From: Isosphaera pallida ATCC 43644
GTDB taxonomy: Bacteria; Planctomycetota; Planctomycetia; Isosphaerales; Isosphaeraceae
Reading direction: 5' to 3'
NCBI RefSeq assembly: GCF_000186345.1
Contig: NC_014962.1
Location: 682,001-746,000 of the forward strand
Length of the DNA: 64,000 nucleotides
This document shows positions 1 through 64,000 of this stretch, in pieces; within the stretch, counting starts at the first letter, position 1, and the number at the start of each line of letters is the position of its first letter. A model generated the notes under the pieces. That model worked only from the letters and a program-made list of their open reading frames with translations, was not told the DNA's origin and did no database searches. The position numbers and the translations under genes are program-made.

Positions 1-1
1 C

Positions 2-550
2 GAGGGCGCGCCGTTGGCCGCTGGCGGCTCGGCCGACACCGCCGTCGCGGGGGCTGACTTGGTGGAAGCCGCCTCCTTCACCGCTGAGGCGTTCTCTCAA
101 TTGGGAGCCGCCTGGGGCGATCTAGCTGCCGAGGCCGAAGCCCTCGTCGAGACACCCGTAGAGAGCCCGCCATCGAGTGAGCCGTCCAGCGATTGGAACG
201 CCGCGGCCTCGGCCCCGGTCGAGGTCGCAAGGGAGGAGCCGGTTGCCGAGGCGGTTGAGGCCCCGGTCGAGCCGGCGCAGGTTGATCAGCCCGAACCGGA
301 GCCGGCGGCGGTCGCCGCGGTGGAAGAGTCCGCGGCGTGGCATTCCGAACCCGTCGCGGCGAACGAACCAAGTATCGTGGCTTCGGGGGCGGCGATCGTG
401 GACGAGGAGTCCGAAAACGCTGCCTACCTCGAACACAGCTTCCAACTGCGTCCCGGTCTGCGGATCACCTTGACCCTCCCCACCGATCTGACCCGCTCGG
501 AAGCGCGTCGGCTGGCGATCTTCCTCAAGAGTTTGCCGTTTCAAGATTGA
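2..550 (+). CDS. C-terminal part of an Ala/Glu/Pro-rich hypothetical protein (5' end outside window)
   Basis: The reading frame is open from the left edge, so the true start lies upstream; TTG at 14 is in frame but not convincing as a start. About 180 residues are visible. The first 125 are low-complexity, rich in Ala, Glu, Pro and Val, and probably disordered. The last 40 form a compact segment (LEHSFQLRPGLRITLTLP, then an Ala/Arg-rich helix ending SLPFQD) that looks like a small folded C-terminal domain. I do not recognise the family and no catalytic motif is visible. A 12-bp inverted repeat lies 52 bases after the stop and probably ends the transcript. Confidence 0.6.
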   Translation, partial: EGAPLAAGGSADTAVAGADLVEAASFTAEAFSQLGAAWGDLAAEAEALVETPVESPPSSEPSSDWNAAASAPVEVAREEPVAEAVEAPVEPAQVDQPEPEPAAVAAVEESAAWHSEPVAANEPSIVASGAAIVDEESENAAYLEHSFQLRPGLRITLTLPTDLTRSEARRLAIFLKSLPFQD

Positions 551-601
551 GTGTTCTCAATGGGTTGAATGAGATCGCATCGCGCCTACGCCACGCTCCA
601 T

Positions 602-641
602 CGTCGGGAAGGGATCAGGCTTCCGTGAACCCTTCCCGACG
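602..641 (+). terminator. 12-bp perfect inverted repeat downstream of the first gene
   Basis: CGTCGGGAAGGG (602-613) is exactly repeated in reverse complement at 630-641, with a 16-base loop. It begins 52 bases after the stop codon at 548-550. No U-run follows, so this is not a textbook intrinsic terminator, but position and stem length suggest a transcript-ending or 3'-stabilising hairpin. Confidence 0.5.
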
Positions 642-772
642 TGAGTGTCTCTGGAGACTAGTGGGCCGTTGCGATCGGGTGGGCAAACCAAGGGAGGGAT
701 GCTACGATCGCAACCATCACAACCTAGTCGCATGGAGTCGTTTGAGTCACGTTTTCCGACGGAGGGATCGTA

Positions 773-1891
773 ATGGCCCGTCAACAACACCGAGGCAAAA
801 ATCCCTCCCAAGTCGATTGGGCCGAGCGGTCCCACTTCATGGAAGCCATTCGTGCCGCCGGTGAGTTCGATGATACGCCGGTCTTGATTTACGCCGACTT
901 TCTAGAGGAGCAAGGCGAGCCGGAACGCGCCAACTTCATCCGTCTTCAGGTCGAAGCGGCTCGAAGTTGGGGTGACTCCGCCGAACGCCGGCGGACGGTT
1001 CGACGAACAATCCAGGAACTACTCGAAACCCACGCCGGGCTGTGGCGCGAGCGTGAACTGCCTTTGATTCGAGGGCTCAACTGGAACCATTACGAACGTG
1101 GTCTGGTGCGGACGATTACGGTTAGGCGGCTGCAAATCGTTGTCGAATACGCCGACACGATTTTCAACGCCGCCCCGATCGACGGCGTCTGCCTCCGCGA
1201 TCCGCCATCCGACGCCTTCATCTCCAACACGCTCCTCAACCAAACCCCCGCCGACCAACTCGCCTGGATCGAGCATCCCGTTTGGGACTGGATTCAACGC
1301 TTCGACTTCAAAGGATGCGAGCTTCGAGGCCGCCTGCTTGTCTTCGTGGAACGAGCGCGATGGCCAAAAGCCCGGACGCTGAACCTTTCCGGCTGCCGTC
1401 TGGAGGACGAAGACCTGCAAGGCATGGCCTTCGGACGTTGGGAACCCCTCACCCGCGTGATTCGACTCAACCTGAATCACAACACCTTCTCGGACGAGGG
1501 ATTGATCACGCTCGCTGAATCGCTGGCGCATGGAACCAAAATGCTTCCTCTGGAAGAATTGTTCCTTGCTGGACATTGCGAATCGGTTTGGAGGCCAAGC
1601 GAAGTTCCCGAGGAACCCCCACCCTCGCCATCCCTGTTTGAAAGACTTCGAGAGCGTCTTTCTTTTCGGGGTAGCCGTCCCCAAGAGACAAGACCTCCCA
1701 GGGGACAATTTCATCTTGAAGCCCGCGGACGTTTGACCAAGCAGGTGATTCCGGCGTTGGTCAAACTGGCCAACGCCGCGCCGAAGTTGCGTACGATCGA
1801 CCTGAGCGATCATCCTGCCTTGGTTGAACCCGAGGTCGTCCAGCCGCTTAGGGATAGTGGAATTCGAGTGTGCATTGGTATGCGGCGCTAG
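773..1891 (+). CDS. TIGR02996 domain / leucine-rich repeat protein
   Basis: 372 residues. Residues 20-65 (HFMEAIRAAGEFDDTPVLIYADFLEEQGEPERANFIRLQ, given here by its key W/Y-AD-LEE-G...A-FIRLQ pattern) match the TIGR02996 repeat-companion domain found mainly in planctomycetes and myxobacteria. The second half has degenerate leucine-rich repeats (LNLSGCRL, LNLNHNTFSDEG, TIDLSDHPAL), so it is probably a solenoid interaction protein. Its partner is unknown. The ATG at 773 follows GGAGGG at a good distance. A paralogue with the same architecture is encoded at 35790-37373. It stands alone and is convergent with dps. Confidence 0.8.
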   Translation: MARQQHRGKNPSQVDWAERSHFMEAIRAAGEFDDTPVLIYADFLEEQGEPERANFIRLQVEAARSWGDSAERRRTVRRTIQELLETHAGLWRERELPLIRGLNWNHYERGLVRTITVRRLQIVVEYADTIFNAAPIDGVCLRDPPSDAFISNTLLNQTPADQLAWIEHPVWDWIQRFDFKGCELRGRLLVFVERARWPKARTLNLSGCRLEDEDLQGMAFGRWEPLTRVIRLNLNHNTFSDEGLITLAESLAHGTKMLPLEELFLAGHCESVWRPSEVPEEPPPSPSLFERLRERLSFRGSRPQETRPPRGQFHLEARGRLTKQVIPALVKLANAAPKLRTIDLSDHPALVEPEVVQPLRDSGIRVCIGMRR

Positions 1892-2009
1892 ATAGAACGA
1901 CTTGAATGATGATCTTAGGAGTCGATCTTCCTGGCATCATTATCAGTCACGTCGAGAATGGGTTAACCTTGGTAATCATCACCTATGAGGACCAAGTAGC
2001 GGGTGGGGA

Positions 2010-2042
2010 GACGACCGACCTCAAGCGGAGTCGTCGGTCGTC
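2010..2042. terminator. 10-bp inverted repeat between convergent genes
   Basis: GACGACCGAC (2010-2019) pairs perfectly with GTCGGTCGTC (2033-2042) across a 13-base loop. It sits between the leucine-rich gene (stop 1891) and dps on the opposite strand (stop 2103), so it could end transcription from both sides. No U-tract on either strand. Confidence 0.45.
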
Positions 2043-2102
2043 CCAAGGCCGCTGCGTGGGGCCGACGCTGTGATGATAGGCGCGGGTTAGGTTTCGTTCT
2101 TG

Positions 2103-2585
2103 TTAGTTCTTGGCGTGCAGATGTGCTTCGAGGAGCCAGAGTTGCTTGTCGAGAACCCCACTGGCTTGTGTGAACAGGTCAACGGTCACGGCGTCGCCGT
2201 GTTGTTCGGCGGTTTCGATCGCGGCGCGGGTGGCTTTGGCCAGGGCGGCCAGCGCGTCGGCGAGGGCTTCCACGTGGTCGTGGCCCGAAACCGCTTTGGT
2301 CGGGTAGGCTGGCAGCTTGGAGCCGCTCTCGACCTGGCCGATCAATCCGTGGGCCACGCCCCCGAGTTGAACCGCTCGCTCGGCCAAATCATCGGAGAGT
2401 TCCGCGACCGCATCGGCTAGGTCGTCGAACAGTTCATGCAAGGCGATGAACTGTGGGCCTTTGACATTCCAGTGAGCGTGCTTAGCGCGAAGACGTAGAT
2501 CAATCGCGTCGGCCAGCCGCTCGTTGAGCAAGGCGATCATCGCGGTGCGGGTCGATTCAGGCAGATCATTACGGGTGGGAAACAT
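2103..2585 (-). CDS. dps: Dps-type ferritin-like DNA-protection protein
   Basis: 160 residues, typical for Dps. Dps forms a dodecamer that oxidises Fe(II) with peroxide and stores the iron, shielding DNA under stress. The signature around residues 36-54 (KHAHWNVKGPQFIALHELFD) carries the inter-subunit ferroxidase ligands His38, His50 and Asp54; Glu69 in LAERAVQLGG completes the site. The N-terminal tail is short and not Lys-rich, so DNA binding through a tail is doubtful. The leader contains small hairpins (2624-2663) that more likely belong to the end of the upstream operon. No regulator site was recognised. Confidence 0.92.
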   Translation of the reverse strand: MFPTRNDLPESTRTAMIALLNERLADAIDLRLRAKHAHWNVKGPQFIALHELFDDLADAVAELSDDLAERAVQLGGVAHGLIGQVESGSKLPAYPTKAVSGHDHVEALADALAALAKATRAAIETAEQHGDAVTVDLFTQASGVLDKQLWLLEAHLHAKN

Positions 2586-2623
2586 GAGAATTCAACGCTC
2601 CACGGGTCGAACAAGGACGGAAG

Positions 2624-2663
2624 AACGGCCTCAGGCCGTTGGAGGGGTCGCTCCTTGACCCAG
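2624..2663 (-). terminator. Two small hairpins between the aminopeptidase gene and dps
   Basis: AACGGCC (2624-2630) pairs with GGCCGTT (2634-2640) around a 3-base loop, and GGGTC pairs with GACCC within about 2644-2662. They lie 64-103 bases beyond the aminopeptidase stop on the minus strand and in front of dps, so they may end the four-gene run upstream or form part of the dps leader. Confidence 0.3.
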
Positions 2664-2726
2664 CATTTGGAGACACGGGTTTGACGTTAGGAAACCACTA
2701 CTCAAGGAAGAGGCAACGTCGTTGAT

Positions 2727-4742
2727 TTAGGGCACGTTAGCGGGGGGAACCTGACCAGCCGCCTGAGCGAGCTTGCGGGCGATCGAATCAACCGCGATCG
2801 GGTGATAGCCTGCCTTAGCTTTTTCGAAGATCGCTTCTGCCCGGCGACGTCCCTCCTCGGTCTTGATAAGTTCATTGTAGAGGGGCATCAAGAACTTGCG
2901 CCGGCCCACCGATCCTAGGAACCGCTCGACATGGGGCCACGCCGTCGCTGGGTCGGACCTGAGGGCCAGCATGAGGAACCGTTGCCGAATCTCGGCGTTG
3001 CCCTGGTGAAAGAGGTGGTGGACTCGTTCCAGGTCAGCCACGAGCGAGGCGTTGGGTCGGTCGGACAGCGATTCCAGAAAATGAATCCATTCGTGCGTGG
3101 TCCAGTTGGCCACCGGCAGCGCCTCGGCGGGGAGTTGACCGCGGGCGAACTGGTCGGCGACCTGGACGACCGCCTCAAAACGGTTTGAGCGAGGCGTCGG
3201 CGCGTCCGCGGGCAGGCCGGGCTGGTTGAGCCAGGCGTCCAGGTCGATCGTCGCGGCTGCCTGTGGATCGAGTGGGAACAACCGGGTCTGGGTCCAATCC
3301 ACGAAGTCGGCGGTGCGGATACTCTGAAACGCGAAGTGGTCGAAATAGTCCTTGAGGAACCTATCGAACCGTTCCCGACCAAACGCCTGTTCCAGACGGG
3401 TCAACAAGAGCGCTCCTTTTTCGTAGGGCACTTCGGTCAAGCCGTCATCCGGATCGCGTCCGGTCAAGTCAATGTACAGCCGTTGATCCGCCTCGGGCAG
3501 ATCCTTGAGCGCCTGCTTGAGCGATTCGTAGCCCAGCACCGCCTCCATGTCGCGCCGCTCGGGGCCGTATAACTGTTCAAGAATGCGGCGTTCGAGATAG
3601 ACGGTGAACCCTTCGTTGAGCCAGAAGTCGCGCCAAGTGGCGTGAGTGACAAGGTTGCCCGACCAGGAGTGGGCCAGTTCGTGGCAGATCAACGCGACCA
3701 GCGACTTGTCGCCGGCCAGAATCGTGGGGGTGGCGAAGGTCAAACAGGGGTTTTCCATTCCTCCAAACGGGAAGCTCGGCGGCAGAACCAGGATGTCGTG
3801 GCGTCCCCAGCGGTAGGGACCAAACCGCGCTTCGACGGCGGCGATCATCGCCTCGATCTCGTCGAACTCGGCCGCGGCCTTGGGCAGCACCGACGGCTCG
3901 GCGAACACCCCGCAACGGGGACCCAGCGGCGCGAAGGCGAGATCGCCGACCGCAAGGGCAATCAAGTAAGGGGGAATGGATTGATCGAGACGAAAGCGGA
4001 ATAGACCCGGCGGGTCGTCCGGTCGCGGTTGCAGACGTTGGGCCGCCATGAGCGCGGTCAATTCGGGAGGCACCCGGAGGATCGCCTCGAAGGTCAAGCG
4101 CGCGCCGGGGGAATCCTGCAACGGCAGCCAGGTCCGCGCTTGGATCGCCTGCGATTGCGAAAACAGGAATGGGTGGCGGCCCCCGGCCGTTTGGACCGGT
4201 TCGAGCCATTGCAGTGCACCGGCCTCGGGCGTGGTTCGATACGTGATTTTGACCCGCGTGGTCGCAAACCGCGCGGGGTCGCCCTCGGGCGGCGTCACAA
4301 TCAGCGCTGAACCCAGAATGGGGTCGTTTCCGTCGAGTCGATAACTAAGCGGACATTCGGGCTCTCCCACGGGACCGACCGCGGCCACCCCGATGATGTC
4401 CAGTCCCTTAACATCCAAATAGAGGTGTGTCTCTTTAGGAACGTCGGGGGCGACCTTGAGAGTAAGCGTCGCTTCGCCCTGGAGCCGTTTGGCCTGGAAG
4501 TCGGCGGTGAGGTCAAGCGCGAGGTGGTTGACCGCGATTTCCCAAGGGCGGCCTCGGCTGTGGGTGTCAATGTGTTCGGAGGCGGCGGGGATGTTCATAG
4601 GAAAATCGGCCCGGGATGAGATGGGGTTCAAAAGGTTCGCCCACGTGAAGGCGATCCAACCCACCAACGTCAGCAGAGTCTGGGACGCGGATGCCGCCAG
4701 GAGGAACCATAGCGAGCGATTCGGCAAGGCGTGGTGCTTCAT
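2727..4742 (-). CDS. M1-family zinc aminopeptidase (leukotriene A4 hydrolase-like)
   Basis: 671 residues from the ATG at 4742, which overlaps the stop of the upstream gene as ATGA. The frame stays open a further 255 bases upstream, but that is antisense-like sequence inside the upstream gene. A hydrophobic segment (residues about 8-35) is a signal peptide or membrane anchor. The GGMEN substrate motif is followed by HELAHSW (zinc ligands His354 and His358, catalytic Glu355) and NEG (third ligand Glu377). The C-terminal all-helical region resembles the LTA4-hydrolase domain. It should remove N-terminal residues from peptides outside the cytoplasm. Last gene of an apparent operon with FHA, VWA and ThuA proteins. 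Confidence 0.9.
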   Translation of the reverse strand: MKHHALPNRSLWFLLAASASQTLLTLVGWIAFTWANLLNPISSRADFPMNIPAASEHIDTHSRGRPWEIAVNHLALDLTADFQAKRLQGEATLTLKVAPDVPKETHLYLDVKGLDIIGVAAVGPVGEPECPLSYRLDGNDPILGSALIVTPPEGDPARFATTRVKITYRTTPEAGALQWLEPVQTAGGRHPFLFSQSQAIQARTWLPLQDSPGARLTFEAILRVPPELTALMAAQRLQPRPDDPPGLFRFRLDQSIPPYLIALAVGDLAFAPLGPRCGVFAEPSVLPKAAAEFDEIEAMIAAVEARFGPYRWGRHDILVLPPSFPFGGMENPCLTFATPTILAGDKSLVALICHELAHSWSGNLVTHATWRDFWLNEGFTVYLERRILEQLYGPERRDMEAVLGYESLKQALKDLPEADQRLYIDLTGRDPDDGLTEVPYEKGALLLTRLEQAFGRERFDRFLKDYFDHFAFQSIRTADFVDWTQTRLFPLDPQAAATIDLDAWLNQPGLPADAPTPRSNRFEAVVQVADQFARGQLPAEALPVANWTTHEWIHFLESLSDRPNASLVADLERVHHLFHQGNAEIRQRFLMLALRSDPATAWPHVERFLGSVGRRKFLMPLYNELIKTEEGRRRAEAIFEKAKAGYHPIAVDSIARKLAQAAGQVPPANVP

Positions 4743-6322
4743 CGTGGAGCATTCCCAGAGGACGACGAAGCGGCAGGCTGGGCGGCGGGCGAGTCGTCCA
4801 CCATCATGCTCGCCGAGTCGAGCGAAGGACACCAGTGGGTTTCGATGTGTTCGACGACCAATTCCGTGCCGCGCTCGTGGCTGACGTAGGGGGGGGAGGC
4901 CGGGTTGTACATCGCGTCGGTCAGGTCGCGCGCCAAAACGCAGCTCACTCCCCGACGAGTCAACGCCTTGATCCCAAACGAACGGTTGAGAACGCACATG
5001 TTAGTATGGACGCCCGCGACGATCACCTGTTCGATCCCTCGATGGGTGATGAGGGCGAGGACTTCCTCGCCGTTGTCGGTGATCGCGTCCTCGGGATGGA
5101 TCGACAACCGTCTGTTTTGGCGCATCCAGGCCCGAAACGGCGCGACCCCTGGGGTATCACATCCTTGGTCGGAGTCGTCGATCGGCAAGGGGGGATCGGG
5201 GCGTTCGACAACGGGAAAGCGATCGGCGGCGGGACGGGGAAGGCGGCTGACCCACTCCCGCGCGGGGTGTCCGCGGTAGAAGCCCATCGTGTCCGAGGGG
5301 CAGTGGATGATCGTCACCCCGGCTTGACGCAGACGATCGACCAGCGAGGCCATCCGCTGGGCCAGTTGGTCGCAGCGTCTGGCGGCGCTGGGGCACCAAT
5401 GGTCATCCCACATGTCGCAGATCAGAAACGCGACGCGGCGAGCTGGAATGGCCACGTGGGTTTCCACAACCTGAACTTGGCCGTGGTCGATGAGGCGGCG
5501 GCGTTGGGTCCAGGTCAGACGTTGGTTGGTGTTGGAGGTGGAAGGCGGCGGTGGGTCGCCTTGAGGTTCAACCAAGGGCCGTCCGGTCGCCCAAGCGATC
5601 GTTTGAATCAGCAGTTGGCGAAACGTGCCGTTCTCGAAATCCTCCGGACTACCGATGCTGATCGCCGCGACTCGTCCCGGCGCGTGGTCGCGGACCCAGA
5701 CGATCGGCTCCTCGCCCTGGGCGGTGCGGCCCATGACCAAAGCCTGGCAATCCTCGGCCAGCGGCCCGCTTTGGTACAGGCTGGAACGCGAACGGAGCGC
5801 CGCGACCTCCAGGCCCTTGAGGATCGGATGATCCCGATGGTCAGGGACCACATGAGCGGTCATCAGCACATTTTTGTTGTAGTGACCTCGATAGTTGCCG
5901 CCCAGATGAATTCGATCGAATTCGAGCCAGGTTTGGAAGCCGTGGCTGCCGGTGCGAATCGAGATGATCGGCTTGCCTGAGGCGCAGTAGCCTTGAATCC
6001 GTGCCAGATCGTCGCCTTGGATTCGCAAACGACGGGTGAAGACGATCATCAAGTCGCAGGCGTCGAGCGCCTCCAGACCGGGTAGACGTTCGACCCCTTG
6101 GGCTTGAAGCACCCGACAGCTGACGCCGAAGCGACGGGTCAGTTCCTGGGCGAAGGCCGGCAGGGTGCGGGCTGATTCGTACTCGTCCGAACCTGAGAGC
6201 ATGACAATGTGAAGGGGCGCGGAGGGTTGGTCGGCCCTTGCCAACGATCCTCCTGGATCGAGGGTTGTCGCTAGGGTCACCGTCGCCAGGATCAGACGAT
6301 GCCATTCTAAGGGAATTCGCAT
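4739..6322 (-). CDS. Fusion of a ThuA-like domain and an isochorismatase-family cysteine hydrolase
   Basis: 527 residues from the ATG at 6322, chosen because it begins with a signal peptide-like stretch (MRIPLEWHRLILATVTLATT); an upstream in-frame start would intrude into the VWA gene. Residues about 40-240 form a ThuA/glutamine-amidotransferase-like fold (IVMLSGSDEYESA, LMIVFTRRLRI, HPILKGLE). Residues about 280-500 form an isochorismatase/nicotinamidase-like domain with acidic FLICDMWDDHWC and GVHTNMCVL, where Cys443 is the expected nucleophile. The usual catalytic Lys is not obvious. ThuA domains are linked to sugar metabolism and the hydrolase domain to amides or isochorismate. The substrate of the fusion is unknown. 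Translationally coupled to the downstream aminopeptidase. Confidence 0.8.
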   Translation of the reverse strand: MRIPLEWHRLILATVTLATTLDPGGSLARADQPSAPLHIVMLSGSDEYESARTLPAFAQELTRRFGVSCRVLQAQGVERLPGLEALDACDLMIVFTRRLRIQGDDLARIQGYCASGKPIISIRTGSHGFQTWLEFDRIHLGGNYRGHYNKNVLMTAHVVPDHRDHPILKGLEVAALRSRSSLYQSGPLAEDCQALVMGRTAQGEEPIVWVRDHAPGRVAAISIGSPEDFENGTFRQLLIQTIAWATGRPLVEPQGDPPPPSTSNTNQRLTWTQRRRLIDHGQVQVVETHVAIPARRVAFLICDMWDDHWCPSAARRCDQLAQRMASLVDRLRQAGVTIIHCPSDTMGFYRGHPAREWVSRLPRPAADRFPVVERPDPPLPIDDSDQGCDTPGVAPFRAWMRQNRRLSIHPEDAITDNGEEVLALITHRGIEQVIVAGVHTNMCVLNRSFGIKALTRRGVSCVLARDLTDAMYNPASPPYVSHERGTELVVEHIETHWCPSLDSASMMVDDSPAAQPAASSSSGNAPR

Positions 6323-6408
6323 GAATGGGTCTCCAAGCGCGGCGTGACGATCCAGTCCAAACGATCCAAACCCAGGGGCAGCCAAACCAGGCCAGACCAC
6401 GGATTGGG

Positions 6409-8763
6409 TCAAGCGGCTGGTCGGCTCTTGAGGCGTCCGGGCAGCACCGCCAAGGCGATCAGACCGGCGACGATTCCGAGAAACAACGGCGACCAGCCGG
6501 TGGCGGGGACGACCATGCCGGGAATGTACAACGCACGCTCACCGGCCGATTCAACACGCCCTCGATAGAACACCTTGACCGGTCTCAAGGTGCCGTCGGG
6601 TAGGTCGCGGTCGGTACGGTAGGTTAGGGAGTAGCTTTCGCGGAGGCTCTGGGCCAACTCGGCGAAGATGACCCGCAGTTTAGTCGCGTCGCGGGCGGGG
6701 AAGTAGCGGCCTCGGGTCTCACGGGCCAGCCGCTGGAGTTCGCCCACCTCGATCTCATCCTCGCGGCCGACTCCTAGGGTATGCACGGGCAACCCCAGGT
6801 TGCGGGCTTTGAGGATTACCGAGTCCAACCCCGCCAATCGGCTGGAGGTGTCCTCGCCGTCGGTCAGCGCCAGCACCGCCCGCCGTCCGGTCTGGTTGGC
6901 GATCAGTTCCAGGGCTCGGTCCACGGCGTCGTAGTAACTGGTGCCGCCGTTGGCTCGGAACCGATTCACCTGCGACTTCACGTCGTCGAACCTGGTGGTG
7001 AAGATTTCATTGGCCGGGCCGAAGACAAGGGGATTGACGAACGAGTTGAATTCGATCACCGCCACCTTCGAACCGGGCGGCAGGGTGCCCAGGAAGACGC
7101 CGACCGCTTCCTTGAGCGCTCCGATGCGGTTGTCCTGCAACATGCTTCCCGAGGTGTCTAGCACGAGAACCACCGTGGTGGGCCGCAATTGGACCTCGCC
7201 CTTGGGAGATACGAAGTCGAGGATTTCGACCTCCCGATCGTATTCGGTGACCTTGAAATCCTCCTTGCGGGCGGAGGTGATCGCCTTGCCGTCAGGACCT
7301 TTCACTTCGAAATCGAGGGTGATCTTGGGGAAGTTGGTTTCGTCGGCCGAACGGATGATGACCCGGACGCCGTTGGGGTCGTTGAGCGCAGCGTTGTCTT
7401 CGAGGTCGAAGTCGAATGGCTCGTCGTTGGCGTTGGATTGTTGGAACGAGACGGGCGTGAGGGCCGCAGGGCGGTCGGGCCGACCGGCTTCCAAGGGGGG
7501 CAGCCGCAACACCCGGTCCAGTTCGAAGGCGAGGTTGGCTTTGCGCAGGAACAGCAACGCCAGAGCGGTGTTGGGCAGCGCCCCCCAGCCGGGATGGTCG
7601 GGCCATGAGCCGTCGGGACGCTGGCGGCGGATCAGCTCCTCGGCCCCGACGCGGTACCAATCGACTCCGTCGAGTTCGGTGAGACCCAGCGCGACGCAGA
7701 CCCGTTCCAGCGACCAGAGGTAGTAGACATCCGATTGGGGACCAATGGTGCGAACGTCGCGGGCGACCACCGCCAGCGCTTCGCGGAAGGCCGGATCATT
7801 GGCGAGGTCGGCTCCCCGAGCGCGGGCGGTCCGTAGTTCGGCCCGTTCGGGACGCGACGCGCCGATGGCCAACCCCATGAGTCCAGCGCAGGTCATCGCC
7901 GGAGTGTCACCTGCGCCGGGGCGATATCCCCAGCCGCCCCGGGGATTGCGGGTCTCACGGAAGTGGCGGTCGATCGCCTCCAGACCGCCATTGCAGTCGA
8001 ACCGGGTGCCTGCCTCGGGGTCGCCGGCGCGTCCGGCGGCCCAGAGGCCCAGCAAGGCGAATTGGGTGTTGGAATTGTCACCCCGTTTGGGACGGTTGGG
8101 CCGTCGTGGGCGGCGATCCGCGATGGGGGAGTCGGCTTGGGGTTGGGTTTCCGGTTCAGGTTCGAGGCGGTTAGCTCGCCGTTCGGCGCGACGACGGGCC
8201 GAGGTGGCGAGGGCGGGGTCGTCGTCGATTGGCACGTTGTAGTCCCACATGCCACCCGCTTCGCCCGCGTCAAGACGTCGGGCGAGGTCGAAGAGAAACT
8301 GGTCGAGCGCGGAGGCGTCGCTAGAGTCGGTGTCGGGTTGGGCTTCCAGACGCAAACGGGTCAGGAACAGGATCGCCAGGGCGACATTGTAGGTTTCGCG
8401 GTCGCGGGAGGCGGTTTCCAACACGACCCCGCAGATTTTGGCGATCGCTGGGTCGTTGGCGGGCACGCCGTTTTCCAGGAAGGCAAGACCGGCCAGCGCA
8501 GTCATGCCCAGGTTGAAGCGACCAAGCGAATAGATCCCCTGGGGGGACTGGCGGTCGCGCAACCAGGCGATGCCTTGTTCAATGGCATTGGCCACCGCAC
8601 GCTCAAAGGCCGGGTCGCTCTTCTGAGCATAAGTCGGCACGCCGAGATGGAATCCCAGCAGCCATCCCAACAGCGCAAAGGCGACTCCCAGACTTGGGAG
8701 GGGTCGGGGGGAGGGCTTTCGGTTTGAGGGTTCGGTTCGGGAGGATCGACGCGCCAACTTCAT
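6409..8763 (-). CDS. Membrane-anchored VWA protein with terpenoid-cyclase-like alpha/alpha repeats
   Basis: 784 residues. A signal peptide (about residues 24-46) is followed by helical repeats with the spacing of squalene-hopene/prenyltransferase toroids (AIEQGIAWLRDRQSPQGIYS, GGWGYRPG, RPDGSWPDHPGWG). An Asp/Glu-rich linker leads to a von Willebrand A domain, whose MIDAS motif DTSGS begins at Asp536, with TDGED near its end. A C-terminal membrane helix (LFLGIVAGLIALAVLPG) is followed by a basic tail. Such proteins are widespread in planctomycetes but have no fixed function; metal-dependent protein binding at the cell surface is the best guess. Starts 3 bases after the FHA gene ends. Confidence 0.8.
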   Translation of the reverse strand: MKLARRSSRTEPSNRKPSPRPLPSLGVAFALLGWLLGFHLGVPTYAQKSDPAFERAVANAIEQGIAWLRDRQSPQGIYSLGRFNLGMTALAGLAFLENGVPANDPAIAKICGVVLETASRDRETYNVALAILFLTRLRLEAQPDTDSSDASALDQFLFDLARRLDAGEAGGMWDYNVPIDDDPALATSARRRAERRANRLEPEPETQPQADSPIADRRPRRPNRPKRGDNSNTQFALLGLWAAGRAGDPEAGTRFDCNGGLEAIDRHFRETRNPRGGWGYRPGAGDTPAMTCAGLMGLAIGASRPERAELRTARARGADLANDPAFREALAVVARDVRTIGPQSDVYYLWSLERVCVALGLTELDGVDWYRVGAEELIRRQRPDGSWPDHPGWGALPNTALALLFLRKANLAFELDRVLRLPPLEAGRPDRPAALTPVSFQQSNANDEPFDFDLEDNAALNDPNGVRVIIRSADETNFPKITLDFEVKGPDGKAITSARKEDFKVTEYDREVEILDFVSPKGEVQLRPTTVVLVLDTSGSMLQDNRIGALKEAVGVFLGTLPPGSKVAVIEFNSFVNPLVFGPANEIFTTRFDDVKSQVNRFRANGGTSYYDAVDRALELIANQTGRRAVLALTDGEDTSSRLAGLDSVILKARNLGLPVHTLGVGREDEIEVGELQRLARETRGRYFPARDATKLRVIFAELAQSLRESYSLTYRTDRDLPDGTLRPVKVFYRGRVESAGERALYIPGMVVPATGWSPLFLGIVAGLIALAVLPGRLKSRPAA

Positions 8764-8766
8764 CGC

Positions 8767-10536
8767 TCAAGCTCCCGAGGGGGAAGGGGAGGGTGGAGTG
8801 GATCGGGAGGTCGTTGGGGGTCTGGAGCCGAAAAAGGCCAACAGGACACCGCCCACCACGAACCAGAGGGGCACCGCCAGCGCCGAGGCCAACCAAGGCG
8901 GTTCCAAACTTCTCAATCCCAGCGCGTCTTCAATCGATCGGAAGGTGGCCGTGATGAGGGCGGTCAAGCACAGCCCACCGATGGCTCCGGCAATTGCCAG
9001 GGGGGGGCGGTCGTTCCACTGGGTGTCGGATCGTTCGGAGGCCAGTTTGAGACCGGCGAACACGCCCAGCAGGGTGAGGGGCAGGGCAACCCCCAAGGCG
9101 GCGGGCTCGTCCGAACCGATTGGCAGACCTGCCAGGGCGAATCCGGCGTTGAGGAGACCGGCGAGGAGCCGCAGACCGCCTAACGCCAGACCGCCCAGAA
9201 TCAGGCGACGGAGCGGCGGGGTGTCGGCCAGTTCAGCCCGGAGCTCGGCGATCCATGAGGCACCAAGGATGGCCGAGGCGGCCGGATCGTCGGGCGGACT
9301 GGCGAAGTTCGGTTCGGTCTGGAGCTGGGGAGCGCGTTCCAGGACGACCTCGACTCGTCCGACTCCGCCGTTGGTGTCAAACAGGATCGCCGCGCGTTTG
9401 CCGGCGAGGGCCGCGGGGTCGGCGGTTTCCGCCAGGGCGATGTCCACGGGGATATCCACCGGTTGATCGATCACCACGATCGCGCGGCGGTCGAACGGCG
9501 GCGAGAGCTTGAGCCAGGGGGTGTTCGCCGGTTCGACGCGGGGCGGGCCGCCCTTGAGGATGCGGTAGCCGACGTTGGAGACCCGGATCGTTCGGGTGGT
9601 GCTGGCTCCTGGCGGGGGCATGCGCACGTTGAGCGTCGTTGGGTTGAGGTCGAGTTCGGGGGCGGGAGGCGGCGTGATTGGCAATCGCGCCAACCAGGCG
9701 TCGAGACGTTCGTCGGGCGAACCGGGGGCGTTGGGGTCGGGGGCGAGGTCGGGCCGCCCTTGAGCATGGAAAAACCCGGCGAGGCGTCCACTGACCAGCT
9801 CTTCGCGCAAGGAACCCCAACGCTGCGCCGAGACGCGGGCGAAGTCCTGCCAGGAACGGCAGAGAGGACCGTTTTTGAGTTGGAATCCAGCCAGCGTGAC
9901 GGACGCCTTGCCGCTTGGGGGAGGGGAGCTGGATTGGGATTGGGGCTGGGGCGGCCTCGTGGTTGTCCCCGGCGGGTTGGGAAGGGAATTGGGTTGAGGT
10001 TGAGGCGTCCGCGCGACCGGTTTGGCCAGGGCAGACACAGGCGTGTTTTGAGCTTTGGCCGCGACGGGACGACTCGGGGCTGCGGCCGATGGAGGCGGGG
10101 ATGGCCGGGTTGGCGTTTGGGGCTCTGTAAGTGCCTCGGCGACGACTTTGAGTTGAACCGGGCCAAGCTGGATGAGGTCGCCCGCCTTGAGAGGGCGGAC
10201 TTGTCCGGCGAGCAGTCGTTGGCGGTTGACGAAGGTGCCGGTGGAACCTTCCAGGTCGGTCAGACGGGGCGACTCCCCGGGCTGGGCGGGGGGATCGATC
10301 CGGGCGTGTCGGCCACTCATGCGACGGGGTGAGTTGGGCGGTTCTTGGTCGCGGAGGTCGATTCCCAGTTCGCCGTTGAGACGGTTGCCCAACACCAACG
10401 CCTTGTCGCCGGGACGGCTTGGAAGGGGATGGCGATGCCCCGGCACCGTCCCTTTGGTCACCTCCAGGCTCCAACTTAGTGAGGCGGAGGACGACGCGGG
10501 TCGGGAACCAGAGACCGGCGGGGTGGGCGAGCTCAT
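8767..10536 (-). CDS. FHA-domain membrane protein
   Basis: 589 residues. Residues about 20-130 are a forkhead-associated domain (LVLGNRLNGELGIDL, MSGRHARID, LEGSTGTFVNRQRL), which binds phosphothreonine peptides. A Pro-rich linker follows (about 135-215), then a beta-sandwich-like segment resembling a BACON/Ig module (TTLNVRMPPPGASTTRTIRV). The C-terminus has four hydrophobic helices (about 440-580). The arrangement suggests a cytoplasmic phospho-sensor tethered to the membrane, so a Ser/Thr kinase partner is likely; the nearest kinase gene is at 26.5 kb and not linked. First gene of the FHA-VWA-ThuA-M1 run. Confidence 0.82.
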   Translation of the reverse strand: MSSPTPPVSGSRPASSSASLSWSLEVTKGTVPGHRHPLPSRPGDKALVLGNRLNGELGIDLRDQEPPNSPRRMSGRHARIDPPAQPGESPRLTDLEGSTGTFVNRQRLLAGQVRPLKAGDLIQLGPVQLKVVAEALTEPQTPTRPSPPPSAAAPSRPVAAKAQNTPVSALAKPVARTPQPQPNSLPNPPGTTTRPPQPQSQSSSPPPSGKASVTLAGFQLKNGPLCRSWQDFARVSAQRWGSLREELVSGRLAGFFHAQGRPDLAPDPNAPGSPDERLDAWLARLPITPPPAPELDLNPTTLNVRMPPPGASTTRTIRVSNVGYRILKGGPPRVEPANTPWLKLSPPFDRRAIVVIDQPVDIPVDIALAETADPAALAGKRAAILFDTNGGVGRVEVVLERAPQLQTEPNFASPPDDPAASAILGASWIAELRAELADTPPLRRLILGGLALGGLRLLAGLLNAGFALAGLPIGSDEPAALGVALPLTLLGVFAGLKLASERSDTQWNDRPPLAIAGAIGGLCLTALITATFRSIEDALGLRSLEPPWLASALAVPLWFVVGGVLLAFFGSRPPTTSRSTPPSPSPSGA

Positions 10537-10767
10537 GGCGGCGGCGTTCCGTCCGAACTACGGCAGGATGGGACTGGTCTCGGTGGACGCTTCATCATCG
10601 CTGTTGGATTGGTCGGAGGCAAGAGTCAGCGAGTGACCAAAGACGTGACGAACAACCCCGTCTCCCACGCCCGGCCCTTGGTTTCATCCGCCCTTGGGAG
10701 TATGATGAACGTCAAGGCGGATTTGAAGGTCTCCACCGCATGGACGAGAACATTGAGGAGGTGGACT

Positions 10768-11394
10768 ATGAGGATGTGGCTTCGAGAGTGGGCGATGGCG
10801 CTAGGGGTGGCGCTAGCGGTCGGCCTGGGCCCGTCGTGTCAACCGGGTTTGGCCTTGACTCTCGCAGAATCGGTCGGACCTGGTGACCGCCTGGGCGTTT
10901 TGGATTCATTTCTGGGCGAGTGGGAGGGTCGTGTGAAGGGGTCGGAGGGCACCTCGCCGATCTTTCGAGCCCGTTACACGCGGATGCTCGATGGCGCGGC
11001 GGTCCTCTACGAACTCAAAGTCGAGCCGTCGCCGGGGACCGACCTCAACAACCTCATCCTCAAGTATACATATGCACATCACACTATCATCTTTTGGGAT
11101 GCGGGCGTCAACTCGCCCAGGGCGCGTGGGGTCAACACGAACGGCGACGCATGGGACGCGGTGTGGACCCTCTCCGAACCAGGCAACGCCGACACCAGCG
11201 CGGGGCGGGTTTGGACCATCGAATCGACCATCCTCGACGCCGAGGGACACACCTCAGCCATGACGATCCTCAAAACCTGCGATGGCCCGGATCGATTCGT
11301 CGAAACCCTTCAACCCCGCTCGGAACCCAACAACCCCACGCCCGGGCCTGATCTGATCATCGAGTTCGTCCGAGTCAAACCGGCGGCCAAGTGA
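10768..11394 (+). CDS. Small secreted protein, DUF1579/lipocalin-like
   Basis: 208 residues from the ATG at 10768, preceded by GAGGAGG; longer in-frame starts are rejected because this one begins directly with a signal peptide (MRMWLREWAMALGVALAVG). The mature part opens with LDSFLGEWEGRVKG and has alternating hydrophobic strands, like DUF1579 and related small beta-barrel secreted proteins. There are no catalytic motifs. Divergent from the FHA gene and 118 bases before the Rieske gene, so possibly co-transcribed with it. Confidence 0.6.
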   Translation: MRMWLREWAMALGVALAVGLGPSCQPGLALTLAESVGPGDRLGVLDSFLGEWEGRVKGSEGTSPIFRARYTRMLDGAAVLYELKVEPSPGTDLNNLILKYTYAHHTIIFWDAGVNSPRARGVNTNGDAWDAVWTLSEPGNADTSAGRVWTIESTILDAEGHTSAMTILKTCDGPDRFVETLQPRSEPNNPTPGPDLIIEFVRVKPAAK

Positions 11395-11512
11395 CACGAG
11401 GTTGCTCAGTCCAGTCAAATCAAGGTCAAGGTCACGGAGAAGGCAGGAACGCAACCGCGTGGCCGGTCGGGGTGGGATCGTTGAATGAGATCGCGATTTC
11501 GGAGGGTTCATC

Positions 11513-12634
11513 GTGGCGATTTATGAACGACCACCAATGCCGCCGGACGCGGTCGGTCTGCCGGCGCGCTGCTACACCGAGCTGTCCTGGTTTCTCCGCG
11601 AACGCGAGGTGTTCTTCGGCAAAGGGTGGGTGTGCGTGGGCCGAACCCACGACCTCGCTGAGCCGGGCGATTATCGCCTCGTCGAGATCGCCGGGGAGAG
11701 TCTGATTGTGTTGCGCGACCGCGACGGTCTGATCAGAGCGTTTTTCAACGTCTGCCGCCATCGCGGGACCCGACTGCTCAACGAGGCCGAAGGACGGTTG
11801 GGCAACACGATCCAGTGCCCTTATCATTCTTGGACCTATCGACTCGACGGCTCCCTCCGCGCCGCGCCGCACATGGAATCCTCCGCCGCATTCCAGCCGG
11901 AGAACCTCGGTTTGATCGCCGCGGCAGTGGATGAATGGGATGGCCATTTATTCGTCAGTTTGGAGGAGAATCCGCCACCGCTGGCCGAACGTTTGGAAGG
12001 GTTGGTCGAATTGGCTCGTCCCTACGAGATGGGCCGGCTCAAGCGGGGGGCGCGGGTGGTTTACGAAGTCAAGGCCAACTGGAAGCTGATCATCCAAAAC
12101 TACTCGGAATGCCTGCACTGTCCGGCCAACCACCCCGCGCTCAAGAAAGTCACGCACTACCTCTCCGGCGACAACGGCCCGGCACGCCCTGGCTTTCTGG
12201 GCGGCTCGATGGATTTGCTCGACGGCGTGGAAACCATGAGTGCCACCGGCAAACGCCGCACCCTCCATCCTAATCTTCCGGAACGCCTGCACACAAAATG
12301 TCAATTTTACGCTGTCTTGCCCAACCTCTTGTTGACGCTTCAACCCGACTCGATGATGACCCACCTGCTTTGGCCTCGAGATCCCGGCCATACGACGATT
12401 GTCTGCGATTGGCACTACGACCCCAGCGACCTGAACCAACCCGACTTCGACCCTTCCCCCGAGGTCGAACTATGGGATCAAACCAACCGTGAGGACTGGA
12501 GGCTTTCCGAATTGACCCAACTCGGGATGGCCTCTCGAGCCTATCGACCCGGACCCTACTCCAACCGCGAGGATCTGCTTTACGCCTTCGATCGACTCGT
12601 CGTCGAACGGGTGGGCGATCCCTCGGCGTCGTAG
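11513..12634 (+). CDS. Rieske [2Fe-2S] aromatic-ring-hydroxylating oxygenase, large subunit
   Basis: 373 residues. GTG start at 11513 with GGAGGG placed ideally upstream. The Rieske cluster is bound by Cys81-x-His83 (CRHRG) and Cys102-x2-His105 (QCPYHSW). The catalytic domain has NYSECLHCPANHP, supplying mononuclear-iron ligands His202 and His207. Homologues hydroxylate or demethylate aromatic acids, choline or glycine-betaine-like substrates; the substrate cannot be told here. The reductase and ferredoxin partners are not encoded nearby, so they must come from elsewhere. Convergent with the next gene, only 13 bases apart. Confidence 0.9.
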   Translation: MAIYERPPMPPDAVGLPARCYTELSWFLREREVFFGKGWVCVGRTHDLAEPGDYRLVEIAGESLIVLRDRDGLIRAFFNVCRHRGTRLLNEAEGRLGNTIQCPYHSWTYRLDGSLRAAPHMESSAAFQPENLGLIAAAVDEWDGHLFVSLEENPPPLAERLEGLVELARPYEMGRLKRGARVVYEVKANWKLIIQNYSECLHCPANHPALKKVTHYLSGDNGPARPGFLGGSMDLLDGVETMSATGKRRTLHPNLPERLHTKCQFYAVLPNLLLTLQPDSMMTHLLWPRDPGHTTIVCDWHYDPSDLNQPDFDPSPEVELWDQTNREDWRLSELTQLGMASRAYRPGPYSNREDLLYAFDRLVVERVGDPSAS

Positions 12635-12647
12635 CGCGCGGGGCGAT

Positions 12648-13565
12648 TCAGGGGAGTCCGACCACCCACGGTTCTACCAGAGGGTCCAACGCCTCTTCGA
12701 TTCGGTCGATCCCCTCGGCGCTCCACATCGGCTGAAGGCGTTGACGACGCAGTTCGCGGGCCAGACCAGTTCGCAAGGCCCCGGCCCGCGACGCCAGGGC
12801 GCGGCCCTGGTCGTCGAGGCCGACGGTCAACCCTAACCATTCCCACTGGTCGTTGAACAAGGCCGAACCCGGTTCGTCCGGCGCGATCGACGGCTTGAGG
12901 CGATACCGCGTCCCACCCACTCGATCAATCCGCCGTCCTCGAAGGACGATCCGTTGGGCGTGTTGTTCGCCGTGATGAATCTGGCTGATCCGCTCACCCG
13001 GCACCACCGCGCCGGTGTCGTCCAACAACGGAAGATAACCCCTGTCGCCCACCGCGTGACCTTCGGAGTTGGTCTCCGCCACCGCCGCCACCACTACCCC
13101 CAGACTCGGTTCCACCCAGACCACATGGTGTTCCTCCAGGACAAACCGTTGGGGTGGACGAATTCGCCCCTCCGAGTCGTGGCCTTCGCCGAAAACCACC
13201 CGAAGCGCTGAGAGGTCGAACGTGGTCGCGTGGTGGTGGCCCGGCTTGCGCGAGCCGCGACCCAACTCCGGCGGGATCGACAAGGCTGCGAAGGCCACCA
13301 GACGAGGTGAAATCAGCATCGCCGTGCCCAGATGAACCGGCGCAACGCGGTCGCGGGTTTTCTCCCACTCCAAGCGTCCCACCGCCCGGCAAGCATGGCC
13401 CGCCCGCTCCAGAAAGACCGAATCGACCCCCGAACTCCAACCGGCGATCCGGTCCACCACCCCCTCCTCGTCCCGGCTCGACTCCAACGCTCCCCGCCAC
13501 TCCAACCCCAGCCTCGCTAAACGCAACCGCCAGTGCGCCTCCCAGCCCCGTTCCCCACGTCGCAT
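12648..13565 (-). CDS. Trypsin-fold protein with degraded catalytic triad (probable pseudo-protease)
   Basis: 305 residues; ATG at 13565 follows CCGGAGGAC. The order of motifs follows a trypsin-like family I know from effector-associated proteases: FLERAGHACRAVGRL (family: FLERG...AV.RI), GTAMLISPRLVAFAAL (family: GTGFLVSP.LLLTNHHV), GERISQIHHGEQ (family: GE.V.IIQHP.G) and PGSALFNDQWEW (family: PGSSGSPVFN.QW). In this comparison the catalytic His is lost (AFAAL replaces NHHV), the LDYA/LDFA aspartate region reads SLGVVVA, and the GSSGSP nucleophile loop is about three residues shorter. It is therefore probably non-proteolytic. The alignment is from memory, so the family call is moderate. Confidence 0.55.
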   Translation of the reverse strand: MRRGERGWEAHWRLRLARLGLEWRGALESSRDEEGVVDRIAGWSSGVDSVFLERAGHACRAVGRLEWEKTRDRVAPVHLGTAMLISPRLVAFAALSIPPELGRGSRKPGHHHATTFDLSALRVVFGEGHDSEGRIRPPQRFVLEEHHVVWVEPSLGVVVAAVAETNSEGHAVGDRGYLPLLDDTGAVVPGERISQIHHGEQHAQRIVLRGRRIDRVGGTRYRLKPSIAPDEPGSALFNDQWEWLGLTVGLDDQGRALASRAGALRTGLARELRRQRLQPMWSAEGIDRIEEALDPLVEPWVVGLP

Positions 13566-13587
13566 GGATTTGTCCTCCGGTTCGTTT

Positions 13588-13602
13588 TTGCGAAATTCGC
13601 AA
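13588..13602. promoter_or_regulatory. Palindrome in the upstream region of the trypsin-fold gene
   Basis: TTGCG and CGCAA flank AAATT, giving a near-perfect 15-base palindrome 23 bases upstream of the ATG at 13565, in a locally AT-rich stretch. It could be an operator or a leader hairpin. No known regulator site was recognised. Confidence 0.25.
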
Positions 13603-13713
13603 CTGTGAAATCGAACTGTATCGGAGGAACCCGACGAAGGGGAAGGCAGGAATCATTGCGAGGTCGATTGAAGGCAACACGGTGGTTGAGGGTCAACGTG
13701 AGGCGAGGGAGAC

Positions 13714-15885
13714 TCAGGTTGGGGGGGAGGTGAGGGCCTGGGCGATTGCTTCAACACCGACGAGCGGAGCCTGACAGGTTTGTCCTCGGCAGAGATAAAG
13801 GGTGACGTGATCGTGGGGGTGGTCGCGGCCCTGGAGGGGGGGCAGGAGGTGGAGGTCGTGGGGGTGGGGGGGATCGAGCGAACGGACTAGAAGCAGCCGG
13901 CCGGGTTGGAAGTCGCGGTGGAGGAGACGCAGGACCTGGGCGAGGGTGTCTGATGGATCGAGCTGTCCGGGCACGACCAGGGCGATTTCGGGGTCGCGAA
14001 GCGCAAAATCCAACGCGATCAAGCTTTGCGCCGCGGCGGTCGGGGCGTGTTTCATCAGGGGGGCCAACGCGCGTAGACCCGCCAAACCGCGACCGCGGAG
14101 GGCTTGGTCGTCGGTTAGCGCGGCCAGACGTAACAAGGCGGTGACGGCCATCGCGGCTGCGGAGGGGGTGGCGTTGTCGAACAGGTCACGGGGGCGGGCT
14201 ACCAGGGTTTCGTGGCGAACCCCGGTGAAGGCAAAGCCACCCACGCCGTCGATCACCTCGTCGCCGAACTCCTCGATCATCAGCCGGGACAGGTCACGAG
14301 CCTCGCGGATCCAGCGGGTGGTGCCGGTGACTTGACCCAGCCGGGTCAAGCCGTCGATCAGATAGGCATAATCTTCGAGATATCCGTTGAAGCGAGCGCG
14401 ACCATCTTTGAAGACGTGGAACAATCGTCCGTCGGGTTGGCGGAGATGATCGAGTAAGAAACCGGCGGCCTTTTCGGCTCGTTCAAGGTGGTCGGGACGA
14501 TCGACCACCCAGGCGGCCTCGGCGATGGCGGCGAGCATCAGGCCATTCCAAGAGGTGAGGATTTTGGTGTCCTTGCCCGGAGGAATGCGTCGGTCGCGGC
14601 GGGCTTTGAGCAGAGCGCGGGCCTGAGCGAGTTCGGCGGCGAGTTGGTCGGTTGGGCGTCCCAACCGCTGCGCGACTCGATCGAGGGGTTCGGGTAGGTT
14701 GAGGATGGAGTGTCCCTCCCAGTTGCCCGCTTCGGTGACATCGTACACCTCGGCGAACAGCGACCCCAGCGGTTCGCCCAGCGTTTCCAACATCTCGTCA
14801 CGCGACCAGACGTAATATTTGCCTTCGACCCCTTCGCTGTCGGCGTCTTCGGTGGCGAAGAAGCCGGGAGCCTCGGGCGGGCCGGTCATCCGTTCGGCCA
14901 GGTAGTCCAGGGTCTCGACAACGACTCGGGCCAAGGTGGGATCGGGACGGCACTGGATCGTTTCCGCCAGCGCTGAGATGAGCAGGGCGTTGTCGTAGAG
15001 CATCTTCTCGAAGTGGGGCACCAGCCAACGCTCGTCGGTGGCATAGCGGGCGAAGCCGCCGCCGAGGTGGTCGTAGATGCCGCCTCGGCTCATGTGGTCG
15101 AGGGTTTGGATCACCATTGCGAGGGCGCGGGGGTCTTGAACGCGTTGGTGGTGACGCAGCAACAGTTTGAGATCCATTGGGTGGGGAAACTTGGGGGCGG
15201 AGCCGAAGCCACCGTAACGGGAGTCGAAGACCCGTCCCAGAGCGCGGGCCGCTTCGGCGATCCAGCCGGGGTCCAGGCCGTCGCGGTCGTCGGCCGCTGG
15301 GTGGTCGAGGGCGGGGCCTTTGATGAGCGGCGGCATTGGTTCGTTGCGCTTTCGAAGGTGTTCGACCAAACGAGCGGCTGCCTCGCGGACTTCCGGCTCG
15401 CGTTCCCGCCAGGCGGTCGCTAGACCTTCTAAAATCCGAGGGAAGCCCGGCATCCCCCGCGCGTCGTGGGGGGGGTAGTAGGTGCCGCCGAAGAAGGGTT
15501 CGCCCTCGGGGGTCATAAAGACCGACATTGGCCAACCGCCGTGACCCTGATTGAGGGCTTGGACCGCTGCCATGTAGATCTGATCGATGTCGGGACGCTC
15601 CTCCCGATCGACCTTGATATTCACAAACCACTGGTTCATTAGCGCCGCGATGGTTGGCGACTCGAATGATTCGCGCTCCATGACGTGACACCAGTGGCAA
15701 GCCGAATAGCCGACCGAGAGGAAGATCGGTTTGTTTTCGGCTTTGGCTTTGGCGAAGGCCTCTTCGCCCCAGGGGAACCAATCGACCGGGTTGTGAGCGT
15801 GTTGCAAAAGGTAGGGGCTGGTTTCCCGGGCTAGGCGATTCGCCGGACGGGAGGTCGCTTGGAAACCGGAGTCGGATGCGCTCAT
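13714..15885 (-). CDS. YyaL/DUF255 thioredoxin-domain protein (spermatogenesis-associated 20 family)
   Basis: 723 residues from the ATG at 15885 (MSASDSGFQ). Residues about 15-170 are the DUF255 thioredoxin-like domain: [19 protein letters not shown], then [10 protein letters not shown] with a CxxC pair, and [10 protein letters not shown]. The rest is an alpha/alpha-toroid like N-acylglucosamine epimerases (DKGGIYDH-like [31 protein letters not shown]). The family is nearly universal but poorly understood; a redox-linked sugar or cell-envelope role has been suggested. It lies 125 bases downstream of nagB on the same strand, with a strong hairpin between, so it is probably transcribed separately. 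Confidence 0.9.
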
Positions 15886-15955
15886 GGAGGGGACTCGACG
15901 GGGGAGGATGGGAGGGGCCGACGCGTTGTCGAACGGGTGGGGGTGGGGGGGGCGT

Positions 15956-16000
15956 GTCGCCCTTGGATGAACCGGCGGTCCGTCCTCGCCCAAGGGCGAC
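15956..16000 (-). terminator. 11-bp inverted repeat just after nagB
   Basis: GTCGCCCTTGG (15956-15966) is the exact reverse complement of 15990-16000, with a 23-base loop. It begins 10 bases beyond the nagB stop on the minus strand. No U-tract is present. It separates nagB from the DUF255 gene. Confidence 0.5.
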
Positions 16001-16009
16001 CTGGCAGAT

Positions 16010-16816
16010 TCATTCCAGAACCAGCCGGGCCGAGTCACGGTCCAGCAACAGGGTCGCTCCCGCGTGGCGCCTCAGGGCAGTGGCCGGACAGGCCTCGGCG
16101 ATCGGGTCGCGTAAGGTATGGGCCACAGCGTCAGCTTTGCGGGGACCGGGCACGGCGACCACCAGGGTTGAAGCCGAAAGCAGCGTAGGGATGGTGAGAG
16201 TGTAGGCGTGGGTTGGTACTTCGGACAGATTGGCGAAGCAACCGTCATTCACCTGTTGGACCCGGCAGGCGTGATCGAGCCGCACCGTCTTGACCGCTAC
16301 CGGATCGAGGAAGTCGGCCACGGGGGGGTCGTTGAACGCTAGATGGCCGTTTTCGCCGATCCCCGCGCAGACCAGATCCAGCGGGCGTTCGCTTAGGGCG
16401 TGGGCGTAGTCAAGACAAACCGCCAGAGGGTCGTCGGTCCTCTCGCCGGGAATCAAGCGGGGACCACCCAGCGCTGAGCCAATTCCCACCCGGTCGAAGA
16501 GGCGAGTTCGCAGATAACGGCGGAACGAGGCGGGATGGTCCGGGGCGATTCCCAGATACTCATCCATGTGAAATGCCATGACTTGAGACCAGTCGAGTTC
16601 CTTTGCCTCCTGGTCAACCAGCGCGTCGAGCAATTCGTTTTGCGAGGGGGCCGCCGCGAAGACAACCCGCGCCACGCCGCGACTCGCCAACGCTTGACGC
16701 ATGGCCTGGGCCGCGCGAGCCGCCCCCGCGCGGCCCAGGGCGGCGCGATCGTTGTAAACCTCGATGGTCAAGGCGTCCACGGTCCAGGACTTGATTGGCG
16801 AAGGTGGCGGACTCAT
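16010..16816 (-). CDS. nagB: Glucosamine-6-phosphate deaminase/isomerase family protein
   Basis: 268 residues from the ATG at 16816; a longer frame exists but would add a poorly conserved tail. NagB converts glucosamine-6-phosphate to fructose-6-phosphate and ammonia in amino-sugar catabolism. Visible motifs are the phosphate/active-site loop [20 protein letters not shown] (catalytic Asp) and [13 protein letters not shown] (catalytic Glu/His). TIPTLLSA and [10 protein letters not shown] are also typical. Planctomycetes use many sulfated and amino sugars, which fits. No nagA is adjacent. Confidence 0.9.
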
Positions 16817-17034
16817 GATGAGCGGTACGTTCCCAGTGGGATGGACGGTGGTGAAACGCAACCTCGATGATCGCGGGGGCAAACCCTTCCCGTGCCGTTA
16901 TACCACCGTGATGCCGACGCCGAAACGATGAGGTCCCGAGCCGTTGCGTTGGAGTCCACGCCGCGACGTGGTCTAGTCCGACCCAACTTGATCAACCATC
17001 CTCGACCTTCCTTCAACCTTTGGAGACTTTCACC

Positions 17035-17802
17035 ATGCCGTTCGGATTCGTCCACGCCAGGGCGTCCCGGCCTGTGCGTCGCCGTCGCGTCGCCAGACCC
17101 GCGCTGTTCGACGACCTGGAAGAGCGTCAACTTCTCAACGCCGCGCCGGTCGCTCCGGTGAACGCCGCGCCGCGCGAGGTCCGCGTCTTTGCCCCCCTGG
17201 CGACCGCGGCCAACCGCCGCGGTCTCGTTCCCATCCGTCTCAACCTCAACGCTCATCCACGGACCACGCCCGCGCGGCTCAATCCCACGCCTCGACTCAA
17301 CGCCAATCTCAACCTTAACCCCAATGTTCGGCTCAACAACCAACTGAACGACCTGGTTCGCCAGGTTCGCGTCACCCCTGCCTTGCAGACACAGATCAAT
17401 CGGTTGCTCGACCAGCTCAACACAAGGCTTGACGGCGTCGATGTTCCCCAGGCTAACCTCGATGCTGTCAGCCGCGCCGCCGAGAACGCGCTACGCTCGG
17501 CTACCCGACTGCCCAGCCTGACCTCGATCCGCACGTTGGCCCGCGATCTTGACACCGCGGGGGCCGACAATCAGATCACCCAGGCGGAACAAGACCTTCT
17601 GATTGCCTCGGCCGAGAATGTTTTGCGCTCCGCCCGTGTGCCCCAGGCCAATATCGACGCCTTGCGTAACGCGGTGGCCGACCTCTCCGAGGTCACCGGC
17701 GTCGATCGCAACGACGTCCCCTTGTTCGCAGACACCCTTCGAGCCATCGCGTCCGAATTCCTCCGTGCCAATCCATTGATTCGGTCGCTCCTGGGTCGTT
17801 GA
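17035..17802 (+). CDS. Exported protein with planctomycete LE-x-R-x-LLNA motif and LN-rich tract
   Basis: 255 residues from the ATG at 17035 (GGAG lies 9-12 bases upstream). An Arg-rich start (RPVRRRRVARP) leads to LFDDLEERQLLNAAP, the planctomycete LE-[DP]-R-x-LL-S/N-A pattern seen at the N-termini of many large cell-surface proteins. Then comes an Asn/Leu-rich segment with LNLN, RLNP, RLNAN and LNNQLN echoes (about residues 60-105). The last 140 residues are helical and contain two related blocks (VPQANLDAVSRAAENALRSA and VPQANIDALRNAV), suggesting an internal duplication. Function unknown; probably secreted. A 12-bp inverted repeat follows 65 bases after the stop. Confidence 0.65.
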   Translation: MPFGFVHARASRPVRRRRVARPALFDDLEERQLLNAAPVAPVNAAPREVRVFAPLATAANRRGLVPIRLNLNAHPRTTPARLNPTPRLNANLNLNPNVRLNNQLNDLVRQVRVTPALQTQINRLLDQLNTRLDGVDVPQANLDAVSRAAENALRSATRLPSLTSIRTLARDLDTAGADNQITQAEQDLLIASAENVLRSARVPQANIDALRNAVADLSEVTGVDRNDVPLFADTLRAIASEFLRANPLIRSLLGR

Positions 17803-17867
17803 GTCCGGCGGGGTCCGGCTTTCCGTTTGCTTCCTCTGGACGGAAGTTGATCGCACGTTCATCATGA

Positions 17868-17919
17868 GACGACCAGGCGGGTCTTCGATCGAAAACCCGA
17901 TTCGATTCGCCTGGTCGTC
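17868..17919 (+). terminator. 12-bp perfect inverted repeat with internal palindrome
   Basis: GACGACCAGGCG (17868-17879) pairs exactly with 17908-17919. Inside are a GGGT/ACCC pair and the palindrome TTCGATCGAA, so a long compound hairpin can form. It lies 65 bases after the stop of the LLNA-motif gene and upstream of the Uma2 gene, probably separating the two transcripts. Confidence 0.5.
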
Positions 17920-18024
17920 GCCATGTCGAGGACGTGGCGGAGACGAACCGCCCCGACTGGTTGGACGGGTTCGCCATCGCCGCACGACCATCCGGCGAAA
18001 ATGGAAAGAAAGAAGGATCAGATT

Positions 18025-18987
18025 ATGACCCCCTTTGACACACTGGCCACCGAGGACCAAAAAGCGGCCCGCATCCGGGAACTGGATGCCCAAAACCTGC
18101 TCTTTCCGGACTGCGACGGTGAGCCGATGTCCTATGGCACCTTGCAATACTTTTGGATTGTGCTGATCAAGGAGAATCTGGAAGCCTACTACCGCGACAA
18201 CCCCAACGTCTTCGTCGCCGCCGATCTGCTCTGGTACGTCAATCCCCGCAACGACAAGGAGCGTCTGGCCCCCGACGTATTGGTGGTGTTCGGACGCCCT
18301 AAGGGGAAGCGCGGCTCTTACATGATGTGGCGCGAAGAGAATGTGCCGATGCATGTGGTCTTCGAGATCCTCTCGCCGGGCAACACCCGCGAGGAAATGG
18401 AGAAAAAGCGTCAGTTTTACGAGCGTTACGGCACCGAGGAATTTTATGTGTACGACCCCGAGGAGAACTCGGGAAAACTGGAGATATGGTTGAGACATGA
18501 AGGGATGTTGGAGCCAGTGGCGGAGTCGGAGGTGGTGGGGTTCGTGAGTCCTCGGATGGGTCTACGCTTCCAGCCAGACGAGTATCCAATGGGGATTTAT
18601 CGACCGGACGGCGAGCGGTTTCGTCCGATCGAGGAGGTGTTTTTGGAGGAGGCCGAAGCGCGGCATCAAGCGGAGCGGGAGCGTCAGGCCCGCGCTGAGG
18701 CCCAACGCCAAGCGGAGCAGGAGCGTCAGGCCCGCGCTGAGGCCCAACGCCAAGCGGAGCAGGAGCGTCAGGCCCGCGCCGAGGCCCAACGCCAAGCAGA
18801 GCAAGAGCGTCAGGCCCGCGCTGAGGCCCAACGCCAAGCGGAGCAAGAGCGTCAGGCCCGCGCCGAGGCCCAACGCCAGGCCGAGGAGGCGCGACGGTTA
18901 GCTGAAGAACAGGCGCGGTTGATCGCCGAGCTCCAAGCGCGGCTCAGACAGGTTGGCGAGGGAGGATCCGGTTCCGACTCCCAGTGA
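18025..18987 (+). CDS. Uma2-family (DUF820) endonuclease-fold protein with C-terminal 14-residue repeats
   Basis: 320 residues from the ATG at 18025, preceded by AGAAGGA; another ATG at 18001 is in frame but has no good ribosome site. Residues about 20-190 are the PD-(D/E)xK-like Uma2 domain: LAPDVLVVFG supplies the acidic metal site, and HVVFEILSPGNTREEMEKKRQFYERYGTEEFYVYDPE is covered by its E-LSP-T-KR-Y-Y-V-E-YW/YD-P pattern. The tail is five 14-residue repeats (AEQERQARAEAQRQ type), a charged helix or coiled coil. Uma2 genes are greatly expanded in planctomycetes and cyanobacteria; the biological role is unclear. Confidence 0.85.
   Translation: MTPFDTLATEDQKAARIRELDAQNLLFPDCDGEPMSYGTLQYFWIVLIKENLEAYYRDNPNVFVAADLLWYVNPRNDKERLAPDVLVVFGRPKGKRGSYMMWREENVPMHVVFEILSPGNTREEMEKKRQFYERYGTEEFYVYDPEENSGKLEIWLRHEGMLEPVAESEVVGFVSPRMGLRFQPDEYPMGIYRPDGERFRPIEEVFLEEAEARHQAERERQARAEAQRQAEQERQARAEAQRQAEQERQARAEAQRQAEQERQARAEAQRQAEQERQARAEAQRQAEEARRLAEEQARLIAELQARLRQVGEGGSGSDSQ
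18667..18876 (+). repeat. Five tandem 42-bp repeats inside the Uma2 gene
   Basis: Five head-to-tail copies start at 18667, 18709, 18751, 18793 and 18835, each encoding a 14-residue Glu/Arg/Gln/Ala helix unit. Copies differ mainly at synonymous sites (gct/gcc, cag/caa), so they are recent or conversion-homogenised. Copy number is likely to vary between strains. Confidence 0.95.
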
Positions 18988-19034
18988 GGCGCGTCATTCG
19001 ATTTCTCCAGGCGCAAACCGCGTGGTGATGAGTG

Positions 19035-22000
19035 TCAATCAACGAACAGAAACGCGCTGGTGTTGAACAATACCCGGATGGTGGCCGCCAAGCCGTACCG
19101 TTGAGCGTGTTGAGTGAGGCTGGCGAGTTGGTCGTCGGTGGGAACTCGCCCCCAGGTCCAGCGCGTCGCATCGATGAGGGCGGCTTGAAGCGCATCTGCG
19201 CCGTGACGTTGCTCTAGGCGTTGGGCCATGAGTTGGGCTTGTTCCAGAGTGAATGGATCGTTCCACAGCGCCAAGGCTTGCAAGGGTGTGGTTGTGATCG
19301 TGCGAACTGGGGTGCTTTGATTGGGGTCAGCTCCGTCGAGGCAGTCAATCCAAGGGTGAGGGACGCTGCGGACGACAAAGCGGTAGATGGTCCGCCGACG
19401 GGTTTGGGGAGCCAGCGCGTGGGCGGGGTCGAGATGGTCGTAAGTCGGCGAGTGGTCGTCCTGGAATCGGAAGGGTTGGAAACCGGGTCCGCCCATCGTT
19501 CGATCAAGCGCGCCGGAGGCCAGCAACATGGCGTCGCGGATCGACTCGGCGTCCAGACGCGATCGAGGCGCGCGCCAAAGCAGGCGATTGTCGGCATCAA
19601 TGGCGGCCCGCGCCTCGTCCGCTTGGGAGGATTGACGATAGGTGGAACTCGTTACGATCCACCGATGCAACCGTTTGAGCGAACCGTTCAGGTCGTCGCG
19701 GAAGCAGACCGCCAGCCAGTCGAGCAGTTCGGGGTGACTGGGGGTCGCGCCGTTACGGCCGAAGTCGTTGGGGGTGGCGACCAATCCGCGGCCGAAATGG
19801 AAGTGCCAGACCCGATTAACGATCGAACGCCAAGTGAGGACGTTGCGGGGATCGCTCAACCAGTTGGCCAGAGCCAGGCGTCGTCCGGGGTCATCGAGGT
19901 TGGGGTCGAACTCAAACGGCAGACCCAGCGGCTCCAGCGCCGAAAGCGCGCCGGGACCGACCAAGTGGCGGGGCTGTTCAACCTCGCCGCGGTGTAGCAG
20001 GTGGATGGGCCGGGGAGAAGTTGATCGAATTCCATAAACATAATCGATTGAAAGAGTTGTGATTTCTTGAACGGTTTTATCGAGGCGCGCAGCGACGGCG
20101 TCGCGTTGGCGTTGGATTTGGGCGAGGTTGGGATTCTGGTCGAGAATCTGGTCAAGCTGTCTTTGCAGGTCAATACGTTCGGACGCCAGGGCGACTCGTT
20201 GAGTGAACGGTTCAGCGTCGAGATGGAAGCGGCTATCGAAGCCGTCGATGAGGAAGTCGCGGCTCCAGCGGCTGGATTCGATCGAATCGAGCGCTTCGAC
20301 CCGTCCGGCGTCGGGATTGGCTGAGGGGTCGGGATTGACCAAGGGGCGGCCATCGGCGTCAACGGCCTGAAGTTCCCCAAGCGCGAGGATGTAGTCGTTG
20401 GCGCGTTCGCGCAAACGTGACGCCACCACTTCGACGCCGATCGCCTCGGTTGGTTCGCAACGCAACACCACTGGATCGTGGCCGGGGTTGGGTTGGTCGT
20501 TGTCCTGAAGGTCGGCGATGACCAGGCGGTGACCGTTGGGTTGGATCAGTTCGACCCGATAGCGGACCGGGAAGCCGAAGCCGGGGGTGTCGGGGAAGTC
20601 GGTAGGACGGGCTGGAACCAGACGGATTTCAGTTAGGCGTCGGGGTGGCGTCCAGAGGACTCGGACCCACTTGGGGGTAGCGGGGTTGGGCGTGGGCGAG
20701 ATGGCCGAGTGGTAGCCATGAGTTCGGGAGACTACCTCGCCGCTCTCGACCGCGGTGTTCAGGTCGGCCTGCTGGGAGTTCAGCGCTTCCAGGCGCGTGT
20801 GGATTTCAACGGCTTCGGCGGGCAGGCTTTGGAACAGCTGTTGGTCGAGTTGGTCGCGCTGCGCGCTCAGGTCGGCGCGTCGTTGTTCCAGGTGAGCGAG
20901 GCGTTGGGCGCGCTGACGCGACGGCCAGGGGCGGTCGCCTCGTTCAACCCCGGCGAAGACCGCTTGGAGGCGGTAGTAATCGTCTTGGGGGATTGGGTCG
21001 AAGCGGTGGTTGTGGCAACGAGCGCAATGGACCGTCACGCTGGTGAAGGTGGAGAGGGCATTCGTTACGAGGTCGTCGCGGTCCAGCACGCGGGTCTTTT
21101 CCTTCTCGACGGTACCTTCGCGGAGTTCGACCTGACCGACGAAGTCCCAGGGACCGGCCACCACGAAGCCGGTGGCAGCAATTGCGTCGGGGTCGTTGGG
21201 AGCCAGGGCGTCGCCGGCGAGTTGGAGTCGCAAGAACTGATCGTAAGGCAGGTCGGTGTTGAGCGCGTGGATGATCCAATCGCGGTAGGGCCAGGCGTGG
21301 GGACGGGGTTTGTCTTTGTCGAAGCCGTGAGTGTCGGCGTAGTGAACCACGTCCAGCCAGTGACGCGCCCAGCGTTCGCCGTAGGCGGGCGAGTCGAGCA
21401 GCCGATCCGCCACGGTTTCGAGGGCGTCGTCGTCGGAGGCCGGATCGTTTACGAAGGCGTCGATCTCCTCGGGCGTGGGCGGTAGGCCGGTCAGGTCGAA
21501 GCTCAGACGACGGAGCAAGGTGGTTCGATCGGCGGATGGGTTGGGAGAGAGGCCCTCGGCTTGAAGCCGTTGCAGGATGAAGGCGTCGATCGGATTGCGG
21601 ATCGGGAAGGTGGCCGGAACCTCGGCGACCTCGGGAACTTCGGGACGCGCCAGAGGACGCAGCGACCACCAATCCTCTGCGGCAGGCGCTGGCGGTTCGC
21701 TCTCGGTGGCGGCGAGGCGTTGGTCGGGCGAGTCGCCCGGCCAGGGCGCGGCTTGGAGAATCCAACGCCGCAGGATCGCAGTCTCTTCTGGGGTTAGCGG
21801 TGGGCCGGATTTGGGCATCTCGGCGCGTTGATCCGGCGCGGTTGGGGTGATCTTGTCCAGCAACAGGCTGGCTTCGAGGTCGTCTGGCTCGATTGCTGGT
21901 CCGCCTGCTCCGCCCCGCCGTAGACCGTCCAGAGAGTCCAAGGCCAACCCACCCTTGGCGTTGCCTTCGCGGTGACAGGCCACGCAGCGTCGTTCTAAAA

Positions 22001-22181
22001 GGTCGCGGACCTGACGCCGATCGTTTTCCTGCATCGTTTGATCTCGGCGGTTTGGCGAGACCACTCGGGCGTCGGCCGACGGTTCGGCGTGGAGGGGCTG
22101 AAACGTCGGTTCGCCAATCGAACCGACCCAGACCAGCAACGCGATCAGACCAGGTAAGGCCGATGTGGTTTGAGGCGACAT
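19035..22181 (-). CDS. Planctomycete cytochrome protein with DUF1549/DUF1553 domains (PSD1 type)
   Basis: 1048 residues from the ATG at 22181 (GGAG 8 bases upstream), with a signal peptide at residues 1-30. A single c-type haem motif CVACH near residue 60 is followed by a planctomycete cytochrome-C domain (LLDKITP, MPKSGPPLTPEE). DUF1549 comes next (PIDAFILQRLQ, LLRRLSFDLTGLPPTPEE, GERWARHWLDVVHYADTHG), then a low-similarity middle section, then DUF1553 (RLALANWLSDPRNVLTWRS, NRVWHFHFGRGLVATPNDFG) and the conserved end NTSAFLFVD. These large secreted haem proteins are a planctomycete speciality, thought to take part in extracellular polysaccharide breakdown, often with DUF1501 partners. No DUF1501 gene is adjacent here. 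Confidence 0.92.
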   Translation of the reverse strand: MSPQTTSALPGLIALLVWVGSIGEPTFQPLHAEPSADARVVSPNRRDQTMQENDRRQVRDLLERRCVACHREGNAKGGLALDSLDGLRRGGAGGPAIEPDDLEASLLLDKITPTAPDQRAEMPKSGPPLTPEETAILRRWILQAAPWPGDSPDQRLAATESEPPAPAAEDWWSLRPLARPEVPEVAEVPATFPIRNPIDAFILQRLQAEGLSPNPSADRTTLLRRLSFDLTGLPPTPEEIDAFVNDPASDDDALETVADRLLDSPAYGERWARHWLDVVHYADTHGFDKDKPRPHAWPYRDWIIHALNTDLPYDQFLRLQLAGDALAPNDPDAIAATGFVVAGPWDFVGQVELREGTVEKEKTRVLDRDDLVTNALSTFTSVTVHCARCHNHRFDPIPQDDYYRLQAVFAGVERGDRPWPSRQRAQRLAHLEQRRADLSAQRDQLDQQLFQSLPAEAVEIHTRLEALNSQQADLNTAVESGEVVSRTHGYHSAISPTPNPATPKWVRVLWTPPRRLTEIRLVPARPTDFPDTPGFGFPVRYRVELIQPNGHRLVIADLQDNDQPNPGHDPVVLRCEPTEAIGVEVVASRLRERANDYILALGELQAVDADGRPLVNPDPSANPDAGRVEALDSIESSRWSRDFLIDGFDSRFHLDAEPFTQRVALASERIDLQRQLDQILDQNPNLAQIQRQRDAVAARLDKTVQEITTLSIDYVYGIRSTSPRPIHLLHRGEVEQPRHLVGPGALSALEPLGLPFEFDPNLDDPGRRLALANWLSDPRNVLTWRSIVNRVWHFHFGRGLVATPNDFGRNGATPSHPELLDWLAVCFRDDLNGSLKRLHRWIVTSSTYRQSSQADEARAAIDADNRLLWRAPRSRLDAESIRDAMLLASGALDRTMGGPGFQPFRFQDDHSPTYDHLDPAHALAPQTRRRTIYRFVVRSVPHPWIDCLDGADPNQSTPVRTITTTPLQALALWNDPFTLEQAQLMAQRLEQRHGADALQAALIDATRWTWGRVPTDDQLASLTQHAQRYGLAATIRVLFNTSAFLFVD

Positions 22182-22232
22182 GGGAAGGCTCCGGGCAAGC
22201 AAGGCAACGGCTCCGGACTCGGTCGGGACGGG

Positions 22233-23276
22233 TCAACGATCGGAGTGACGGGCAGCGGAGCGCCGTTGGGGATCGTTGGCGTGGCGAAGGCGGGCGATCA
22301 ACTTGCGGAAGTCGCCGGGCGGCGGCGCTTCGACCCACACCGTGCCGCCCGCGACGGGGTGGACCAGACCGAGGGTTTCGGCGTGGAGCGCCTGGCGGTC
22401 GAACAGGATGGTGCCGGAGCCTCCCTGGAAAGCGTGCTTGTCTTTGCGTGGAGCATAGAGCCGATCGCCCAACACGGGATGACCGATCGATGCCAGGTGG
22501 ACCCGGATTTGGTGGCCGCGTCCGGTCTCCAGTTCGCAGGCCAGCAACGAGGCATCGCAGCCGAACCGCTCCAGGACGCGGAACCGGGTTAGGGCGTCCC
22601 GCGCGTCGGGGTCGCCGGGTCGAGCCAAGCGGCGGCGGACCTCGCCGGGACGGCTCACAATTGCCGCCTCGACGACGCCGTGATCCTCGGCCACCGCGCC
22701 GGCGACGATTGCCAGGTAGCGACGTTCGACGGCGTGGCTGCGGAACAACGCCTGAAGAGGTTTCATCGCTTCGGGAGTCAACGCCAAGGCGATCGCGCCG
22801 GAGGTCTCTCGGTCGAGGCGATGGACGATCCCCACGAACGGTCGTCCGCGCCGGCGGAGGGATTGGTGTTTGAGGACCCGTCCGCGCAAGGTGTCGGTTT
22901 CGCGGGCCTCGGTTTCCAGGGTCAACAGACCAGCGGGTTTGTTGACGATGAGCAGGTGACGATCTTCGAACAGGATGTCGAGCTTGGCAGTGACGACCTT
23001 GCGTTCCTTGGGACGGTTCGGGTTGAAACGTAGAACGGACTCGGGTGGGACCAGGCGGCCCGGCTCGTCGCAAAGTTGGCCCTCCAGGTCGATCCGCCCG
23101 TTGAGGACCGCGTCCCCGGCAGCGCGTCGGGAGAGTCCAAACCGCTGGGCGACTAGCTTGTCGAGCCGCACGAGGGGGCCGATTATGGGCGGCGGTTGGA
23201 CGATCCGTCGCCATCGTGGCGGGTCGGGGCGGGGCGATCGAGTCATCGTGGGCGTTTCCTTAAGAGAATCAGTCAT
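22233..23276 (-). CDS. RluA-family pseudouridine synthase
   Basis: 347 residues. An N-terminal S4-like RNA-binding segment (LDKLVAQRFGLSRRAAGDAVLNG) leads to the synthase domain with the catalytic-Asp motif HRLDRETSG and the terminal family signatures GRGHQIRVHLASIGHPVLGD (key R-H-Q-I-R-H-GHP-GD) and LHAETLGLVHP. It converts uridines to pseudouridine in rRNA or tRNA; the target site cannot be assigned. ATG at 23276 is taken as the start; an internal Met ten residues later is possible. Divergent from the inositol phosphatase gene 70 bases away, and 50 bases upstream of the PSD1 gene on the same strand. Confidence 0.9.
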   Translation of the reverse strand: MTDSLKETPTMTRSPRPDPPRWRRIVQPPPIIGPLVRLDKLVAQRFGLSRRAAGDAVLNGRIDLEGQLCDEPGRLVPPESVLRFNPNRPKERKVVTAKLDILFEDRHLLIVNKPAGLLTLETEARETDTLRGRVLKHQSLRRRGRPFVGIVHRLDRETSGAIALALTPEAMKPLQALFRSHAVERRYLAIVAGAVAEDHGVVEAAIVSRPGEVRRRLARPGDPDARDALTRFRVLERFGCDASLLACELETGRGHQIRVHLASIGHPVLGDRLYAPRKDKHAFQGGSGTILFDRQALHAETLGLVHPVAGGTVWVEAPPPGDFRKLIARLRHANDPQRRSAARHSDR

Positions 23277-23346
23277 GGTAGTCTACCTAAGCGGACTAGC
23301 CCGCCGCACCCCGCCCCGCCCCTGCCGTGTCTTTTGGAGGGAGCTC

Positions 23347-24252
23347 GTGACGGATTCGATGTCGAGGATCAGCCGCGCTGGCTCACAGCCCCCGTTTTAT
23401 CACCCCCCGGCGTTTGCCGAGGAACTGGCCTTCGCGCGGCAACTCGCCGCCCAGGCTTCGGCGGTAGCCTTGGAACGCTGCCGGCATCTTTCGCCACGAG
23501 AAAAGGCCAACCGGAGTTTCGTCACCGATCTGGATCTCGACGTGGAACGGTTGCTGCGGGATCGTCTCGCCGCAAGGTTTCCCGAGGACGCGCTGACTGG
23601 TGAGGAACACGACCGCGAAGGGGGCGACGGTCCACGTCGCTGGTCGATCGACCCAATCGATGGCACTGGCAACCTCGTGCATGGTTTGCCCCTTTGGGCG
23701 ATCAGTATCGGCTTGTTGGTGGAGTCGCCAAGTGGGGACGGGGAATCGGCGGCCGAGTCGGAGTCGTCGCCGCCGCATCCGGTGGTGGGCGTCATCGCCA
23801 TTCCCCCTCTGGGCGAGACATTCTGGGCGGTTCAGGGCGGCGGGGCTTGGCTCGACGATCAGCCGCTGCCACCGTTGGCGGAGTGGGATGCCGAGTCCTT
23901 TCATCCCCAGGACAACGTCAGCCTCTCGACCAACGCCTTGAGGCGGCTAGACCCTCGCAGGGTGCCCGGACGGATTCGAGACCTTGGGGCTGCCTGCGTT
24001 GAACTGGCGTTTCTTGCCGCCGGCCGTCTGCGGGCCGCCGTCTTCTTAGGCGAGGCCGAACACGATCTGGCCGCCGGCGCGGTGCTGCTCGGCGAGGTCG
24101 GCGCGTCGATTCGCCGGCTCGACGCCGAGGGAACCCGGTTGACCCCAGCCCGTTTGGTCGCCGAAACTCCTGTGCGGATTCCCACCCTGCTCGGTCCCCG
24201 CGGGCGGGTGGACGCGCTATTTGAGCGTTTGGATCCATACGCGACCACCTAA
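23347..24252 (+). CDS. Inositol monophosphatase-family phosphatase
   Basis: 301 residues from GTG at 23347, which has GGAGGGA 4 bases upstream; ATG at 23359 is the alternative. Metal-binding motifs are complete: GEEH (Glu), SIDPIDGTGNLVHG (Asp-x-Ile-Asp-Gly-Thr) and AEHDLAAGAVLLGEVG. It hydrolyses phosphate monoesters such as inositol-1-phosphate, histidinol phosphate or 3'-phosphoadenosine phosphate; the sequence does not decide which. An insertion of Ser/Glu-rich residues between LLVESP and HPVVGV lengthens one surface loop. Confidence 0.9.
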   Translation: MTDSMSRISRAGSQPPFYHPPAFAEELAFARQLAAQASAVALERCRHLSPREKANRSFVTDLDLDVERLLRDRLAARFPEDALTGEEHDREGGDGPRRWSIDPIDGTGNLVHGLPLWAISIGLLVESPSGDGESAAESESSPPHPVVGVIAIPPLGETFWAVQGGGAWLDDQPLPPLAEWDAESFHPQDNVSLSTNALRRLDPRRVPGRIRDLGAACVELAFLAAGRLRAAVFLGEAEHDLAAGAVLLGEVGASIRRLDAEGTRLTPARLVAETPVRIPTLLGPRGRVDALFERLDPYATT

Positions 24253-24360
24253 GTCGCCTCCGCCCCCACTCTTGGTTCCACCCGCTCCCGCCTTTGCCTT
24301 TGCTCGGTGGTCGATCCCGGTCACATCGCGCGTTGAGCACCACGCGAAAGGAAATGACCC

Positions 24361-24846
24361 GTGGGTTACTGGGGTGTAAAAAGCTACGAGGAGGATGACG
24401 CCGACTTCGCGCTCGACGCGGGATTCGAGCGGGTCCACGGCGCGGTTTATCTCCAGCTGATGGACGACCGCGACCCCACTCCCCTGGAGGAGGTACAGCG
24501 TCGTTTGGCCGATCGCCGAACCCTGGCCGCCGCTTTGAACGCGCTGGCCAACGAGTTTCAGGGACGCCCGCTCGAAGAATATGACGACGACCAGCGAATC
24601 TCCTACTGCGGCGTGGTGGTCCGTCATGTCGAATGCGGCGTCGTCCCCCCCCGTGCGGTTCGAGACCGCGCGTTGCGTTGGCTTCAGGAAGAGACAGTCG
24701 AGTGGGACGACCCCGCCGCTCGTCGTCGCCGCTTGGCGTGGGAGATCGAACTGCTTCGCCGAACCGCGGTGGTCGAAATCGAAGAAGACACCGCGCCGCT
24801 GCCGGACGCCGATGCGCCCGCCTCTGAGTCGAGTCGAAGAGAATAG
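24361..24846 (+). CDS. Small hypothetical protein, DUF4259-like N-terminus
   Basis: 161 residues from GTG at 24361, with AAGGAA upstream. The start MGYWGVKSYEEDDADFALDAG resembles the MGxWG...E.DDA.D opening of DUF4259-type small acidic proteins. The rest is helical and acidic, with a run of Arg near residue 120 and a variable acidic tail. No catalytic motif is visible; likely cytoplasmic. Followed at 120 bases by a TIGR03067-like gene on the same strand. Confidence 0.6.
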   Translation: MGYWGVKSYEEDDADFALDAGFERVHGAVYLQLMDDRDPTPLEEVQRRLADRRTLAAALNALANEFQGRPLEEYDDDQRISYCGVVVRHVECGVVPPRAVRDRALRWLQEETVEWDDPAARRRRLAWEIELLRRTAVVEIEEDTAPLPDADAPASESSRRE

Positions 24847-24966
24847 ATAAGATTCGGTCGGGAACGATGAGATGAGAGTGAATGGAGAATGAACAACAAT
24901 ACGATGACGATCGTTTCGACGATTCGAGAAAACTGCGAACGTGACATCAACCAGGAGTCACTTTTT

Positions 24967-25509
24967 ATGAACATTCGAGCAAAAGTGTTGATAATGATTG
25001 CGACGGTGGTCGCGGCGGCCAACCCGTTTGCCTCGGTCCAAGCCCAGACCCAGGCCGAGGCTCGGCCCCTTCCCCAACCGTCTCCCGACCAAGCTGCGGC
25101 GCTCAAGCCGTTGATTGGGGTTTGGACCGCCGAAAAACTGGGGGTCACCCAGACCAGCGCCGCCAAGTTGACGATTCGGGAGGACGCGACCTACCAGATG
25201 GAAATGACCCTCGACACCAAGGAGGTGATTGTGGTTGAAGGGCGGCTCCGCCTGAACGATCAGGTCCAGCCCAAAACCATCGACTTGATCGACAATCAAG
25301 GGTACGCTCAAGCGAATCCCCAAGAGAAGAGTCCGTTGGACAACCGCCAAGGTCTCTATGCTGTGGAAGGGGATACGTTGACCATCGTGGCCGATGCGCG
25401 GAGGCCCACTTCGCTGGATCCCCCCACCGAGCCATCCCGTCCCCGTCCCATCACCTTCCGACGTCTGCCGCGCAATGCCAATCCGAATCCGCCCCCTGGC
25501 GAAGATTGA
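24967..25509 (+). CDS. Secreted TIGR03067-like small protein
   Basis: 180 residues from the ATG at 24967 (AGGAG upstream). Signal peptide MNIRAKVLIMIATVVAAANP with a probable cut near SVQA. The mature part begins ALKPLIGVWTAEKLG and ends in a strand with TLTIVADARRP...RPITFRRL, the layout of TIGR03067, a planctomycete-rich family of small extracytoplasmic beta proteins. The Pro-rich C-terminus is probably disordered. Function unknown. Two hairpins follow the stop. Confidence 0.65.
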   Translation: MNIRAKVLIMIATVVAAANPFASVQAQTQAEARPLPQPSPDQAAALKPLIGVWTAEKLGVTQTSAAKLTIREDATYQMEMTLDTKEVIVVEGRLRLNDQVQPKTIDLIDNQGYAQANPQEKSPLDNRQGLYAVEGDTLTIVADARRPTSLDPPTEPSRPRPITFRRLPRNANPNPPPGED

Positions 25510-25595
25510 CAACGCGGGTTGTCCCCTCGTCGGACTGGCGATCGGATTTTCACTTCCGGTTTCCCTCCCCTTTTTCCATTCACCGAGGGAAGCCG
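25508..25595 (+). terminator. Two successive hairpins after the TIGR03067-like gene
   Basis: GACAAC (25508-25513) pairs with GTTGTC (25518-25523) immediately at the stop codon. Further on, 25557-25567 pairs with 25585-25595 as an 11-bp stem with one G-U. The second stem is 48 bases past the stop. Together they probably isolate the sigma-factor gene downstream. Confidence 0.45.
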
Positions 25596-25705
25596 TCCTT
25601 GTTCCAGCGTCTCCCGCCCACTTGGTCGCCAGGGGCGTCCGAGGGTGGGAGTTTGCCTAGTCGAATCAAACGATTCGGTCGCGGCCGATTCCTCGGGAGT
25701 TTGGA

Positions 25706-26347
25706 ATGGATGATCTCGTGACTCAGATGTTCACGGACGCCTCGGCTTCCGCCGGACATGTTCCCGGCACGATCACCCGCCACATCATCCGCTTTCAGGC
25801 CGGCGACCAAACCGCGCTCGACGATTTGCTCCGCGTGATGCTGCCCCTGATCACACGCGTGGTCAATCAACGCCTCGCACGACGCAATGCCGCCCGCCAC
25901 GCCGAGGATTTGATCGACGACATCTGGGTGGCGATTTACCTGATGCTGACCAAACAGCGTTGTTCCCAACTCAACGACCGGGAAAATCTCCTCAAACTCA
26001 TCCACACCATCGCCCGCCGGGGCGACAAATCCCTCATCGATCGGGAGCGTCGGCAACCCGTTAGCGGCGAGGCGATCTTTCCCTTCCTCGAAAGCGAGCT
26101 GCGGCCCGACGACATGGCGGCCTATCACCGCGCGATGGACAAGGTATTTCGGGAATTGGAGAAGGCCCGCCAGCTCAACAAGATTGACGACGTTGATCTC
26201 AAACTCCTCGACCTGAGACTGACCACCACCCTAACCTCTAAAGAGATCGCCGACCGGGTCGGACGCTCCACCCGTCAGGTTCAAAACCGACTCAACGCGC
26301 TAAGGCAGCGCATTCAACGCATCCTGGAACTCGATCCCGAGCCGTGA
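25706..26347 (+). CDS. ECF-type RNA polymerase sigma factor
   Basis: 213 residues; ATG at 25706 follows GGGAG. Residues about 30-100 are sigma region 2 (ALDDLLRVMLPLITRVV, ARHAEDLIDDIWVAIY), and residues about 160-205 are region 4 with a helix-turn-helix (TSKEIADRVGRSTRQVQNRLNAL). There is no region 3. It is directly followed by a membrane Ser/Thr kinase gene, the arrangement described for planctomycete ECF groups in which the kinase, not a classical anti-sigma factor, is thought to control the sigma factor. No ZAS-type anti-sigma gene is adjacent. Confidence 0.88.
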   Translation: MDDLVTQMFTDASASAGHVPGTITRHIIRFQAGDQTALDDLLRVMLPLITRVVNQRLARRNAARHAEDLIDDIWVAIYLMLTKQRCSQLNDRENLLKLIHTIARRGDKSLIDRERRQPVSGEAIFPFLESELRPDDMAAYHRAMDKVFRELEKARQLNKIDDVDLKLLDLRLTTTLTSKEIADRVGRSTRQVQNRLNALRQRIQRILELDPEP

Positions 26348-26548
26348 ACCCCAGGAGCCGACGCGGCGGGCGGTCAGAGGCGGCGATTCAAGGCAGCACG
26401 GCGGGGGAATCGGCGCGGTTGAGTTTTCCAAGAAGATGAGGACATCGCCAAACGTGAATCACCCACTGCGCCCGCCGGTTGACTAAGGCCGCCTCGTTCC
26501 TACCCACGCCGACTTGTGGAGGATGAAAACCAACCGGAGCCGTTTCGC

Positions 26549-29500
26549 ATGACCAACCGTAATGAGGAGGAATTCCGCGAGAAGGGGCTCGGCGAGAACG
26601 ATCCGGGGTTCGAACCGCCATTGCATCGCTTCCAGATAACGACCGCTCCGCCTTCGTTCGACGCTCCAGATCCAACGGCGCGGGCCCCTGTGAGCGCCGG
26701 GTTGGATGGGACCGCCGGCTCCGACGAGCTTTGGGAGACATCTCGACGCATCGACTTGTCTGAACGGTTCTGCGAAGAGTGGGATCGCGCTACGGCCAGC
26801 CGTCATCGTGGTCTGGGTTTGACCCCGCGGCCTCGAATTGAAGACTACCTGGAGATGATCCCCCTGCGCTGGCGGCCCGGGTTGACGCTCGACCTGCTCA
26901 CCGAGGAACTGCGATTGCGTCGCCGGGACGGCGAGGTGCCCGAGGCCGAGGACTACCGGGACCGCTTTCCCGACTACGACGCCTGGATCAAAGAAGACTG
27001 CGTTCGGCATCGGCAACGCGGTCTCGCGTTGTTGACCGGATTGATGGCCTGGTCGATCGGCTTGAGCGACCTAGAGCGGGTCGCCCAGGCGGCTCGGGAG
27101 TGGAAGGCGTTGACCGAGGGACACTCCCAAGAGGCCGACTCCGACGGCTTGGCATCGTTGGAACCTGGTCGGAGCGAGTTTATCCCAGTTCTCATGCGTG
27201 TGGCGCAATTCAATCCCGATGATCGGGATTTGTTGATGCGCTGTGTCGAACGCCATCGCCGTCGCCACCAGGACGATTTGGCGGCCTGCTTCCATCATTT
27301 CCCCCAAGCCGGACTGATCCCGCCAGGGCCTCTGCACGGGATCGACTCCGATTTCGACTCCTGGTTGAGCCATTTGGGAGGTCGCCCGGCACGTTACCAA
27401 CCCTACAAGCTGTTGGGAATCGGCGGCATGGGGGAAATCTGGGCTGCCCGGGACAACGAACTACGCCGCCGTGTGGTGATCAAACGGCTGCCGGTCGAGA
27501 AAAACCTGCCCCACCATCGTCGATGGTTCATCGAGGGAGTCCGAACGCACGCCCGGCTCTTCGAGCCGGGATTGATCCCGGTCCTCGACGCCGGTTGGTT
27601 TGCCGACGGCTCCCCGTTCGCGGTCTTCCCCCTGATCCGAACCGCTAAAACCTTGCGCTACGAAATCGAGGCGTTCCATCGCCGACTCGCTCAAACCCAC
27701 CACCACAGCGGCGCTCGAACCCGCAACGCACCCAAGGAGGAACACCCCGATTCCCCCGCAGCCAGAATCTCCCAGGCGGCGACCCAGGTGGACCAATTCG
27801 CCTCCGTCAGGTCGAGGGAGGTCGGACTTTCCACACCTCTTCAAGACTGCCGGTTTCAATCCGATCCTTCAAAACCCGCCTCCGCTGCCCACGAACGTCG
27901 CAACTCCCACGCCTTGCCGAGCGAAATGTCCCCCCGCGCCCACTTCCGTCGCCTGATCATCTGGTTCGAATCGCTCTGCCGCACCGTTCACTATCTGCAC
28001 GTTCAAACCAGTTCGACCGTAATTCACCGCGACATCAAGCCCGAGAACGTCATGATCGGGCGGCGCGGTGAATTGTACCTGATCGACCTGGGAATCAGCC
28101 GCTCGCTCCGACTCAAACACGATCAGGACTTTGGACCATTCAGCGGTCTGGGGCAGGCCGTGCCTACCTTGCTGAGCCCCACCCCGGATCCCACGGGCAG
28201 CGGTGAGGCCACCTCAACCCCTCAACTCGAACACGCCGGCACTTTCGGATACCAACCCCCGGAGACCCTTCACGGACAGGTCGATCATCTCTCGCCCCGG
28301 TTGGACGTGTTTGGTTTGGGAGCCACGCTTTATCACATCTTGACTAATCGTCCCCCGTTGCTTCGCGGGGCGTTCCCCCATCCGATCGAACCCCACGTTC
28401 TTGCTGAGGCGGTGGCCGACTACCTGCGCCGTCGGGCGTTTCCACATCCCACCCAGCGTTTTCCCTGGATCTGTCCGCGTCTGGAGGCGATCTGCTTCAA
28501 GGCGATCGCCGCCGATCCCGAACTCCGGTACCAAACCGCCGACGAATTGGCTGATGCCGTCCGGCGGTGGTTGGACGACCAGGATCGCCTTCCCGACCCC
28601 GACCCCATCCCCATCCCCAAGGCCGGTCTACGAGCCGTGGGGGCCCGTTGCTCATCCTGGCTTGGCGCAGGAGTGCTGATCGGTTGCCTCAGCCTGGCCG
28701 TTTGGGGACTGCGCAATGAGGTCGTCCGCTCCAACGCCGACCAACAACGTCTCGCCAACCTAATCCCGGTCCTTGAAGCTCGGTTCGACCAAGGTGAAAT
28801 AATTGACCCTCAAGAACTCCACGACGTGACCGCCCTCAACCCCTCCCGGAGATTCCCCCTCCCGGAGGTTTCTGGTTCAAGCGTTCAGACTTCAACATGG
28901 TTGGCGCGCTGTCGGTTGCTTGTCGCCAGACACGGGTTGAGACAAGCTCAATGGAATCCTGGCCAGTTTGACGACCAGCCCTTCATCGAAACCTTGAACG
29001 AGATCGAGAAGACGGCTAATGAAATCAACGTTTCCGATTCTTCCCATCTTATGACCATTCGATATGCGTTGTTTCATGCTTGGTTGGAGTTGGCCCAGCT
29101 CCAAGGTTGGATGGAGCGGTTTAATGATGCCGATGTGTCGCTGGGCCGAGCGGAAGCATTCTGCTCCCGACTTCATCCCCAGGTTCGTCGGATTGCCGAA
29201 TTGGAATGGAAACGGGTCGCTCTCGATTGCGACGAGCGGTGGCGGCCCGCTTCGCGGGTGACCAGGTCTTGGAGCGCGCTTGCTGCCGAGTGTCAACGCG
29301 CTTTTGAACAGACGCTCGCCTCTGCCTCCACTTGGACGGAGGAACTGACCCAACCTCCCCTGGTGGCGTTGGCGGCCCGGGTTTGGTCCGAGTCGGCCAT
29401 TCGGGTGGCTCTTGCGATGGCTCGCTCCAACCGAACCGCCGAAATTTCCCACGTCATCAATCGCGTTGTGACGGCGTTGGCGAGCCTTCAAGAGTCGGAC

Positions 29501-29905
29501 AATCCTTCGACATTCGATCACCATCTCGTTTCTATCCTTGACCAACTGCGATTGGTTGCCGAGGCCGCTCATCTGCTGGAGTCAGGAAACGCGCTGTTTG
29601 ATTCCGAACTCGGGCGTTCCTTCGGGATTGGTTTGGATGGCACACGTCTGACAATCGTGCGGGAGCGGTGTCGATCCTGTCTGCATCAACCTCCCCGTCA
29701 TCCCGCCATTCTGGAGTTGCTCGCCCGCTTGGAGGTGATGGTTGCCGCCTCGCTGGCCCAACGCCAATCCCTAACCGAAGCGCGAACCTGGGCCAATTGG
29801 GCGTGTCGTCATCTCGACCTGCTACCTCCATCCCATCGCAACGCTCTTGCCTTGCTGCGCGAGGAGGCGGTTGGCATTGGGATGGGCGGGTTCAACCCAC
29901 GTTGA
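26549..29905 (+). CDS. Membrane Ser/Thr protein kinase (Hanks type) with TPR-like exterior
   Basis: 1118 residues from the ATG at 26549 (GGAG upstream); GTG at 26516 would add 11 residues. Residues about 60-145 hold the planctomycete kinase lead-in (RIEDYLEMIP, LRLRRRDGEVPEAEDYRDRFP). The kinase spans about 285-690: glycine loop GIGGMGEIW, Lys312 in VVIKRLP, HRDIKPEN with Asp495, and metal Asp513 in DLG, where DFG is usual. About 90 Ser/His/Ala-rich residues are inserted between the lobes (roughly 370-460), unusual for the family. One membrane helix lies near 701-724, then about 390 helical, tetratricopeptide-like residues. Probably partners the ECF sigma factor 200 bases upstream. Confidence 0.9.
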   Translation: MTNRNEEEFREKGLGENDPGFEPPLHRFQITTAPPSFDAPDPTARAPVSAGLDGTAGSDELWETSRRIDLSERFCEEWDRATASRHRGLGLTPRPRIEDYLEMIPLRWRPGLTLDLLTEELRLRRRDGEVPEAEDYRDRFPDYDAWIKEDCVRHRQRGLALLTGLMAWSIGLSDLERVAQAAREWKALTEGHSQEADSDGLASLEPGRSEFIPVLMRVAQFNPDDRDLLMRCVERHRRRHQDDLAACFHHFPQAGLIPPGPLHGIDSDFDSWLSHLGGRPARYQPYKLLGIGGMGEIWAARDNELRRRVVIKRLPVEKNLPHHRRWFIEGVRTHARLFEPGLIPVLDAGWFADGSPFAVFPLIRTAKTLRYEIEAFHRRLAQTHHHSGARTRNAPKEEHPDSPAARISQAATQVDQFASVRSREVGLSTPLQDCRFQSDPSKPASAAHERRNSHALPSEMSPRAHFRRLIIWFESLCRTVHYLHVQTSSTVIHRDIKPENVMIGRRGELYLIDLGISRSLRLKHDQDFGPFSGLGQAVPTLLSPTPDPTGSGEATSTPQLEHAGTFGYQPPETLHGQVDHLSPRLDVFGLGATLYHILTNRPPLLRGAFPHPIEPHVLAEAVADYLRRRAFPHPTQRFPWICPRLEAICFKAIAADPELRYQTADELADAVRRWLDDQDRLPDPDPIPIPKAGLRAVGARCSSWLGAGVLIGCLSLAVWGLRNEVVRSNADQQRLANLIPVLEARFDQGEIIDPQELHDVTALNPSRRFPLPEVSGSSVQTSTWLARCRLLVARHGLRQAQWNPGQFDDQPFIETLNEIEKTANEINVSDSSHLMTIRYALFHAWLELAQLQGWMERFNDADVSLGRAEAFCSRLHPQVRRIAELEWKRVALDCDERWRPASRVTRSWSALAAECQRAFEQTLASASTWTEELTQPPLVALAARVWSESAIRVALAMARSNRTAEISHVINRVVTALASLQESDNPSTFDHHLVSILDQLRLVAEAAHLLESGNALFDSELGRSFGIGLDGTRLTIVRERCRSCLHQPPRHPAILELLARLEVMVAASLAQRQSLTEARTWANWACRHLDLLPPSHRNALALLREEAVGIGMGGFNPR

Positions 29906-29996
29906 CGTGACCGCGGGGTTGGTGGCGTTGGGCTTGAAGGAGGAGTCGTCGGTGTCCATGGGCGGGACGGCATGGAATTGGAGGGAGGTGAGGAGA

Positions 29997-31322
29997 ATGA
30001 CCTTGGACACCGACGACGGTTGGCGTTGCCCGGCGGTTGAGGCGGTGAACGAGTTCCGCCGGCGTTTTGGCGGTGAACCAATGGGTCTGGTCGTCGCGCC
30101 GGGACGGGTCGAGTTGTTGGGCAACCACACCGACTACAACCAGGGACCAGTTCTGGGCTGCGCGATCGACCGATTCACGGTGATCGCCTGGCGGCCTTCG
30201 ATGACGGACCAGCCTTCCGAGCGCTTGGTCCGGGTGGTCTTCGCAACGCTGGCGGATGATCCCGACGATCCACCGATGGTTACGTCGGCGATGTCTACTC
30301 TGATCGCGCTCGAATCACCGCTTAAGTTCGGTTGCCACCACGCCTGGGCGCATGGAGTTCGATATCTCCAAGGCGCGCTGGCCACCTGGCACGACACCCA
30401 AAGGGACGCCGACCATCGCCATCGGCCCACCGGCTTCGACGCGGTCATCACCGGCAATTTGCCGATGGGATCTGGGCTTTCCTCCTCGGCCAGTTTACTC
30501 TGCGGTTTGCTAGGGATGCTGGCGGAATTGGGCCGGGTTGGCCTCGATCGCCCCGAGGATCGTCTTGGTCTCGCCCGCCTGGCACGACAAGCCGAGCATC
30601 GCGCCGTGGGTGTGGCCTGCGGCCTACTCGATCCGGCCTGCGTGCTTCTCAGCCGGTCCGATCATGCGTTGATGTTGGATTGCCGCGATGAGACGATCGC
30701 GTATTGTCCTCTGATAGACGCTCAAACGGGTCGAGCGCCGTGCATAGTTCTGGTGGAGAGCTTCGAATCGCGGCGACTGGCCGAAGGGCTGTACAACCGC
30801 CGTCGGGACGAATGCGGGCGTGCACTGGCGGCGCTGGTCCGTTGCGGGCATGCGGTGGCCAGTCTTCGGGAGATTGACGCCGACGACCTCGACGCCTTGA
30901 GGGACGCACCAGAGTTTCTCGCGGACCCGACCGCCTGGCGTCGGGCTCGTCATGTCGCCGGAGAGGTCCGCCGGGTCCTGGAGGGAGCCGACGCGCTGGT
31001 TCGTGGCGACGTGACGACAATGGGCCGGTTGATGAGCGAATCGCACGAATCCAGTCGGAGCTTGTTCGAGAATTCCTCCCCGGCGCTGGATGCGTTGATC
31101 GACGCTGCTCGGGATGCGCCGGGGTTTCTCGGTGGAAAGCTCACTGGGGCAGGTTGGGGCGGTTGCGTGGTGTGCTTGGTTCGACCCGAGCAGATGGATG
31201 GGTTCTGCGCGGTCCTGATCGAGAGGGCGACCCGTCGTCTAGGGCGATCTCCCGGTTTGCTGGTGGTGCGGCCTTCGGCAGGCGCGCGTGTCATGAGCGC
31301 GCGTGGGCTAACGCGAACCTGA
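29997..31322 (+). CDS. galK: Galactokinase (GHMP kinase)
   Basis: 441 residues from the ATG at 29997, with GGTGAGGAG directly upstream; longer frames would run into the kinase gene. GalK phosphorylates galactose at C1 in the Leloir pathway. Motifs: substrate signature PGRVELLGNHTDYNQG (normally GEHTDYN; Asn replaces Glu here), ATP loop GNLPMGSGLSSSASL, and C-terminal GKLTGAGWGGCVV. No galT or galE is adjacent, although an epimerase-fold gene lies at 32.3 kb. Its 3' end overlaps the sirtuin gene on the other strand by 15 bases. Confidence 0.9.
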   Translation: MTLDTDDGWRCPAVEAVNEFRRRFGGEPMGLVVAPGRVELLGNHTDYNQGPVLGCAIDRFTVIAWRPSMTDQPSERLVRVVFATLADDPDDPPMVTSAMSTLIALESPLKFGCHHAWAHGVRYLQGALATWHDTQRDADHRHRPTGFDAVITGNLPMGSGLSSSASLLCGLLGMLAELGRVGLDRPEDRLGLARLARQAEHRAVGVACGLLDPACVLLSRSDHALMLDCRDETIAYCPLIDAQTGRAPCIVLVESFESRRLAEGLYNRRRDECGRALAALVRCGHAVASLREIDADDLDALRDAPEFLADPTAWRRARHVAGEVRRVLEGADALVRGDVTTMGRLMSESHESSRSLFENSSPALDALIDAARDAPGFLGGKLTGAGWGGCVVCLVRPEQMDGFCAVLIERATRRLGRSPGLLVVRPSAGARVMSARGLTRT

Positions 31323-32228
31323 GGCGGCGTCGGTTCGCTGGCGGTCAATCGCCTCCAAGGCAGCGCGGGCTCCTAGGGCCAAAGAGAGATGACGCCCTTG
31401 GTGGTTCGACGGAATTTCCGGTTCGCGGGGGTTGATGCGAACAAGGGTCACATTGTGTGATTGGGCCAGATGTTCGCTGAAGCTTCGCACGGTGGGAATC
31501 GCCCGCCCGGCTCCGAGTTCGATGATCGCCAGACGTCCGTGGGGTTCGGTCGCGTGACTCAACCAGCTTCGCAGTCGTTGGCGTTGTTGATCGGTGCGGC
31601 TGGAGTCCCAACCAAAGTCACCGAACATCAGCACATTGGGGCGGATTGGTCCACCGCAGCGGGGACAGGTTGGCAAGGGGTCCCGCGCACGGAAGTCCGC
31701 GGGATCGACCTGCACCACCAGATCGCGGGTGGGGATCAGACCCACACCGCATTGGTGAAGACACTGAGCCGCCGCCAACGTGCCATGAACCTCGCAGACT
31801 TGGTCCTCGGCGAATCCTGCCGCTTGAAAGTGACCATCGACGTTGGAGGTGAAGACAAAGCAACCTCGGCTCATTCGATCACCCCAACGCTTCAGGATGG
31901 AAAATCCCGCGTGAGGGGTGGTGCGCCGATAGAGATCGAGACGATGGCCGTAGAAACCCCAAGCCAGGTGGGGATCATGGTAGAACCATGTGGGGTTGGC
32001 CAGATCGACGAAAGAAAGTCCTCGTGCTTTGAAGGGGGGATAGGCGACCCAGAAGCCCTCGTTACCCCGGAAGTCGGGCAAGCCGGAATCCACCCCCATG
32101 CCCGCGCCGGCGTGAATCAGCAGCGCGTCGGCTTGGTCGAGGATCGCCGCGGCTTGAACGATGGCGTCGCGGTGTTGCGAGGGCGTCTCAGGGTTCATCT
32201 GGACGTGGGGGGTCGCGGGCTTGGCCAC
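31308..32228 (-). CDS. SIR2-family (sirtuin) NAD-dependent protein deacylase
   Basis: 306 residues. Motifs in order: GAGMGVDSGLPDFRG (NAD loop), TSNVDGHF (family TQNID), EVHGT with the catalytic His, a zinc site from CLHQC and CPRCGG, then PNVLMFGD and NPREPE. Sirtuins remove acyl groups from lysines, consuming NAD. The first pair of zinc cysteines is spaced C-x3-C and followed by a longer loop. The 3' end overlaps galK on the opposite strand by 15 bases, so the two genes constrain each other. Confidence 0.9.
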   Translation of the reverse strand: MAKPATPHVQMNPETPSQHRDAIVQAAAILDQADALLIHAGAGMGVDSGLPDFRGNEGFWVAYPPFKARGLSFVDLANPTWFYHDPHLAWGFYGHRLDLYRRTTPHAGFSILKRWGDRMSRGCFVFTSNVDGHFQAAGFAEDQVCEVHGTLAAAQCLHQCGVGLIPTRDLVVQVDPADFRARDPLPTCPRCGGPIRPNVLMFGDFGWDSSRTDQQRQRLRSWLSHATEPHGRLAIIELGAGRAIPTVRSFSEHLAQSHNVTLVRINPREPEIPSNHQGRHLSLALGARAALEAIDRQRTDAASGSR

Positions 32229-32287
32229 GGTCTTTTCCTCTTAGGGTTAGGGATGGTCTTCTCCTCTTGGTGGTAGTGGCGGGTTGA

Positions 32288-32310
32288 CTTGATTAAATCA
32301 ATAAATCAAG
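32288..32310 (-). terminator. AT-rich 7-bp hairpin overlapping the epimerase stop
   Basis: CTTGATT (32288-32294) pairs with AATCAAG (32304-32310) across nine bases, and the stem includes the epimerase stop codon. It is weak thermodynamically; it may instead be an operator upstream of the sirtuin gene. Confidence 0.25.
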
Positions 32311-33337
32311 AGGCGATGTCACTGGGCCGCGATTGGGAACCACGGATCCGTCCTCGCCACCAGTTAAGCAAGTCGGCCAGGGTGGTTTCGATCGGGATGA
32401 GCGGCTGATCCCCCAGCGCTTCGTGGAGGGCCTGGGGGTCGCCTAGGATGCGGGGGGGGTCGTCGTTTCGGAGTCGCGCGGGGTCGATCCGCACTGGGAT
32501 GGGCCGGTCGGCTAGACCACGCAGGTGATCCAGCGCGTCGGCCAGCTTGATGCCGCGTCCTCGGCCCAACACCACGATTCGACCCAATACGGCGTGGCGC
32601 GTCAGCCGCAGGTAGGCTCGAACCATGTCGCGCACGTCGGTGAAATCGCGCTCGACCTCCAGGTTGCCCACGCTTACTTCGGATCGCATTCCCGCCTCGA
32701 CCTCGGCCACTTGACGAGCCATTCCCGAAAGGACGTAACGCTCCGACTGACGAGGACCGGTTTGTTGAAAGGGGCGGGCGATGACGACGTCAAATCCGTG
32801 GGCATGATGATACTGGAGCGCTGCGAGGTCGGCGGCGGCTTTGCTGGCGGAATAGGGGTCGCGGGGAGCGAGCGGGTCGTTGGGTCCAAACGGCGGGCGG
32901 TCGGGCGGTTCGGGACGTCCGTAACACATGCCGCTGCTTATCACCACCAGCCGGGGCCAGTGGAGGTGGGAAGAAGAGCCGGCTTGCCAGGAGAGAGGCG
33001 CGGCTTTCCGCATCGCCTCCAGCAGAGCGAGGGTGCCGCCGAGGTTGATTCGCCAGGTGGCCGGCGGGTCGTCGAAACTGGCGCGGGGGTTCGATTGGGC
33101 GGCGAGATGGAGAATCGCCTCGGGACGATCCTGTTGGAGCCTTCGGATGAGATCGTTGGTTGTCTCGGGCGCGGTCAGGTCCAAAGGTTCCAGAGGAACC
33201 TGGCCGTCGAGGTGGCCAAGGTCTTCGGGCCAGCGTCCCCGCCCAGCCCACCCCTGGACTTGATCGCCCCGTGCCAGAGCCGCTTCGACCGCGTAACCCC
33301 CCACAAACCCAGTCGCGCCGGTGATCCAGAGTTTCAT
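32306..33337 (-). CDS. NAD(P)-dependent sugar-nucleotide epimerase/dehydratase (GDP-mannose dehydratase-like SDR)
   Basis: 343 residues from the ATG at 33337 (MKLWITGATGFVGGY). Rossmann motif TGATGFVGG, HLAAQSN, a Ser-containing SSGMCYGRPE, and the catalytic Tyr/Lys in PYSASKAAADL identify an extended SDR. The RPFQQTGPRQSERYVLS pattern (key RPFNxxGP) and the DFTDVRDMVRAY signature resemble GDP-4-dehydro-6-deoxymannose reductases and GDP-mannose 4,6-dehydratases. It likely makes an activated deoxysugar for surface polysaccharide. It stands alone. Confidence 0.85.
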   Translation of the reverse strand: MKLWITGATGFVGGYAVEAALARGDQVQGWAGRGRWPEDLGHLDGQVPLEPLDLTAPETTNDLIRRLQQDRPEAILHLAAQSNPRASFDDPPATWRINLGGTLALLEAMRKAAPLSWQAGSSSHLHWPRLVVISSGMCYGRPEPPDRPPFGPNDPLAPRDPYSASKAAADLAALQYHHAHGFDVVIARPFQQTGPRQSERYVLSGMARQVAEVEAGMRSEVSVGNLEVERDFTDVRDMVRAYLRLTRHAVLGRIVVLGRGRGIKLADALDHLRGLADRPIPVRIDPARLRNDDPPRILGDPQALHEALGDQPLIPIETTLADLLNWWRGRIRGSQSRPSDIAS

Positions 33338-33540
33338 CGCCCTTGGTTTCCGTTCCACCCGAGCAAGGCCCATTCACCCAACTCACGCCCGTCGATCCGC
33401 GGACGGGACGCCCCGCCGGTTGTCCCGCGGCGATTGTAACGAGGCGACGCGGAGGGAACCAACCCGAATCGGCGGTTCCACCATGCTCCAGGGGAAGCGT
33501 CAAGGCGGGACGTTGGTTGGGGATGGAGAGCGGACGCCAC

Positions 33541-34806
33541 TCACTTGCCGACGATGTTTCTGACCGTCTCGCCACCGTGCATACTGCAACGAGGGCGGAT
33601 CGTGAGCAGTTGGGGAACCTTGAGCAGCGAGTCGGAACAGTCGTCGTCGGTCTGGACGAAACAGACACCCCATTCAAGATCAAGATTGCTGAGCCGTTGG
33701 GCCGAGAGCGATCCCAGATTGGGGGCCGCCTTGCGAAGCGAAGCGATCGCCTTGAGGTCGGAGGTTTTAAAGATCAAGCGCGTGAGGAGGTATTTAAAGA
33801 TGCGGGCCGGAATGCGGTCGGGGAACTGGGAGGCCAGCACGAACGACATGCCGTCGTGACGAATCTGGGTGATGGCGTTTTCAAGCTCGGCCACCAGGCC
33901 TTTCGAGTCCACATACTCGTGGGCTTCGTCGAAGACGATCATCTTGTTGACGCCGTTTTTGGCGCGTCGCACCAGGTCGGTCAGGACCAGGCAGAGCTTG
34001 AGGGCGTCATGACCGCTGAGCGCCTGCATTCTGAGATCGAAGATATTCAGGCTTCCTCCGGTTAGCACGTCGCCCCACTCGTAGTCCCGGTTGTCGGTCA
34101 GCCACTTGCCGGCGAAGCTCAGGCGGTTCTGAGCGCAACGTCGTTGCGTCGAACTGAGTCGCTCATCTGTGAGGATCTTTTTTCAAGGTTCTTGTACGTC
34201 AACTTTTTAAGATAAAAGATTTCATGGATAATGTTACGAGTGATATCCATGTATTCGGATTGAGAGCTAGGCGGTTTCATGAGGATTTCCCAGTGTTCCG
34301 CGCTGAGTTCGTCGGGGCGGAACTGGATGGGGTAGAGCGGGACGCCTCGATATTCCGCTTTGCGGCGTTGGAGTTCTGGTTCGTAACCGAAGATGTTGAT
34401 TCGATCGACACCGCACGGTTCGCCGCCGTATTCGTTGCGGAGCCGTTCGACCTCGGACGACTTGGTGTTGGGCTGGGCGAACCCCCAGTATTCGAAGCGG
34501 GCTTCGGGGCTTTTTCGATAGTTGAACGCCACGACGCACATGGGACGCTGATGACGGCTTAGGTTGGGCAGGGTCTTCAACGCACTTTCTATCAGCACGC
34601 CCAGGGCGTAGGATTTGCCGGATCCCATGTAGCCGAGAATGGCCATGCACTGAGGTTTGGTGAACGAGACGCCGAGCCCTTGGTTGCCGTCCCTGAGCCG
34701 TCCGAGCAGCCCGACGCTGGGGCTGTCCAGGTTGGTGTCGCCAATTACCAATTCAATTCAATGGGGACCGGTGATCCTGACGCGACGATCCTTGTCTGAC
34801 TTGGCC
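33541..34806 (-). pseudogene. Broken HerA/VirB4-like P-loop ATPase gene
   Basis: One ancestral gene is now split. The 5' part (about 34751 down to 34119) has Walker A GYMGSGKSYALG. The 3' part (from about 34130 down to 33541) has Walker B MIVFDEAHEYVD and the sensor region SFVLASQFPDRIP. Joining them needs one frame shift near 34122-34135: beyond the first part's stop, the second frame continues ...NRLSFAGKWLTDNRDYEWGD into the second part. Upstream of VIGDTNLDSP the same frame reads RRVRITGPH, then TGA at 34758-34760, so a nonsense codon is present too. The strand is locally AT-rich (34170-34260), unlike its neighbours. Such ATPases act in DNA translocation and in several defence systems. 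Confidence 0.75.
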
Positions 34807-35448
34807 TCACACAATCCGTCTGCGCAACAAACGCACTCCCTGGAACCGAATTGGTTGTTGATCGGCTTGTCTCCTTGAACGATGGACTCGGCGCGGCGGT
34901 TGGAGCGGGCCGCGGCTCTTGCCAAGCCGGTGGGTGGGACTCCCTGAAGAGGGGACGCGACGATGAGCTCGCCGCGAGGGGGTGGGCGGGTCTTGGTCCT
35001 TTCGGCGTCCTCCCGTGTCGAGATCCCGCTCGAATTGCGAGATCAACACGGACGTGAACACATGGGCGAGAAGATCATCCAGTTGGCTTCGCTTCGAGCC
35101 GACTTTGGGGGAGGATTTCGCCAGCGAAAGGACGATATTGGTCCAGATGTGCTGAGCCACCGCCTCCTCGTTGTTGGGCTTGGGCACGAACAGGATTTGA
35201 TTGGTTTCGGAGCGTTTGCGGGCTACCCTCATCAGCAGGTGTGTCTTGCCGGTGCCCGCTTCGCTGAGGACGAGGATGCCTTGCGACGTCGGCTTGGTGC
35301 CGGACTCTCTCGCCCGATTCAAATTGGTCAACGTCCAGTCGATCTTGCGGTAAGCGGCAAGGTTGTAATCCTCAAGATCGGGCACCGTGTCCCAGGGGTC
35401 GTCCACGCGATCCTTGCCGATGAACGAGGGAGGATCGTTCTCCAGCAA
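34807..35448 (-). pseudogene. Truncated/frameshifted P-loop ATPase, partner of the HerA-like gene
   Basis: From the ATG at 35448 the frame encodes a good protein for about 150 residues: DPWDTVPDLEDYNLAAYRK, Walker A LSEAGTGKTHLLMRVARKR, FVPKPNNEEAVAQHIWTN, ending near SVLISQFERDLDT. After about position 35010 the frame turns into Arg/Pro/Ser-rich nonsense. The neighbouring frame stays open into the HerA-like gene, which suggests a deletion or frameshift joining the two. Walker B and the arginine-finger regions are missing. The ATPase pair resembles two-gene cassettes found in mobile or defence loci, but I cannot name the system. Confidence 0.65.
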
Positions 35449-35789
35449 GGGGCGATAACGATCCGATTCTTAAAAGTTTATGTTCATCGCCTCTCATGAT
35501 TTTCCCGGTTCTCGGCCACCAAGGCGTGTGCTGTTTTCTCGAACGATCCGGAGACCATCGACTCCATTTCGTTTCATTCATGGTCGCCGCAAACGAGATG
35601 TTGGGCAAGGGACCAGAGGTGGTTTGTTGGTGGCAACGACCGCTTCAGGCGACGCCAAGGCGTTTGATTTCTTGATCGTTTGGTTGGCCGGCGATCTCGG
35701 CGCGGATTGGATCAACCACCGGATCGCCAATCGTCAAGCCGGCCGACGAATCACTCTCGTTCACCCAGTCCAGCTGATTGGGAACGTCC
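35449..35789. other. Gene-poor stretch with possible coding debris and a nested hairpin
   Basis: No convincing gene. On the minus strand a short frame (about 35785 to 35640) reads DVPNQLDWVNESDSSAG, then IGDPVVDPIRAEIAG, and could be a fragment of a lost gene. The same DNA holds a nested dyad: GGCCGGC (35686-35692) with GCCGGCC (35738-35744) outside GATTGG (35705-35710) with CCAATC (35727-35732). It starts 46 bases after the stop of the leucine-rich gene at 35790 and may be that gene's terminator. Confidence 0.35.
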
Positions 35790-37373
35790 TCAAACCCGCA
35801 ACCCCGGGCCGAACAAGTCGCGTAGACGGGCGCGCAGCGAGTCGGAGAAGGGGTTGCCTTCCAAGCGGACCTGGCGGGCGTGGGGGGACGGTTCGCCCAG
35901 GGCGATGCGACGGGTTTGGTCGTTGATCAGGGCGGCGGCCTCGTGGTCGTCGAAGCCGCAATGGCGTAGGTCTAACTCGTCGAGGTTGGCGGTGCGTCCG
36001 CCCAAAATCAAGCGCGCTAGCACCGACGAACCAACCTTCGGGCCACCCTCAAATCCTCCGGGGATGGATGGCGAACCATCGGACAGGCTGCGGATCGCGT
36101 CGCAAGCCTGACGGCCAAGCGGGTTATGGTCCAGACCGATTCGTTTCAAGTTGGCCACGACCGGCCAATCAGCCAGGGTTTGGGCCCCGACCGGACCGAT
36201 TCGGTTAGACCCCAACTCCAGATCGCGCCAGGTGTTTCCCTCAGCGCGACGGCGAAACATTGGTCGGATCGCCGCCGTGATCCCGTTGCGTCGCAGATCA
36301 ACCACCTTCAAACGTCTCACCACTTGAGAATAAGCCAGGTCGCGCAGGCCAATGTCGCCCACGAGGTTGATCGCCAGGTCGAGCCGCTCCAGGTTGTAGA
36401 GATGCGACGAATTGGCCAGGTGGCTGACCCCATCGTCGCCGATGCCATTGTCCCGCACGATCAGTTCGGTCAGACCACTCAGGTGAACCGATCCGCCCAA
36501 TTCCTGAAGTCCCCGGTCTCCCAGGTGATTGTGCGACAGATCCAGCGATCGCAGACCCGCAACGGTGGGCGAAGCGGCCAACGACTGCGCTCCACGCGGG
36601 CCGATCTGTTCGTGACGAATCGCTAGATGCTCGATCGATTTGAGGTGGCCTTCTTCGATGAGGCGAATCAATCCCGTATCCCCCACCGAACCCACTCCGC
36701 CCGCTGGATCGGTCGAGAGGATCAAGCGACGAAGATGGGGCAGGTTGGACAACGACAGCCCCAAAGAAGGCCACAACCGGCCAAACGAACAGCAAAGCCC
36801 GCGCAAATGACTCAGATGGGGCGAACTCAAGAGCCGTCCCAACGCCCAGGAGTCGCGGTCGCGTTGAGAATCCACCACCGTCAGGTCGCGGATGCGGCCC
36901 AAGAGCGGCCAAGCGGCCAGACGTTCCGCGGAAGGTTCGTCGAGGTGGACCAATTCGAATGCGTCGATCGGGGCGACGGCCATCAGCCATTCCAAAGTGG
37001 CCGGGTCGATCCGATCGGCTCGAATCCGCGCGGCGCGGGGAAGGCCGCGGACGAACCGTTTGACCTCAACGCAGCTTGCTTGAGCGCCCAAACGGGACTG
37101 CCAAACCTGAGCCTGATGGGCGGTGAGTAAACCAACCCGCTCCTCAATCGCGTCGCGGTGAGGGGTCTGCCGTTCCAGTCCTTCGAACTCGACTTGGAGC
37201 CGAATCAGCTCGGCCGCCTCGCTGTTCCCTAGTTCCTCCAGCCAGTCGGCATAGATCAAGCTGGGGACTGGATCGTCTCCGCCAACGGCGATCGCGTTGG
37301 TAAAAAACGCATGATCCCGCCATTCCTCCGCGTCGTGGTTGGTGGATGGAGACGTTGGCGCGGACATGGACAT
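35790..37373 (-). CDS. TIGR02996 domain / leucine-rich repeat protein (second copy)
   Basis: 527 residues. The TIGR02996 domain is at about 15-65 (AFFTNAIAVGGDDPVPSLIYADWLEELGNSEAAELIRLQ; key D-P..IYADWLEE.G....A..IRLQ). Leucine-rich repeats follow from about 190 to 520 (LRSLDLSHNHLGDRGLQEL, LTELIVRDNGIGDDGV, LERLDLAINLVGDIG), closely like ribonuclease-inhibitor repeats of the RNI type. Longer and better preserved than the paralogue at 773-1891. Likely an interaction scaffold; partner unknown. Confidence 0.82.
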   Translation of the reverse strand: MSMSAPTSPSTNHDAEEWRDHAFFTNAIAVGGDDPVPSLIYADWLEELGNSEAAELIRLQVEFEGLERQTPHRDAIEERVGLLTAHQAQVWQSRLGAQASCVEVKRFVRGLPRAARIRADRIDPATLEWLMAVAPIDAFELVHLDEPSAERLAAWPLLGRIRDLTVVDSQRDRDSWALGRLLSSPHLSHLRGLCCSFGRLWPSLGLSLSNLPHLRRLILSTDPAGGVGSVGDTGLIRLIEEGHLKSIEHLAIRHEQIGPRGAQSLAASPTVAGLRSLDLSHNHLGDRGLQELGGSVHLSGLTELIVRDNGIGDDGVSHLANSSHLYNLERLDLAINLVGDIGLRDLAYSQVVRRLKVVDLRRNGITAAIRPMFRRRAEGNTWRDLELGSNRIGPVGAQTLADWPVVANLKRIGLDHNPLGRQACDAIRSLSDGSPSIPGGFEGGPKVGSSVLARLILGGRTANLDELDLRHCGFDDHEAAALINDQTRRIALGEPSPHARQVRLEGNPFSDSLRARLRDLFGPGLRV

Positions 37374-37517
37374 GAACAGTCTCGGCCAAAGAGAAAACGA
37401 ACCAATTCACCACGCCGGGCGTCGTTCGAGTCACCCAGCTCAACGCTGACTTCAACCAAGCCATTCCGCCCCAGCTTGGCCGTCAGCGGGGCGAAGCGGT
37501 GAAAATAGGATCGAGAT

Positions 37518-37565
37518 ATCCGAATTGGTTAAGGTTATTGGATGTTAACCTTGATGATATCGGAT
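37518..37565. promoter_or_regulatory. Symmetric nested dyad between asnB and the leucine-rich gene
   Basis: ATCCGA (37518-37523) pairs with TCGGAT (37560-37565), and within it AAGGTTA (37531-37537) pairs with TAACCTT (37546-37552), with 7-base spacers on both sides. It lies in a relatively AT-rich 303-base intergenic stretch (37374-37676) that holds no gene. It is 112 bases after the asnB stop and 145 before the next start, so it may be an operator or a terminator. Confidence 0.35.
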
Positions 37566-37676
37566 CAACTCGGACTGACAAGTGCGTCGCAACCAGGAGG
37601 CAACGACGGGGTAGCATGGGGCGGAGTCGAGCCGATGGTAAGAGTCCCAGCGTCGGCTACTTCTGCCGTTCCATTC

Positions 37677-39692
37677 CTACTGTAGGCGCGCGGGGGAGAC
37701 GGCGGGTTGAGATTGCACTTGAAGGCAGGGCATCTGGAGAGGGTGCGAGGCCATGTCGTCGCGTCGGAACCAAAGTTCGAGCATAATCAGGGCCCAGAGC
37801 CGGTAGGCGTGGTCGGCCCGTCCGGCGAGGTGGTCGTTCACGAGACGCTTGACCGCCTGGGGCTGGAACAGCCTACGATTGAGGCTTGAAGGATCCAACA
37901 GGATCGCCTGGAGTTCGTCCGCCAAAGGGCCACGGAACCAACGATCGATCGGTACTCCGAAGCCCATCTTTGAGCGCGATCGGATCGACGCTGGCAACAA
38001 ATCGGCGCAGGACGCTTTGAAGACGGCTTTGGCCCCCCAGGGGCGTCGCCTCTTGAACCGGGTGGGCAGACTCAGGGCGAACTCGACCACCCGGTGATCC
38101 AACAGCGGTGCGCGGCACTCCAGCGAATGGGCCATGCTCGCCAGGTCAACCTTGACCAACAGATCGCCCGGCAGATAGGCCAGCAAATCGGCCACCATTG
38201 CGCCGGTGAGCGGGTCGCGGGCGTTGGCCGCGTCGAAACCACGCGCCAACACCTGGACGGGATCGGCCTCGTCGGGTTCGTCAAGTTCTCTGGATGCCTG
38301 GGCCAGCGCCTCCAGCGCCTCGTCGTGATACAGCGCAGCGCGGTCGGATTCCTGAAAGATCGAACACCAACGCGCGTAGCGAACCGGGACTGGGTCGGCG
38401 ATTGCCTCCAACAGTCGCTTGACCTTGCGCAAACGGGTTTTGGCTCGCGCCGAGGCTGGCAAGATCCGGGCCAAAGGACCAGCCAGCACCCGCCGGACAC
38501 CCTCTGGGAGGCGATCCAATGCGAGGGTCAACGCCAAAGCGCGGTAACGGTCGTAGCCCTGAAACAGTTCGTCTCCGGCGTCTCCGGCCAGCGCCACAGT
38601 GACAAAGCGGCGGGTCTCCCGACTCAATACGTAAGTGGGCAGTGCCGAGGAATCAGCGAATGGTTCGTCGAAGGTGGCGGCGAGTTCGGGCAGCAGTTGC
38701 CAGGCGTGGGGTTCGACCAGGAATTCCCGATGCTCGGTTCCCAGAAACTCGGCCGCCTCGCGGGCGTAGCGTCGTTCATCGAAGGCCGGGTCGTCGAAGC
38801 CAATCGAGAAGGTCCGCACTGGCGGGCCGCCAGTCGCTCGTTGGTGGCGGCTCATCAACCCCACGATCGCCGTGGAATCGACCCCGCCCGACAGAAACGC
38901 CCCAAGAGGCACCTCTGAGATCATCTGTTCCCGCACCGCCTCCTCCAGAAGTCCCCGCAACCGATCGCGGGCTTGGGGGAAGCTCAAGTTGGTTTGCTCG
39001 TGATTCCAGTCCGGTTCCCAATAGCGTTGAGCGCGGACCCGTCCAGTTCGGGCGTCGAACTCCAGAACGTGCGCCGCAGGGAGCTTACGTACCCCTTTGA
39101 GCATGGTCGCGGGAGCAGGGACGTAGCCATAAGTCAAATAGCGGTCCAGCGCGATTGGGTCGAGGTCGCGGGGCAGGGTGGTGTGATCGAGGGTCAAGAG
39201 GGCTTTGATCTCGCTGGCGAAGAGCAGGCGTTCCGGCTCGTGACGATACACCAGAGGCTTTTGGCCCAGACGGTCGCGGCCCAGGATCAGCTTGCGGCGG
39301 CGACCGTCCCAGATGGCCAGTGCGAACATCCCCCGAAGTTCGGCGAACAGATTCACGCCCAGGTCTTCATAGAGATGCGGCAACACCTCGGTGTCGCCCC
39401 GGGTTCTCAGGACATGGCCGGTCGCTTCCAAACGTCTACGTAGTTCGGAGAAGTTGTAGATTTCGCCGTTGAAGACAACCCAAATCGAACCGTCCTCGTT
39501 GGACATCGGTTGATGAGCGCCCGCCACGTCGAGGATCGCCAACCGTCGGAACCCCAAGGCGCAAAGCGGTTCGAGGCGCACGCCACGCTCGTCGGGGCCG
39601 CGATGGGTCAGGCGGTCGGTCATGGCGGCCAACCGCTCCAAGTCCAACGGGGGGCCGTTTTCGGTCCAGGAGGCTCCAACGATACCGCACAT
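37677..39692 (-). CDS. asnB: Glutamine-hydrolysing asparagine synthetase
   Basis: 671 residues from the ATG at 39692; the start is certain because processing must expose the catalytic Cys2 (MCGIVG). The frame is open far upstream, but that part is antisense to the enolase-superfamily gene. The N-terminal glutaminase domain shows RGPDE, HLYEDLG and VFNGEIYNF. The synthetase domain has the PPi loop LSGGVDSTA, then SIGFDDPAFDERRYA and LAGDAGDELFQGYDR. It makes asparagine from aspartate, ATP and glutamine. Members of this length may also amidate sugars or exopolysaccharide. A 41-residue tail follows the usual end. Confidence 0.92.
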   Translation of the reverse strand: MCGIVGASWTENGPPLDLERLAAMTDRLTHRGPDERGVRLEPLCALGFRRLAILDVAGAHQPMSNEDGSIWVVFNGEIYNFSELRRRLEATGHVLRTRGDTEVLPHLYEDLGVNLFAELRGMFALAIWDGRRRKLILGRDRLGQKPLVYRHEPERLLFASEIKALLTLDHTTLPRDLDPIALDRYLTYGYVPAPATMLKGVRKLPAAHVLEFDARTGRVRAQRYWEPDWNHEQTNLSFPQARDRLRGLLEEAVREQMISEVPLGAFLSGGVDSTAIVGLMSRHQRATGGPPVRTFSIGFDDPAFDERRYAREAAEFLGTEHREFLVEPHAWQLLPELAATFDEPFADSSALPTYVLSRETRRFVTVALAGDAGDELFQGYDRYRALALTLALDRLPEGVRRVLAGPLARILPASARAKTRLRKVKRLLEAIADPVPVRYARWCSIFQESDRAALYHDEALEALAQASRELDEPDEADPVQVLARGFDAANARDPLTGAMVADLLAYLPGDLLVKVDLASMAHSLECRAPLLDHRVVEFALSLPTRFKRRRPWGAKAVFKASCADLLPASIRSRSKMGFGVPIDRWFRGPLADELQAILLDPSSLNRRLFQPQAVKRLVNDHLAGRADHAYRLWALIMLELWFRRDDMASHPLQMPCLQVQSQPAVSPARLQ

Positions 39693-39938
39693 GATTCGAC
39701 TCGTTTCCCGGCGGTGCCGGTTGCGACTGCATCTGATTCCGCTGTTCCACGCCCAGGAGGGCGATTCCTTCAACCCGCCGGGTTGCTCGCCGCGACGAGG
39801 CCAACCCATGTTGTTATCATACACCTCCCGAACCGTCTCGAATCGCTTGGTCCTCGACGCGCCCGGCTGGCTTGACGGGCGGGGGATCGCTGCGGCGTCG
39901 CTCATTCCTGGGACGGTTGGCGGGAGCACGACCCAACG

Positions 39939-41357
39939 ATGACCACCTCGCCAGCCCGCGCGCGGGCGGTTCGACCCGTGGCGGCCTCCCTTTGGTTTCT
40001 GCCGGTCGCTACCCGGGTTCCCCTCAAGTTCGGCCCCGAAACCCTCACCGAAGTCGTCTGCGCGCGGGTGCGGCTCACTGTCGAGGACCGCCAGGGACGA
40101 CGCGCCCACGGCTGGGGCGAGACCCCCCTGAGCGTCCAATGGGTCTGGCCTTCTCCCCTGACCCACGCCGAACGCCAACAGGCGCTCATGGGGCTTTGCG
40201 TCGATCTCGTCCACGCCTGGAGCGAATTCGACCGCTTCGGTCATCCCCTCGAAGTGGGCCGCGCTTTTCTGGACGAGCGACTGCCCGACCTGACCCGCGC
40301 CGCCAACCTCCGCGCGCCGGGGCGCGACCCTCTGCCCCACTTGGCTGCCCTGGTCTGCAATTCGCCATTCGACCTGGCGCTGCACGACGCCTTCGGCAAC
40401 CTTCATGGAATCGACCTCTATCAAGCCTATGGAGCCGACTGGCTCGAATCCGACCTCGCCGCCTTCCTCGAACCGGCCGAGGACGCTCGCGGCCGCATCT
40501 CCTTTCAGAACCTCCGGCCCGACGCCTTTTTGACCCCCCGGCGAAATTGTCTCACCGCCTGGCATTTAGTGGGCGGACTCGACAAGCTGGAACCGCATGA
40601 CCTCGACGGCACCGAACCAAACGACGGCTACCCGGTCCACCTGCGCGACTGGATCGCCCGCGACGGCCTGACCTGCCTCAAAATCAAACTCAGGGGCGAC
40701 GACCCCGCCTGGGACTTCGATCGCCTCCAACGAGTTGGTCGGATCGCCGCCGAAACCGGGGTCCAATGGCTCTCGGCCGACTTCAACTGCGTCGTCCGCG
40801 ACCCATCCTACGTCGTAGAGACGCTCGACCGACTTCTCGTTGAACGTCCCGATACCTTTGCCCGCTTGCTCTACGTCGAACAGCCGTTTCCCTACGACCT
40901 GGAGGCGCATCCTCTGGACGTTCGGAGCGTCTCGGCCCGCAAGCCGCTCTTTTTGGATGAAAGCGCGCATGATTGGCGCGTCGTCCGCCTGGGCCGCTCG
41001 CTGGGTTGGACCGGGGTGGCGCTCAAGACCTGCAAGACCCAGACCGAGGCGATCCTAGCCCTGTGCTGGGCGCGTGCCCACGGCATGACCTTGATGGTTC
41101 AAGACCTGACCAACCCGATGCTCGCGCAGATTCCCCACCTCTTGCTGGCTGCTCACGCCGGCACTATTCAGGGGGTCGAAACCAACGCGATGCAGTTCTA
41201 TCCCGACGCCTCGGCTCCTGAAGCGACGGTTCACCCCGGGCTTTATCGGCGACGGGAGGGCATGGTGCGTCTGGACTCGATTCAGGGGCCCGGGTTTGGC
41301 ATCAGGGTTGAGGAGATTCCCCGATCCCTCCCCGAACCGGCCGCCGCGCGGCAGTAG
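39939..41357 (+). CDS. Enolase-superfamily enzyme (mandelate racemase/muconate-lactonizing type)
   Basis: 472 residues, ATG at 39939. The C-terminal barrel has the expected acid/base and metal residues in order: LKIKLRG (K-x-K), SADFNC (Asp ligand), VEQPF (Glu ligand), FLDES (Asp/Glu) and ALKTCKTQTEA. The NSPFDLALHDAFGNL capping segment is typical. The reaction starts with proton abstraction alpha to a carboxylate; possible roles are dipeptide epimerase, o-succinylbenzoate synthase-like or sugar-acid dehydratase, none decided by sequence. It is longer than most members (about 370) owing to insertions at about 185-235. Divergent from asnB. Confidence 0.82.
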   Translation: MTTSPARARAVRPVAASLWFLPVATRVPLKFGPETLTEVVCARVRLTVEDRQGRRAHGWGETPLSVQWVWPSPLTHAERQQALMGLCVDLVHAWSEFDRFGHPLEVGRAFLDERLPDLTRAANLRAPGRDPLPHLAALVCNSPFDLALHDAFGNLHGIDLYQAYGADWLESDLAAFLEPAEDARGRISFQNLRPDAFLTPRRNCLTAWHLVGGLDKLEPHDLDGTEPNDGYPVHLRDWIARDGLTCLKIKLRGDDPAWDFDRLQRVGRIAAETGVQWLSADFNCVVRDPSYVVETLDRLLVERPDTFARLLYVEQPFPYDLEAHPLDVRSVSARKPLFLDESAHDWRVVRLGRSLGWTGVALKTCKTQTEAILALCWARAHGMTLMVQDLTNPMLAQIPHLLLAAHAGTIQGVETNAMQFYPDASAPEATVHPGLYRRREGMVRLDSIQGPGFGIRVEEIPRSLPEPAAARQ

Positions 41358-41396
41358 ACGGGAGATGGGTTGTGTGGCGTCGCGTCGAGTCATCAG

Positions 41397-43454
41397 TCAT
41401 CGGGTGGTGAACACTGGATAATCCTTGATCTCGCCGGTCAGCACGCGGGCCAGCAGGCGGACCTGAAGTTCAAGCATCCGTCGATAACTCAGACGGTAAC
41501 TGAAAAGGGGATGGGTGGCCAGGTGGTCCATCCGGGTCTCGTAGGCGCGGATAAACGCCTTGCGGCCGGCGGGGGTTAACGCGACCGAGTCGCCGGCGCG
41601 GAGGAAGTCCGACGGCGTGACCATGCGGGTGTTGATGGCGAACAGCACGGCTGAATCGGCGATGAGCGGACGGAACGGTTCCATCAAATCGAGCGCCAGG
41701 CCGCAACGTCCATGACGTGGTTGATGATAAAACCCCAAATAGGGGTCTAGGCCGACCGCGTGGCAGGCGATTGTCATATCCTTGGTCAACAAGGCGTAGC
41801 CCAGCGACAACAGTGCGTTGACCGGATCGCGGGGCGGACGGCGGTTGCGCTGATCGAAGTGGAAGGTCAGGGCGCGGGGGTCGTCGGAGGGGGGCTGGTG
41901 GGGGGTGTGGTTGTCGTCCGGCTTGATCAGGCCGTTGAAGTTCTGAAAATAAAGGCGGGCGATGGTTCCCTCCAAACCCAGGAGGCTCTCCAGCGAGTCG
42001 GCCTGTTCGACCTCTTGGATTATCGCTCGGATGCGCTGGATCGCTCCAGCGGGTGGTTCGATGTGGTTGCGTTGAAGCATGGTGCGTTGATTACGGGCTT
42101 TGCCTGCCACTAAGCGTTTGGCCAGCGCCAAACAAAAGGCCGGATCGTCGGCGCGTCGGAACTGCTCGCGGCGAATCATGACGTTGCGCAGGTCGAGGCC
42201 TCGAGTCAGGCCGTAGAACCAACCGCCCTGCGAGAAGTAGGCGATCGGCACCTCGTGTTCGCATAGGGTTTGAATTGCCTGGGAGGAGAGTTGCACGTTG
42301 CCGAAGACGCTCACTTGACAGGTCTCTTGGATCCGGACTTCCTGGAGAATCTGGTCGTCCTTACGGATCTTGAGAACGGCACCCGACTTGCTCACGAACG
42401 TTCCTTGGGTGTTGAGATAAAGCGATTTGAGATCGTCGCGCGGGGTGACCAACGCGCGAACGGCGGTCGGAGCGTTGCTCTCGGCGGCCGAGGACTCTGT
42501 GGAGGCGATCGCGTCGGGGGGGGCGGAGTTGCGGAGTAAGTTCGTTTCGTCGGGCAAGCAAATACCCACCAGGGAGCAACGGGGGCATTTGGGACTGTCC
42601 ACCAATGGCGGAGGAATCGTGCCGGATCGGGCCAGTTGACGGGCTTCGTCCAAGGCGCGGAGGGTGGTGGCGATCAACGAATCGTCGATCGGAACGTCGA
42701 CTCGTTGCCGGGTTTGGTGATAGTAGACCACGCCCCGCTCGCAGCGGTAGCCGTTGGCGCGCAGCACCAGGGCTTGCACCGCCATTTGCACCCGTTCGGG
42801 TTCCCAGACCTGGGGTTGTCCATCGTCGGCCAGCCGGGGTTTGCCCTTCTTATAATCGACTGGGATCATCGCGCCATCGGCGCACTCGATCAGGTCGAGC
42901 TTGGCGATCAGGCCGTGGTGGTCGTCGGCCAGGCTGACGCTGCGGGCGTGTAGGCGTTCCGCCTCGCCCTTCTCGACCTGTTGAACCGATGGTAGGTCGT
43001 CGGTTTTGCCGTCCACCCGCGTGTGGCGGTGACGACCTTCGACCACGTCGAGATTTTCGGCGAAAACCCCTTCCACCCATTCGTAGTAGAAGAGTCTAGG
43101 ACAATAGATGTACTCGTTGAGCATCCGCGCTGGCATCAACGCCTCTTCTTTGGAACGCAGTTGTGCGGAGGAGAGTTGTGGCGAGTTTGCCCGCGTGGAA
43201 CGAGGATGCGTTTCCGTGGGGATGACGATCGGTTGGGAATGAAGGGACGAGTCGTCGTCCTCGTTCTCGTCGAGGGCCGAGGCGGCCTGCTCCATCTTCA
43301 GGTCGTTTGAAACCATCGTAGCCCCGGAAGGGCAGGGCGAGGCGGCGGGACCAACCGGCTTGGCCGCCTCGGGTCCAGGAGGAGGCGGAGGCTCCGACTG
43401 CTCGGCGAAGTCCTCGTCGCAAGGTGGAATGATCAGAAAATCTTCAGTACTCAT
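41397..43454 (-). CDS. cas4-cas1: Cas4-Cas1 fusion (type I-G/I-U CRISPR adaptation)
   Basis: 685 residues from the ATG at 43454 with GGAG nine bases upstream; an internal ATG at 43136 (MPARMLNEY, GAGG upstream) would give the usual family length. Residues 1-107 are a Pro- and acid-rich, probably disordered extension. The Cas4 part (about 107-320) has Fe-S cysteines Cys118, Cys290, Cys293 and Cys299 and the nuclease motif PVDYKKG. The Cas1 part (about 345-685) keeps the metal triad Glu495 (LGLEGT), His577 (GFYHQ) and Glu592 (DLMEPFR). It should trim prespacers and, with Cas2, integrate them. It looks intact although the effector genes and array are missing nearby. Confidence 0.93.
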   Translation of the reverse strand: MSTEDFLIIPPCDEDFAEQSEPPPPPGPEAAKPVGPAASPCPSGATMVSNDLKMEQAASALDENEDDDSSLHSQPIVIPTETHPRSTRANSPQLSSAQLRSKEEALMPARMLNEYIYCPRLFYYEWVEGVFAENLDVVEGRHRHTRVDGKTDDLPSVQQVEKGEAERLHARSVSLADDHHGLIAKLDLIECADGAMIPVDYKKGKPRLADDGQPQVWEPERVQMAVQALVLRANGYRCERGVVYYHQTRQRVDVPIDDSLIATTLRALDEARQLARSGTIPPPLVDSPKCPRCSLVGICLPDETNLLRNSAPPDAIASTESSAAESNAPTAVRALVTPRDDLKSLYLNTQGTFVSKSGAVLKIRKDDQILQEVRIQETCQVSVFGNVQLSSQAIQTLCEHEVPIAYFSQGGWFYGLTRGLDLRNVMIRREQFRRADDPAFCLALAKRLVAGKARNQRTMLQRNHIEPPAGAIQRIRAIIQEVEQADSLESLLGLEGTIARLYFQNFNGLIKPDDNHTPHQPPSDDPRALTFHFDQRNRRPPRDPVNALLSLGYALLTKDMTIACHAVGLDPYLGFYHQPRHGRCGLALDLMEPFRPLIADSAVLFAINTRMVTPSDFLRAGDSVALTPAGRKAFIRAYETRMDHLATHPLFSYRLSYRRMLELQVRLLARVLTGEIKDYPVFTTR

Positions 43455-43485
43455 GGTGACGGACTCCACCGTCTTCCCGGACTGG

Positions 43486-43779
43486 TTAGACCACGACGCA
43501 TGGGGCGTCCAGCGGAGCGTAGGGCAGTCCTAGGGCGGTGATGACCCGGTCGCTTCGTTGTTCAGTCGGACCCAGGTCCACAAACAACACCTGGTCTTCG
43601 CCGTGATGGATGATGTCTCCCAAAAGGCGGCGGCAGTTGGCCAAGTCGATCGGGGTCAGACGACACTCGAAGATCGAGTATTGAAGATGGTCGCCAAAGT
43701 CGCGCAAAGTTTGGAAGACTTTGCGTAACCGTTTGGGGTCACAGATGTCGTAGCATACAAGATAAGTGCGTCGAGACAT
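43486..43779 (-). CDS. cas2: CRISPR-associated endonuclease Cas2
   Basis: 97 residues from the ATG at 43779 (MSRRTYLVCYDICDPKRL). The ferredoxin-like fold begins YLVCYDICD with the conserved acidic residue, followed by FGDHLQYSIFECRLTP, typical of Cas2. It is the structural core of the Cas1-Cas2 integrase. It lies 31 bases upstream of cas4-cas1 and 71 bases after the csb2 remnant on the same strand, so the three form one unit. It looks full length. Confidence 0.93.
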   Translation of the reverse strand: MSRRTYLVCYDICDPKRLRKVFQTLRDFGDHLQYSIFECRLTPIDLANCRRLLGDIIHHGEDQVLFVDLGPTEQRSDRVITALGLPYAPLDAPCVVV

Positions 43780-43850
43780 AGCGGTCACTCGTCTTCTTGA
43801 TGGGCTGATCTTGAGGACGAAATCCGCGACGGTTTGAGGCAGACTGCGGT

Positions 43851-44747
43851 TTAGCCGCGCCAAGGGCGCATCAACCCGTAGCCAAAATAGCGGCCTGCTC
43901 CTATGAGCAAGGGTCCATCCACCGGATAGGCGAATCGAACCGCCACATGCCAGCGCATCTCGGAGGGGCGACCCGAACGGCCTGGCAAGGGTGGGAAAGC
44001 CAACGCGGGAGGAACCCCTTGAAAATAGGAGTCGGGACGGAATTCCACCTGGATTGGCTCTGGATAACCCATCCGAGTGCAAGATTGCGCCACGATCGCT
44101 TCGATGCTAAGCTTGCCCTTTTTGGGATGCTGGTCGAGGGCCACTGGGGTGACGCTCACCCAGGTTTCGGCTGGCCCCACCCAGGTGGTTTGAGCTAGGG
44201 GCTCACCGAAGCGTTCGGAACTCCGGGTTGGACAAGGCCGCAGATCCCAAGCGCCGGTGCGTCCCAGGGTCAATCTCGGGGTCGGTTTCGAGCGATTTCG
44301 AGGACCATAACGAGTTGATGGTAGCAAATCGGAAAAGATGAGCAAAGATGGTGGTTTAGGAATTTCGGGGTTGCCCCCCTCCAACGAGCAGCCTACCACC
44401 AATCGGGGCACCGCGAGGGCGACCGCGTCGATTCGCGCTTCCCGTCCCCCACCTTCCAACTGTGGCAACGCTAGGAAGGCCAGATGGGGGCGATCGGTCT
44501 TGTTGGCCTGAGGACCGCTCCGGTGGCCCGAGACCCATTCCGGGGGCGGCGAGTCGGAGTCGAATCGGCTCAATACGAGACCACGCAGGGCGTGCGTTAC
44601 CATCAACGTCTGTTGAATGGTGGGGCGGGGCCAGACGTTCTTGACTAATTCCAGCAGCATCAAGCGGGGCTGGAAGGGTGGGGCTGATTGCCGCGAGGGA
44701 TCGTTAAAGTGGGGCGAATTCGAGGCCGCCGCTTCAGAATGGGACAT
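43851..44747 (-). CDS. csb2: csb2 remnant: C-terminal Cas6-like half of the type I-G Cas5-Cas6 protein
   Basis: 298 residues from the ATG at 44747; MLLELVKN at 44660 is an alternative. Sequence from about residue 30 matches the latter half of the Csb2/GSU0054 family: PTIQQTLMVTHALRGLVL, HLAFLALPQLEG, VALAVPRLV, and the C-terminal glycine-rich block RFAYPVDGPLLIGAGRYFGYGLMRP typical of a RAMP/Cas6 fold (key G-P-LLIGAGR-GYG). The Cas5-like N-terminal half (about 200 residues in full-length members, from memory) is absent: upstream DNA has no matching sequence and a divergent BlaI gene begins 259 bases away. cas3, csx17/cas8 and csb1/cas7 are also missing. Functional status is uncertain. Confidence 0.75.
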   Translation of the reverse strand: MSHSEAAASNSPHFNDPSRQSAPPFQPRLMLLELVKNVWPRPTIQQTLMVTHALRGLVLSRFDSDSPPPEWVSGHRSGPQANKTDRPHLAFLALPQLEGGGREARIDAVALAVPRLVVGCSLEGGNPEIPKPPSLLIFSDLLPSTRYGPRNRSKPTPRLTLGRTGAWDLRPCPTRSSERFGEPLAQTTWVGPAETWVSVTPVALDQHPKKGKLSIEAIVAQSCTRMGYPEPIQVEFRPDSYFQGVPPALAFPPLPGRSGRPSEMRWHVAVRFAYPVDGPLLIGAGRYFGYGLMRPWRG

Positions 44748-44807
44748 GCTCACAAACGGACCTCGTGGTACGTGTGGGCGTTGGTTCCAACTCACGGGGG
44801 CTGGGTG

Positions 44808-44824
44808 GACCCGGACTCCGGGTC
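44808..44824. promoter_or_regulatory. Perfect 7-bp hairpin upstream of the csb2 remnant
   Basis: GACCCGG (44808-44814) and CCGGGTC (44818-44824) are separated by three bases. It lies 61 bases upstream of the csb2 ATG, in the 258-base region shared with the divergent BlaI gene. A single copy, so not a CRISPR repeat as far as this window shows. Confidence 0.3.
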
Positions 44825-44914
44825 GGTTCCAGTGTTGGTTGAACGCGAAGGTTGTCAAGGGGGTGGTCCTCAAAACAAAGGCATGGGGATTGCACGGTCG
44901 CGTTGGGCCTCCTC

Positions 44915-44944
44915 TTGACGGAATGCGCGTCAAAACTGTATCGT
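44915..44944 (+). promoter_or_regulatory. Candidate sigma70-like promoter of the BlaI-type gene
   Basis: TTGACG (44915-44920), an 18-base spacer and TATCGT (44939-44944) fit a housekeeping promoter. The -35 box is part of a dyad TTGAC-N9-GTCAA (44915-44933), a possible self-binding site for the repressor, although it is not the TACA-x-TGTA operator of classical BlaI. Confidence 0.4.
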
Positions 44945-45005
44945 GACTCCGCGTCTTCGAGGAAACCAAAATTGGCGGTGATGCCAAAAGGGGTGGAGGT
45001 GCCGG

Positions 45006-45551
45006 ATGGGACGCCCGGCGTCGGAGGTGACGGAGCGGGAGTGGCAGGTGATGCAGGCGGCCTGGCGGCTGGGTCGGTTCGACCTGGCGGCGATGCGGGC
45101 CGAGTTGGCCGCTTCTGGGTTGCCGCTGGCCTCCACCACGGTGGCCACGCTGTTGCGGATTTTGCTCGATAAGGGGTTGCTTGGGGTGGTCGATCCCCGC
45201 CGTCCCCAACAGTACGAGCCGATCCGTCGCCGCGACGAGTTAGCCCGACGGATGCTCAACCAGTTCGTCGATCGTGTTTTTGAAGGCTCACAAATAGACG
45301 CGATCATGAGTTTGGTCAGCTCCGAGCGCCTTTCCAGCCGCGCCCGCGCCCTGTTGTGGGCGTTGCGGGAGGAACTGGGCGATCAAGCTGATTGGGCACG
45401 AGCAGGGGGTTGCTTATCCCGTTCGGCTTGGTCATCGCAAGTGGGGGGGTGGGGGACCCTCAGCGAGGGGATCACCCATGACCAGCCTGAAGGGGGAGAT
45501 CGCGCTGGTGGTCGAGAGCGCCCCGGCCGCGGTCGTACTGGCGTTAGATAG
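45006..45551 (+). CDS. BlaI/MecI-family winged-helix repressor
   Basis: 181 residues; ATG at 45006 follows GGAGG. Residues 1-125 match the family: TEREWQVMQAAWRLG, the recognition segment LASTTVATLLRILLDKGLLG, and the dimerisation helix RRMLNQFVDRVFEG. Classical members bind as dimers and are inactivated by a membrane M56 protease encoded next door. No M56 gene follows. Beyond ALREELGDQ the tail (about 50 residues) is Gly/Arg-rich and unlike the family, and a G-rich run at 45442-45455 may mark a frameshift into lost downstream sequence. Another frame there encodes 39 residues starting MTSLKGEIALVVES (45478-45597). Confidence 0.82.
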   Translation: MGRPASEVTEREWQVMQAAWRLGRFDLAAMRAELAASGLPLASTTVATLLRILLDKGLLGVVDPRRPQQYEPIRRRDELARRMLNQFVDRVFEGSQIDAIMSLVSSERLSSRARALLWALREELGDQADWARAGGCLSRSAWSSQVGGWGTLSEGITHDQPEGGDRAGGRERPGRGRTGVR

Positions 45552-45806
45552 GGCGACCCCAAGATGTCAACCGCAACTTGGACGGGTTATTGATTGAAGG
45601 TGTTGGCACAAGCTTCGCCCAAGTTCGCCCAAGGAGGTGCGTTTCTGACGTGTCCAATGACCCAAAAAAAGGGAAAAAGAAAAGGGCTGATCCGGTCCAC
45701 CAGTTGAACTCGACCCGCCAAAACGGCCAACCATGATGGAGCTGGAGTAGGTGCCGTGCGCTGTGCGCTGAGGGATGGGCGGAGAAGATGGACAACGGTA
45801 CGGCAA

Positions 45807-45893
45807 CGGAGGGGGTGGGATTCGAACCCACGGAACCCTTGCGGGTTCAACGGTTTTCAAGACCGTCCCAATCGACCACTCTGGCACCCCTCC
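45807..45893 (-). tRNA. tRNA-Ser (anticodon UGA)
   Basis: Read on the minus strand, the acceptor stem GGAGGGG pairs with CCCCTCC. The anticodon stem ACGGT/ACCGT encloses the loop CTTGAAA, giving anticodon TGA. The T-arm GGGTTCGAATCCC is canonical. The long variable arm (AACCCGCAAGGGTT) is the hallmark of a class II serine tRNA. CCA is not encoded. Downstream on the same strand (about 45658-45690) are several T-runs that could help end the transcript. Confidence 0.95.
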
Positions 45894-45953
45894 GGGAAAG
45901 TCGGCGTTGGTTTGGAAGGTGAGGAAAAGTGACGCGGTTTGACGCGGAGCGGT

Positions 45954-46352
45954 TCAGGATTGCATCGCTTCGGTAATGACATCTTCGGCGACGTAGATTG
46001 GCACATCGGCGGTGACGGCCACGGCGAGGGCGTCGCTGGGGCGGGAGTCGATCTGAATGAGTTCGCCCTCGAAGCGGACGCGGAGCTTGGCGTAGTAGGT
46101 GTGGTCGCGCAACTCGGTGATGAAGACATCCTGGAGTTCGCCCCCTAGCGCCTCGATGGTGTTGACCAGCAGGTCGTGGGTGAGAGGGCGTTGGGCGACG
46201 ATACCTCGAACCCGGCGTTCGATGCTGTTGGCCTCGAACAAACCTATGACAATGGGAAATTGACGCGGACCGTCCACCTCGCGGAGAAAGATGATCTGTT
46301 CCTGGCCGTTTTCATTGATGACGATCCGCGAGAGTTCCATCTGGACGGCCAC
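45954..46352 (-). CDS. Bifunctional-nuclease-domain protein (DUF151/BFN)
   Basis: 132 residues from a GTG at 46352 (V-A-V-Q-MELSRIVI), the length and start expected for the family; the frame is open to 46559 but those residues look unrelated. Family motifs are FPIVIGLFEANSIERR, RPLTHDLLVNTIEALGG and SRPSDALAVAVTADVPIYV. Homologues show DNase and RNase activity in plants and stand alone or fused to UVR domains in bacteria; the physiological role is unsure. Located beside tRNA-Ser on the same strand. Confidence 0.85.
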   Translation of the reverse strand: MAVQMELSRIVINENGQEQIIFLREVDGPRQFPIVIGLFEANSIERRVRGIVAQRPLTHDLLVNTIEALGGELQDVFITELRDHTYYAKLRVRFEGELIQIDSRPSDALAVAVTADVPIYVAEDVITEAMQS

Positions 46353-46659
46353 GGTGTAGCGTCCTCGACAACACGACGACCCGCGGACGCGGGCGAAGAA
46401 GAGGTTAATCGAAGTCGGTTCACTCGAGCGCGGCCGCGTCGAAGGATGGATTCGGGAGGCCGCTTCTTGGTGGTGGGCGATCCATGAATCGAGCGACACG
46501 CGACGAGCGCCGTTATTCCCGCTGCTGCCCATGATAGGGACCCCTTGCGTGGTCGTCAACTCGCCAGACCAAGCGTTGTGGTCGCGGCGCTCCGCGGTGG
46601 GGAGGGTAGGAAGCGGGGAGCGGTCGAGTTGATGCCCGAGCGAGGTGATTGGGGGTGGG
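46353..46659. other. 307-base stretch between the GH3 gene and the BFN gene
   Basis: No convincing gene if the BFN gene starts at 46352. The BFN frame continues upstream to 46559, so a longer protein is possible. The rest is GC-rich sequence with short inverted repeats only; no clear promoter was found. Confidence 0.4.
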
Positions 46660-48414
46660 TCAAAAGGGGGTGATGGTCGTCGAGGGGGAGGAGGCCGACG
46701 AGGGGGGGCGGATGACGCGGAAGCTGCTGAAGAGGTCGAGGTCGGGTAACAAGCAGGGTTTTTTGTATTGTTCTAGCGTGCCGCCGCGTTCCAGGCGGCG
46801 GCGTTGCAGCGCCGTCCAGGATCCGGAGGCGATGAGTTCGATCTTGAGCGGAGCCAGGCGTCGGGTATCCAGACGGTTAGCGTACTCCTCGTTGAGGTGG
46901 CGCAGCTTGTGATCGATCGCTCGGGCCAAGCGGTCCAAGTATTCAGAGTCAGCCCCGGCGAGGTCGTCGGCTTCGATGAGCAGACGGTAGCCCGGCGGGT
47001 CACCCCAAACCGGCAGCACTAGGTAGGTCATCCAGCGGGCGTTGAACTCCCGGCGGGTTTGATCCACCGCCGCGACCACTTGGAACTCCGAGAGTTTTTC
47101 GCCGGTGAGGCTGGAGACGTGCGCGCCTTTGTTGAGGAACTCCAGCAGTGGGGCTTTGCCCACAAAGCCGACGCAGCGAACGACATCCTGGATGTGGTAG
47201 CGACGCAGGCCGCCGGCGGTGGTCATGAGGAGAAAGTAGCGTCGGCCTTCAACGAGTTCGTGGGCTTCCAGGGTGTCGGCTTGGGCGAGGTCGTGGACCG
47301 TGCCGGCTCGTTCGACGGTCTCTTCGGGGAGGAACTCGAAGTGGTGATGGATGAAGTCCAGAATGCCCGCGGCGGTGTGGTCCTCGATCGGGATGGTCAT
47401 GCGTCCTTCGGAGGCGATGAGGCCGACGTCGCGCACTGGCTTGGGACCAAACCAGTCGGGGTAGTCGCGGAGATATGCTCCCATGGTCCCGCCGGTCCAG
47501 TTGGCCAGGAACTGGAGGTGGGGCCAGTAGTCGATGGGCCGCAGTCGTCCGTGGCGTTCCAGCAGGGATTCGAGGCGGCGCACCAAGCCGCGGTGTTTGC
47601 GGCTTAGGCTCCAGGACAAAGCGCGTTGAGTTTCGGGCGGGATCGCTTCGCGGAACCGGGGGGCGACGGTGCCGTCGTAGAGGTCGCGCAACAGGGTGGC
47701 GGCGTCGCGTTCAGCGAGCTTGACGATGCCCAGAACCGTGGCGGGGTTGGCGGCAATGATCGTGCCCAAATCGCGGGGCAGAGCGGACCGGAGCGCCAGG
47801 TAATACTTGGTGTCTACATCCTTGACCCGTCCCACTGATGGGTGCAGGCAGTAGGCCAAGCGAACCAGTGGGCTTTGCATCCGAGCCGTCAGTCCGGTGA
47901 TCGCGCCGCAGGGCAGTCCGGACGGCGTGAACGACTCCCGCCAGTCGCCGGCGATTTGAAGGATGGGTTTGAGACCCTGGCTGAGCATGTCGGGGTGAGC
48001 ATCAAATGCCTGGATGCCCCAGATTTTCCAGCCAGCGCGGTAGGCGTCGAGCGACTCGCGGGTGACCGGGATCGTCTTGGGAATCGCGGTGGTGCCGGAG
48101 GTTTTGGCGAACATGAGGACTTCGACGCCGGGACCAAACAACGCTGTAAGATCCCCTTGGCGGACGCGGGCGAAGTCCGGCTCGTGACCGTCGTAGTCGC
48201 GGATCGGCACCCGACGGCGGTAGGTTTCCAGGTCGCGGGCGGTGGTCAGACCGTGGCGACGGGCGAAGTCGGAGGCAGCGTCGCGTTCCAGAAGACGGGC
48301 GAGAACCCGGCGTTGCACCTGGTCGGCTCGCTTGGTGTCGTCGAGGAAGCGACGGGCCAACGCGCGGGCGTGTCGCGTGGAAGGATAACCGATAAGGCGG
48401 CGAAGCAAGCCCAT
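46660..48414 (-). CDS. GH3-family acyl-adenylating enzyme
   Basis: 584 residues. GH3 enzymes belong to the adenylate-forming superfamily: they activate a carboxylate with ATP and transfer the acyl group, usually to an amino acid. Visible are the ATP loop FAKTSGTTAIPKTIPVT, IASEGRMTIPIED, and the hinge-region motif YHIQDVVRCVGF, with TGEKLSEFQV near the C-terminal domain. Bacterial members are little studied. It sits at the end of the acyl-chain gene cluster, so a plausible job is activating or conjugating that product, but it has its own promoter-like sequence 130 bases upstream. Confidence 0.85.
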   Translation of the reverse strand: MGLLRRLIGYPSTRHARALARRFLDDTKRADQVQRRVLARLLERDAASDFARRHGLTTARDLETYRRRVPIRDYDGHEPDFARVRQGDLTALFGPGVEVLMFAKTSGTTAIPKTIPVTRESLDAYRAGWKIWGIQAFDAHPDMLSQGLKPILQIAGDWRESFTPSGLPCGAITGLTARMQSPLVRLAYCLHPSVGRVKDVDTKYYLALRSALPRDLGTIIAANPATVLGIVKLAERDAATLLRDLYDGTVAPRFREAIPPETQRALSWSLSRKHRGLVRRLESLLERHGRLRPIDYWPHLQFLANWTGGTMGAYLRDYPDWFGPKPVRDVGLIASEGRMTIPIEDHTAAGILDFIHHHFEFLPEETVERAGTVHDLAQADTLEAHELVEGRRYFLLMTTAGGLRRYHIQDVVRCVGFVGKAPLLEFLNKGAHVSSLTGEKLSEFQVVAAVDQTRREFNARWMTYLVLPVWGDPPGYRLLIEADDLAGADSEYLDRLARAIDHKLRHLNEEYANRLDTRRLAPLKIELIASGSWTALQRRRLERGGTLEQYKKPCLLPDLDLFSSFRVIRPPSSASSPSTTITPF

Positions 48415-48459
48415 AACGGCGGATCCTCATGATCGGCGTGGCGTTGGCGCGAGGCGTCG

Positions 48460-48495
48460 AACCGACGTTGTTTCATCAGACCCGAACGTCCGGTT
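48460..48495 (-). terminator. 10-bp stem with one bulge between hydrolase and GH3 genes
   Basis: AACCGACGTT (48460-48469) pairs with AACGTCCGGTT (48485-48495) with one bulged base. It is 77 bases after the hydrolase stop and 46 before the GH3 start on the minus strand. It could end the upstream transcript or be a leader structure for GH3. Confidence 0.35.
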
Positions 48496-48544
48496 GATTC
48501 CCTCGGGTTGAATATGTTTCATCGGGCTGTCATATCAAATCAAG

Positions 48545-48575
48545 ATTATAAATAAGAAGTCAAGATGACATTCAA
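48545..48575 (-). promoter_or_regulatory. Candidate promoter of the GH3 gene
   Basis: On the minus strand TTGAAT (48575-48570), a 19-base spacer and a perfect TATAAT (48550-48545) stand in the most AT-rich stretch of this region. The -35 box overlaps the hydrolase stop codon. Spacing is 1-2 bases longer than ideal. Confidence 0.4.
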
Positions 48576-49879
48576 CCGGTCAGGATCGGGTTGGAATCGG
48601 GTTGAAGCGTGGTGGGTGAGTGAGGCTCTACCGGATCGACAACCTGGCGAGTTGGGTTGGAGGATGTGACGGCGAATGGATCGTGGTTGGGATTCAGCGC
48701 GGTTTTGGGGGTGACGAGGGGAACGGCGACCTGGGGATGCGAGGACGGCGTGGGTGAATCGGCGAGCCGGGCGGGCTGATGAGGGTCGTGCGGGCGATCG
48801 TCGGGCAGACGGGGTGCAAAGCGTTCTAGGAACGTCTCGATGATGGCGCGGTAGCCCTGAGGATCGACGTCGTAGGCCTTGTTGTGACGGGCGCGGGGGA
48901 CCACATGAAGAAGGCGTGGCGGGGAGGCGTAAGCGGCCAACGCCCGCGCCACTTCAACGGGGACGTATTGATCCTTCTGACCGTGGATTGCCAACCAGGG
49001 ACGAGGCGACATCCGCGCTGCGGCCCGTCCCACGTTGACGTAGCGGCAACCCAACCGCCTTGAGGTAGACCAGCGGGCCAGTCGGCAGAGCAGGTGGTTG
49101 AACCAGTCCGGGACCCAGGGCAAGATCCCCCGAAATCTGACGAAAGTGTTGGCCCACTTCTTGAGATAGACCAGCATAGTTTCCTTGACAGGGAAAGCGC
49201 CATCGGTGACGACTCCCCAGACCCTCTTGGTTTTGGCGGCGGCTCCCAACGCGGCTCCACCGCCTCGGCTGATTCCGAAGAGTAGATAGCCGGCGGGGTC
49301 GGCGTCGGGTCGCGAATCGAGATAGGCCACGGCCGCCAGCACGTCGGCGACCTCGTGACGGGTTACCCACTGCAGCGGGTGATAGGACGGGTCGGATTGA
49401 CTCTCGCCCTGGTTACGGAAATCGAAGCAAAACAGGTCGAATCCCAGGTCGCGCAACCAATCAATGTAATGGAGGGCCCCCCAACGATTACCGAGATATT
49501 CCGGGCAAACCACGGCGACTCCCACCCGTCGGCTCCCGCGACGACGCGGCAAATAGGTGCCGGTCAGTTGGATTCCCCCCGTGGTGGGGAAGGTGACGGT
49601 CTGACCCTCGCGTCGAGTTGGCTCGATCCGGGGACGAAACTGGGGACTGAACTCAAAGATCCGCGCGATCACCGGAACGTATCGCGTCACGCAATGGATC
49701 GTAAAGGCGATCAGTAGCAGGATCAGCAGAACTACGACGGGGATCACCCACCACAACAGCGACGCGGAGGACACCTCGGCGCTCCGGAGGACAGCGAAAG
49801 GGGAAAGGAGGACGAAAAAGCCAAGACCGATCCATGCAAGGCGATGCAAACGATTCGGAGTGAATGCAGGGTAACCCAA
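48572..49879 (-). CDS. Membrane-anchored alpha/beta hydrolase
   Basis: 435 residues. Two hydrophobic helices at about 10-30 and 40-65 anchor it. The hydrolase domain has the oxyanion segment PEYLGNRWGALHYIDW, nucleophile elbow GISRGG (Ser), acid in HGQKDQYVP and His in RARHNKAYDV, a complete Ser-Asp-His set. The last 70 residues are Pro/Thr/Asn-rich and probably disordered. It follows the Cys-bearing ketosynthase gene by 41 bases, the tightest spacing in the cluster, so it may release or transfer the acyl chain at the membrane. Similar folds also act as lipases and peptidases. Confidence 0.82.
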   Translation of the reverse strand: MGYPAFTPNRLHRLAWIGLGFFVLLSPFAVLRSAEVSSASLLWWVIPVVVLLILLLIAFTIHCVTRYVPVIARIFEFSPQFRPRIEPTRREGQTVTFPTTGGIQLTGTYLPRRRGSRRVGVAVVCPEYLGNRWGALHYIDWLRDLGFDLFCFDFRNQGESQSDPSYHPLQWVTRHEVADVLAAVAYLDSRPDADPAGYLLFGISRGGGAALGAAAKTKRVWGVVTDGAFPVKETMLVYLKKWANTFVRFRGILPWVPDWFNHLLCRLARWSTSRRLGCRYVNVGRAAARMSPRPWLAIHGQKDQYVPVEVARALAAYASPPRLLHVVPRARHNKAYDVDPQGYRAIIETFLERFAPRLPDDRPHDPHQPARLADSPTPSSHPQVAVPLVTPKTALNPNHDPFAVTSSNPTRQVVDPVEPHSPTTLQPDSNPILTG

Positions 49880-49920
49880 TCTGCCTCTCTTGGGTCAAGG
49901 AGCGCGTGGGGTCGGTCGGG

Positions 49921-51210
49921 TCAGCCGTCGAATCGTTTGAGAATCAGGGCGATATTTTGACCGCCGAAGCCAAAGCTGTTGGACAGCGCGTAGCCAACGG
50001 CATGGGGTCGGGCCTGGTTGGGAACATAATCAAGGTCGCAATCATGGTCGGGGTTGTCAAGGTTGATCGTGGGCGGTAATACCGACTCCCGGATCGCCAG
50101 CAGGCAGACAATCGCCTCCACCGAGCCGGCCGCGGCGATCAGGTGGCCCATCATGCTCTTGGTGCTGGAGACTGGGATGCGGTAGGCGGCCTCCCCCAGC
50201 GCCTTTTTGATCGCTAGGGTTTCAATGGAGTCGTTGACTTGAGTGGAGGTGCCGTGGGCGTTGATGTAGTTGAGTTGATCGGGGGTGATTCGGGCGTCCG
50301 CCAGCGCCTGCTTCATGGCGGCGATCGCGCCTCGGCCCTCGTCGTGGCTGTCGGTGATGCGGAAGGCGTCGGCGGTGGTGCCGTAGCCGACGACCTCACC
50401 GTGGATGGTCGCGCCCCGGCGACGGGCGTGTTCCAGTTCCTCCAGCACGAGCATTCCGGCTCCCTCGCCTAAAACGAAGCCGTCGCGGTCGCGGTCGAAC
50501 GGCCGCGAGGCGCGTGGGGGGTCGTCGTTGCGGGTCGAAAGCGCGGTCAACAGGTTGAAGCCAGTGACGCCCAGGGGGTGAATCATGCTGTGGGTCCCGC
50601 CCGAGAGGATCACGTCGGCCTCGCCACGACGAATTGCCTCGGTCGCCTCGCCGATCGCCTGGGAACTGGCCGCGCAGGCGGTCAGACAGGTGACGTTGAG
50701 TCCCTCGGCCCCGAAGCGGGCCGCGACGTGGGCCGAGGGGGTGCCGGGTTCCTGCTCGGCCTCGTGAAGCGGGTTGAGGATCGTCGGGGCCAAGCGGGTG
50801 AACCGCGCGGTGTCCACCTTGCCCTCGGTGTTGGCCGTCTCGAAGACCGCGCGGACGAACCGGGGAAAATCATGCTGACCTTCACCCGCTCCTAGGTAGA
50901 CCCCAAACCGTCCCCGGTCCAACCCGCTGGCAGTTTCCAGTCCGGCGTCCTCGACCGCCTGTTTGGCCGCGGCCAGGGCGAACCGGGTGTTGCGGCTGTA
51001 GTTGTCCCAACGAGCTGCGTCTTCCAGATGATCCGCCAGCTGGAAGTCCGTCACCTCAGCAGCAAAGGTGGTGGGGAAGGTCCGGGCGTCGAACAGGGTG
51101 ATCGGGCCGACGCCGCTGCGACCTTCCAGCAACGCCTTCCAAGTCGAGGCACAGTCTCGACCTACCGGCGTGACCATGCCCATTCCGGTGACCACCACGC
51201 GGCGACGCAT
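49921..51210 (-). CDS. Beta-ketoacyl-ACP synthase, catalytic (KS-alpha, FabF-like)
   Basis: 429 residues from the ATG at 51210, with AAGGAG upstream. FabF-type condensing enzyme: it joins malonyl-ACP to an acyl chain. Active-site Cys179 is in CLTACAASSQAIG, and the two catalytic histidines are in NAHGTSTQVND and KSMMGHLIAAAG. The end SFGFGGQNIALILKRF is standard. An insertion at about residues 120-155 lengthens the dimer-interface or pocket loop. Upstream by 166 bases is a paralogue without the Cys, so a KS-alpha/KS-beta heterodimer is likely. Confidence 0.92.
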   Translation of the reverse strand: MRRRVVVTGMGMVTPVGRDCASTWKALLEGRSGVGPITLFDARTFPTTFAAEVTDFQLADHLEDAARWDNYSRNTRFALAAAKQAVEDAGLETASGLDRGRFGVYLGAGEGQHDFPRFVRAVFETANTEGKVDTARFTRLAPTILNPLHEAEQEPGTPSAHVAARFGAEGLNVTCLTACAASSQAIGEATEAIRRGEADVILSGGTHSMIHPLGVTGFNLLTALSTRNDDPPRASRPFDRDRDGFVLGEGAGMLVLEELEHARRRGATIHGEVVGYGTTADAFRITDSHDEGRGAIAAMKQALADARITPDQLNYINAHGTSTQVNDSIETLAIKKALGEAAYRIPVSSTKSMMGHLIAAAGSVEAIVCLLAIRESVLPPTINLDNPDHDCDLDYVPNQARPHAVGYALSNSFGFGGQNIALILKRFDG

Positions 51211-51376
51211 GACAATTCTCCTTTTGAGGATGTGACTTGTCTTGTTCCGTCTTGCCGAAGGCGATGCAAGAGCCAAACCAATCCTTGAAGGATGGGATGG
51301 CTTCCTAATTCCAAATTGATGAGCCTACATGCGTCGATCGGTGGGACTCGATGCGATTGCTAGCGACCGCGTTGGT

Positions 51377-52702
51377 TCAGGCTGCCGTGGTTTGGGCTTT
51401 GAGAATCAGCGCCGAAGCTTGACCCAGGCGAGTGAAGCCGACCTTGAGGACGTGGGGCCGATTGGGGGGCAGGGGCCGCGGCGCGCCGACAATCAGGTCA
51501 AGCTGGTCGGTGATTGGTTCGACACAGTTGCGGATCGCCGGGGCGGTTCCTTCAATCAGCGATTGCAATCCAATGATGGTTTCGATCGAACCGGAGGCCG
51601 AGGCCGAGGTGCCCACATGACCCTTGAGTCCGGTCACCGGCACGCGCGCGCCGTCTAGAGCCCGGGTCAAACCGCGGACTTCTGCTTGGTCCCAGGCTGG
51701 CACGCCGGAGCCGTGAGCGATCACCAGACCTAATTGATCCGGTTGGAGTCCCGCGTCGCGCAGCGCCGCGGCGACCGCCACCTCGACCCCTCGCCCCTCG
51801 GTTCCCAGACCGCCTGGTACCGCGTCACATCCCGAGCCGAAGCCGACCACCTCGGCATCGATCCGCGCGCCGCGTTTGAGGGCATGGTCCCGCTCCTCCA
51901 GCACGAGGATGCCCGCGCCTTCGCCGGGCAGCCACCCGCAGGCGGCACGGTCGAACGGGCGGCATCCTTCGGTCGGGTCGCCGGGCCAGGTTGAGAGTTG
52001 GCCAAGCATGGTCATCCGAACCAAGCTCAACGGGTGAATCTTGGAGTCGGCCGCCCCGGAAATCATCACATCGGCCCGGTCGGTAGCGATCAGACGAGCC
52101 GCTTCGCCAATGGCCAGCGCTGCGGCCGCCTCGCCTTGGGTCACGGTGTTGCTGGGTCCCTGGCAATCCATGAAGATCGAGATGTGGCAGGCTAGCATGT
52201 TGGGCAGATAACGCAACAGCCAGATTGGTTGAATCAAAGGGATCGACTGAGTTCCCCAGGCGGCGAAGTCGAACGCGCCGTTGCCGGCGGCGTAGGCGGT
52301 CTGGATCGCAGGGGTCAGTTCATCCAGTTCGGTGGAGATCAGGCCAGCCCCTAGATCGATGCCGAACCGGGTGGGATCCACCCCGCCCTCGGCGAGACCC
52401 GCATCGCTCACCGCTAGCGCTGCGGCGACGACGGCGAGTTGAATGTCGCGGGCCATGTATTTGAGGCTTTTGCCATACGCGCGGGCCAGTTTGGGGGGCA
52501 TCATCGCTTTGCCCGCCTTTTCGGTGAACTCGGCAATCTCGCCGCCGCAGTTCGTAGGCAGACCCTCGACCGCGAAGCTGCGAATCGGCGCGATGCCCGT
52601 GCGTCCTTCCACGAAGGCGTGATGGGCAGCGACCCGATCCCACCCAAACGGGCTGATCAATCCCTGGCCGGTGACGACCACTCGGCGTTCTACGTCGCGC
52701 AT
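51377..52702 (-). CDS. Ketosynthase paralogue lacking the active-site Cys (KS-beta/chain-length-factor-like)
   Basis: 441 residues. It has the thiolase-type condensing-enzyme fold (VVVTGQGLISPFG, CRPFDRAACGWLPGEGAGILVLEE, GSASGSIETIIG-like SASASGSIETIIG), but the nucleophile motif reads TVTQGEAAAALAIG: Glu191 stands where Cys should be. The two His positions survive (IAHGSGVP and LKGHVGTSAS), while the HGTGT signature is altered. In type II polyketide systems such partners (often Gln at this place) set chain length, and Gln versions can decarboxylate malonyl-ACP. Here Glu is unusual. It pairs with the gene at 49921-51210. Confidence 0.85.
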   Translation of the reverse strand: MRDVERRVVVTGQGLISPFGWDRVAAHHAFVEGRTGIAPIRSFAVEGLPTNCGGEIAEFTEKAGKAMMPPKLARAYGKSLKYMARDIQLAVVAAALAVSDAGLAEGGVDPTRFGIDLGAGLISTELDELTPAIQTAYAAGNGAFDFAAWGTQSIPLIQPIWLLRYLPNMLACHISIFMDCQGPSNTVTQGEAAAALAIGEAARLIATDRADVMISGAADSKIHPLSLVRMTMLGQLSTWPGDPTEGCRPFDRAACGWLPGEGAGILVLEERDHALKRGARIDAEVVGFGSGCDAVPGGLGTEGRGVEVAVAAALRDAGLQPDQLGLVIAHGSGVPAWDQAEVRGLTRALDGARVPVTGLKGHVGTSASASGSIETIIGLQSLIEGTAPAIRNCVEPITDQLDLIVGAPRPLPPNRPHVLKVGFTRLGQASALILKAQTTAA

Positions 52703-52712
52703 GGGAGGCGTC

Positions 52713-52763
52713 CGCTCCTCTGGGCGTCTGGGCGTCCTCCGAAAACGAGTTCCCGGAGGAGCG
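52713..52763 (-). promoter_or_regulatory. Alternative hairpins in the KS-beta leader
   Basis: CGCTCCTC (52713-52720) can pair with GAGGAGCG (52756-52763), or TCCTCCG (52735-52741) can pair with CGGAGGA (52754-52760); the two stems exclude each other. On the coding strand the first includes a GAGGAG that is the only Shine-Dalgarno-like sequence (12 bases before the ATG at 52702), so folding could gate translation. Confidence 0.3.
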
Positions 52764-52916
52764 ATCCCTCACTCCAATCCTTTGATCGACTTCTTGAGGA
52801 TCATCGGCCAACTCCGCCGAGATCCTGGAATCGAACCACCCGTCGCGTCATCCGATTGGAGCCGATCTCCTATCAGACCGGGTTGCCAGCCTGATTGGGC
52901 CGCGCGCCTGTTTGGC

Positions 52917-53429
52917 TTAGGGAGCCTGACCCTCCTGATCCGGTCGGCTCGACCGCGCCTCAGCCGCGCGGAGGCTGCGGATCAACGCCCGCATGGGACC
53001 GGCGAAGACGAAGCTCGAGTCGCCCAGGTCGATCGGAGCCTGTTCCGCGGTAAGGAAGGCGAAGACAATTTCCCCTTCGGCCAGGGTTTGGTTCCCCCGC
53101 AACGCCCGCACATCGACCACCGCCGCGCCCTCGGCCCGGATGTCGGCCACATGGGCCTCGTAAGTCAGCGTGTCGCCAGGAACCGCATGACCGAAAAACT
53201 CCATACGCGGCAGCTTGGCCAAAATCACCTTGTCCTGGAAGTCGCGCGATTCTCCCACCAACAAACCAGCGGTTTGGGCCAAACCTTCAATGATCAAACT
53301 GGAGGGAAAAAGAGGATAACTCGGCGTCGGGTCATGCACATGCTCCTCGGCGAAGGTGATGTTCTTAACCGTGCGAGCCATTCGTCCCGACTCGAACGCC
53401 TCAAATCGATCGATCCAGATCCAACGCAT
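52917..53429 (-). CDS. Hot-dog dehydratase paralogue missing the catalytic His (FabZ-like, probably non-catalytic)
   Basis: 170 residues from the ATG at 53429 (MRWIWIDRF), aligning with the sister protein's MRFVLLDQI start; ATG at 53462 would add 11. FabZ/FabA hot-dog fold: VKNITFAEEHVHDPTPSYPL aligns without gaps to the sister's VKNLSLAEEYLADHFPGFPV. At the catalytic His position (34) this protein has Pro, with Thr next to it, while the helix Glu48 (IIEGLAQ) is kept. His30 and His32 lie nearby but are not in register. Probably a structural or binding partner for the active dehydratase at 54276-54773. An Ala/Arg-rich tail follows the fold. Confidence 0.82.
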   Translation of the reverse strand: MRWIWIDRFEAFESGRMARTVKNITFAEEHVHDPTPSYPLFPSSLIIEGLAQTAGLLVGESRDFQDKVILAKLPRMEFFGHAVPGDTLTYEAHVADIRAEGAAVVDVRALRGNQTLAEGEIVFAFLTAEQAPIDLGDSSFVFAGPMRALIRSLRAAEARSSRPDQEGQAP

Positions 53430-53560
53430 CACTGCGGTCCCGCTTTGGAGTTGGGAGTCCATCTAAGCTCGCAGAGGAGCGATTCCGGTTCAAGGCGTTC
53501 AAACCCAACACGACGCGGGTCGGTCGCGTTCACCATCGCGCTCGGTCCCGGAACGGCGGG

Positions 53561-53594
53561 ATTGTGGGACGGTACGGGTTGTCCTGCCCACAAC
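53561..53594 (-). terminator. Hairpins downstream of the acyl carrier protein gene
   Basis: TTGTGGG (53561-53567) pairs with CCCACAA (53586-53592); alternatively GGTTGT (53576-53581) pairs with ACAACC (53589-53594). They lie 68-101 bases after the ACP stop on the minus strand, within a 232-base gap. Confidence 0.35.
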
Positions 53595-53661
53595 CAAGGA
53601 CGCCAACCGCTCACCTTCTCCGCCGCTCCGCTCCAATTCGATTTAGCTTGGCTCGCGTGGT

Positions 53662-54048
53662 TCAGTTCACCTTGGAGGCGATATACTTGACCAGCATGTC
53701 CACCGTGTAAAGGTCCATGATTTTGTCGATCTGAGGGTCGGCGATGAAGTCGTCGAGCTTGGCGTCGGGCATCTTGGCCTTGAGTTCTTCGATGCCTTTG
53801 GCGGTGAGTTTGCCGTCGGCAGCGAGTTCGGGATCGGTGGCAAAGTTTTCGCTGAAGAGTTCGCCGCGGGGGATGCGGATGCCGAAACTGCGTTCCAGGC
53901 GGAACATGATGTCGAGGAAGTCGATCGACTCGGCCCCCAGATCAGCCCGGAGTGAGGCGTCCGGCACGACGTCCTCTTCATCAACCCCCAGAGCTTCAAC
54001 TAGAGTGGCTTGGACCTTTTGCAGGATTTCCTCATGAGTCGCGGGCAT
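53662..54048 (-). CDS. Long acyl carrier protein
   Basis: 128 residues, against about 80 for ordinary ACP. Helix 1 (HEEILQKVQATLVEAL) and the attachment motif DLGAESIDFLDIMF place the phosphopantetheine Ser at residue 41. After the usual helix III region (RSFGIRIPRGEL) there is an insertion of about 35 residues before the final helix (DMLVKYIASKV). It is acidic as expected. It would carry the growing chain for the two ketosynthases and two dehydratases encoded around it. The extra segment may be a docking surface for this dedicated set. Confidence 0.88.
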   Translation of the reverse strand: MPATHEEILQKVQATLVEALGVDEEDVVPDASLRADLGAESIDFLDIMFRLERSFGIRIPRGELFSENFATDPELAADGKLTAKGIEELKAKMPDAKLDDFIADPQIDKIMDLYTVDMLVKYIASKVN

Positions 54049-54201
54049 GATTCACCTCGATATCGAGTTCGAGACGGCTCAGTTCGCCGGTGGGGGATCG
54101 GAAAGAGAGAAAGAAGCGAACACCCGGCGGAGTCGCGTGACGCGCGAGGGCCAGGCCCGAAGGCGTTGGTCCCTCTTAGGAAGAGACCGGGTCGGCAACC
54201 A

Positions 54202-54223
54202 TCAACGTCCCGGTGGACGTTGA
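54202..54223 (-). terminator. Perfect 9-bp hairpin with 4-base loop after the dehydratase gene
   Basis: TCAACGTCC (54202-54210) and GGACGTTGA (54215-54223) enclose CGGT. It starts 53 bases after the stop of the dehydratase gene at 54276 on the minus strand and precedes the ACP gene. It is the strongest hairpin of the cluster; there is no U-tract. Confidence 0.5.
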
Positions 54224-54275
54224 ATCAAATGGGCGGGGCGAAACCTCGACGACGACCGGCGAGCCGCCCCGTGGG

Positions 54276-54773
54276 TCACGTCACTTCGGTTGACGCGCCG
54301 GATGGACGACGCTTCAACACCGCGTACAACGCGCGGAGTTCGGTGATCATTTGTTCGTCAAGCGGACGCAGGTCCGGATCGGACTCGCTGAGATTCGATC
54401 GGGTCAAGGTGATCCGTCCTTGAACCATCAAAGAACCTTCGCAGAATCCCTTGACCTTGAGGACGGTATCGCGGGGGCCGTGGTCTGCCATGTCCACCTC
54501 GAGCCGCAGCTGGCGACCCGGTTCGACGAACGAGCCGAACTTGAAGGTGCGCGCCTGCTTGAGGGTCACGAGGCTGTGGGCGAAGTTGTCGGTTTCTCGA
54601 ACCAACCACGAGCCGGCCTGAGCCAGGGCCTCGACCATCAGCACTCCCGGCAAGACCGGGAAGCCGGGAAAATGGTCGGCGAGGTACTCCTCCGCCAGGG
54701 AGAGATTTTTCACCGCCGTGAGCCGCACCCCCGGCTGGGACTCCAGGATTTGGTCCAACAAGACGAAGCGCAT
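54276..54773 (-). CDS. 3-hydroxyacyl-ACP dehydratase (FabZ-like, catalytic)
   Basis: 165 residues from the ATG at 54773, with GAGGAA upstream. The hot-dog domain carries the full active site: His34 in DHFPGFPVLPGVL and Glu48 in VEALAQAG. It removes water from 3-hydroxyacyl-ACP to give the enoyl-ACP. First gene of the acyl-chain cluster on the minus strand; its sister at 52917 lacks the His, so a mixed dimer is possible. The C-terminal 40 residues (LDEQMITELRALYAVLKRR) form an extra helix. Confidence 0.9.
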   Translation of the reverse strand: MRFVLLDQILESQPGVRLTAVKNLSLAEEYLADHFPGFPVLPGVLMVEALAQAGSWLVRETDNFAHSLVTLKQARTFKFGSFVEPGRQLRLEVDMADHGPRDTVLKVKGFCEGSLMVQGRITLTRSNLSESDPDLRPLDEQMITELRALYAVLKRRPSGASTEVT

Positions 54774-54985
54774 GACGTTCCTCGGCTCGACCGTCGGCGG
54801 GTTGCCATTCCCTTCCTTGGGGTCGCGTGAACGGAGTTGGCGCGTCGCGTCGCAACCAGTTCCGGCGGTCGGAATTCGGGCATCGAACCATACCACGCAA
54901 ACCAGGCGACCGCAAGGTCAACCCGATCGCTTCAGTTGTTCGACGTCCGAGAACTCGGCTCACCGCGATACGCGCTTCGCCTCCA

Positions 54986-55003
54986 TCGATCCGTGAGGAT
55001 CGA
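54986..55003. promoter_or_regulatory. 7-bp hairpin in the cluster's upstream region
   Basis: TCGATCC (54986-54992) and GGATCGA (54997-55003) enclose GTGA. It is in the 466-base region (54774-55239) shared by the divergent dehydratase and beta-propeller genes, which holds no gene. It could be an operator or part of a leader. Confidence 0.3.
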
Positions 55004-55072
55004 AGGTAAGATGTCCCCAATTTCGGTTGACCAACGAGTTGAAGTTGAGTCGGGACCGGGAAAATCTCCCCT

Positions 55073-55102
55073 TTGCGGTGTTCCCTTCTAGGGACGTACA
55101 AT
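55073..55102 (+). promoter_or_regulatory. Candidate promoter of the beta-propeller gene
   Basis: TTGCGG (55073-55078), an 18-base spacer and TACAAT (55097-55102) resemble a sigma70 promoter. It lies about 140 bases before the chosen start at 55240. Confidence 0.3.
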
Positions 55103-55239
55103 CCAAAGGGTCGGATTCTCTCAGGGAGCGTTGCCACCACGGTCCTCGCCTGGGTCCTCGCCGTTGCGGGTGGGGGGTGTTCCGTTCCCGCTTGTTGACG
55201 ATCTCCACAGTGTGATTGCGACTCTCATCTCGACACGGG

Positions 55240-57369
55240 ATGGACCCGATGCCAACCACCTCACCCTTCCCTGGGACCTGCGCCTCATGGGCCCAGAGCG
55301 TTTTTGAGACGACCAGCCGGGCGATGCGTTGGATCGTCGTTGTCGGGTTGGTGCTTGGAGGAATCGGCGGGGGCACCGTGACCAGCCTTGCCTCCGACCG
55401 GGATCGGGTCGCCTGGTCCCCCGATGGGCGTTGGATTGCCTACGTGATGGCCAACCGCTCCGCTGCCGACCTCTTCCCTGCCGATTGGTGGGCCTTGGAT
55501 ATCTCCCAACGTCTCGAACCAGCCGACGCCGCGAGGCCGATTTCCTGGACCCTTTGGGCCACCGAATGGGAGACGGGCCGCTCGGTCGCGTTGGCCCGCA
55601 GCGCCGGCCCCTTGGGCGCGCCAGTCTGGCGACCCGATGGCGGAGCGTTGGCGTATGTTCAACTCGACCCCGCGTCCAACAATCCGGCGTTGCCACGTCA
55701 ACGCACCCTTTGGCTTCAGACCGCGCCTAATCGTCGGGTTCCTCTGGACCGCCGCCCGCACCCGCCCGAGTGGGACCGCCTCGGCGTCGAGCCGGTGGCC
55801 GCCCCCGCCTTTAGTCGCAATGGCCGCAAGCTGGCCTACGAGGTGTACGACCCCCAAACCGGGCCCGGCGTGGTGGTGGCCCGTCTGACGGCCGAACGCC
55901 TCGAACCCCTCCAAACCCTCCCCGGCGTGGGTCGCCCGGTTTGGTCTGGTCGGGACGACTCGCTGGCCTGCTTCGCCCTGGAGTCCCACGGCCGCTTAGC
56001 TCCGGTTGCCGAACTCGTGGTCTTCGACCCCGACTTCAACCTCACAGCACGCTCCAGCGGAGTCTTGACCGCCTCCACGCCGGTTTGGACCAACAACGGC
56101 CAACTCGTCTACGCCGCGATTGTGCCCGCGCCCACCAAGCTCAAGCCGATGGCGCTCACAATTCTCAAGGAGGGACGCTCCGAGGTGTGGTTCAAACCGC
56201 CCGAACCCCGTCGAGTCGGCTTTCGAGACGCGGCACGCTCCAACGATCAGGCGGCCGAATTTCGACCCGATCGAGACCCCGATCCCCCCACGCTGTTGTT
56301 CGATCTTGCCCCCGATGGCGAACATGTGTTCGTCACGGTTCGCCTGCGCGATCATCCTTCGGAGGTCAGCCACAGCCTGCCCCGAACCGGTGAGATTCGC
56401 AACCGCTTTCCGCCCTTGGATCATGCGGGCCGCATTGCCGGTCTAAGCGTCGCCCCGACCGGCGACGCGCTGGCCGTCCGTTATGGTTGCGATGCGCTGG
56501 CCACGCCGCCGTTGGTCCTCACTTCCAACATCACCGACAAGCGTCCGCTCGCCCCCGACGGTTCGGCAGCGCGGGAGTGGTTGGCCCGCTTTGCCGCGTT
56601 GGCCCGCGCCATCCAACGCGACGATTGGCCCGCGCTCGGATCGTCGGAGACCAATCATCAACATGAAAACTCCTCAAGCTCTGCGTCGTCCCGTTGGAGC
56701 CTGGTTCCCTTGCCCGACGAGGTGCCCGCCAACGACCCCAACCTGCTCAGACTACGCCGGCTCGCTCAACTGGGCCGGGATCTCCAATCCCAAGCGGTGG
56801 CGCGGAACGCGGGCGATCACACACGGCCTGCCCTGAATGACCCCGCCCGCCTTCGCCGTCTTGAACCGGAACTGGACCTGGTTCTTAGTGGCCTGGTGGG
56901 CGAGTTCGAGCAGACCCGCGCTGCGATTCAACACGCCTTGAGCCAACCTCGTTGCGCTCGGGACCGCGACAGGTTGTTGCTGTTGGATCTGCAATGCCGA
57001 CTCCGGGACGATCCCGAGACCACGCGGGCCGGTCTCCGCGCTTGGCTGGATCGGCCCGCGCCTCCTCGACGGATGGAGCGGTTGCTAGACGGGCCACCCG
57101 CCCTCTTTGACGACACCCCTGAGATGGCCGCGCGATCCTGGGCCGAACGGTTGCTCGGACTGCTTGAACAGCCCCGCGAGCGGCCCGCCGAGGTCGAACC
57201 CCCCCCTTTGAACCATCTCAACGAGTTCTTTGAACTCAACCGCGGGCCCTTGGAGTTCGATCAAGGTATTTGGATGCGACCCCGCGCCGACTTCCTGGTT
57301 CGCTTGGCGTGGAATCGTCCCAAAGCCCCCGACCTTCTGCCGCTGCCTCCTCCTCTACCGCCGTGGTGA
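55240..57369 (+). CDS. TolB/PD40-type beta-propeller protein, exported or anchored
   Basis: 709 residues from the ATG at 55240; ATG at 55324 (MRWIVVVGLVLGGIGGG) directly opens the hydrophobic signal and is an alternative. Blades show the PD40 pattern: RVAWSPDGRWIAYVM, PVWRPDGGALAYVQ, PAFSRNGRKLAYEVYD, PVWSGRDDSLACF. The rest is helical, with the C-terminus Pro-rich (PLPPPLPPW). There are no catalytic motifs and no peptidase domain. Such propellers bind proteins or ligands in the periplasm. Divergent from the acyl-chain cluster and convergent with fhcD. Confidence 0.7.
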   Translation: MDPMPTTSPFPGTCASWAQSVFETTSRAMRWIVVVGLVLGGIGGGTVTSLASDRDRVAWSPDGRWIAYVMANRSAADLFPADWWALDISQRLEPADAARPISWTLWATEWETGRSVALARSAGPLGAPVWRPDGGALAYVQLDPASNNPALPRQRTLWLQTAPNRRVPLDRRPHPPEWDRLGVEPVAAPAFSRNGRKLAYEVYDPQTGPGVVVARLTAERLEPLQTLPGVGRPVWSGRDDSLACFALESHGRLAPVAELVVFDPDFNLTARSSGVLTASTPVWTNNGQLVYAAIVPAPTKLKPMALTILKEGRSEVWFKPPEPRRVGFRDAARSNDQAAEFRPDRDPDPPTLLFDLAPDGEHVFVTVRLRDHPSEVSHSLPRTGEIRNRFPPLDHAGRIAGLSVAPTGDALAVRYGCDALATPPLVLTSNITDKRPLAPDGSAAREWLARFAALARAIQRDDWPALGSSETNHQHENSSSSASSRWSLVPLPDEVPANDPNLLRLRRLAQLGRDLQSQAVARNAGDHTRPALNDPARLRRLEPELDLVLSGLVGEFEQTRAAIQHALSQPRCARDRDRLLLLDLQCRLRDDPETTRAGLRAWLDRPAPPRRMERLLDGPPALFDDTPEMAARSWAERLLGLLEQPRERPAEVEPPPLNHLNEFFELNRGPLEFDQGIWMRPRADFLVRLAWNRPKAPDLLPLPPPLPPW

Positions 57370-57410
57370 CCGCGCGCGACACCCACGCTGCGCCTTACCT
57401 TGCCAGATCA

Positions 57411-57435
57411 CGGACATCCGCAAGCGGGGTGTGTC
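57411..57435. terminator. Imperfect hairpin between convergent beta-propeller and fhcD genes
   Basis: GGACA (57411) pairs with TGTCC (to 57435), enclosing CCGC/GCGG. It lies in the 67-base gap between the two convergent stops and may serve both genes. Confidence 0.25.
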
Positions 57436-57436
57436 C

Positions 57437-58366
57437 TTAGGGTGGGTTCAAAAGGTCGCGCAAATGGAAATGATACGGACCCAGCTTGCCGCCGTAGTTG
57501 CCTGCCGAGACACGCGCTAGACCCAGGCCACGGAAGTCGGGTTGGGTCAGGCCGACCCTCATGGCTTGGGCCACGGCGTCGAACGACAGCCCGTCGATCA
57601 CAAGTTCATACACGCATTGAACCGATTCGGGCAGGGCGGACGCGACCAATCCCCGCAACGTGGGAGCGTAGGCGTCGTTGACGCTGGCGCGAAGCATTTG
57701 ATATTTGGAGCCGACCTTGGAACCGGAGCGAGCGATGCCGCCGGGGAAAGGGAGGATTACGTCCTCGCACTGGGCGCGGATCGCCGCAACGGCCCGGGTG
57801 GCGGCTTCCAGAGTGCCGGTGGGCGTGGTTCCCTGAAACAGCAGGTTGCCGCCGGCGACCCCCTTGAGAGTGCCGAACCGCTCCTCACAGGCGAACTCGC
57901 CGTCCATCGTGGGCATCCGCCAGAATCGTCGTTCGCCCACGAGCTTGGCGATTTGCCAACCGTCGCCGAAGTAACGCAGCTTGCCGCCCACCACGATCGC
58001 GCGGTCATCCAGCGGCCAATCGTTGTAACACGCGGTGGTGGGACAGGTCATCACGCACTGACCCACACGCTTGACTAGCGCTTTTTCCAAGGCGTCGCGG
58101 CTCAAAGCGAATATCAGCAGACGCACACCCGGACGACCATCGGGGGTTTGATCCGGTTCCAGTTCGCGCTCGACGCCCGCCTCGGCGTCGCAGGCGATGA
58201 CGCTGGTAGCGTAGCCGGTGGCAGTTTGACCGGCGATCCGTGCCCAGGCGGCCGTCTCGGCGGTCACGATCAACCGGGCGGCCGTCATGCCGAACGCCTC
58301 GGCGAAGGTGTCCTCGACCTCGATTCCTTCGGCAAGGTAGCCGCAGACGGTGGACAACGCACTCAT
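57437..58366 (-). CDS. fhcD: Formylmethanofuran:tetrahydromethanopterin formyltransferase
   Basis: 309 residues, the usual length. ATG at 58366 overlaps the fhcA stop as ATGA, so translation is coupled. The N-terminus IEVEDTFAEAFGMTAARLIVTA (key E-D-T-F-AEAF-M-R) and the segments CVMTCPTTACYN, YFGDGWQ, GGNLLFQG and GSKYQMLRASVNDAY are typical of Ftr/FhcD. In bacteria the FhcABCD complex turns formyl-H4MPT into formate via methanofuran analogues, the last part of the archaeal-type C1 route. Planctomycetes are known to carry this pathway. fhcB and fhcC are not in this window. Confidence 0.93.
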   Translation of the reverse strand: MSALSTVCGYLAEGIEVEDTFAEAFGMTAARLIVTAETAAWARIAGQTATGYATSVIACDAEAGVERELEPDQTPDGRPGVRLLIFALSRDALEKALVKRVGQCVMTCPTTACYNDWPLDDRAIVVGGKLRYFGDGWQIAKLVGERRFWRMPTMDGEFACEERFGTLKGVAGGNLLFQGTTPTGTLEAATRAVAAIRAQCEDVILPFPGGIARSGSKVGSKYQMLRASVNDAYAPTLRGLVASALPESVQCVYELVIDGLSFDAVAQAMRVGLTQPDFRGLGLARVSAGNYGGKLGPYHFHLRDLLNPP

Positions 58367-60174
58367 GGCCGATCCTCCGTCGCGGGCGTCGTTTCGGCTT
58401 GGGGGAACGGCCACGGGTTGACGCGAGCGACTCCCTCGACCGGGCCGGGCGCTTCATCGTGACGGATGGTCAAGGCGTCCAACCCGACGCTGGAATGCCT
58501 TGCGTACCATCGGGCCAAGTCGGCGCGGCGGTCGGGTTGGGATTCGGCGGTGGTCTCGGCTCGAAGCAGGATCGACTCCAACGCGGTGCTGGGCCGGATC
58601 ATGCCGTCGTCCAGCACGATTTCCCCCTCTTTTAAAACCATGCGGGGATGCGAAAACATGCGAATCTTGTCGTCGTCGGGTCGATAGAGGGTAAGGTCAG
58701 CGTCAGCACCGGGGCCGAGGTGTCCCTTACGGGTCAGGCCGAGGATGCGGGCGGGGGCGGCGCGGGTGAGGATAGCGATTTCGCTCAGGGTGTATTCCCG
58801 GTCGAGGTCGGGCAGAATCGTCCGCTTGAGGAGCGTGGGAGGCAACGTGGCAAGGGTCTCGCGGCGCAGTTCGCGGTTCATGAGCAGGGCGATCAGACGA
58901 GGATAGGCCAGGAAGGAACCGCCGTTAGGATGATCGGTCGTCAATGCTAGCCGCCAGGGATCGGGACAAAGTAGGAACCATTCCAGACCGATGGCCCATT
59001 GGGTGGCGTGGATAGCGCTTCGGGGTTCATAGGCGATCGGCACGATGCCGCAGCCGGTTTCGAGTTCGGTGTCATGGCTGATCCAGGGGTGTCCAGTGAG
59101 GTTAGCTAGGAATTCGCCCACTGGCGAGTCGGCGGTCATTGCCACCGCCGGGCCGAACATCACCTGGCCCACATCGGCGGTGAGGTTGGGCTGGCTCATG
59201 AAGCGTTCCACCAACGCGGGGACACCCGAACGGATCGACCGTGGATCGTCCACCGTTCCTTCGTAACTGAGGAACTGCACATGCGCTAGATGGGCCCGCG
59301 CTCCCTCGAAGGCGTTCATGGTGGCGGCGAGGTGGGCGGCGTTGCCGGGCAGACCGAGGTTGAGCCCGTGAATATGCAACGGATGGGGGAGATTCAATTC
59401 GTCAATGAGGCGGGCGGTTTCGCGGAGGATGGTTCGGGGAGTCACTCCGAACGGCGCGACCGGTTCATCGAGCGTAGCGAAGCGGCGGGGTGTCGAGGGG
59501 TGGGGGCCATTGGGTGGGGTTGGGCTGGTTTCGCCGTCGCCGTCTAGCACGCCGCCGGGGTGGACGACTTGTTTCCAGCGTTCGACGCCGCCGGGGTTGA
59601 CCATTTTGAACCCGAACGTGCCGGTGGCTTCCAGCAGCCAGAGCAACAGTTCGCGGGCGTCGTCGCGTCGATTCGCGCCGAGGCATTCAAGCAGGCGATG
59701 ATGATTGCCGATCAGGGTGAGGAAACCGGCGTCCACCACGGGGGTGTCGGCCAATTCGAAGCGGGCCTGGCGCGCGCCCATCGGGGTGATGGCTGCGTCG
59801 AGCGCGGTGGTGTAACCGAGGGCGGCGTAACGGTATCCGGCGGCGTAAGTGGAGGGGACCGGCCCGCCGTTGCCCGAGCGTCCTCCCTTGAACGGAGCGG
59901 GCACCGGATCGGCCGCGCGGGCGTGGGCGGTCAGCATCCGCCCGGCGTTGACCTTGCTGCCGGCGAGGTGGCAATGGGCGTCGATTCCGCCGGCCATGAC
60001 CACCCAGCCTCGGGCGTCAATGATCCGATCGGGACGGATCGATGGATCGACGGCGGTGGGGTCGGACACGATCCGCCCCCCTTCGATCCAGAGGTCGGCC
60101 ACCGCGTCCACTCCCCGCGCCGGATCGACCACGTGGCCTCCCGCGATCTTGGTGAGACGGTGGGGACGGGTCAT
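58363..60174 (-). CDS. fhcA: Formyltransferase/hydrolase complex subunit A (formylmethanofuran dehydrogenase A-like amidohydrolase)
   Basis: 603 residues from the ATG at 60174. An amidohydrolase fold: GGIDAHCHLAGSKVN has the metal-binding H-x-H, FGFKMVNPGG a candidate bridging Lys, and HIHGLNLGLPGN further His ligands. C-terminal FmdA-like blocks are GPGADADLTLYRPDDD and MFSHPRMVLKEGEIV. It hydrolyses formyl-methanofuran-type carriers to formate within the Fhc complex. It lies 60 bases after purH on the same strand and overlaps fhcD by 4 bases. Confidence 0.9.
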   Translation of the reverse strand: MTRPHRLTKIAGGHVVDPARGVDAVADLWIEGGRIVSDPTAVDPSIRPDRIIDARGWVVMAGGIDAHCHLAGSKVNAGRMLTAHARAADPVPAPFKGGRSGNGGPVPSTYAAGYRYAALGYTTALDAAITPMGARQARFELADTPVVDAGFLTLIGNHHRLLECLGANRRDDARELLLWLLEATGTFGFKMVNPGGVERWKQVVHPGGVLDGDGETSPTPPNGPHPSTPRRFATLDEPVAPFGVTPRTILRETARLIDELNLPHPLHIHGLNLGLPGNAAHLAATMNAFEGARAHLAHVQFLSYEGTVDDPRSIRSGVPALVERFMSQPNLTADVGQVMFGPAVAMTADSPVGEFLANLTGHPWISHDTELETGCGIVPIAYEPRSAIHATQWAIGLEWFLLCPDPWRLALTTDHPNGGSFLAYPRLIALLMNRELRRETLATLPPTLLKRTILPDLDREYTLSEIAILTRAAPARILGLTRKGHLGPGADADLTLYRPDDDKIRMFSHPRMVLKEGEIVLDDGMIRPSTALESILLRAETTAESQPDRRADLARWYARHSSVGLDALTIRHDEAPGPVEGVARVNPWPFPQAETTPATEDRP

Positions 60175-60234
60175 GGCGGTCTTCCTGGGAAGAGGGGAGC
60201 AAGTGACACGGCGGGGTTTCAACCAAGCGAGGAA

Positions 60235-61953
60235 TCAGTGGCGGAAATGACGACGACGGGTGAAGATCATCGCCATGCCGTGTTCGTCGCAGGCGGCGCG
60301 GGATTCGTCGTCCCGTTTCGAGCCGCCGGGCTGGATGATCGCGGTGACGCCGGCGCGGGCGGCGAGGTCGGGGCCGTCGCGGAATGGGAAGAAGGCGTCG
60401 GACGCCAGCACTGCACCCTGGGCGTGGTCGCCGGCCTTCTCGATAGCGATCCGCACCGAGTCCAACCGACTCATCTGACCGGCCCCGACTCCGACCAAAC
60501 GACCCTCCTTGACCAGGACGATCGCGTTCGATCGAACCATGCGGCAGATCCGCCAAGCGAAGTCGAGTTGGGTCCGTTCCTCCGGAGTCGGCGCGCGTTG
60601 AGTAACCACCTCGCCCAGGTGGTCGGGTCCGAACTCGGGGCCAAGGTCGTCCCACTCCTGAACCAGCACGCCGCCGAGAATCCGTTGAAAGGCCAATCCT
60701 TCGGGACGAGTTCCGCGGGCGTTGGAGTGGGTGATCAGCAGGCGGACGCTGTTGCGCCAGGTGGGTTTGGTGGTCAGCCATTCGAACGCCTCGGGAGTGA
60801 AGCCGGGGGCGAGGATGACTTCGAGGAAGCGTCCAGGCTGGCTCATTCGTTGGGCCGTGTCTAGATCGACCACCGTGTTGAGTCCCACGATGCCACCAAA
60901 GGCGCTCACGGGATCGCCCTGGTAGGCTCGTTCGAAGGCCTCGGCCACATGGTCGGCGATCGCCGCGCCGCAGGGGTTGTTGTGTTTGAGGATGACGGCC
61001 ATTGGTCGGCCATCCGGGCCGTCCAGGGTCATCCTCAAGGCACTGTCGGCGTCGAGCAGGTTGTTGTAGGAAAGGCCCTTGCCGTGGAGTTGCTGGGCGT
61101 GGACCACGTTGGGACCGCGTTCGGGGGGCAGCGACTCGTAAACTGCGGCGGCCTGGTGGGGATTCTCGCCGTAACGCAGAAGTTCGCGCCGTCTCAGCGG
61201 CAGGGTGAGGCGTTGAGGGAACCGAGGATCGTGTTCGGGGGGATCGTTGGGGCCAAGAAGGGGAAGTTGGTCGCGGAACCACTGGGCGATGAGGGCGTCG
61301 TAGCAGGCGGTGGTGGCAAAGGCGTCGGCGGCGGCTTGGGCGCGCCAGAAGGCGCTGGTGCCGCCGTTTCGAGCGGCGAACTCGTGGAGGAAGCTGGGGT
61401 AGGCGGCGGGATCGACGACCACCGCGACATCGCGGTGGTTTTTGGCCGCGGCTCGGATCAATGCCACGCCGCCAATGTCGATCTCCTCGATCAAGCCCGC
61501 ATCGAGTTCGCCGCGGGAGGAGGTTGGAGCGTTGGTCGGGTCGCCGCCGCGGAGCCGTTGCAGGGCGGCTTCGAAGGGGTAAAGATTGACCACCACCAGG
61601 TCGATCGGCGCGACGCTGTGACGTTCCAGGTCAGCCTGGTCCTCTTCGCGGTGGCGGCGGGCGAGGATGCCGCCGTGGATGCGGGGATGAAGCGTCTTGA
61701 CCCGTCCCCCTAGGAACTCGGGTTGGCCGGTGTAGTCGGCCACCTCGATCGACGCTAGACCGGCTTCGGTTAGCGCTGCGTGGGTTCCGCCGCTGGCCAG
61801 CAACTCGACGCCTCGGTCCGCCAAGGCGCGGGCTAGGTCCAGCAGACCCTCTTTATTCGACACGCTTAGAAGCGCGCGTCGGATCGGTTTGACATCGAGG
61901 TGGGGATCGTCCGGCGGGGCGTGGAGGGCGGGCCGATTGGAATTCGAATTCAT
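60235..61953 (-). CDS. purH: Bifunctional AICAR formyltransferase / IMP cyclohydrolase
   Basis: 572 residues; ATG at 61953 follows AGGAA. The N-terminal MGS-like cyclohydrolase domain has LLSVSNKEGLLDLA, LLASGGTH and PEFLGGRVKTLHP. The C-terminal transformylase domain has ILKHNNPCGAA, with the catalytic Lys-His pair, and SDAFFPFRDG. It performs the last two steps of purine synthesis using 10-formyl-THF. Being just upstream of fhcA-fhcD, which handle formyl groups on another carrier, it ties C1 supply to purine synthesis. Residues about 125-145 (GGDPTNAPTSSRGEL) are an insertion. Confidence 0.93.
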   Translation of the reverse strand: MNSNSNRPALHAPPDDPHLDVKPIRRALLSVSNKEGLLDLARALADRGVELLASGGTHAALTEAGLASIEVADYTGQPEFLGGRVKTLHPRIHGGILARRHREEDQADLERHSVAPIDLVVVNLYPFEAALQRLRGGDPTNAPTSSRGELDAGLIEEIDIGGVALIRAAAKNHRDVAVVVDPAAYPSFLHEFAARNGGTSAFWRAQAAADAFATTACYDALIAQWFRDQLPLLGPNDPPEHDPRFPQRLTLPLRRRELLRYGENPHQAAAVYESLPPERGPNVVHAQQLHGKGLSYNNLLDADSALRMTLDGPDGRPMAVILKHNNPCGAAIADHVAEAFERAYQGDPVSAFGGIVGLNTVVDLDTAQRMSQPGRFLEVILAPGFTPEAFEWLTTKPTWRNSVRLLITHSNARGTRPEGLAFQRILGGVLVQEWDDLGPEFGPDHLGEVVTQRAPTPEERTQLDFAWRICRMVRSNAIVLVKEGRLVGVGAGQMSRLDSVRIAIEKAGDHAQGAVLASDAFFPFRDGPDLAARAGVTAIIQPGGSKRDDESRAACDEHGMAMIFTRRRHFRH

Positions 61954-62088
61954 TTCCTATCCATCACACGAGGGCAACAGCGGCGGAGGAGTGGGAAGAT
62001 ATCAGGGTTGAGCGTGGACCTTGGAATGGGATCGGGTCTTGATTTCAACCGGAACCGCAACGCTTGGCAAGTCACCCGCCGCCGTTGG

Positions 62089-62117
62089 AAAACCGTCTCC
62101 TTCCCGGGGAGAGGCGG
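62089..62117 (-). terminator. Hairpin followed by TTTT after the lipoprotein gene
   Basis: On the minus strand CCGCCTCTCC folds onto GGAGACGG (8 pairs, two bulged bases) and is followed by TTTT (62092-62089). It is 56 bases past the stop of the gene at 62173 and upstream of purH. The one hairpin in the window that resembles a standard intrinsic terminator. Confidence 0.45.
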
Positions 62118-62172
62118 AGGTTGATTCGGTTGTGCTGACAATTTGGTTGGAGTGTCGGCAAAGCTGATTAGA

Positions 62173-63240
62173 TTAGTTGTGGTCGCGTCGGAGCAGGGGC
62201 GGGGTGAGCGAGCTGAGGTCGGGCAAGCGATCGAACAGACTGTGCCCGGCCTCGCTGCTTTCCACGGGACCACTGGATTGACGGGCGGTGATGAGGATAA
62301 CGCGCTGGATGGTCTGGTCCCCTTGAACGGCGTCGCGTCCCTGGAAGTAAAAACCGCCCAGACTTTGGCCATGTCCGGGCAGGCCTCCCAAAATTAGAAG
62401 CTGGTCGGGCCTCAGATCGACCTCCAAGGCCAGTTCGCGGAAGGCATCCTCGGTCTGGCCCTGACGAACCAGGAATTGTTGACTGCCGAAGGTGCCAGGG
62501 GTGACGTCGGGCACGAAGCCTCGGGTGAGTTCGCCATGATGCACCTCGGGGATCAGATGAATCCGCACATCACGCGCTCCGTGATGGCGCGCGGTGACGC
62601 GGAGGACGCCGTTGAGCTTGACGTAATCCTTGCCCTGAATGCGTCCGCCGCGATTGAGCAGCAGACTGGCGTGTTCCGCGCTGGCGAGGTTGATCATGGT
62701 GCGTTCGCCATCGGGCAGGTTGAGCCGAGCCACATCAACCTTACCCATCGCGGCACCGCGTAGACGTTCCTCCACCACCGCGGGGGGGCCTCCCGAAAGC
62801 CGTCCCACCCGCAAACCATTGGCCGCCAGTAGTGCGCGCTGCTCGGCGGAGACAATTTGCTCGTCGGCCAGTGTCCAGAGGTCTTCGGACAAGACCTGGT
62901 CGTTGAGAGGGCCAGTGAGGGTGACCACCTCCAGGTCGAAGCGCCGGGGAGCCAGCACCTCCTGACGCTGTTCGGTCTCCGCCTTGAGGCGTCGCGCCTC
63001 GGCTTGGCGGGCCGCCTCGAGGGCCGCCTCGATCGCGGCGGGTTTCACGGTCGAGCAACCAATCAGCAGCGCCGCGGCAATTCCCGCCGCCAGGCTAAGC
63101 CCGATCGGACGACGGCGGGCAGGGGCGATCCTCCCGCTCACCACCAATCCGGCATGATCGCTCGCGTTGGGGTTGCCTGCCACGCGCACGGTGTTCCATC
63201 CTTGGTCACGGGGGGTCCGATCTGTTCCGTTCCGATCCAT
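62173..63240 (-). CDS. Putative lipoprotein of unknown function, secretin-like C-terminal pattern
   Basis: 355 residues if started at the ATG at 63240. GTG at 63144 or 63141 gives a cleaner lipoprotein signal: RRRPIGLSLAAGIAAALLIGC with the lipobox LIGC. A helical charged stretch (ALEAARQAEARRLKAETEQ) follows. The C-terminal third (PDVTPGTFGSQQFLVRQGQ, LRPDQLLILGGLPGHG, QRVILITARQS) vaguely resembles the end of secretin domains (G.T.vigGl...LITP), but there is no oligomerisation motif I can defend. Probably a periplasmic or outer-layer lipoprotein. Confidence 0.6.
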   Translation of the reverse strand: MDRNGTDRTPRDQGWNTVRVAGNPNASDHAGLVVSGRIAPARRRPIGLSLAAGIAAALLIGCSTVKPAAIEAALEAARQAEARRLKAETEQRQEVLAPRRFDLEVVTLTGPLNDQVLSEDLWTLADEQIVSAEQRALLAANGLRVGRLSGGPPAVVEERLRGAAMGKVDVARLNLPDGERTMINLASAEHASLLLNRGGRIQGKDYVKLNGVLRVTARHHGARDVRIHLIPEVHHGELTRGFVPDVTPGTFGSQQFLVRQGQTEDAFRELALEVDLRPDQLLILGGLPGHGQSLGGFYFQGRDAVQGDQTIQRVILITARQSSGPVESSEAGHSLFDRLPDLSSLTPPLLRRDHN

Positions 63241-63277
63241 TCAGTCCGGCCGGGGTACCAACGACACCGAGCCATCT

Positions 63278-63319
63278 CCCAACTCCGTTTTGACCAACTG
63301 CGTTGAATCAGGAGTTGGG
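63278..63319. terminator. 9-bp inverted repeat between the dehydrogenase and lipoprotein genes
   Basis: CCCAACTCC (63278-63286) pairs exactly with GGAGTTGGG (63311-63319) over 24 bases. It is 38 bases upstream of the lipoprotein start and 135 after the dehydrogenase stop, so it may be an operator or a secondary terminator. Confidence 0.35.
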
Positions 63320-63378
63320 GACGAGGATGTCGTTCATCCCGACATTCCCTAAAATCGGCGTGATCGACCGGAAACATC

Positions 63379-63399
63379 AGTCGTTTTGGAAGAACGACT
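63379..63399 (-). terminator. 7-bp hairpin after the short-chain dehydrogenase gene
   Basis: AGTCGTT (63379-63385) pairs with AACGACT (63393-63399) over a 7-base loop, 55 bases after the stop codon at 63454-63456 on the minus strand. Confidence 0.4.
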
Positions 63400-63453
63400 C
63401 AAGCGGCGACTGGATTGGAAATGACACGACCCATCAGGCGTGGCGACGAGATG

Positions 63454-64000
63454 TTAGGCGAAATCGTCTACCGTCGGTTTGATGACGAGCTCGAAGACGT
63501 GAGCGCGGGCGGGCAGATCGAGAACGAAGCGGACGGCCTCGGCGACATCCTCGGGTTGAAGGATCAGCGCCCGGCGCTCGACCCCAACGGGGTTGGGGCG
63601 TTGATCGAGGATAGCGGTGTCTACCTCGCCGGGGTAGATGACGGTGGAGCGAATGCCATGCTGGCGTTCCTCGCGGCTTAGGGTGATCCCTAACGCCGCC
63701 TGACCGTACTTGGACGCCGAGTAGGCGACCCCACCCAGTGGAGAGGCACGCATCCCGGAAATCGAACAAATTTGGATGATCGTGCCATTCCGGCGTGCCC
63801 GCATCGTCGGCAGTACCGCGCGGGTCACGTTGTAGGCTCCGGTCAGGTTGGCGGCCAGCAGACGATCCCAATCGGCCGGGTCGAGTTCGGCCATCGCCCG
63901 ACGCTTGATGTTGGTGCCGGCGTTGCACACCAGGGCGTCGAGTCCTCCCAAGGCGTCCAAGTCCTCCTGCGCTTGGCGATCGACCCAGGCGCGGTTGGCC
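63454..64000 (-). CDS. Short-chain dehydrogenase/reductase, 3' part (5' end outside window)
   Basis: About 181 residues are visible; the frame is open to the right edge, so the start and the TGxxxGIG cofactor loop are missing. Classical SDR motifs are present: LVCNAGTN (family NNAG), the Ser in ICSISGM, catalytic YSASK, and the post-catalytic VIYPGEVDTAIL. It reduces a ketone or oxidises an alcohol with NAD(P). Homologues include FabG-type 3-oxoacyl-ACP reductases, but nothing in the visible part fixes the substrate, and it lies 9 kb from the acyl-chain cluster, which lacks a reductase. Confidence 0.85.
   Translation of the reverse strand, partial: ANRAWVDRQAQEDLDALGGLDALVCNAGTNIKRRAMAELDPADWDRLLAANLTGAYNVTRAVLPTMRARRNGTIIQICSISGMRASPLGGVAYSASKYGQAALGITLSREERQHGIRSTVIYPGEVDTAILDQRPNPVGVERRALILQPEDVAEAVRFVLDLPARAHVFELVIKPTVDDFA

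Follow-up and report, generated by a model that had tools for sequence, protein, structure and literature searches.

A fused AAA+ and HerA/FtsK-type ATPase gene, probably for a predicted capture-type defence protein, in broken form in Isosphaera pallida

Examination of a 64,000-nucleotide stretch of the Isosphaera pallida genome (the window; positions 682001-746000 of a 5,472,964-base replicon in a genome of 5,529,304 bases on two contigs) reveals a region that, judged from sequence comparison, is almost certainly the pseudogene of one fused gene. The original prediction had called this region a decayed two-ATPase cassette; relatives carry a single fused frame in place of a cassette, and the decay is borne out by a lost start, a missing middle and frame changes. 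By analogy with published predictions the ancestor was rather probably a capture-type defence protein, which is itself a predicted type, and we hold the joint reading, a pseudogene (probably recent) of a fused gene for a capture-type protein, to be likely by a slightly smaller measure.

The minus strand from 35500 to 33541 was read and translated, and tblastn searches with three intact relatives (L010, L011 and L012) gave the same picture with each query: three collinear pieces in the window (Table 1). The two adjacent broken ATPases that had been proposed are indeed in line and both interrupted (35469-34993 and 34757-33556, minus strand), but, because the relatives carry a single open frame, the pieces are the two ends of one gene and not two genes. 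The N-terminal piece matches the Pfam AAA_16 domain at E 1.1e-4, which is under the cut-off that the same domain exceeds in intact L010, and the first half of the C-terminal ATPase matches the DUF87/HerA central domain at E 1.2e-4 (22.7 bits against a Pfam cut-off of 23.2). By eye, the HerA-type ATPase motifs are kept. What the window copy retains of the protein is a stretch of ~156 residues at the N-terminal end, the HerA-type part and, between them, the linker; this linker ends as do those of the relatives, three of which contain 51-62% P+S+A+T, and a level of 55% was reached by 12 of 590 stop-free random frames.

Table 1. Features of the window copy (window positions) and full-length frames of its relatives
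Feature	Position	Strand	Evidence or length
N-terminal piece, start of AAA+ ATPase	34993..35469	-	tblastn 65% identity, L010 residues 5-160
Lost start: in-frame ATG 35487-35485, then TAA 35472-35470	35470..35487	-	sequence, translation
Retained Pro/Ser/Ala/Thr-rich linker	34758..34992	-	one frame with 56% P+S+A+T, ends in PVPI
C-terminal ATPase, first half, Walker A GYMGSGKS	34179..34757	-	tblastn 76% identity, L010 residues 718-910
C-terminal ATPase, second half, DEAHEY and ASQFP	33541..34182	-	tblastn 86% identity, L010 residues 910-1118 (aligned 34182-33556)
Full-length frame, L009 (Tautonia sociabilis)			1,120 codons
Full-length frame, L010			1,123 codons
Full-length frame, L011			1,135 codons
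Full-length frame, L012			1,159 codons
Full-length frame, G588			1,181 codons (first start)
Full-length frame, G617			1,154 codons

The lesions of the window copy comprise the lost start, a change in Walker A, the missing middle and two frame changes. The in-frame ATG of Table 1 is the sole one upstream of Walker A, an ATG at 35497 lying in a different frame, and the start may have been lost either by a nonsense mutation or by a shift of frame. A Walker A motif is present in the first ATPase, as had been noted, with its first glycine, invariant in the compared relatives, changed to serine; this is one of 5 departures in the N-terminal piece at 61 columns that are invariant in the other sequences. 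The missing middle amounts to ~485 residues, roughly residues 161-645 of L010 (the rest of the AAA+ domain, a restriction endonuclease (REase)-like domain and a probable winged helix), a loss of ~1.45 kb; the tblastn matches leave a gap between L010 residues 160 and 718. The deletion lies at the 5' edge of the linker and a frame change at its 3' edge; what had been taken for an abrupt frame change in the first ATPase at ~35010 is the edge of this deletion. The first frame change falls where the linker ends, on a tandem ATTGA repeat, with PVPI in one frame and the continuation IELVIGD in another, so that the TGA at 34758-34760, correctly reported, arises from the change of frame at the repeat. 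The second frame change, which had been placed near 34122-34135, exists near 34180 within a run of A, the abandoned frame extending to 34119. With these lesions the window copy is no longer able to make the fused protein. A search of the organism's own genome for L010 residues 161-645, in which all 13 candidates were scored, returned only a paralogue, 40% identical, and one further sequence that matches weakly at 27%. Within 33300-36000 no repeats beyond short pairs were found.

Six planctomycete relatives contain the gene as one uninterrupted frame of 1,120-1,181 codons. L009 and the planctomycete MAGs L010, L011 and L012 were found with a window piece in a search that reaches close relatives only; these four are the same records as G034, G017, G532 and G497 of the class-wide draw (L009-L012, in that order). 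Where the original prediction had suggested looking for intact pairs in other genomes, these relatives show the fused frame, and its caveat that homologues might normally be split at the break points does not apply to the six. In a search with profile A1 (E <= 0.001) at least 51 of 297 genomes of the class, the own genome included, gave a match, mostly a weak one, and at least 7 of the 297 matched over the full length with more than 1,500 bits; scoring was confined to a few candidates in each genome (two at most in the rows shown), so that weaker or further copies were possibly missed. One of the seven, G469 of the Isosphaeraceae (L040:8533-12069), is full length, but two in-frame stops (TGA and TAG) lie around its HerA Walker A motif; it was apparently inactivated independently, although a sequencing error is also possible there. 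In G509 the N-terminal half stands as a 692-codon gene and the HerA half was not recognised. The last window piece matches 3 of 59 genomes and the middle window piece 5 of 392 genomes of the phylum (own genome included in both counts), four of the latter at 26-31% identity.

The profile A1 matches in the own genome comprise this remnant and a paralogue of the N-terminal module (G000:C2:1961015-1963081; locus L037:9932-12868, plus strand), which is an intact gene of 978 codons with about 40% identity; its tail matches part of an SF1-helicase-type AAA_12 domain (24.6 bits against a cut-off of 27) in place of HerA. A viral or phage origin was considered and rejected: in viral contigs searched with two peptide patterns 125 stretches matched one pattern and none was a relative, 50,697 phage records gave no match, and plasmids gave parts only, with 24-31% identity in 13 records, each over 23-48% of the query length.

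The original prediction had called the locus a possible fossil, which the rates of substitution make doubtful. Estimated by a Nei-Gojobori script, dN/dS between the window copy and L010 is about 0.10, 0.09 and 0.08 for the three pieces, with dS near saturation, and for the same pieces between L010 and L009 it is about 0.20, 0.15 and 0.09. Departures at columns invariant in the other sequences number 13/224 in the window, 2/226 in L010, 2/226 in L009, 13/237 in L011, 11/235 in L012, 11/235 in L022 and 35/259 in L042 (the list omits the rows for L040, a copy that is broken and partial), and the window copy is not exceptional since relatives show comparable numbers. Hence a fossil with long relaxation finds no clear sign in either measure, and most of the divergence of the window copy looks, from these comparisons, to have arisen under constraint. 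As its dN/dS resembles that of intact pairs, the gene was probably lost recently; the event is undatable, and an older break is possible because dS is near saturation. The region is also more AT-rich than its neighbours, as had been stated: its GC fraction is 0.578, compared with an average of 0.632 across 1,242 overlapping windows of equal size, remnant-covering ones among them; 0.6% of these windows are no richer in GC than the remnant. Since 6 of 8 related genes measured are likewise AT-richer than the rest of their own locus, this need not stem from decay.

The intact protein contains, in order, an AAA+ ATPase, a probable REase-like domain, a helical end, the Pro/Ser/Ala/Thr-rich linker and a HerA/FtsK-type ATPase. 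In L010, Pfam recognises AAA_16 (48.9 bits, cut-off 32.6) and DUF87/HerA (27.7 bits, cut-off 23.2), so that a HerA/FtsK domain is present above cut-off in the intact protein and present in split form in the window; in L012, DUF87 scores 20.5 bits, under the cut-off, and is accompanied by a C-terminal topoisomerase zinc ribbon, which is also apparent by eye in L022. None of the 22 NCBIfam models that match L010 at E <= 0.1 reaches its own cut-off. They include weak matches to VirB4, CedD and HerA, which lie in the C-terminal half and are all far under the curated cut-offs (the VirB4 model TIGR00929 scores 24.0 bits against 643.1), and a sequence search of solved structures returned HerA proteins only, weakly (E 0.0056 and 0.047). 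The AAA+ ATPase is probably ORC/Cdc6-like: residues 360-425 match the AAA+ lid domains of RFC, NSF and ORC at Z 4-6, while the orc1/cdc6 NCBIfam models score far under their cut-offs in L010.

An AF2 model of the whole protein from ten aligned sequences has a mean pLDDT of 53, the AAA+ core including the Walker A region being of low confidence, and was used solely in its confident parts; among these, residues 441-650 are mostly confident, with ten-residue means of 74-89 and one of 54. Modelled alone, L010 residues 432-652 (pLDDT 92.7) form helices and a central sheet followed by a helical end, which is, judged by eye, probably a winged helix. For this model the best matches that VIA-align lists include SfsA (Z 5.5, rmsd 3.2, 111 aligned), EcoT38I (Z 5.3, rmsd 5.3, 135 aligned), BstEII and BamHI, with unrelated entries tied, for example a stressosome protein and acetyl-CoA carboxylase; with the whole model EcoT38I comes first (Z 6.6, rmsd 4.6, 119 aligned), all of these lying below the Z of 8 under which, as the fold tools warn, a match may reflect a common arrangement alone. 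Foldseek places MspJI (E 5e-3) and EcoT38I (E 9e-3) first, with no match at or below 1e-3. No conserved (D/E)xK occurs in this domain across nine sequences. From these weak fold matches residues 432-652 are probably an REase-like domain lacking a recognisable (D/E)xK, and within the intact protein no active nuclease was recognised.

This architecture most resembles, in our analysis, the predicted HerA/FtsK capture defence proteins, and the breakage in I. pallida would be an ordinary gene loss. In the mobile neighbourhoods described in a 2024 paper, an Orc/CDC6 AAA+ ATPase, an inactive and an active REase and a HerA/FtsK ATPase occur on single or several polypeptides, the inactive REase sitting between the AAA+ core and a winged helix; HerA/FtsK is there proposed, as a prediction, to intercept invader DNA (PMC10853773). 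The planctomycete protein shares with the Orc/CDC6 type, as described there, an AAA+ domain, a probable REase-like domain that is followed by what is probably a winged helix, and the HerA/FtsK ATPase, as well as patchy presence and some defence-gene neighbours. It differs in that an active REase is usual in the described systems, whereas none was recognised in it and no constant nuclease partner was found for it, and the planctomycete branch is set apart by one fused chain and by the C-terminal zinc ribbon of L012 (and, by eye, L022). The string 'planctomycet' has no occurrence in the main text of that paper. In BREX-related capture (BRC), as outlined in a 2026 account (PMC12839542), an ORC/Cdc6-type AAA+ and a HerA/FtsK ATPase are likewise used together, but each has its own gene, and PglZ, DUF4007 and a STAND NTPase, which were unrecognised here, accompany them. 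Hma, given in its description as three proteins (helicase, m5C methyltransferase and ATPase; PMC8565338), was rejected as a candidate, since the families listed at E <= 0.01 for L010 and for L012 include no HmaC model.

The original prediction of a defence role is plausible: beyond the likeness of the relatives to predicted HerA/FtsK capture proteins, 3 of the 7 full-length loci (L010, L012 and L040) lie near DISARM-type genes, each with a DrmD-type helicase gene. The L012 helicase passes the NCBIfam DISARM_DrmD cut-off (669 bits against 610), and DrmMI/type IIG genes occur near L010 and L012, the type IIG gene of L012 being the second downstream. In spite of this likeness to class 1 DISARM (DrmD, DrmMI), the fused ATPase does not figure among the named components of DISARM, and drmA, drmB and drmC were unrecognised among the scanned neighbours; the remnant locus itself holds no recognised drmD/drmMI with drmABC. 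In L010 the ATPase gene shares 11 bases with an Mrr gene (the Mrr_cat match is partial, 2-46 of 115), and a type II REase/PDC-S02 match lies near L040. The remaining surroundings are varied: a protein with ParB_N and DNA-methylase domains and an adjacent HTH_36 gene, as on plasmids or phages, at L009; a PemK toxin and a PDC-S31-type protein at L011; and PDC-S36-type and weakly PDC-S63-type proteins at G588, where four proteins were scanned in an AT-rich locus (L041) in which scripted gene calls missed genes, the ATPase gene among them. The PDC matches and the PemK toxin are further candidates for defence genes. The G617 contig, at 7,557 bases, is too short to judge neighbours. Among the neighbours scanned, no DISARM-type gene was recognised beside L009, L011 or G588, and no active REase beside L009 or L011. 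The differing neighbours of the relatives argue against the capture reading, as do the lack of a recognised active nuclease in the intact protein and the weak fold matches of its middle domain.

In the window, the remnant is preceded upstream by genes for an LRR protein, an asparagine synthase and an enolase-superfamily protein, which separate it from CRISPR genes about 6 kb off, and followed downstream by a NAD-dependent epimerase, a Sir2-type protein and a galactokinase-type gene. The nearness to CRISPR genes had led to the suggestion of an eroding island; the distance stands and the island is unsupported in the scanned proteins. PADLOC models, run on 10 window proteins, matched the product of 43854-45209 (Csb2/Cas5-6 models of CRISPR type I-G) and one protein kinase (kinase models), the other 8 giving no match at E <= 0.001, and Pfam named no recombinase or transposase among 15 window proteins beyond the remnant pieces. 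The kinase gene (26516-29905) lies on the opposite strand, 3.6 kb from the remnant. At 41397-45209 a Cas4-Cas1 fusion (type I-G) exceeds its model cut-off, Cas2 matches and the Csb2 match is partial; no regular repeat array was found within 40500-46500. In an empty-site comparison the neighbouring epimerase was matched in 37 of 41 family genomes, with gene order around it not conserved in 15 surroundings and asnB within about 7 kb in 2 of the 15.

A tblastn search of the whole window with the called neighbour proteins of the relatives recovered only the remnant, two weak matches and, with proteins from L038, a cluster at 48.8-54.8 kb. This cluster, of fatty-acid/ketosynthase type, is separated from the remnant by about 13 kb in the window (48824-54773) and from the intact gene by about 3 kb in L038 (12855-19146), which may be chance or old synteny. 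The drm-type neighbours of the relatives have no homologues in the window; the DrmD matches of the own genome lie elsewhere, the two strong ones at 4.94-4.96 Mb. There, two helicase genes ~10 kb apart (G000:C2:4942822-4944516 and 4953203-4955023) match the DrmD model at 360 and 221 bits; they may be ordinary SNF2-type helicases, as the model matches 14 of 14 control genomes too.

The tempting alternative that two separate ATPase genes, a defence pair, decayed side by side has in its favour the P-loop ATPase at both ends of the window copy, the stand-alone N-terminal half of G509, and MADS-type plasmids and G464, in which the HerA-type domain belongs to a different large protein. It is largely refuted by the presence of both halves in one frame in all 7 full-length relatives found (one of them with two stops) and by the fusion linker still in the window, and we give it very little credence. 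Even less credible are sequencing or assembly errors within an intact gene. Runs of A are typical sites of 454 errors, and one of the frame changes falls inside such a run; against this, several lesions, including the large deletion, fall within 2 kb, and an artefact is unlikely because the genome of I. pallida IS1B is described in its report as finished, Illumina-corrected, with 140.7x coverage and an error below 1 in 100,000 (PMC3072084).

As to its function, the intact protein might, instead of serving in defence, be a VirB4/T4SS-like ATPase for conjugation or DNA transfer, or a motor of the HerA type for repair or segregation. This would fit the weak VirB4, CedD and HerA matches of the C-terminal half and the neighbours of L009, and HerA/FtsK ATPases generally move DNA. 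We regard it as unlikely given how far those matches fall under the curated cut-offs, the absence of a relaxase or pilus gene among the scanned part of the neighbours of the relatives, the lack of matches in 50,697 phage records and of relatives in viral contigs searched with two peptide patterns, and the patchy presence at full length in the class. A remnant of a MADS system (Mad7/Mad8) draws on a homologous HerA-type ATPase domain, which matches the PADLOC mad8 model (PDLC04140) at E 1.9e-12 in the last window piece and 2.1e-28 in L010. On Bacteroides and Hymenobacter plasmids (L013, L014) this domain forms the end of a protein of 1,845 or 1,850 residues, in operons that also hold N-6 methylase, S-subunit and protein kinase genes; these large proteins look like mad7 and mad8 fused. 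The planctomycete protein differs in its N-terminal half and in that the S-subunit and kinase partners were not recognised. The plasmid proteins cover L010 residues 673-1117 or 729-1117 only, a methylase, S-subunit and kinase operon is absent among the scanned window neighbours, with neither a methylase nor an S-subunit gene there, and the methylases beside L010, L012 and L009 fit DrmMI, type IIG or type II better than mad2 (18, 18 and 31 bits), which makes a MADS remnant most improbable.

By analogy with the published predictions, the N-terminal half of a capture-type protein would find and grip invader DNA, and the HerA/FtsK ring would drive this DNA to the nuclease of a partner. That partner may, in some of the relatives, be Mrr, a type IIG enzyme or a DISARM-type helicase/methylase. 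More speculatively, and with considerable doubt, the intact protein might be an unnamed, largely self-contained capture-type defence protein, with AAA+, a dead nuclease fold, a winged helix and the HerA motor combined on a single chain, that borrows nearby nuclease or DISARM-type partners and has been repeatedly switched off in the Isosphaeraceae, namely in the window and in G469. Together the above observations correct an apparent defence pair to one broken gene, and Tautonia sociabilis and several planctomycete MAGs, which carry the gene intact, offer material for trying the predicted type of defence protein. Should the break in G469 be real, the gene would have been inactivated twice within one family, as would suit a gene whose upkeep is a burden where it serves no need.
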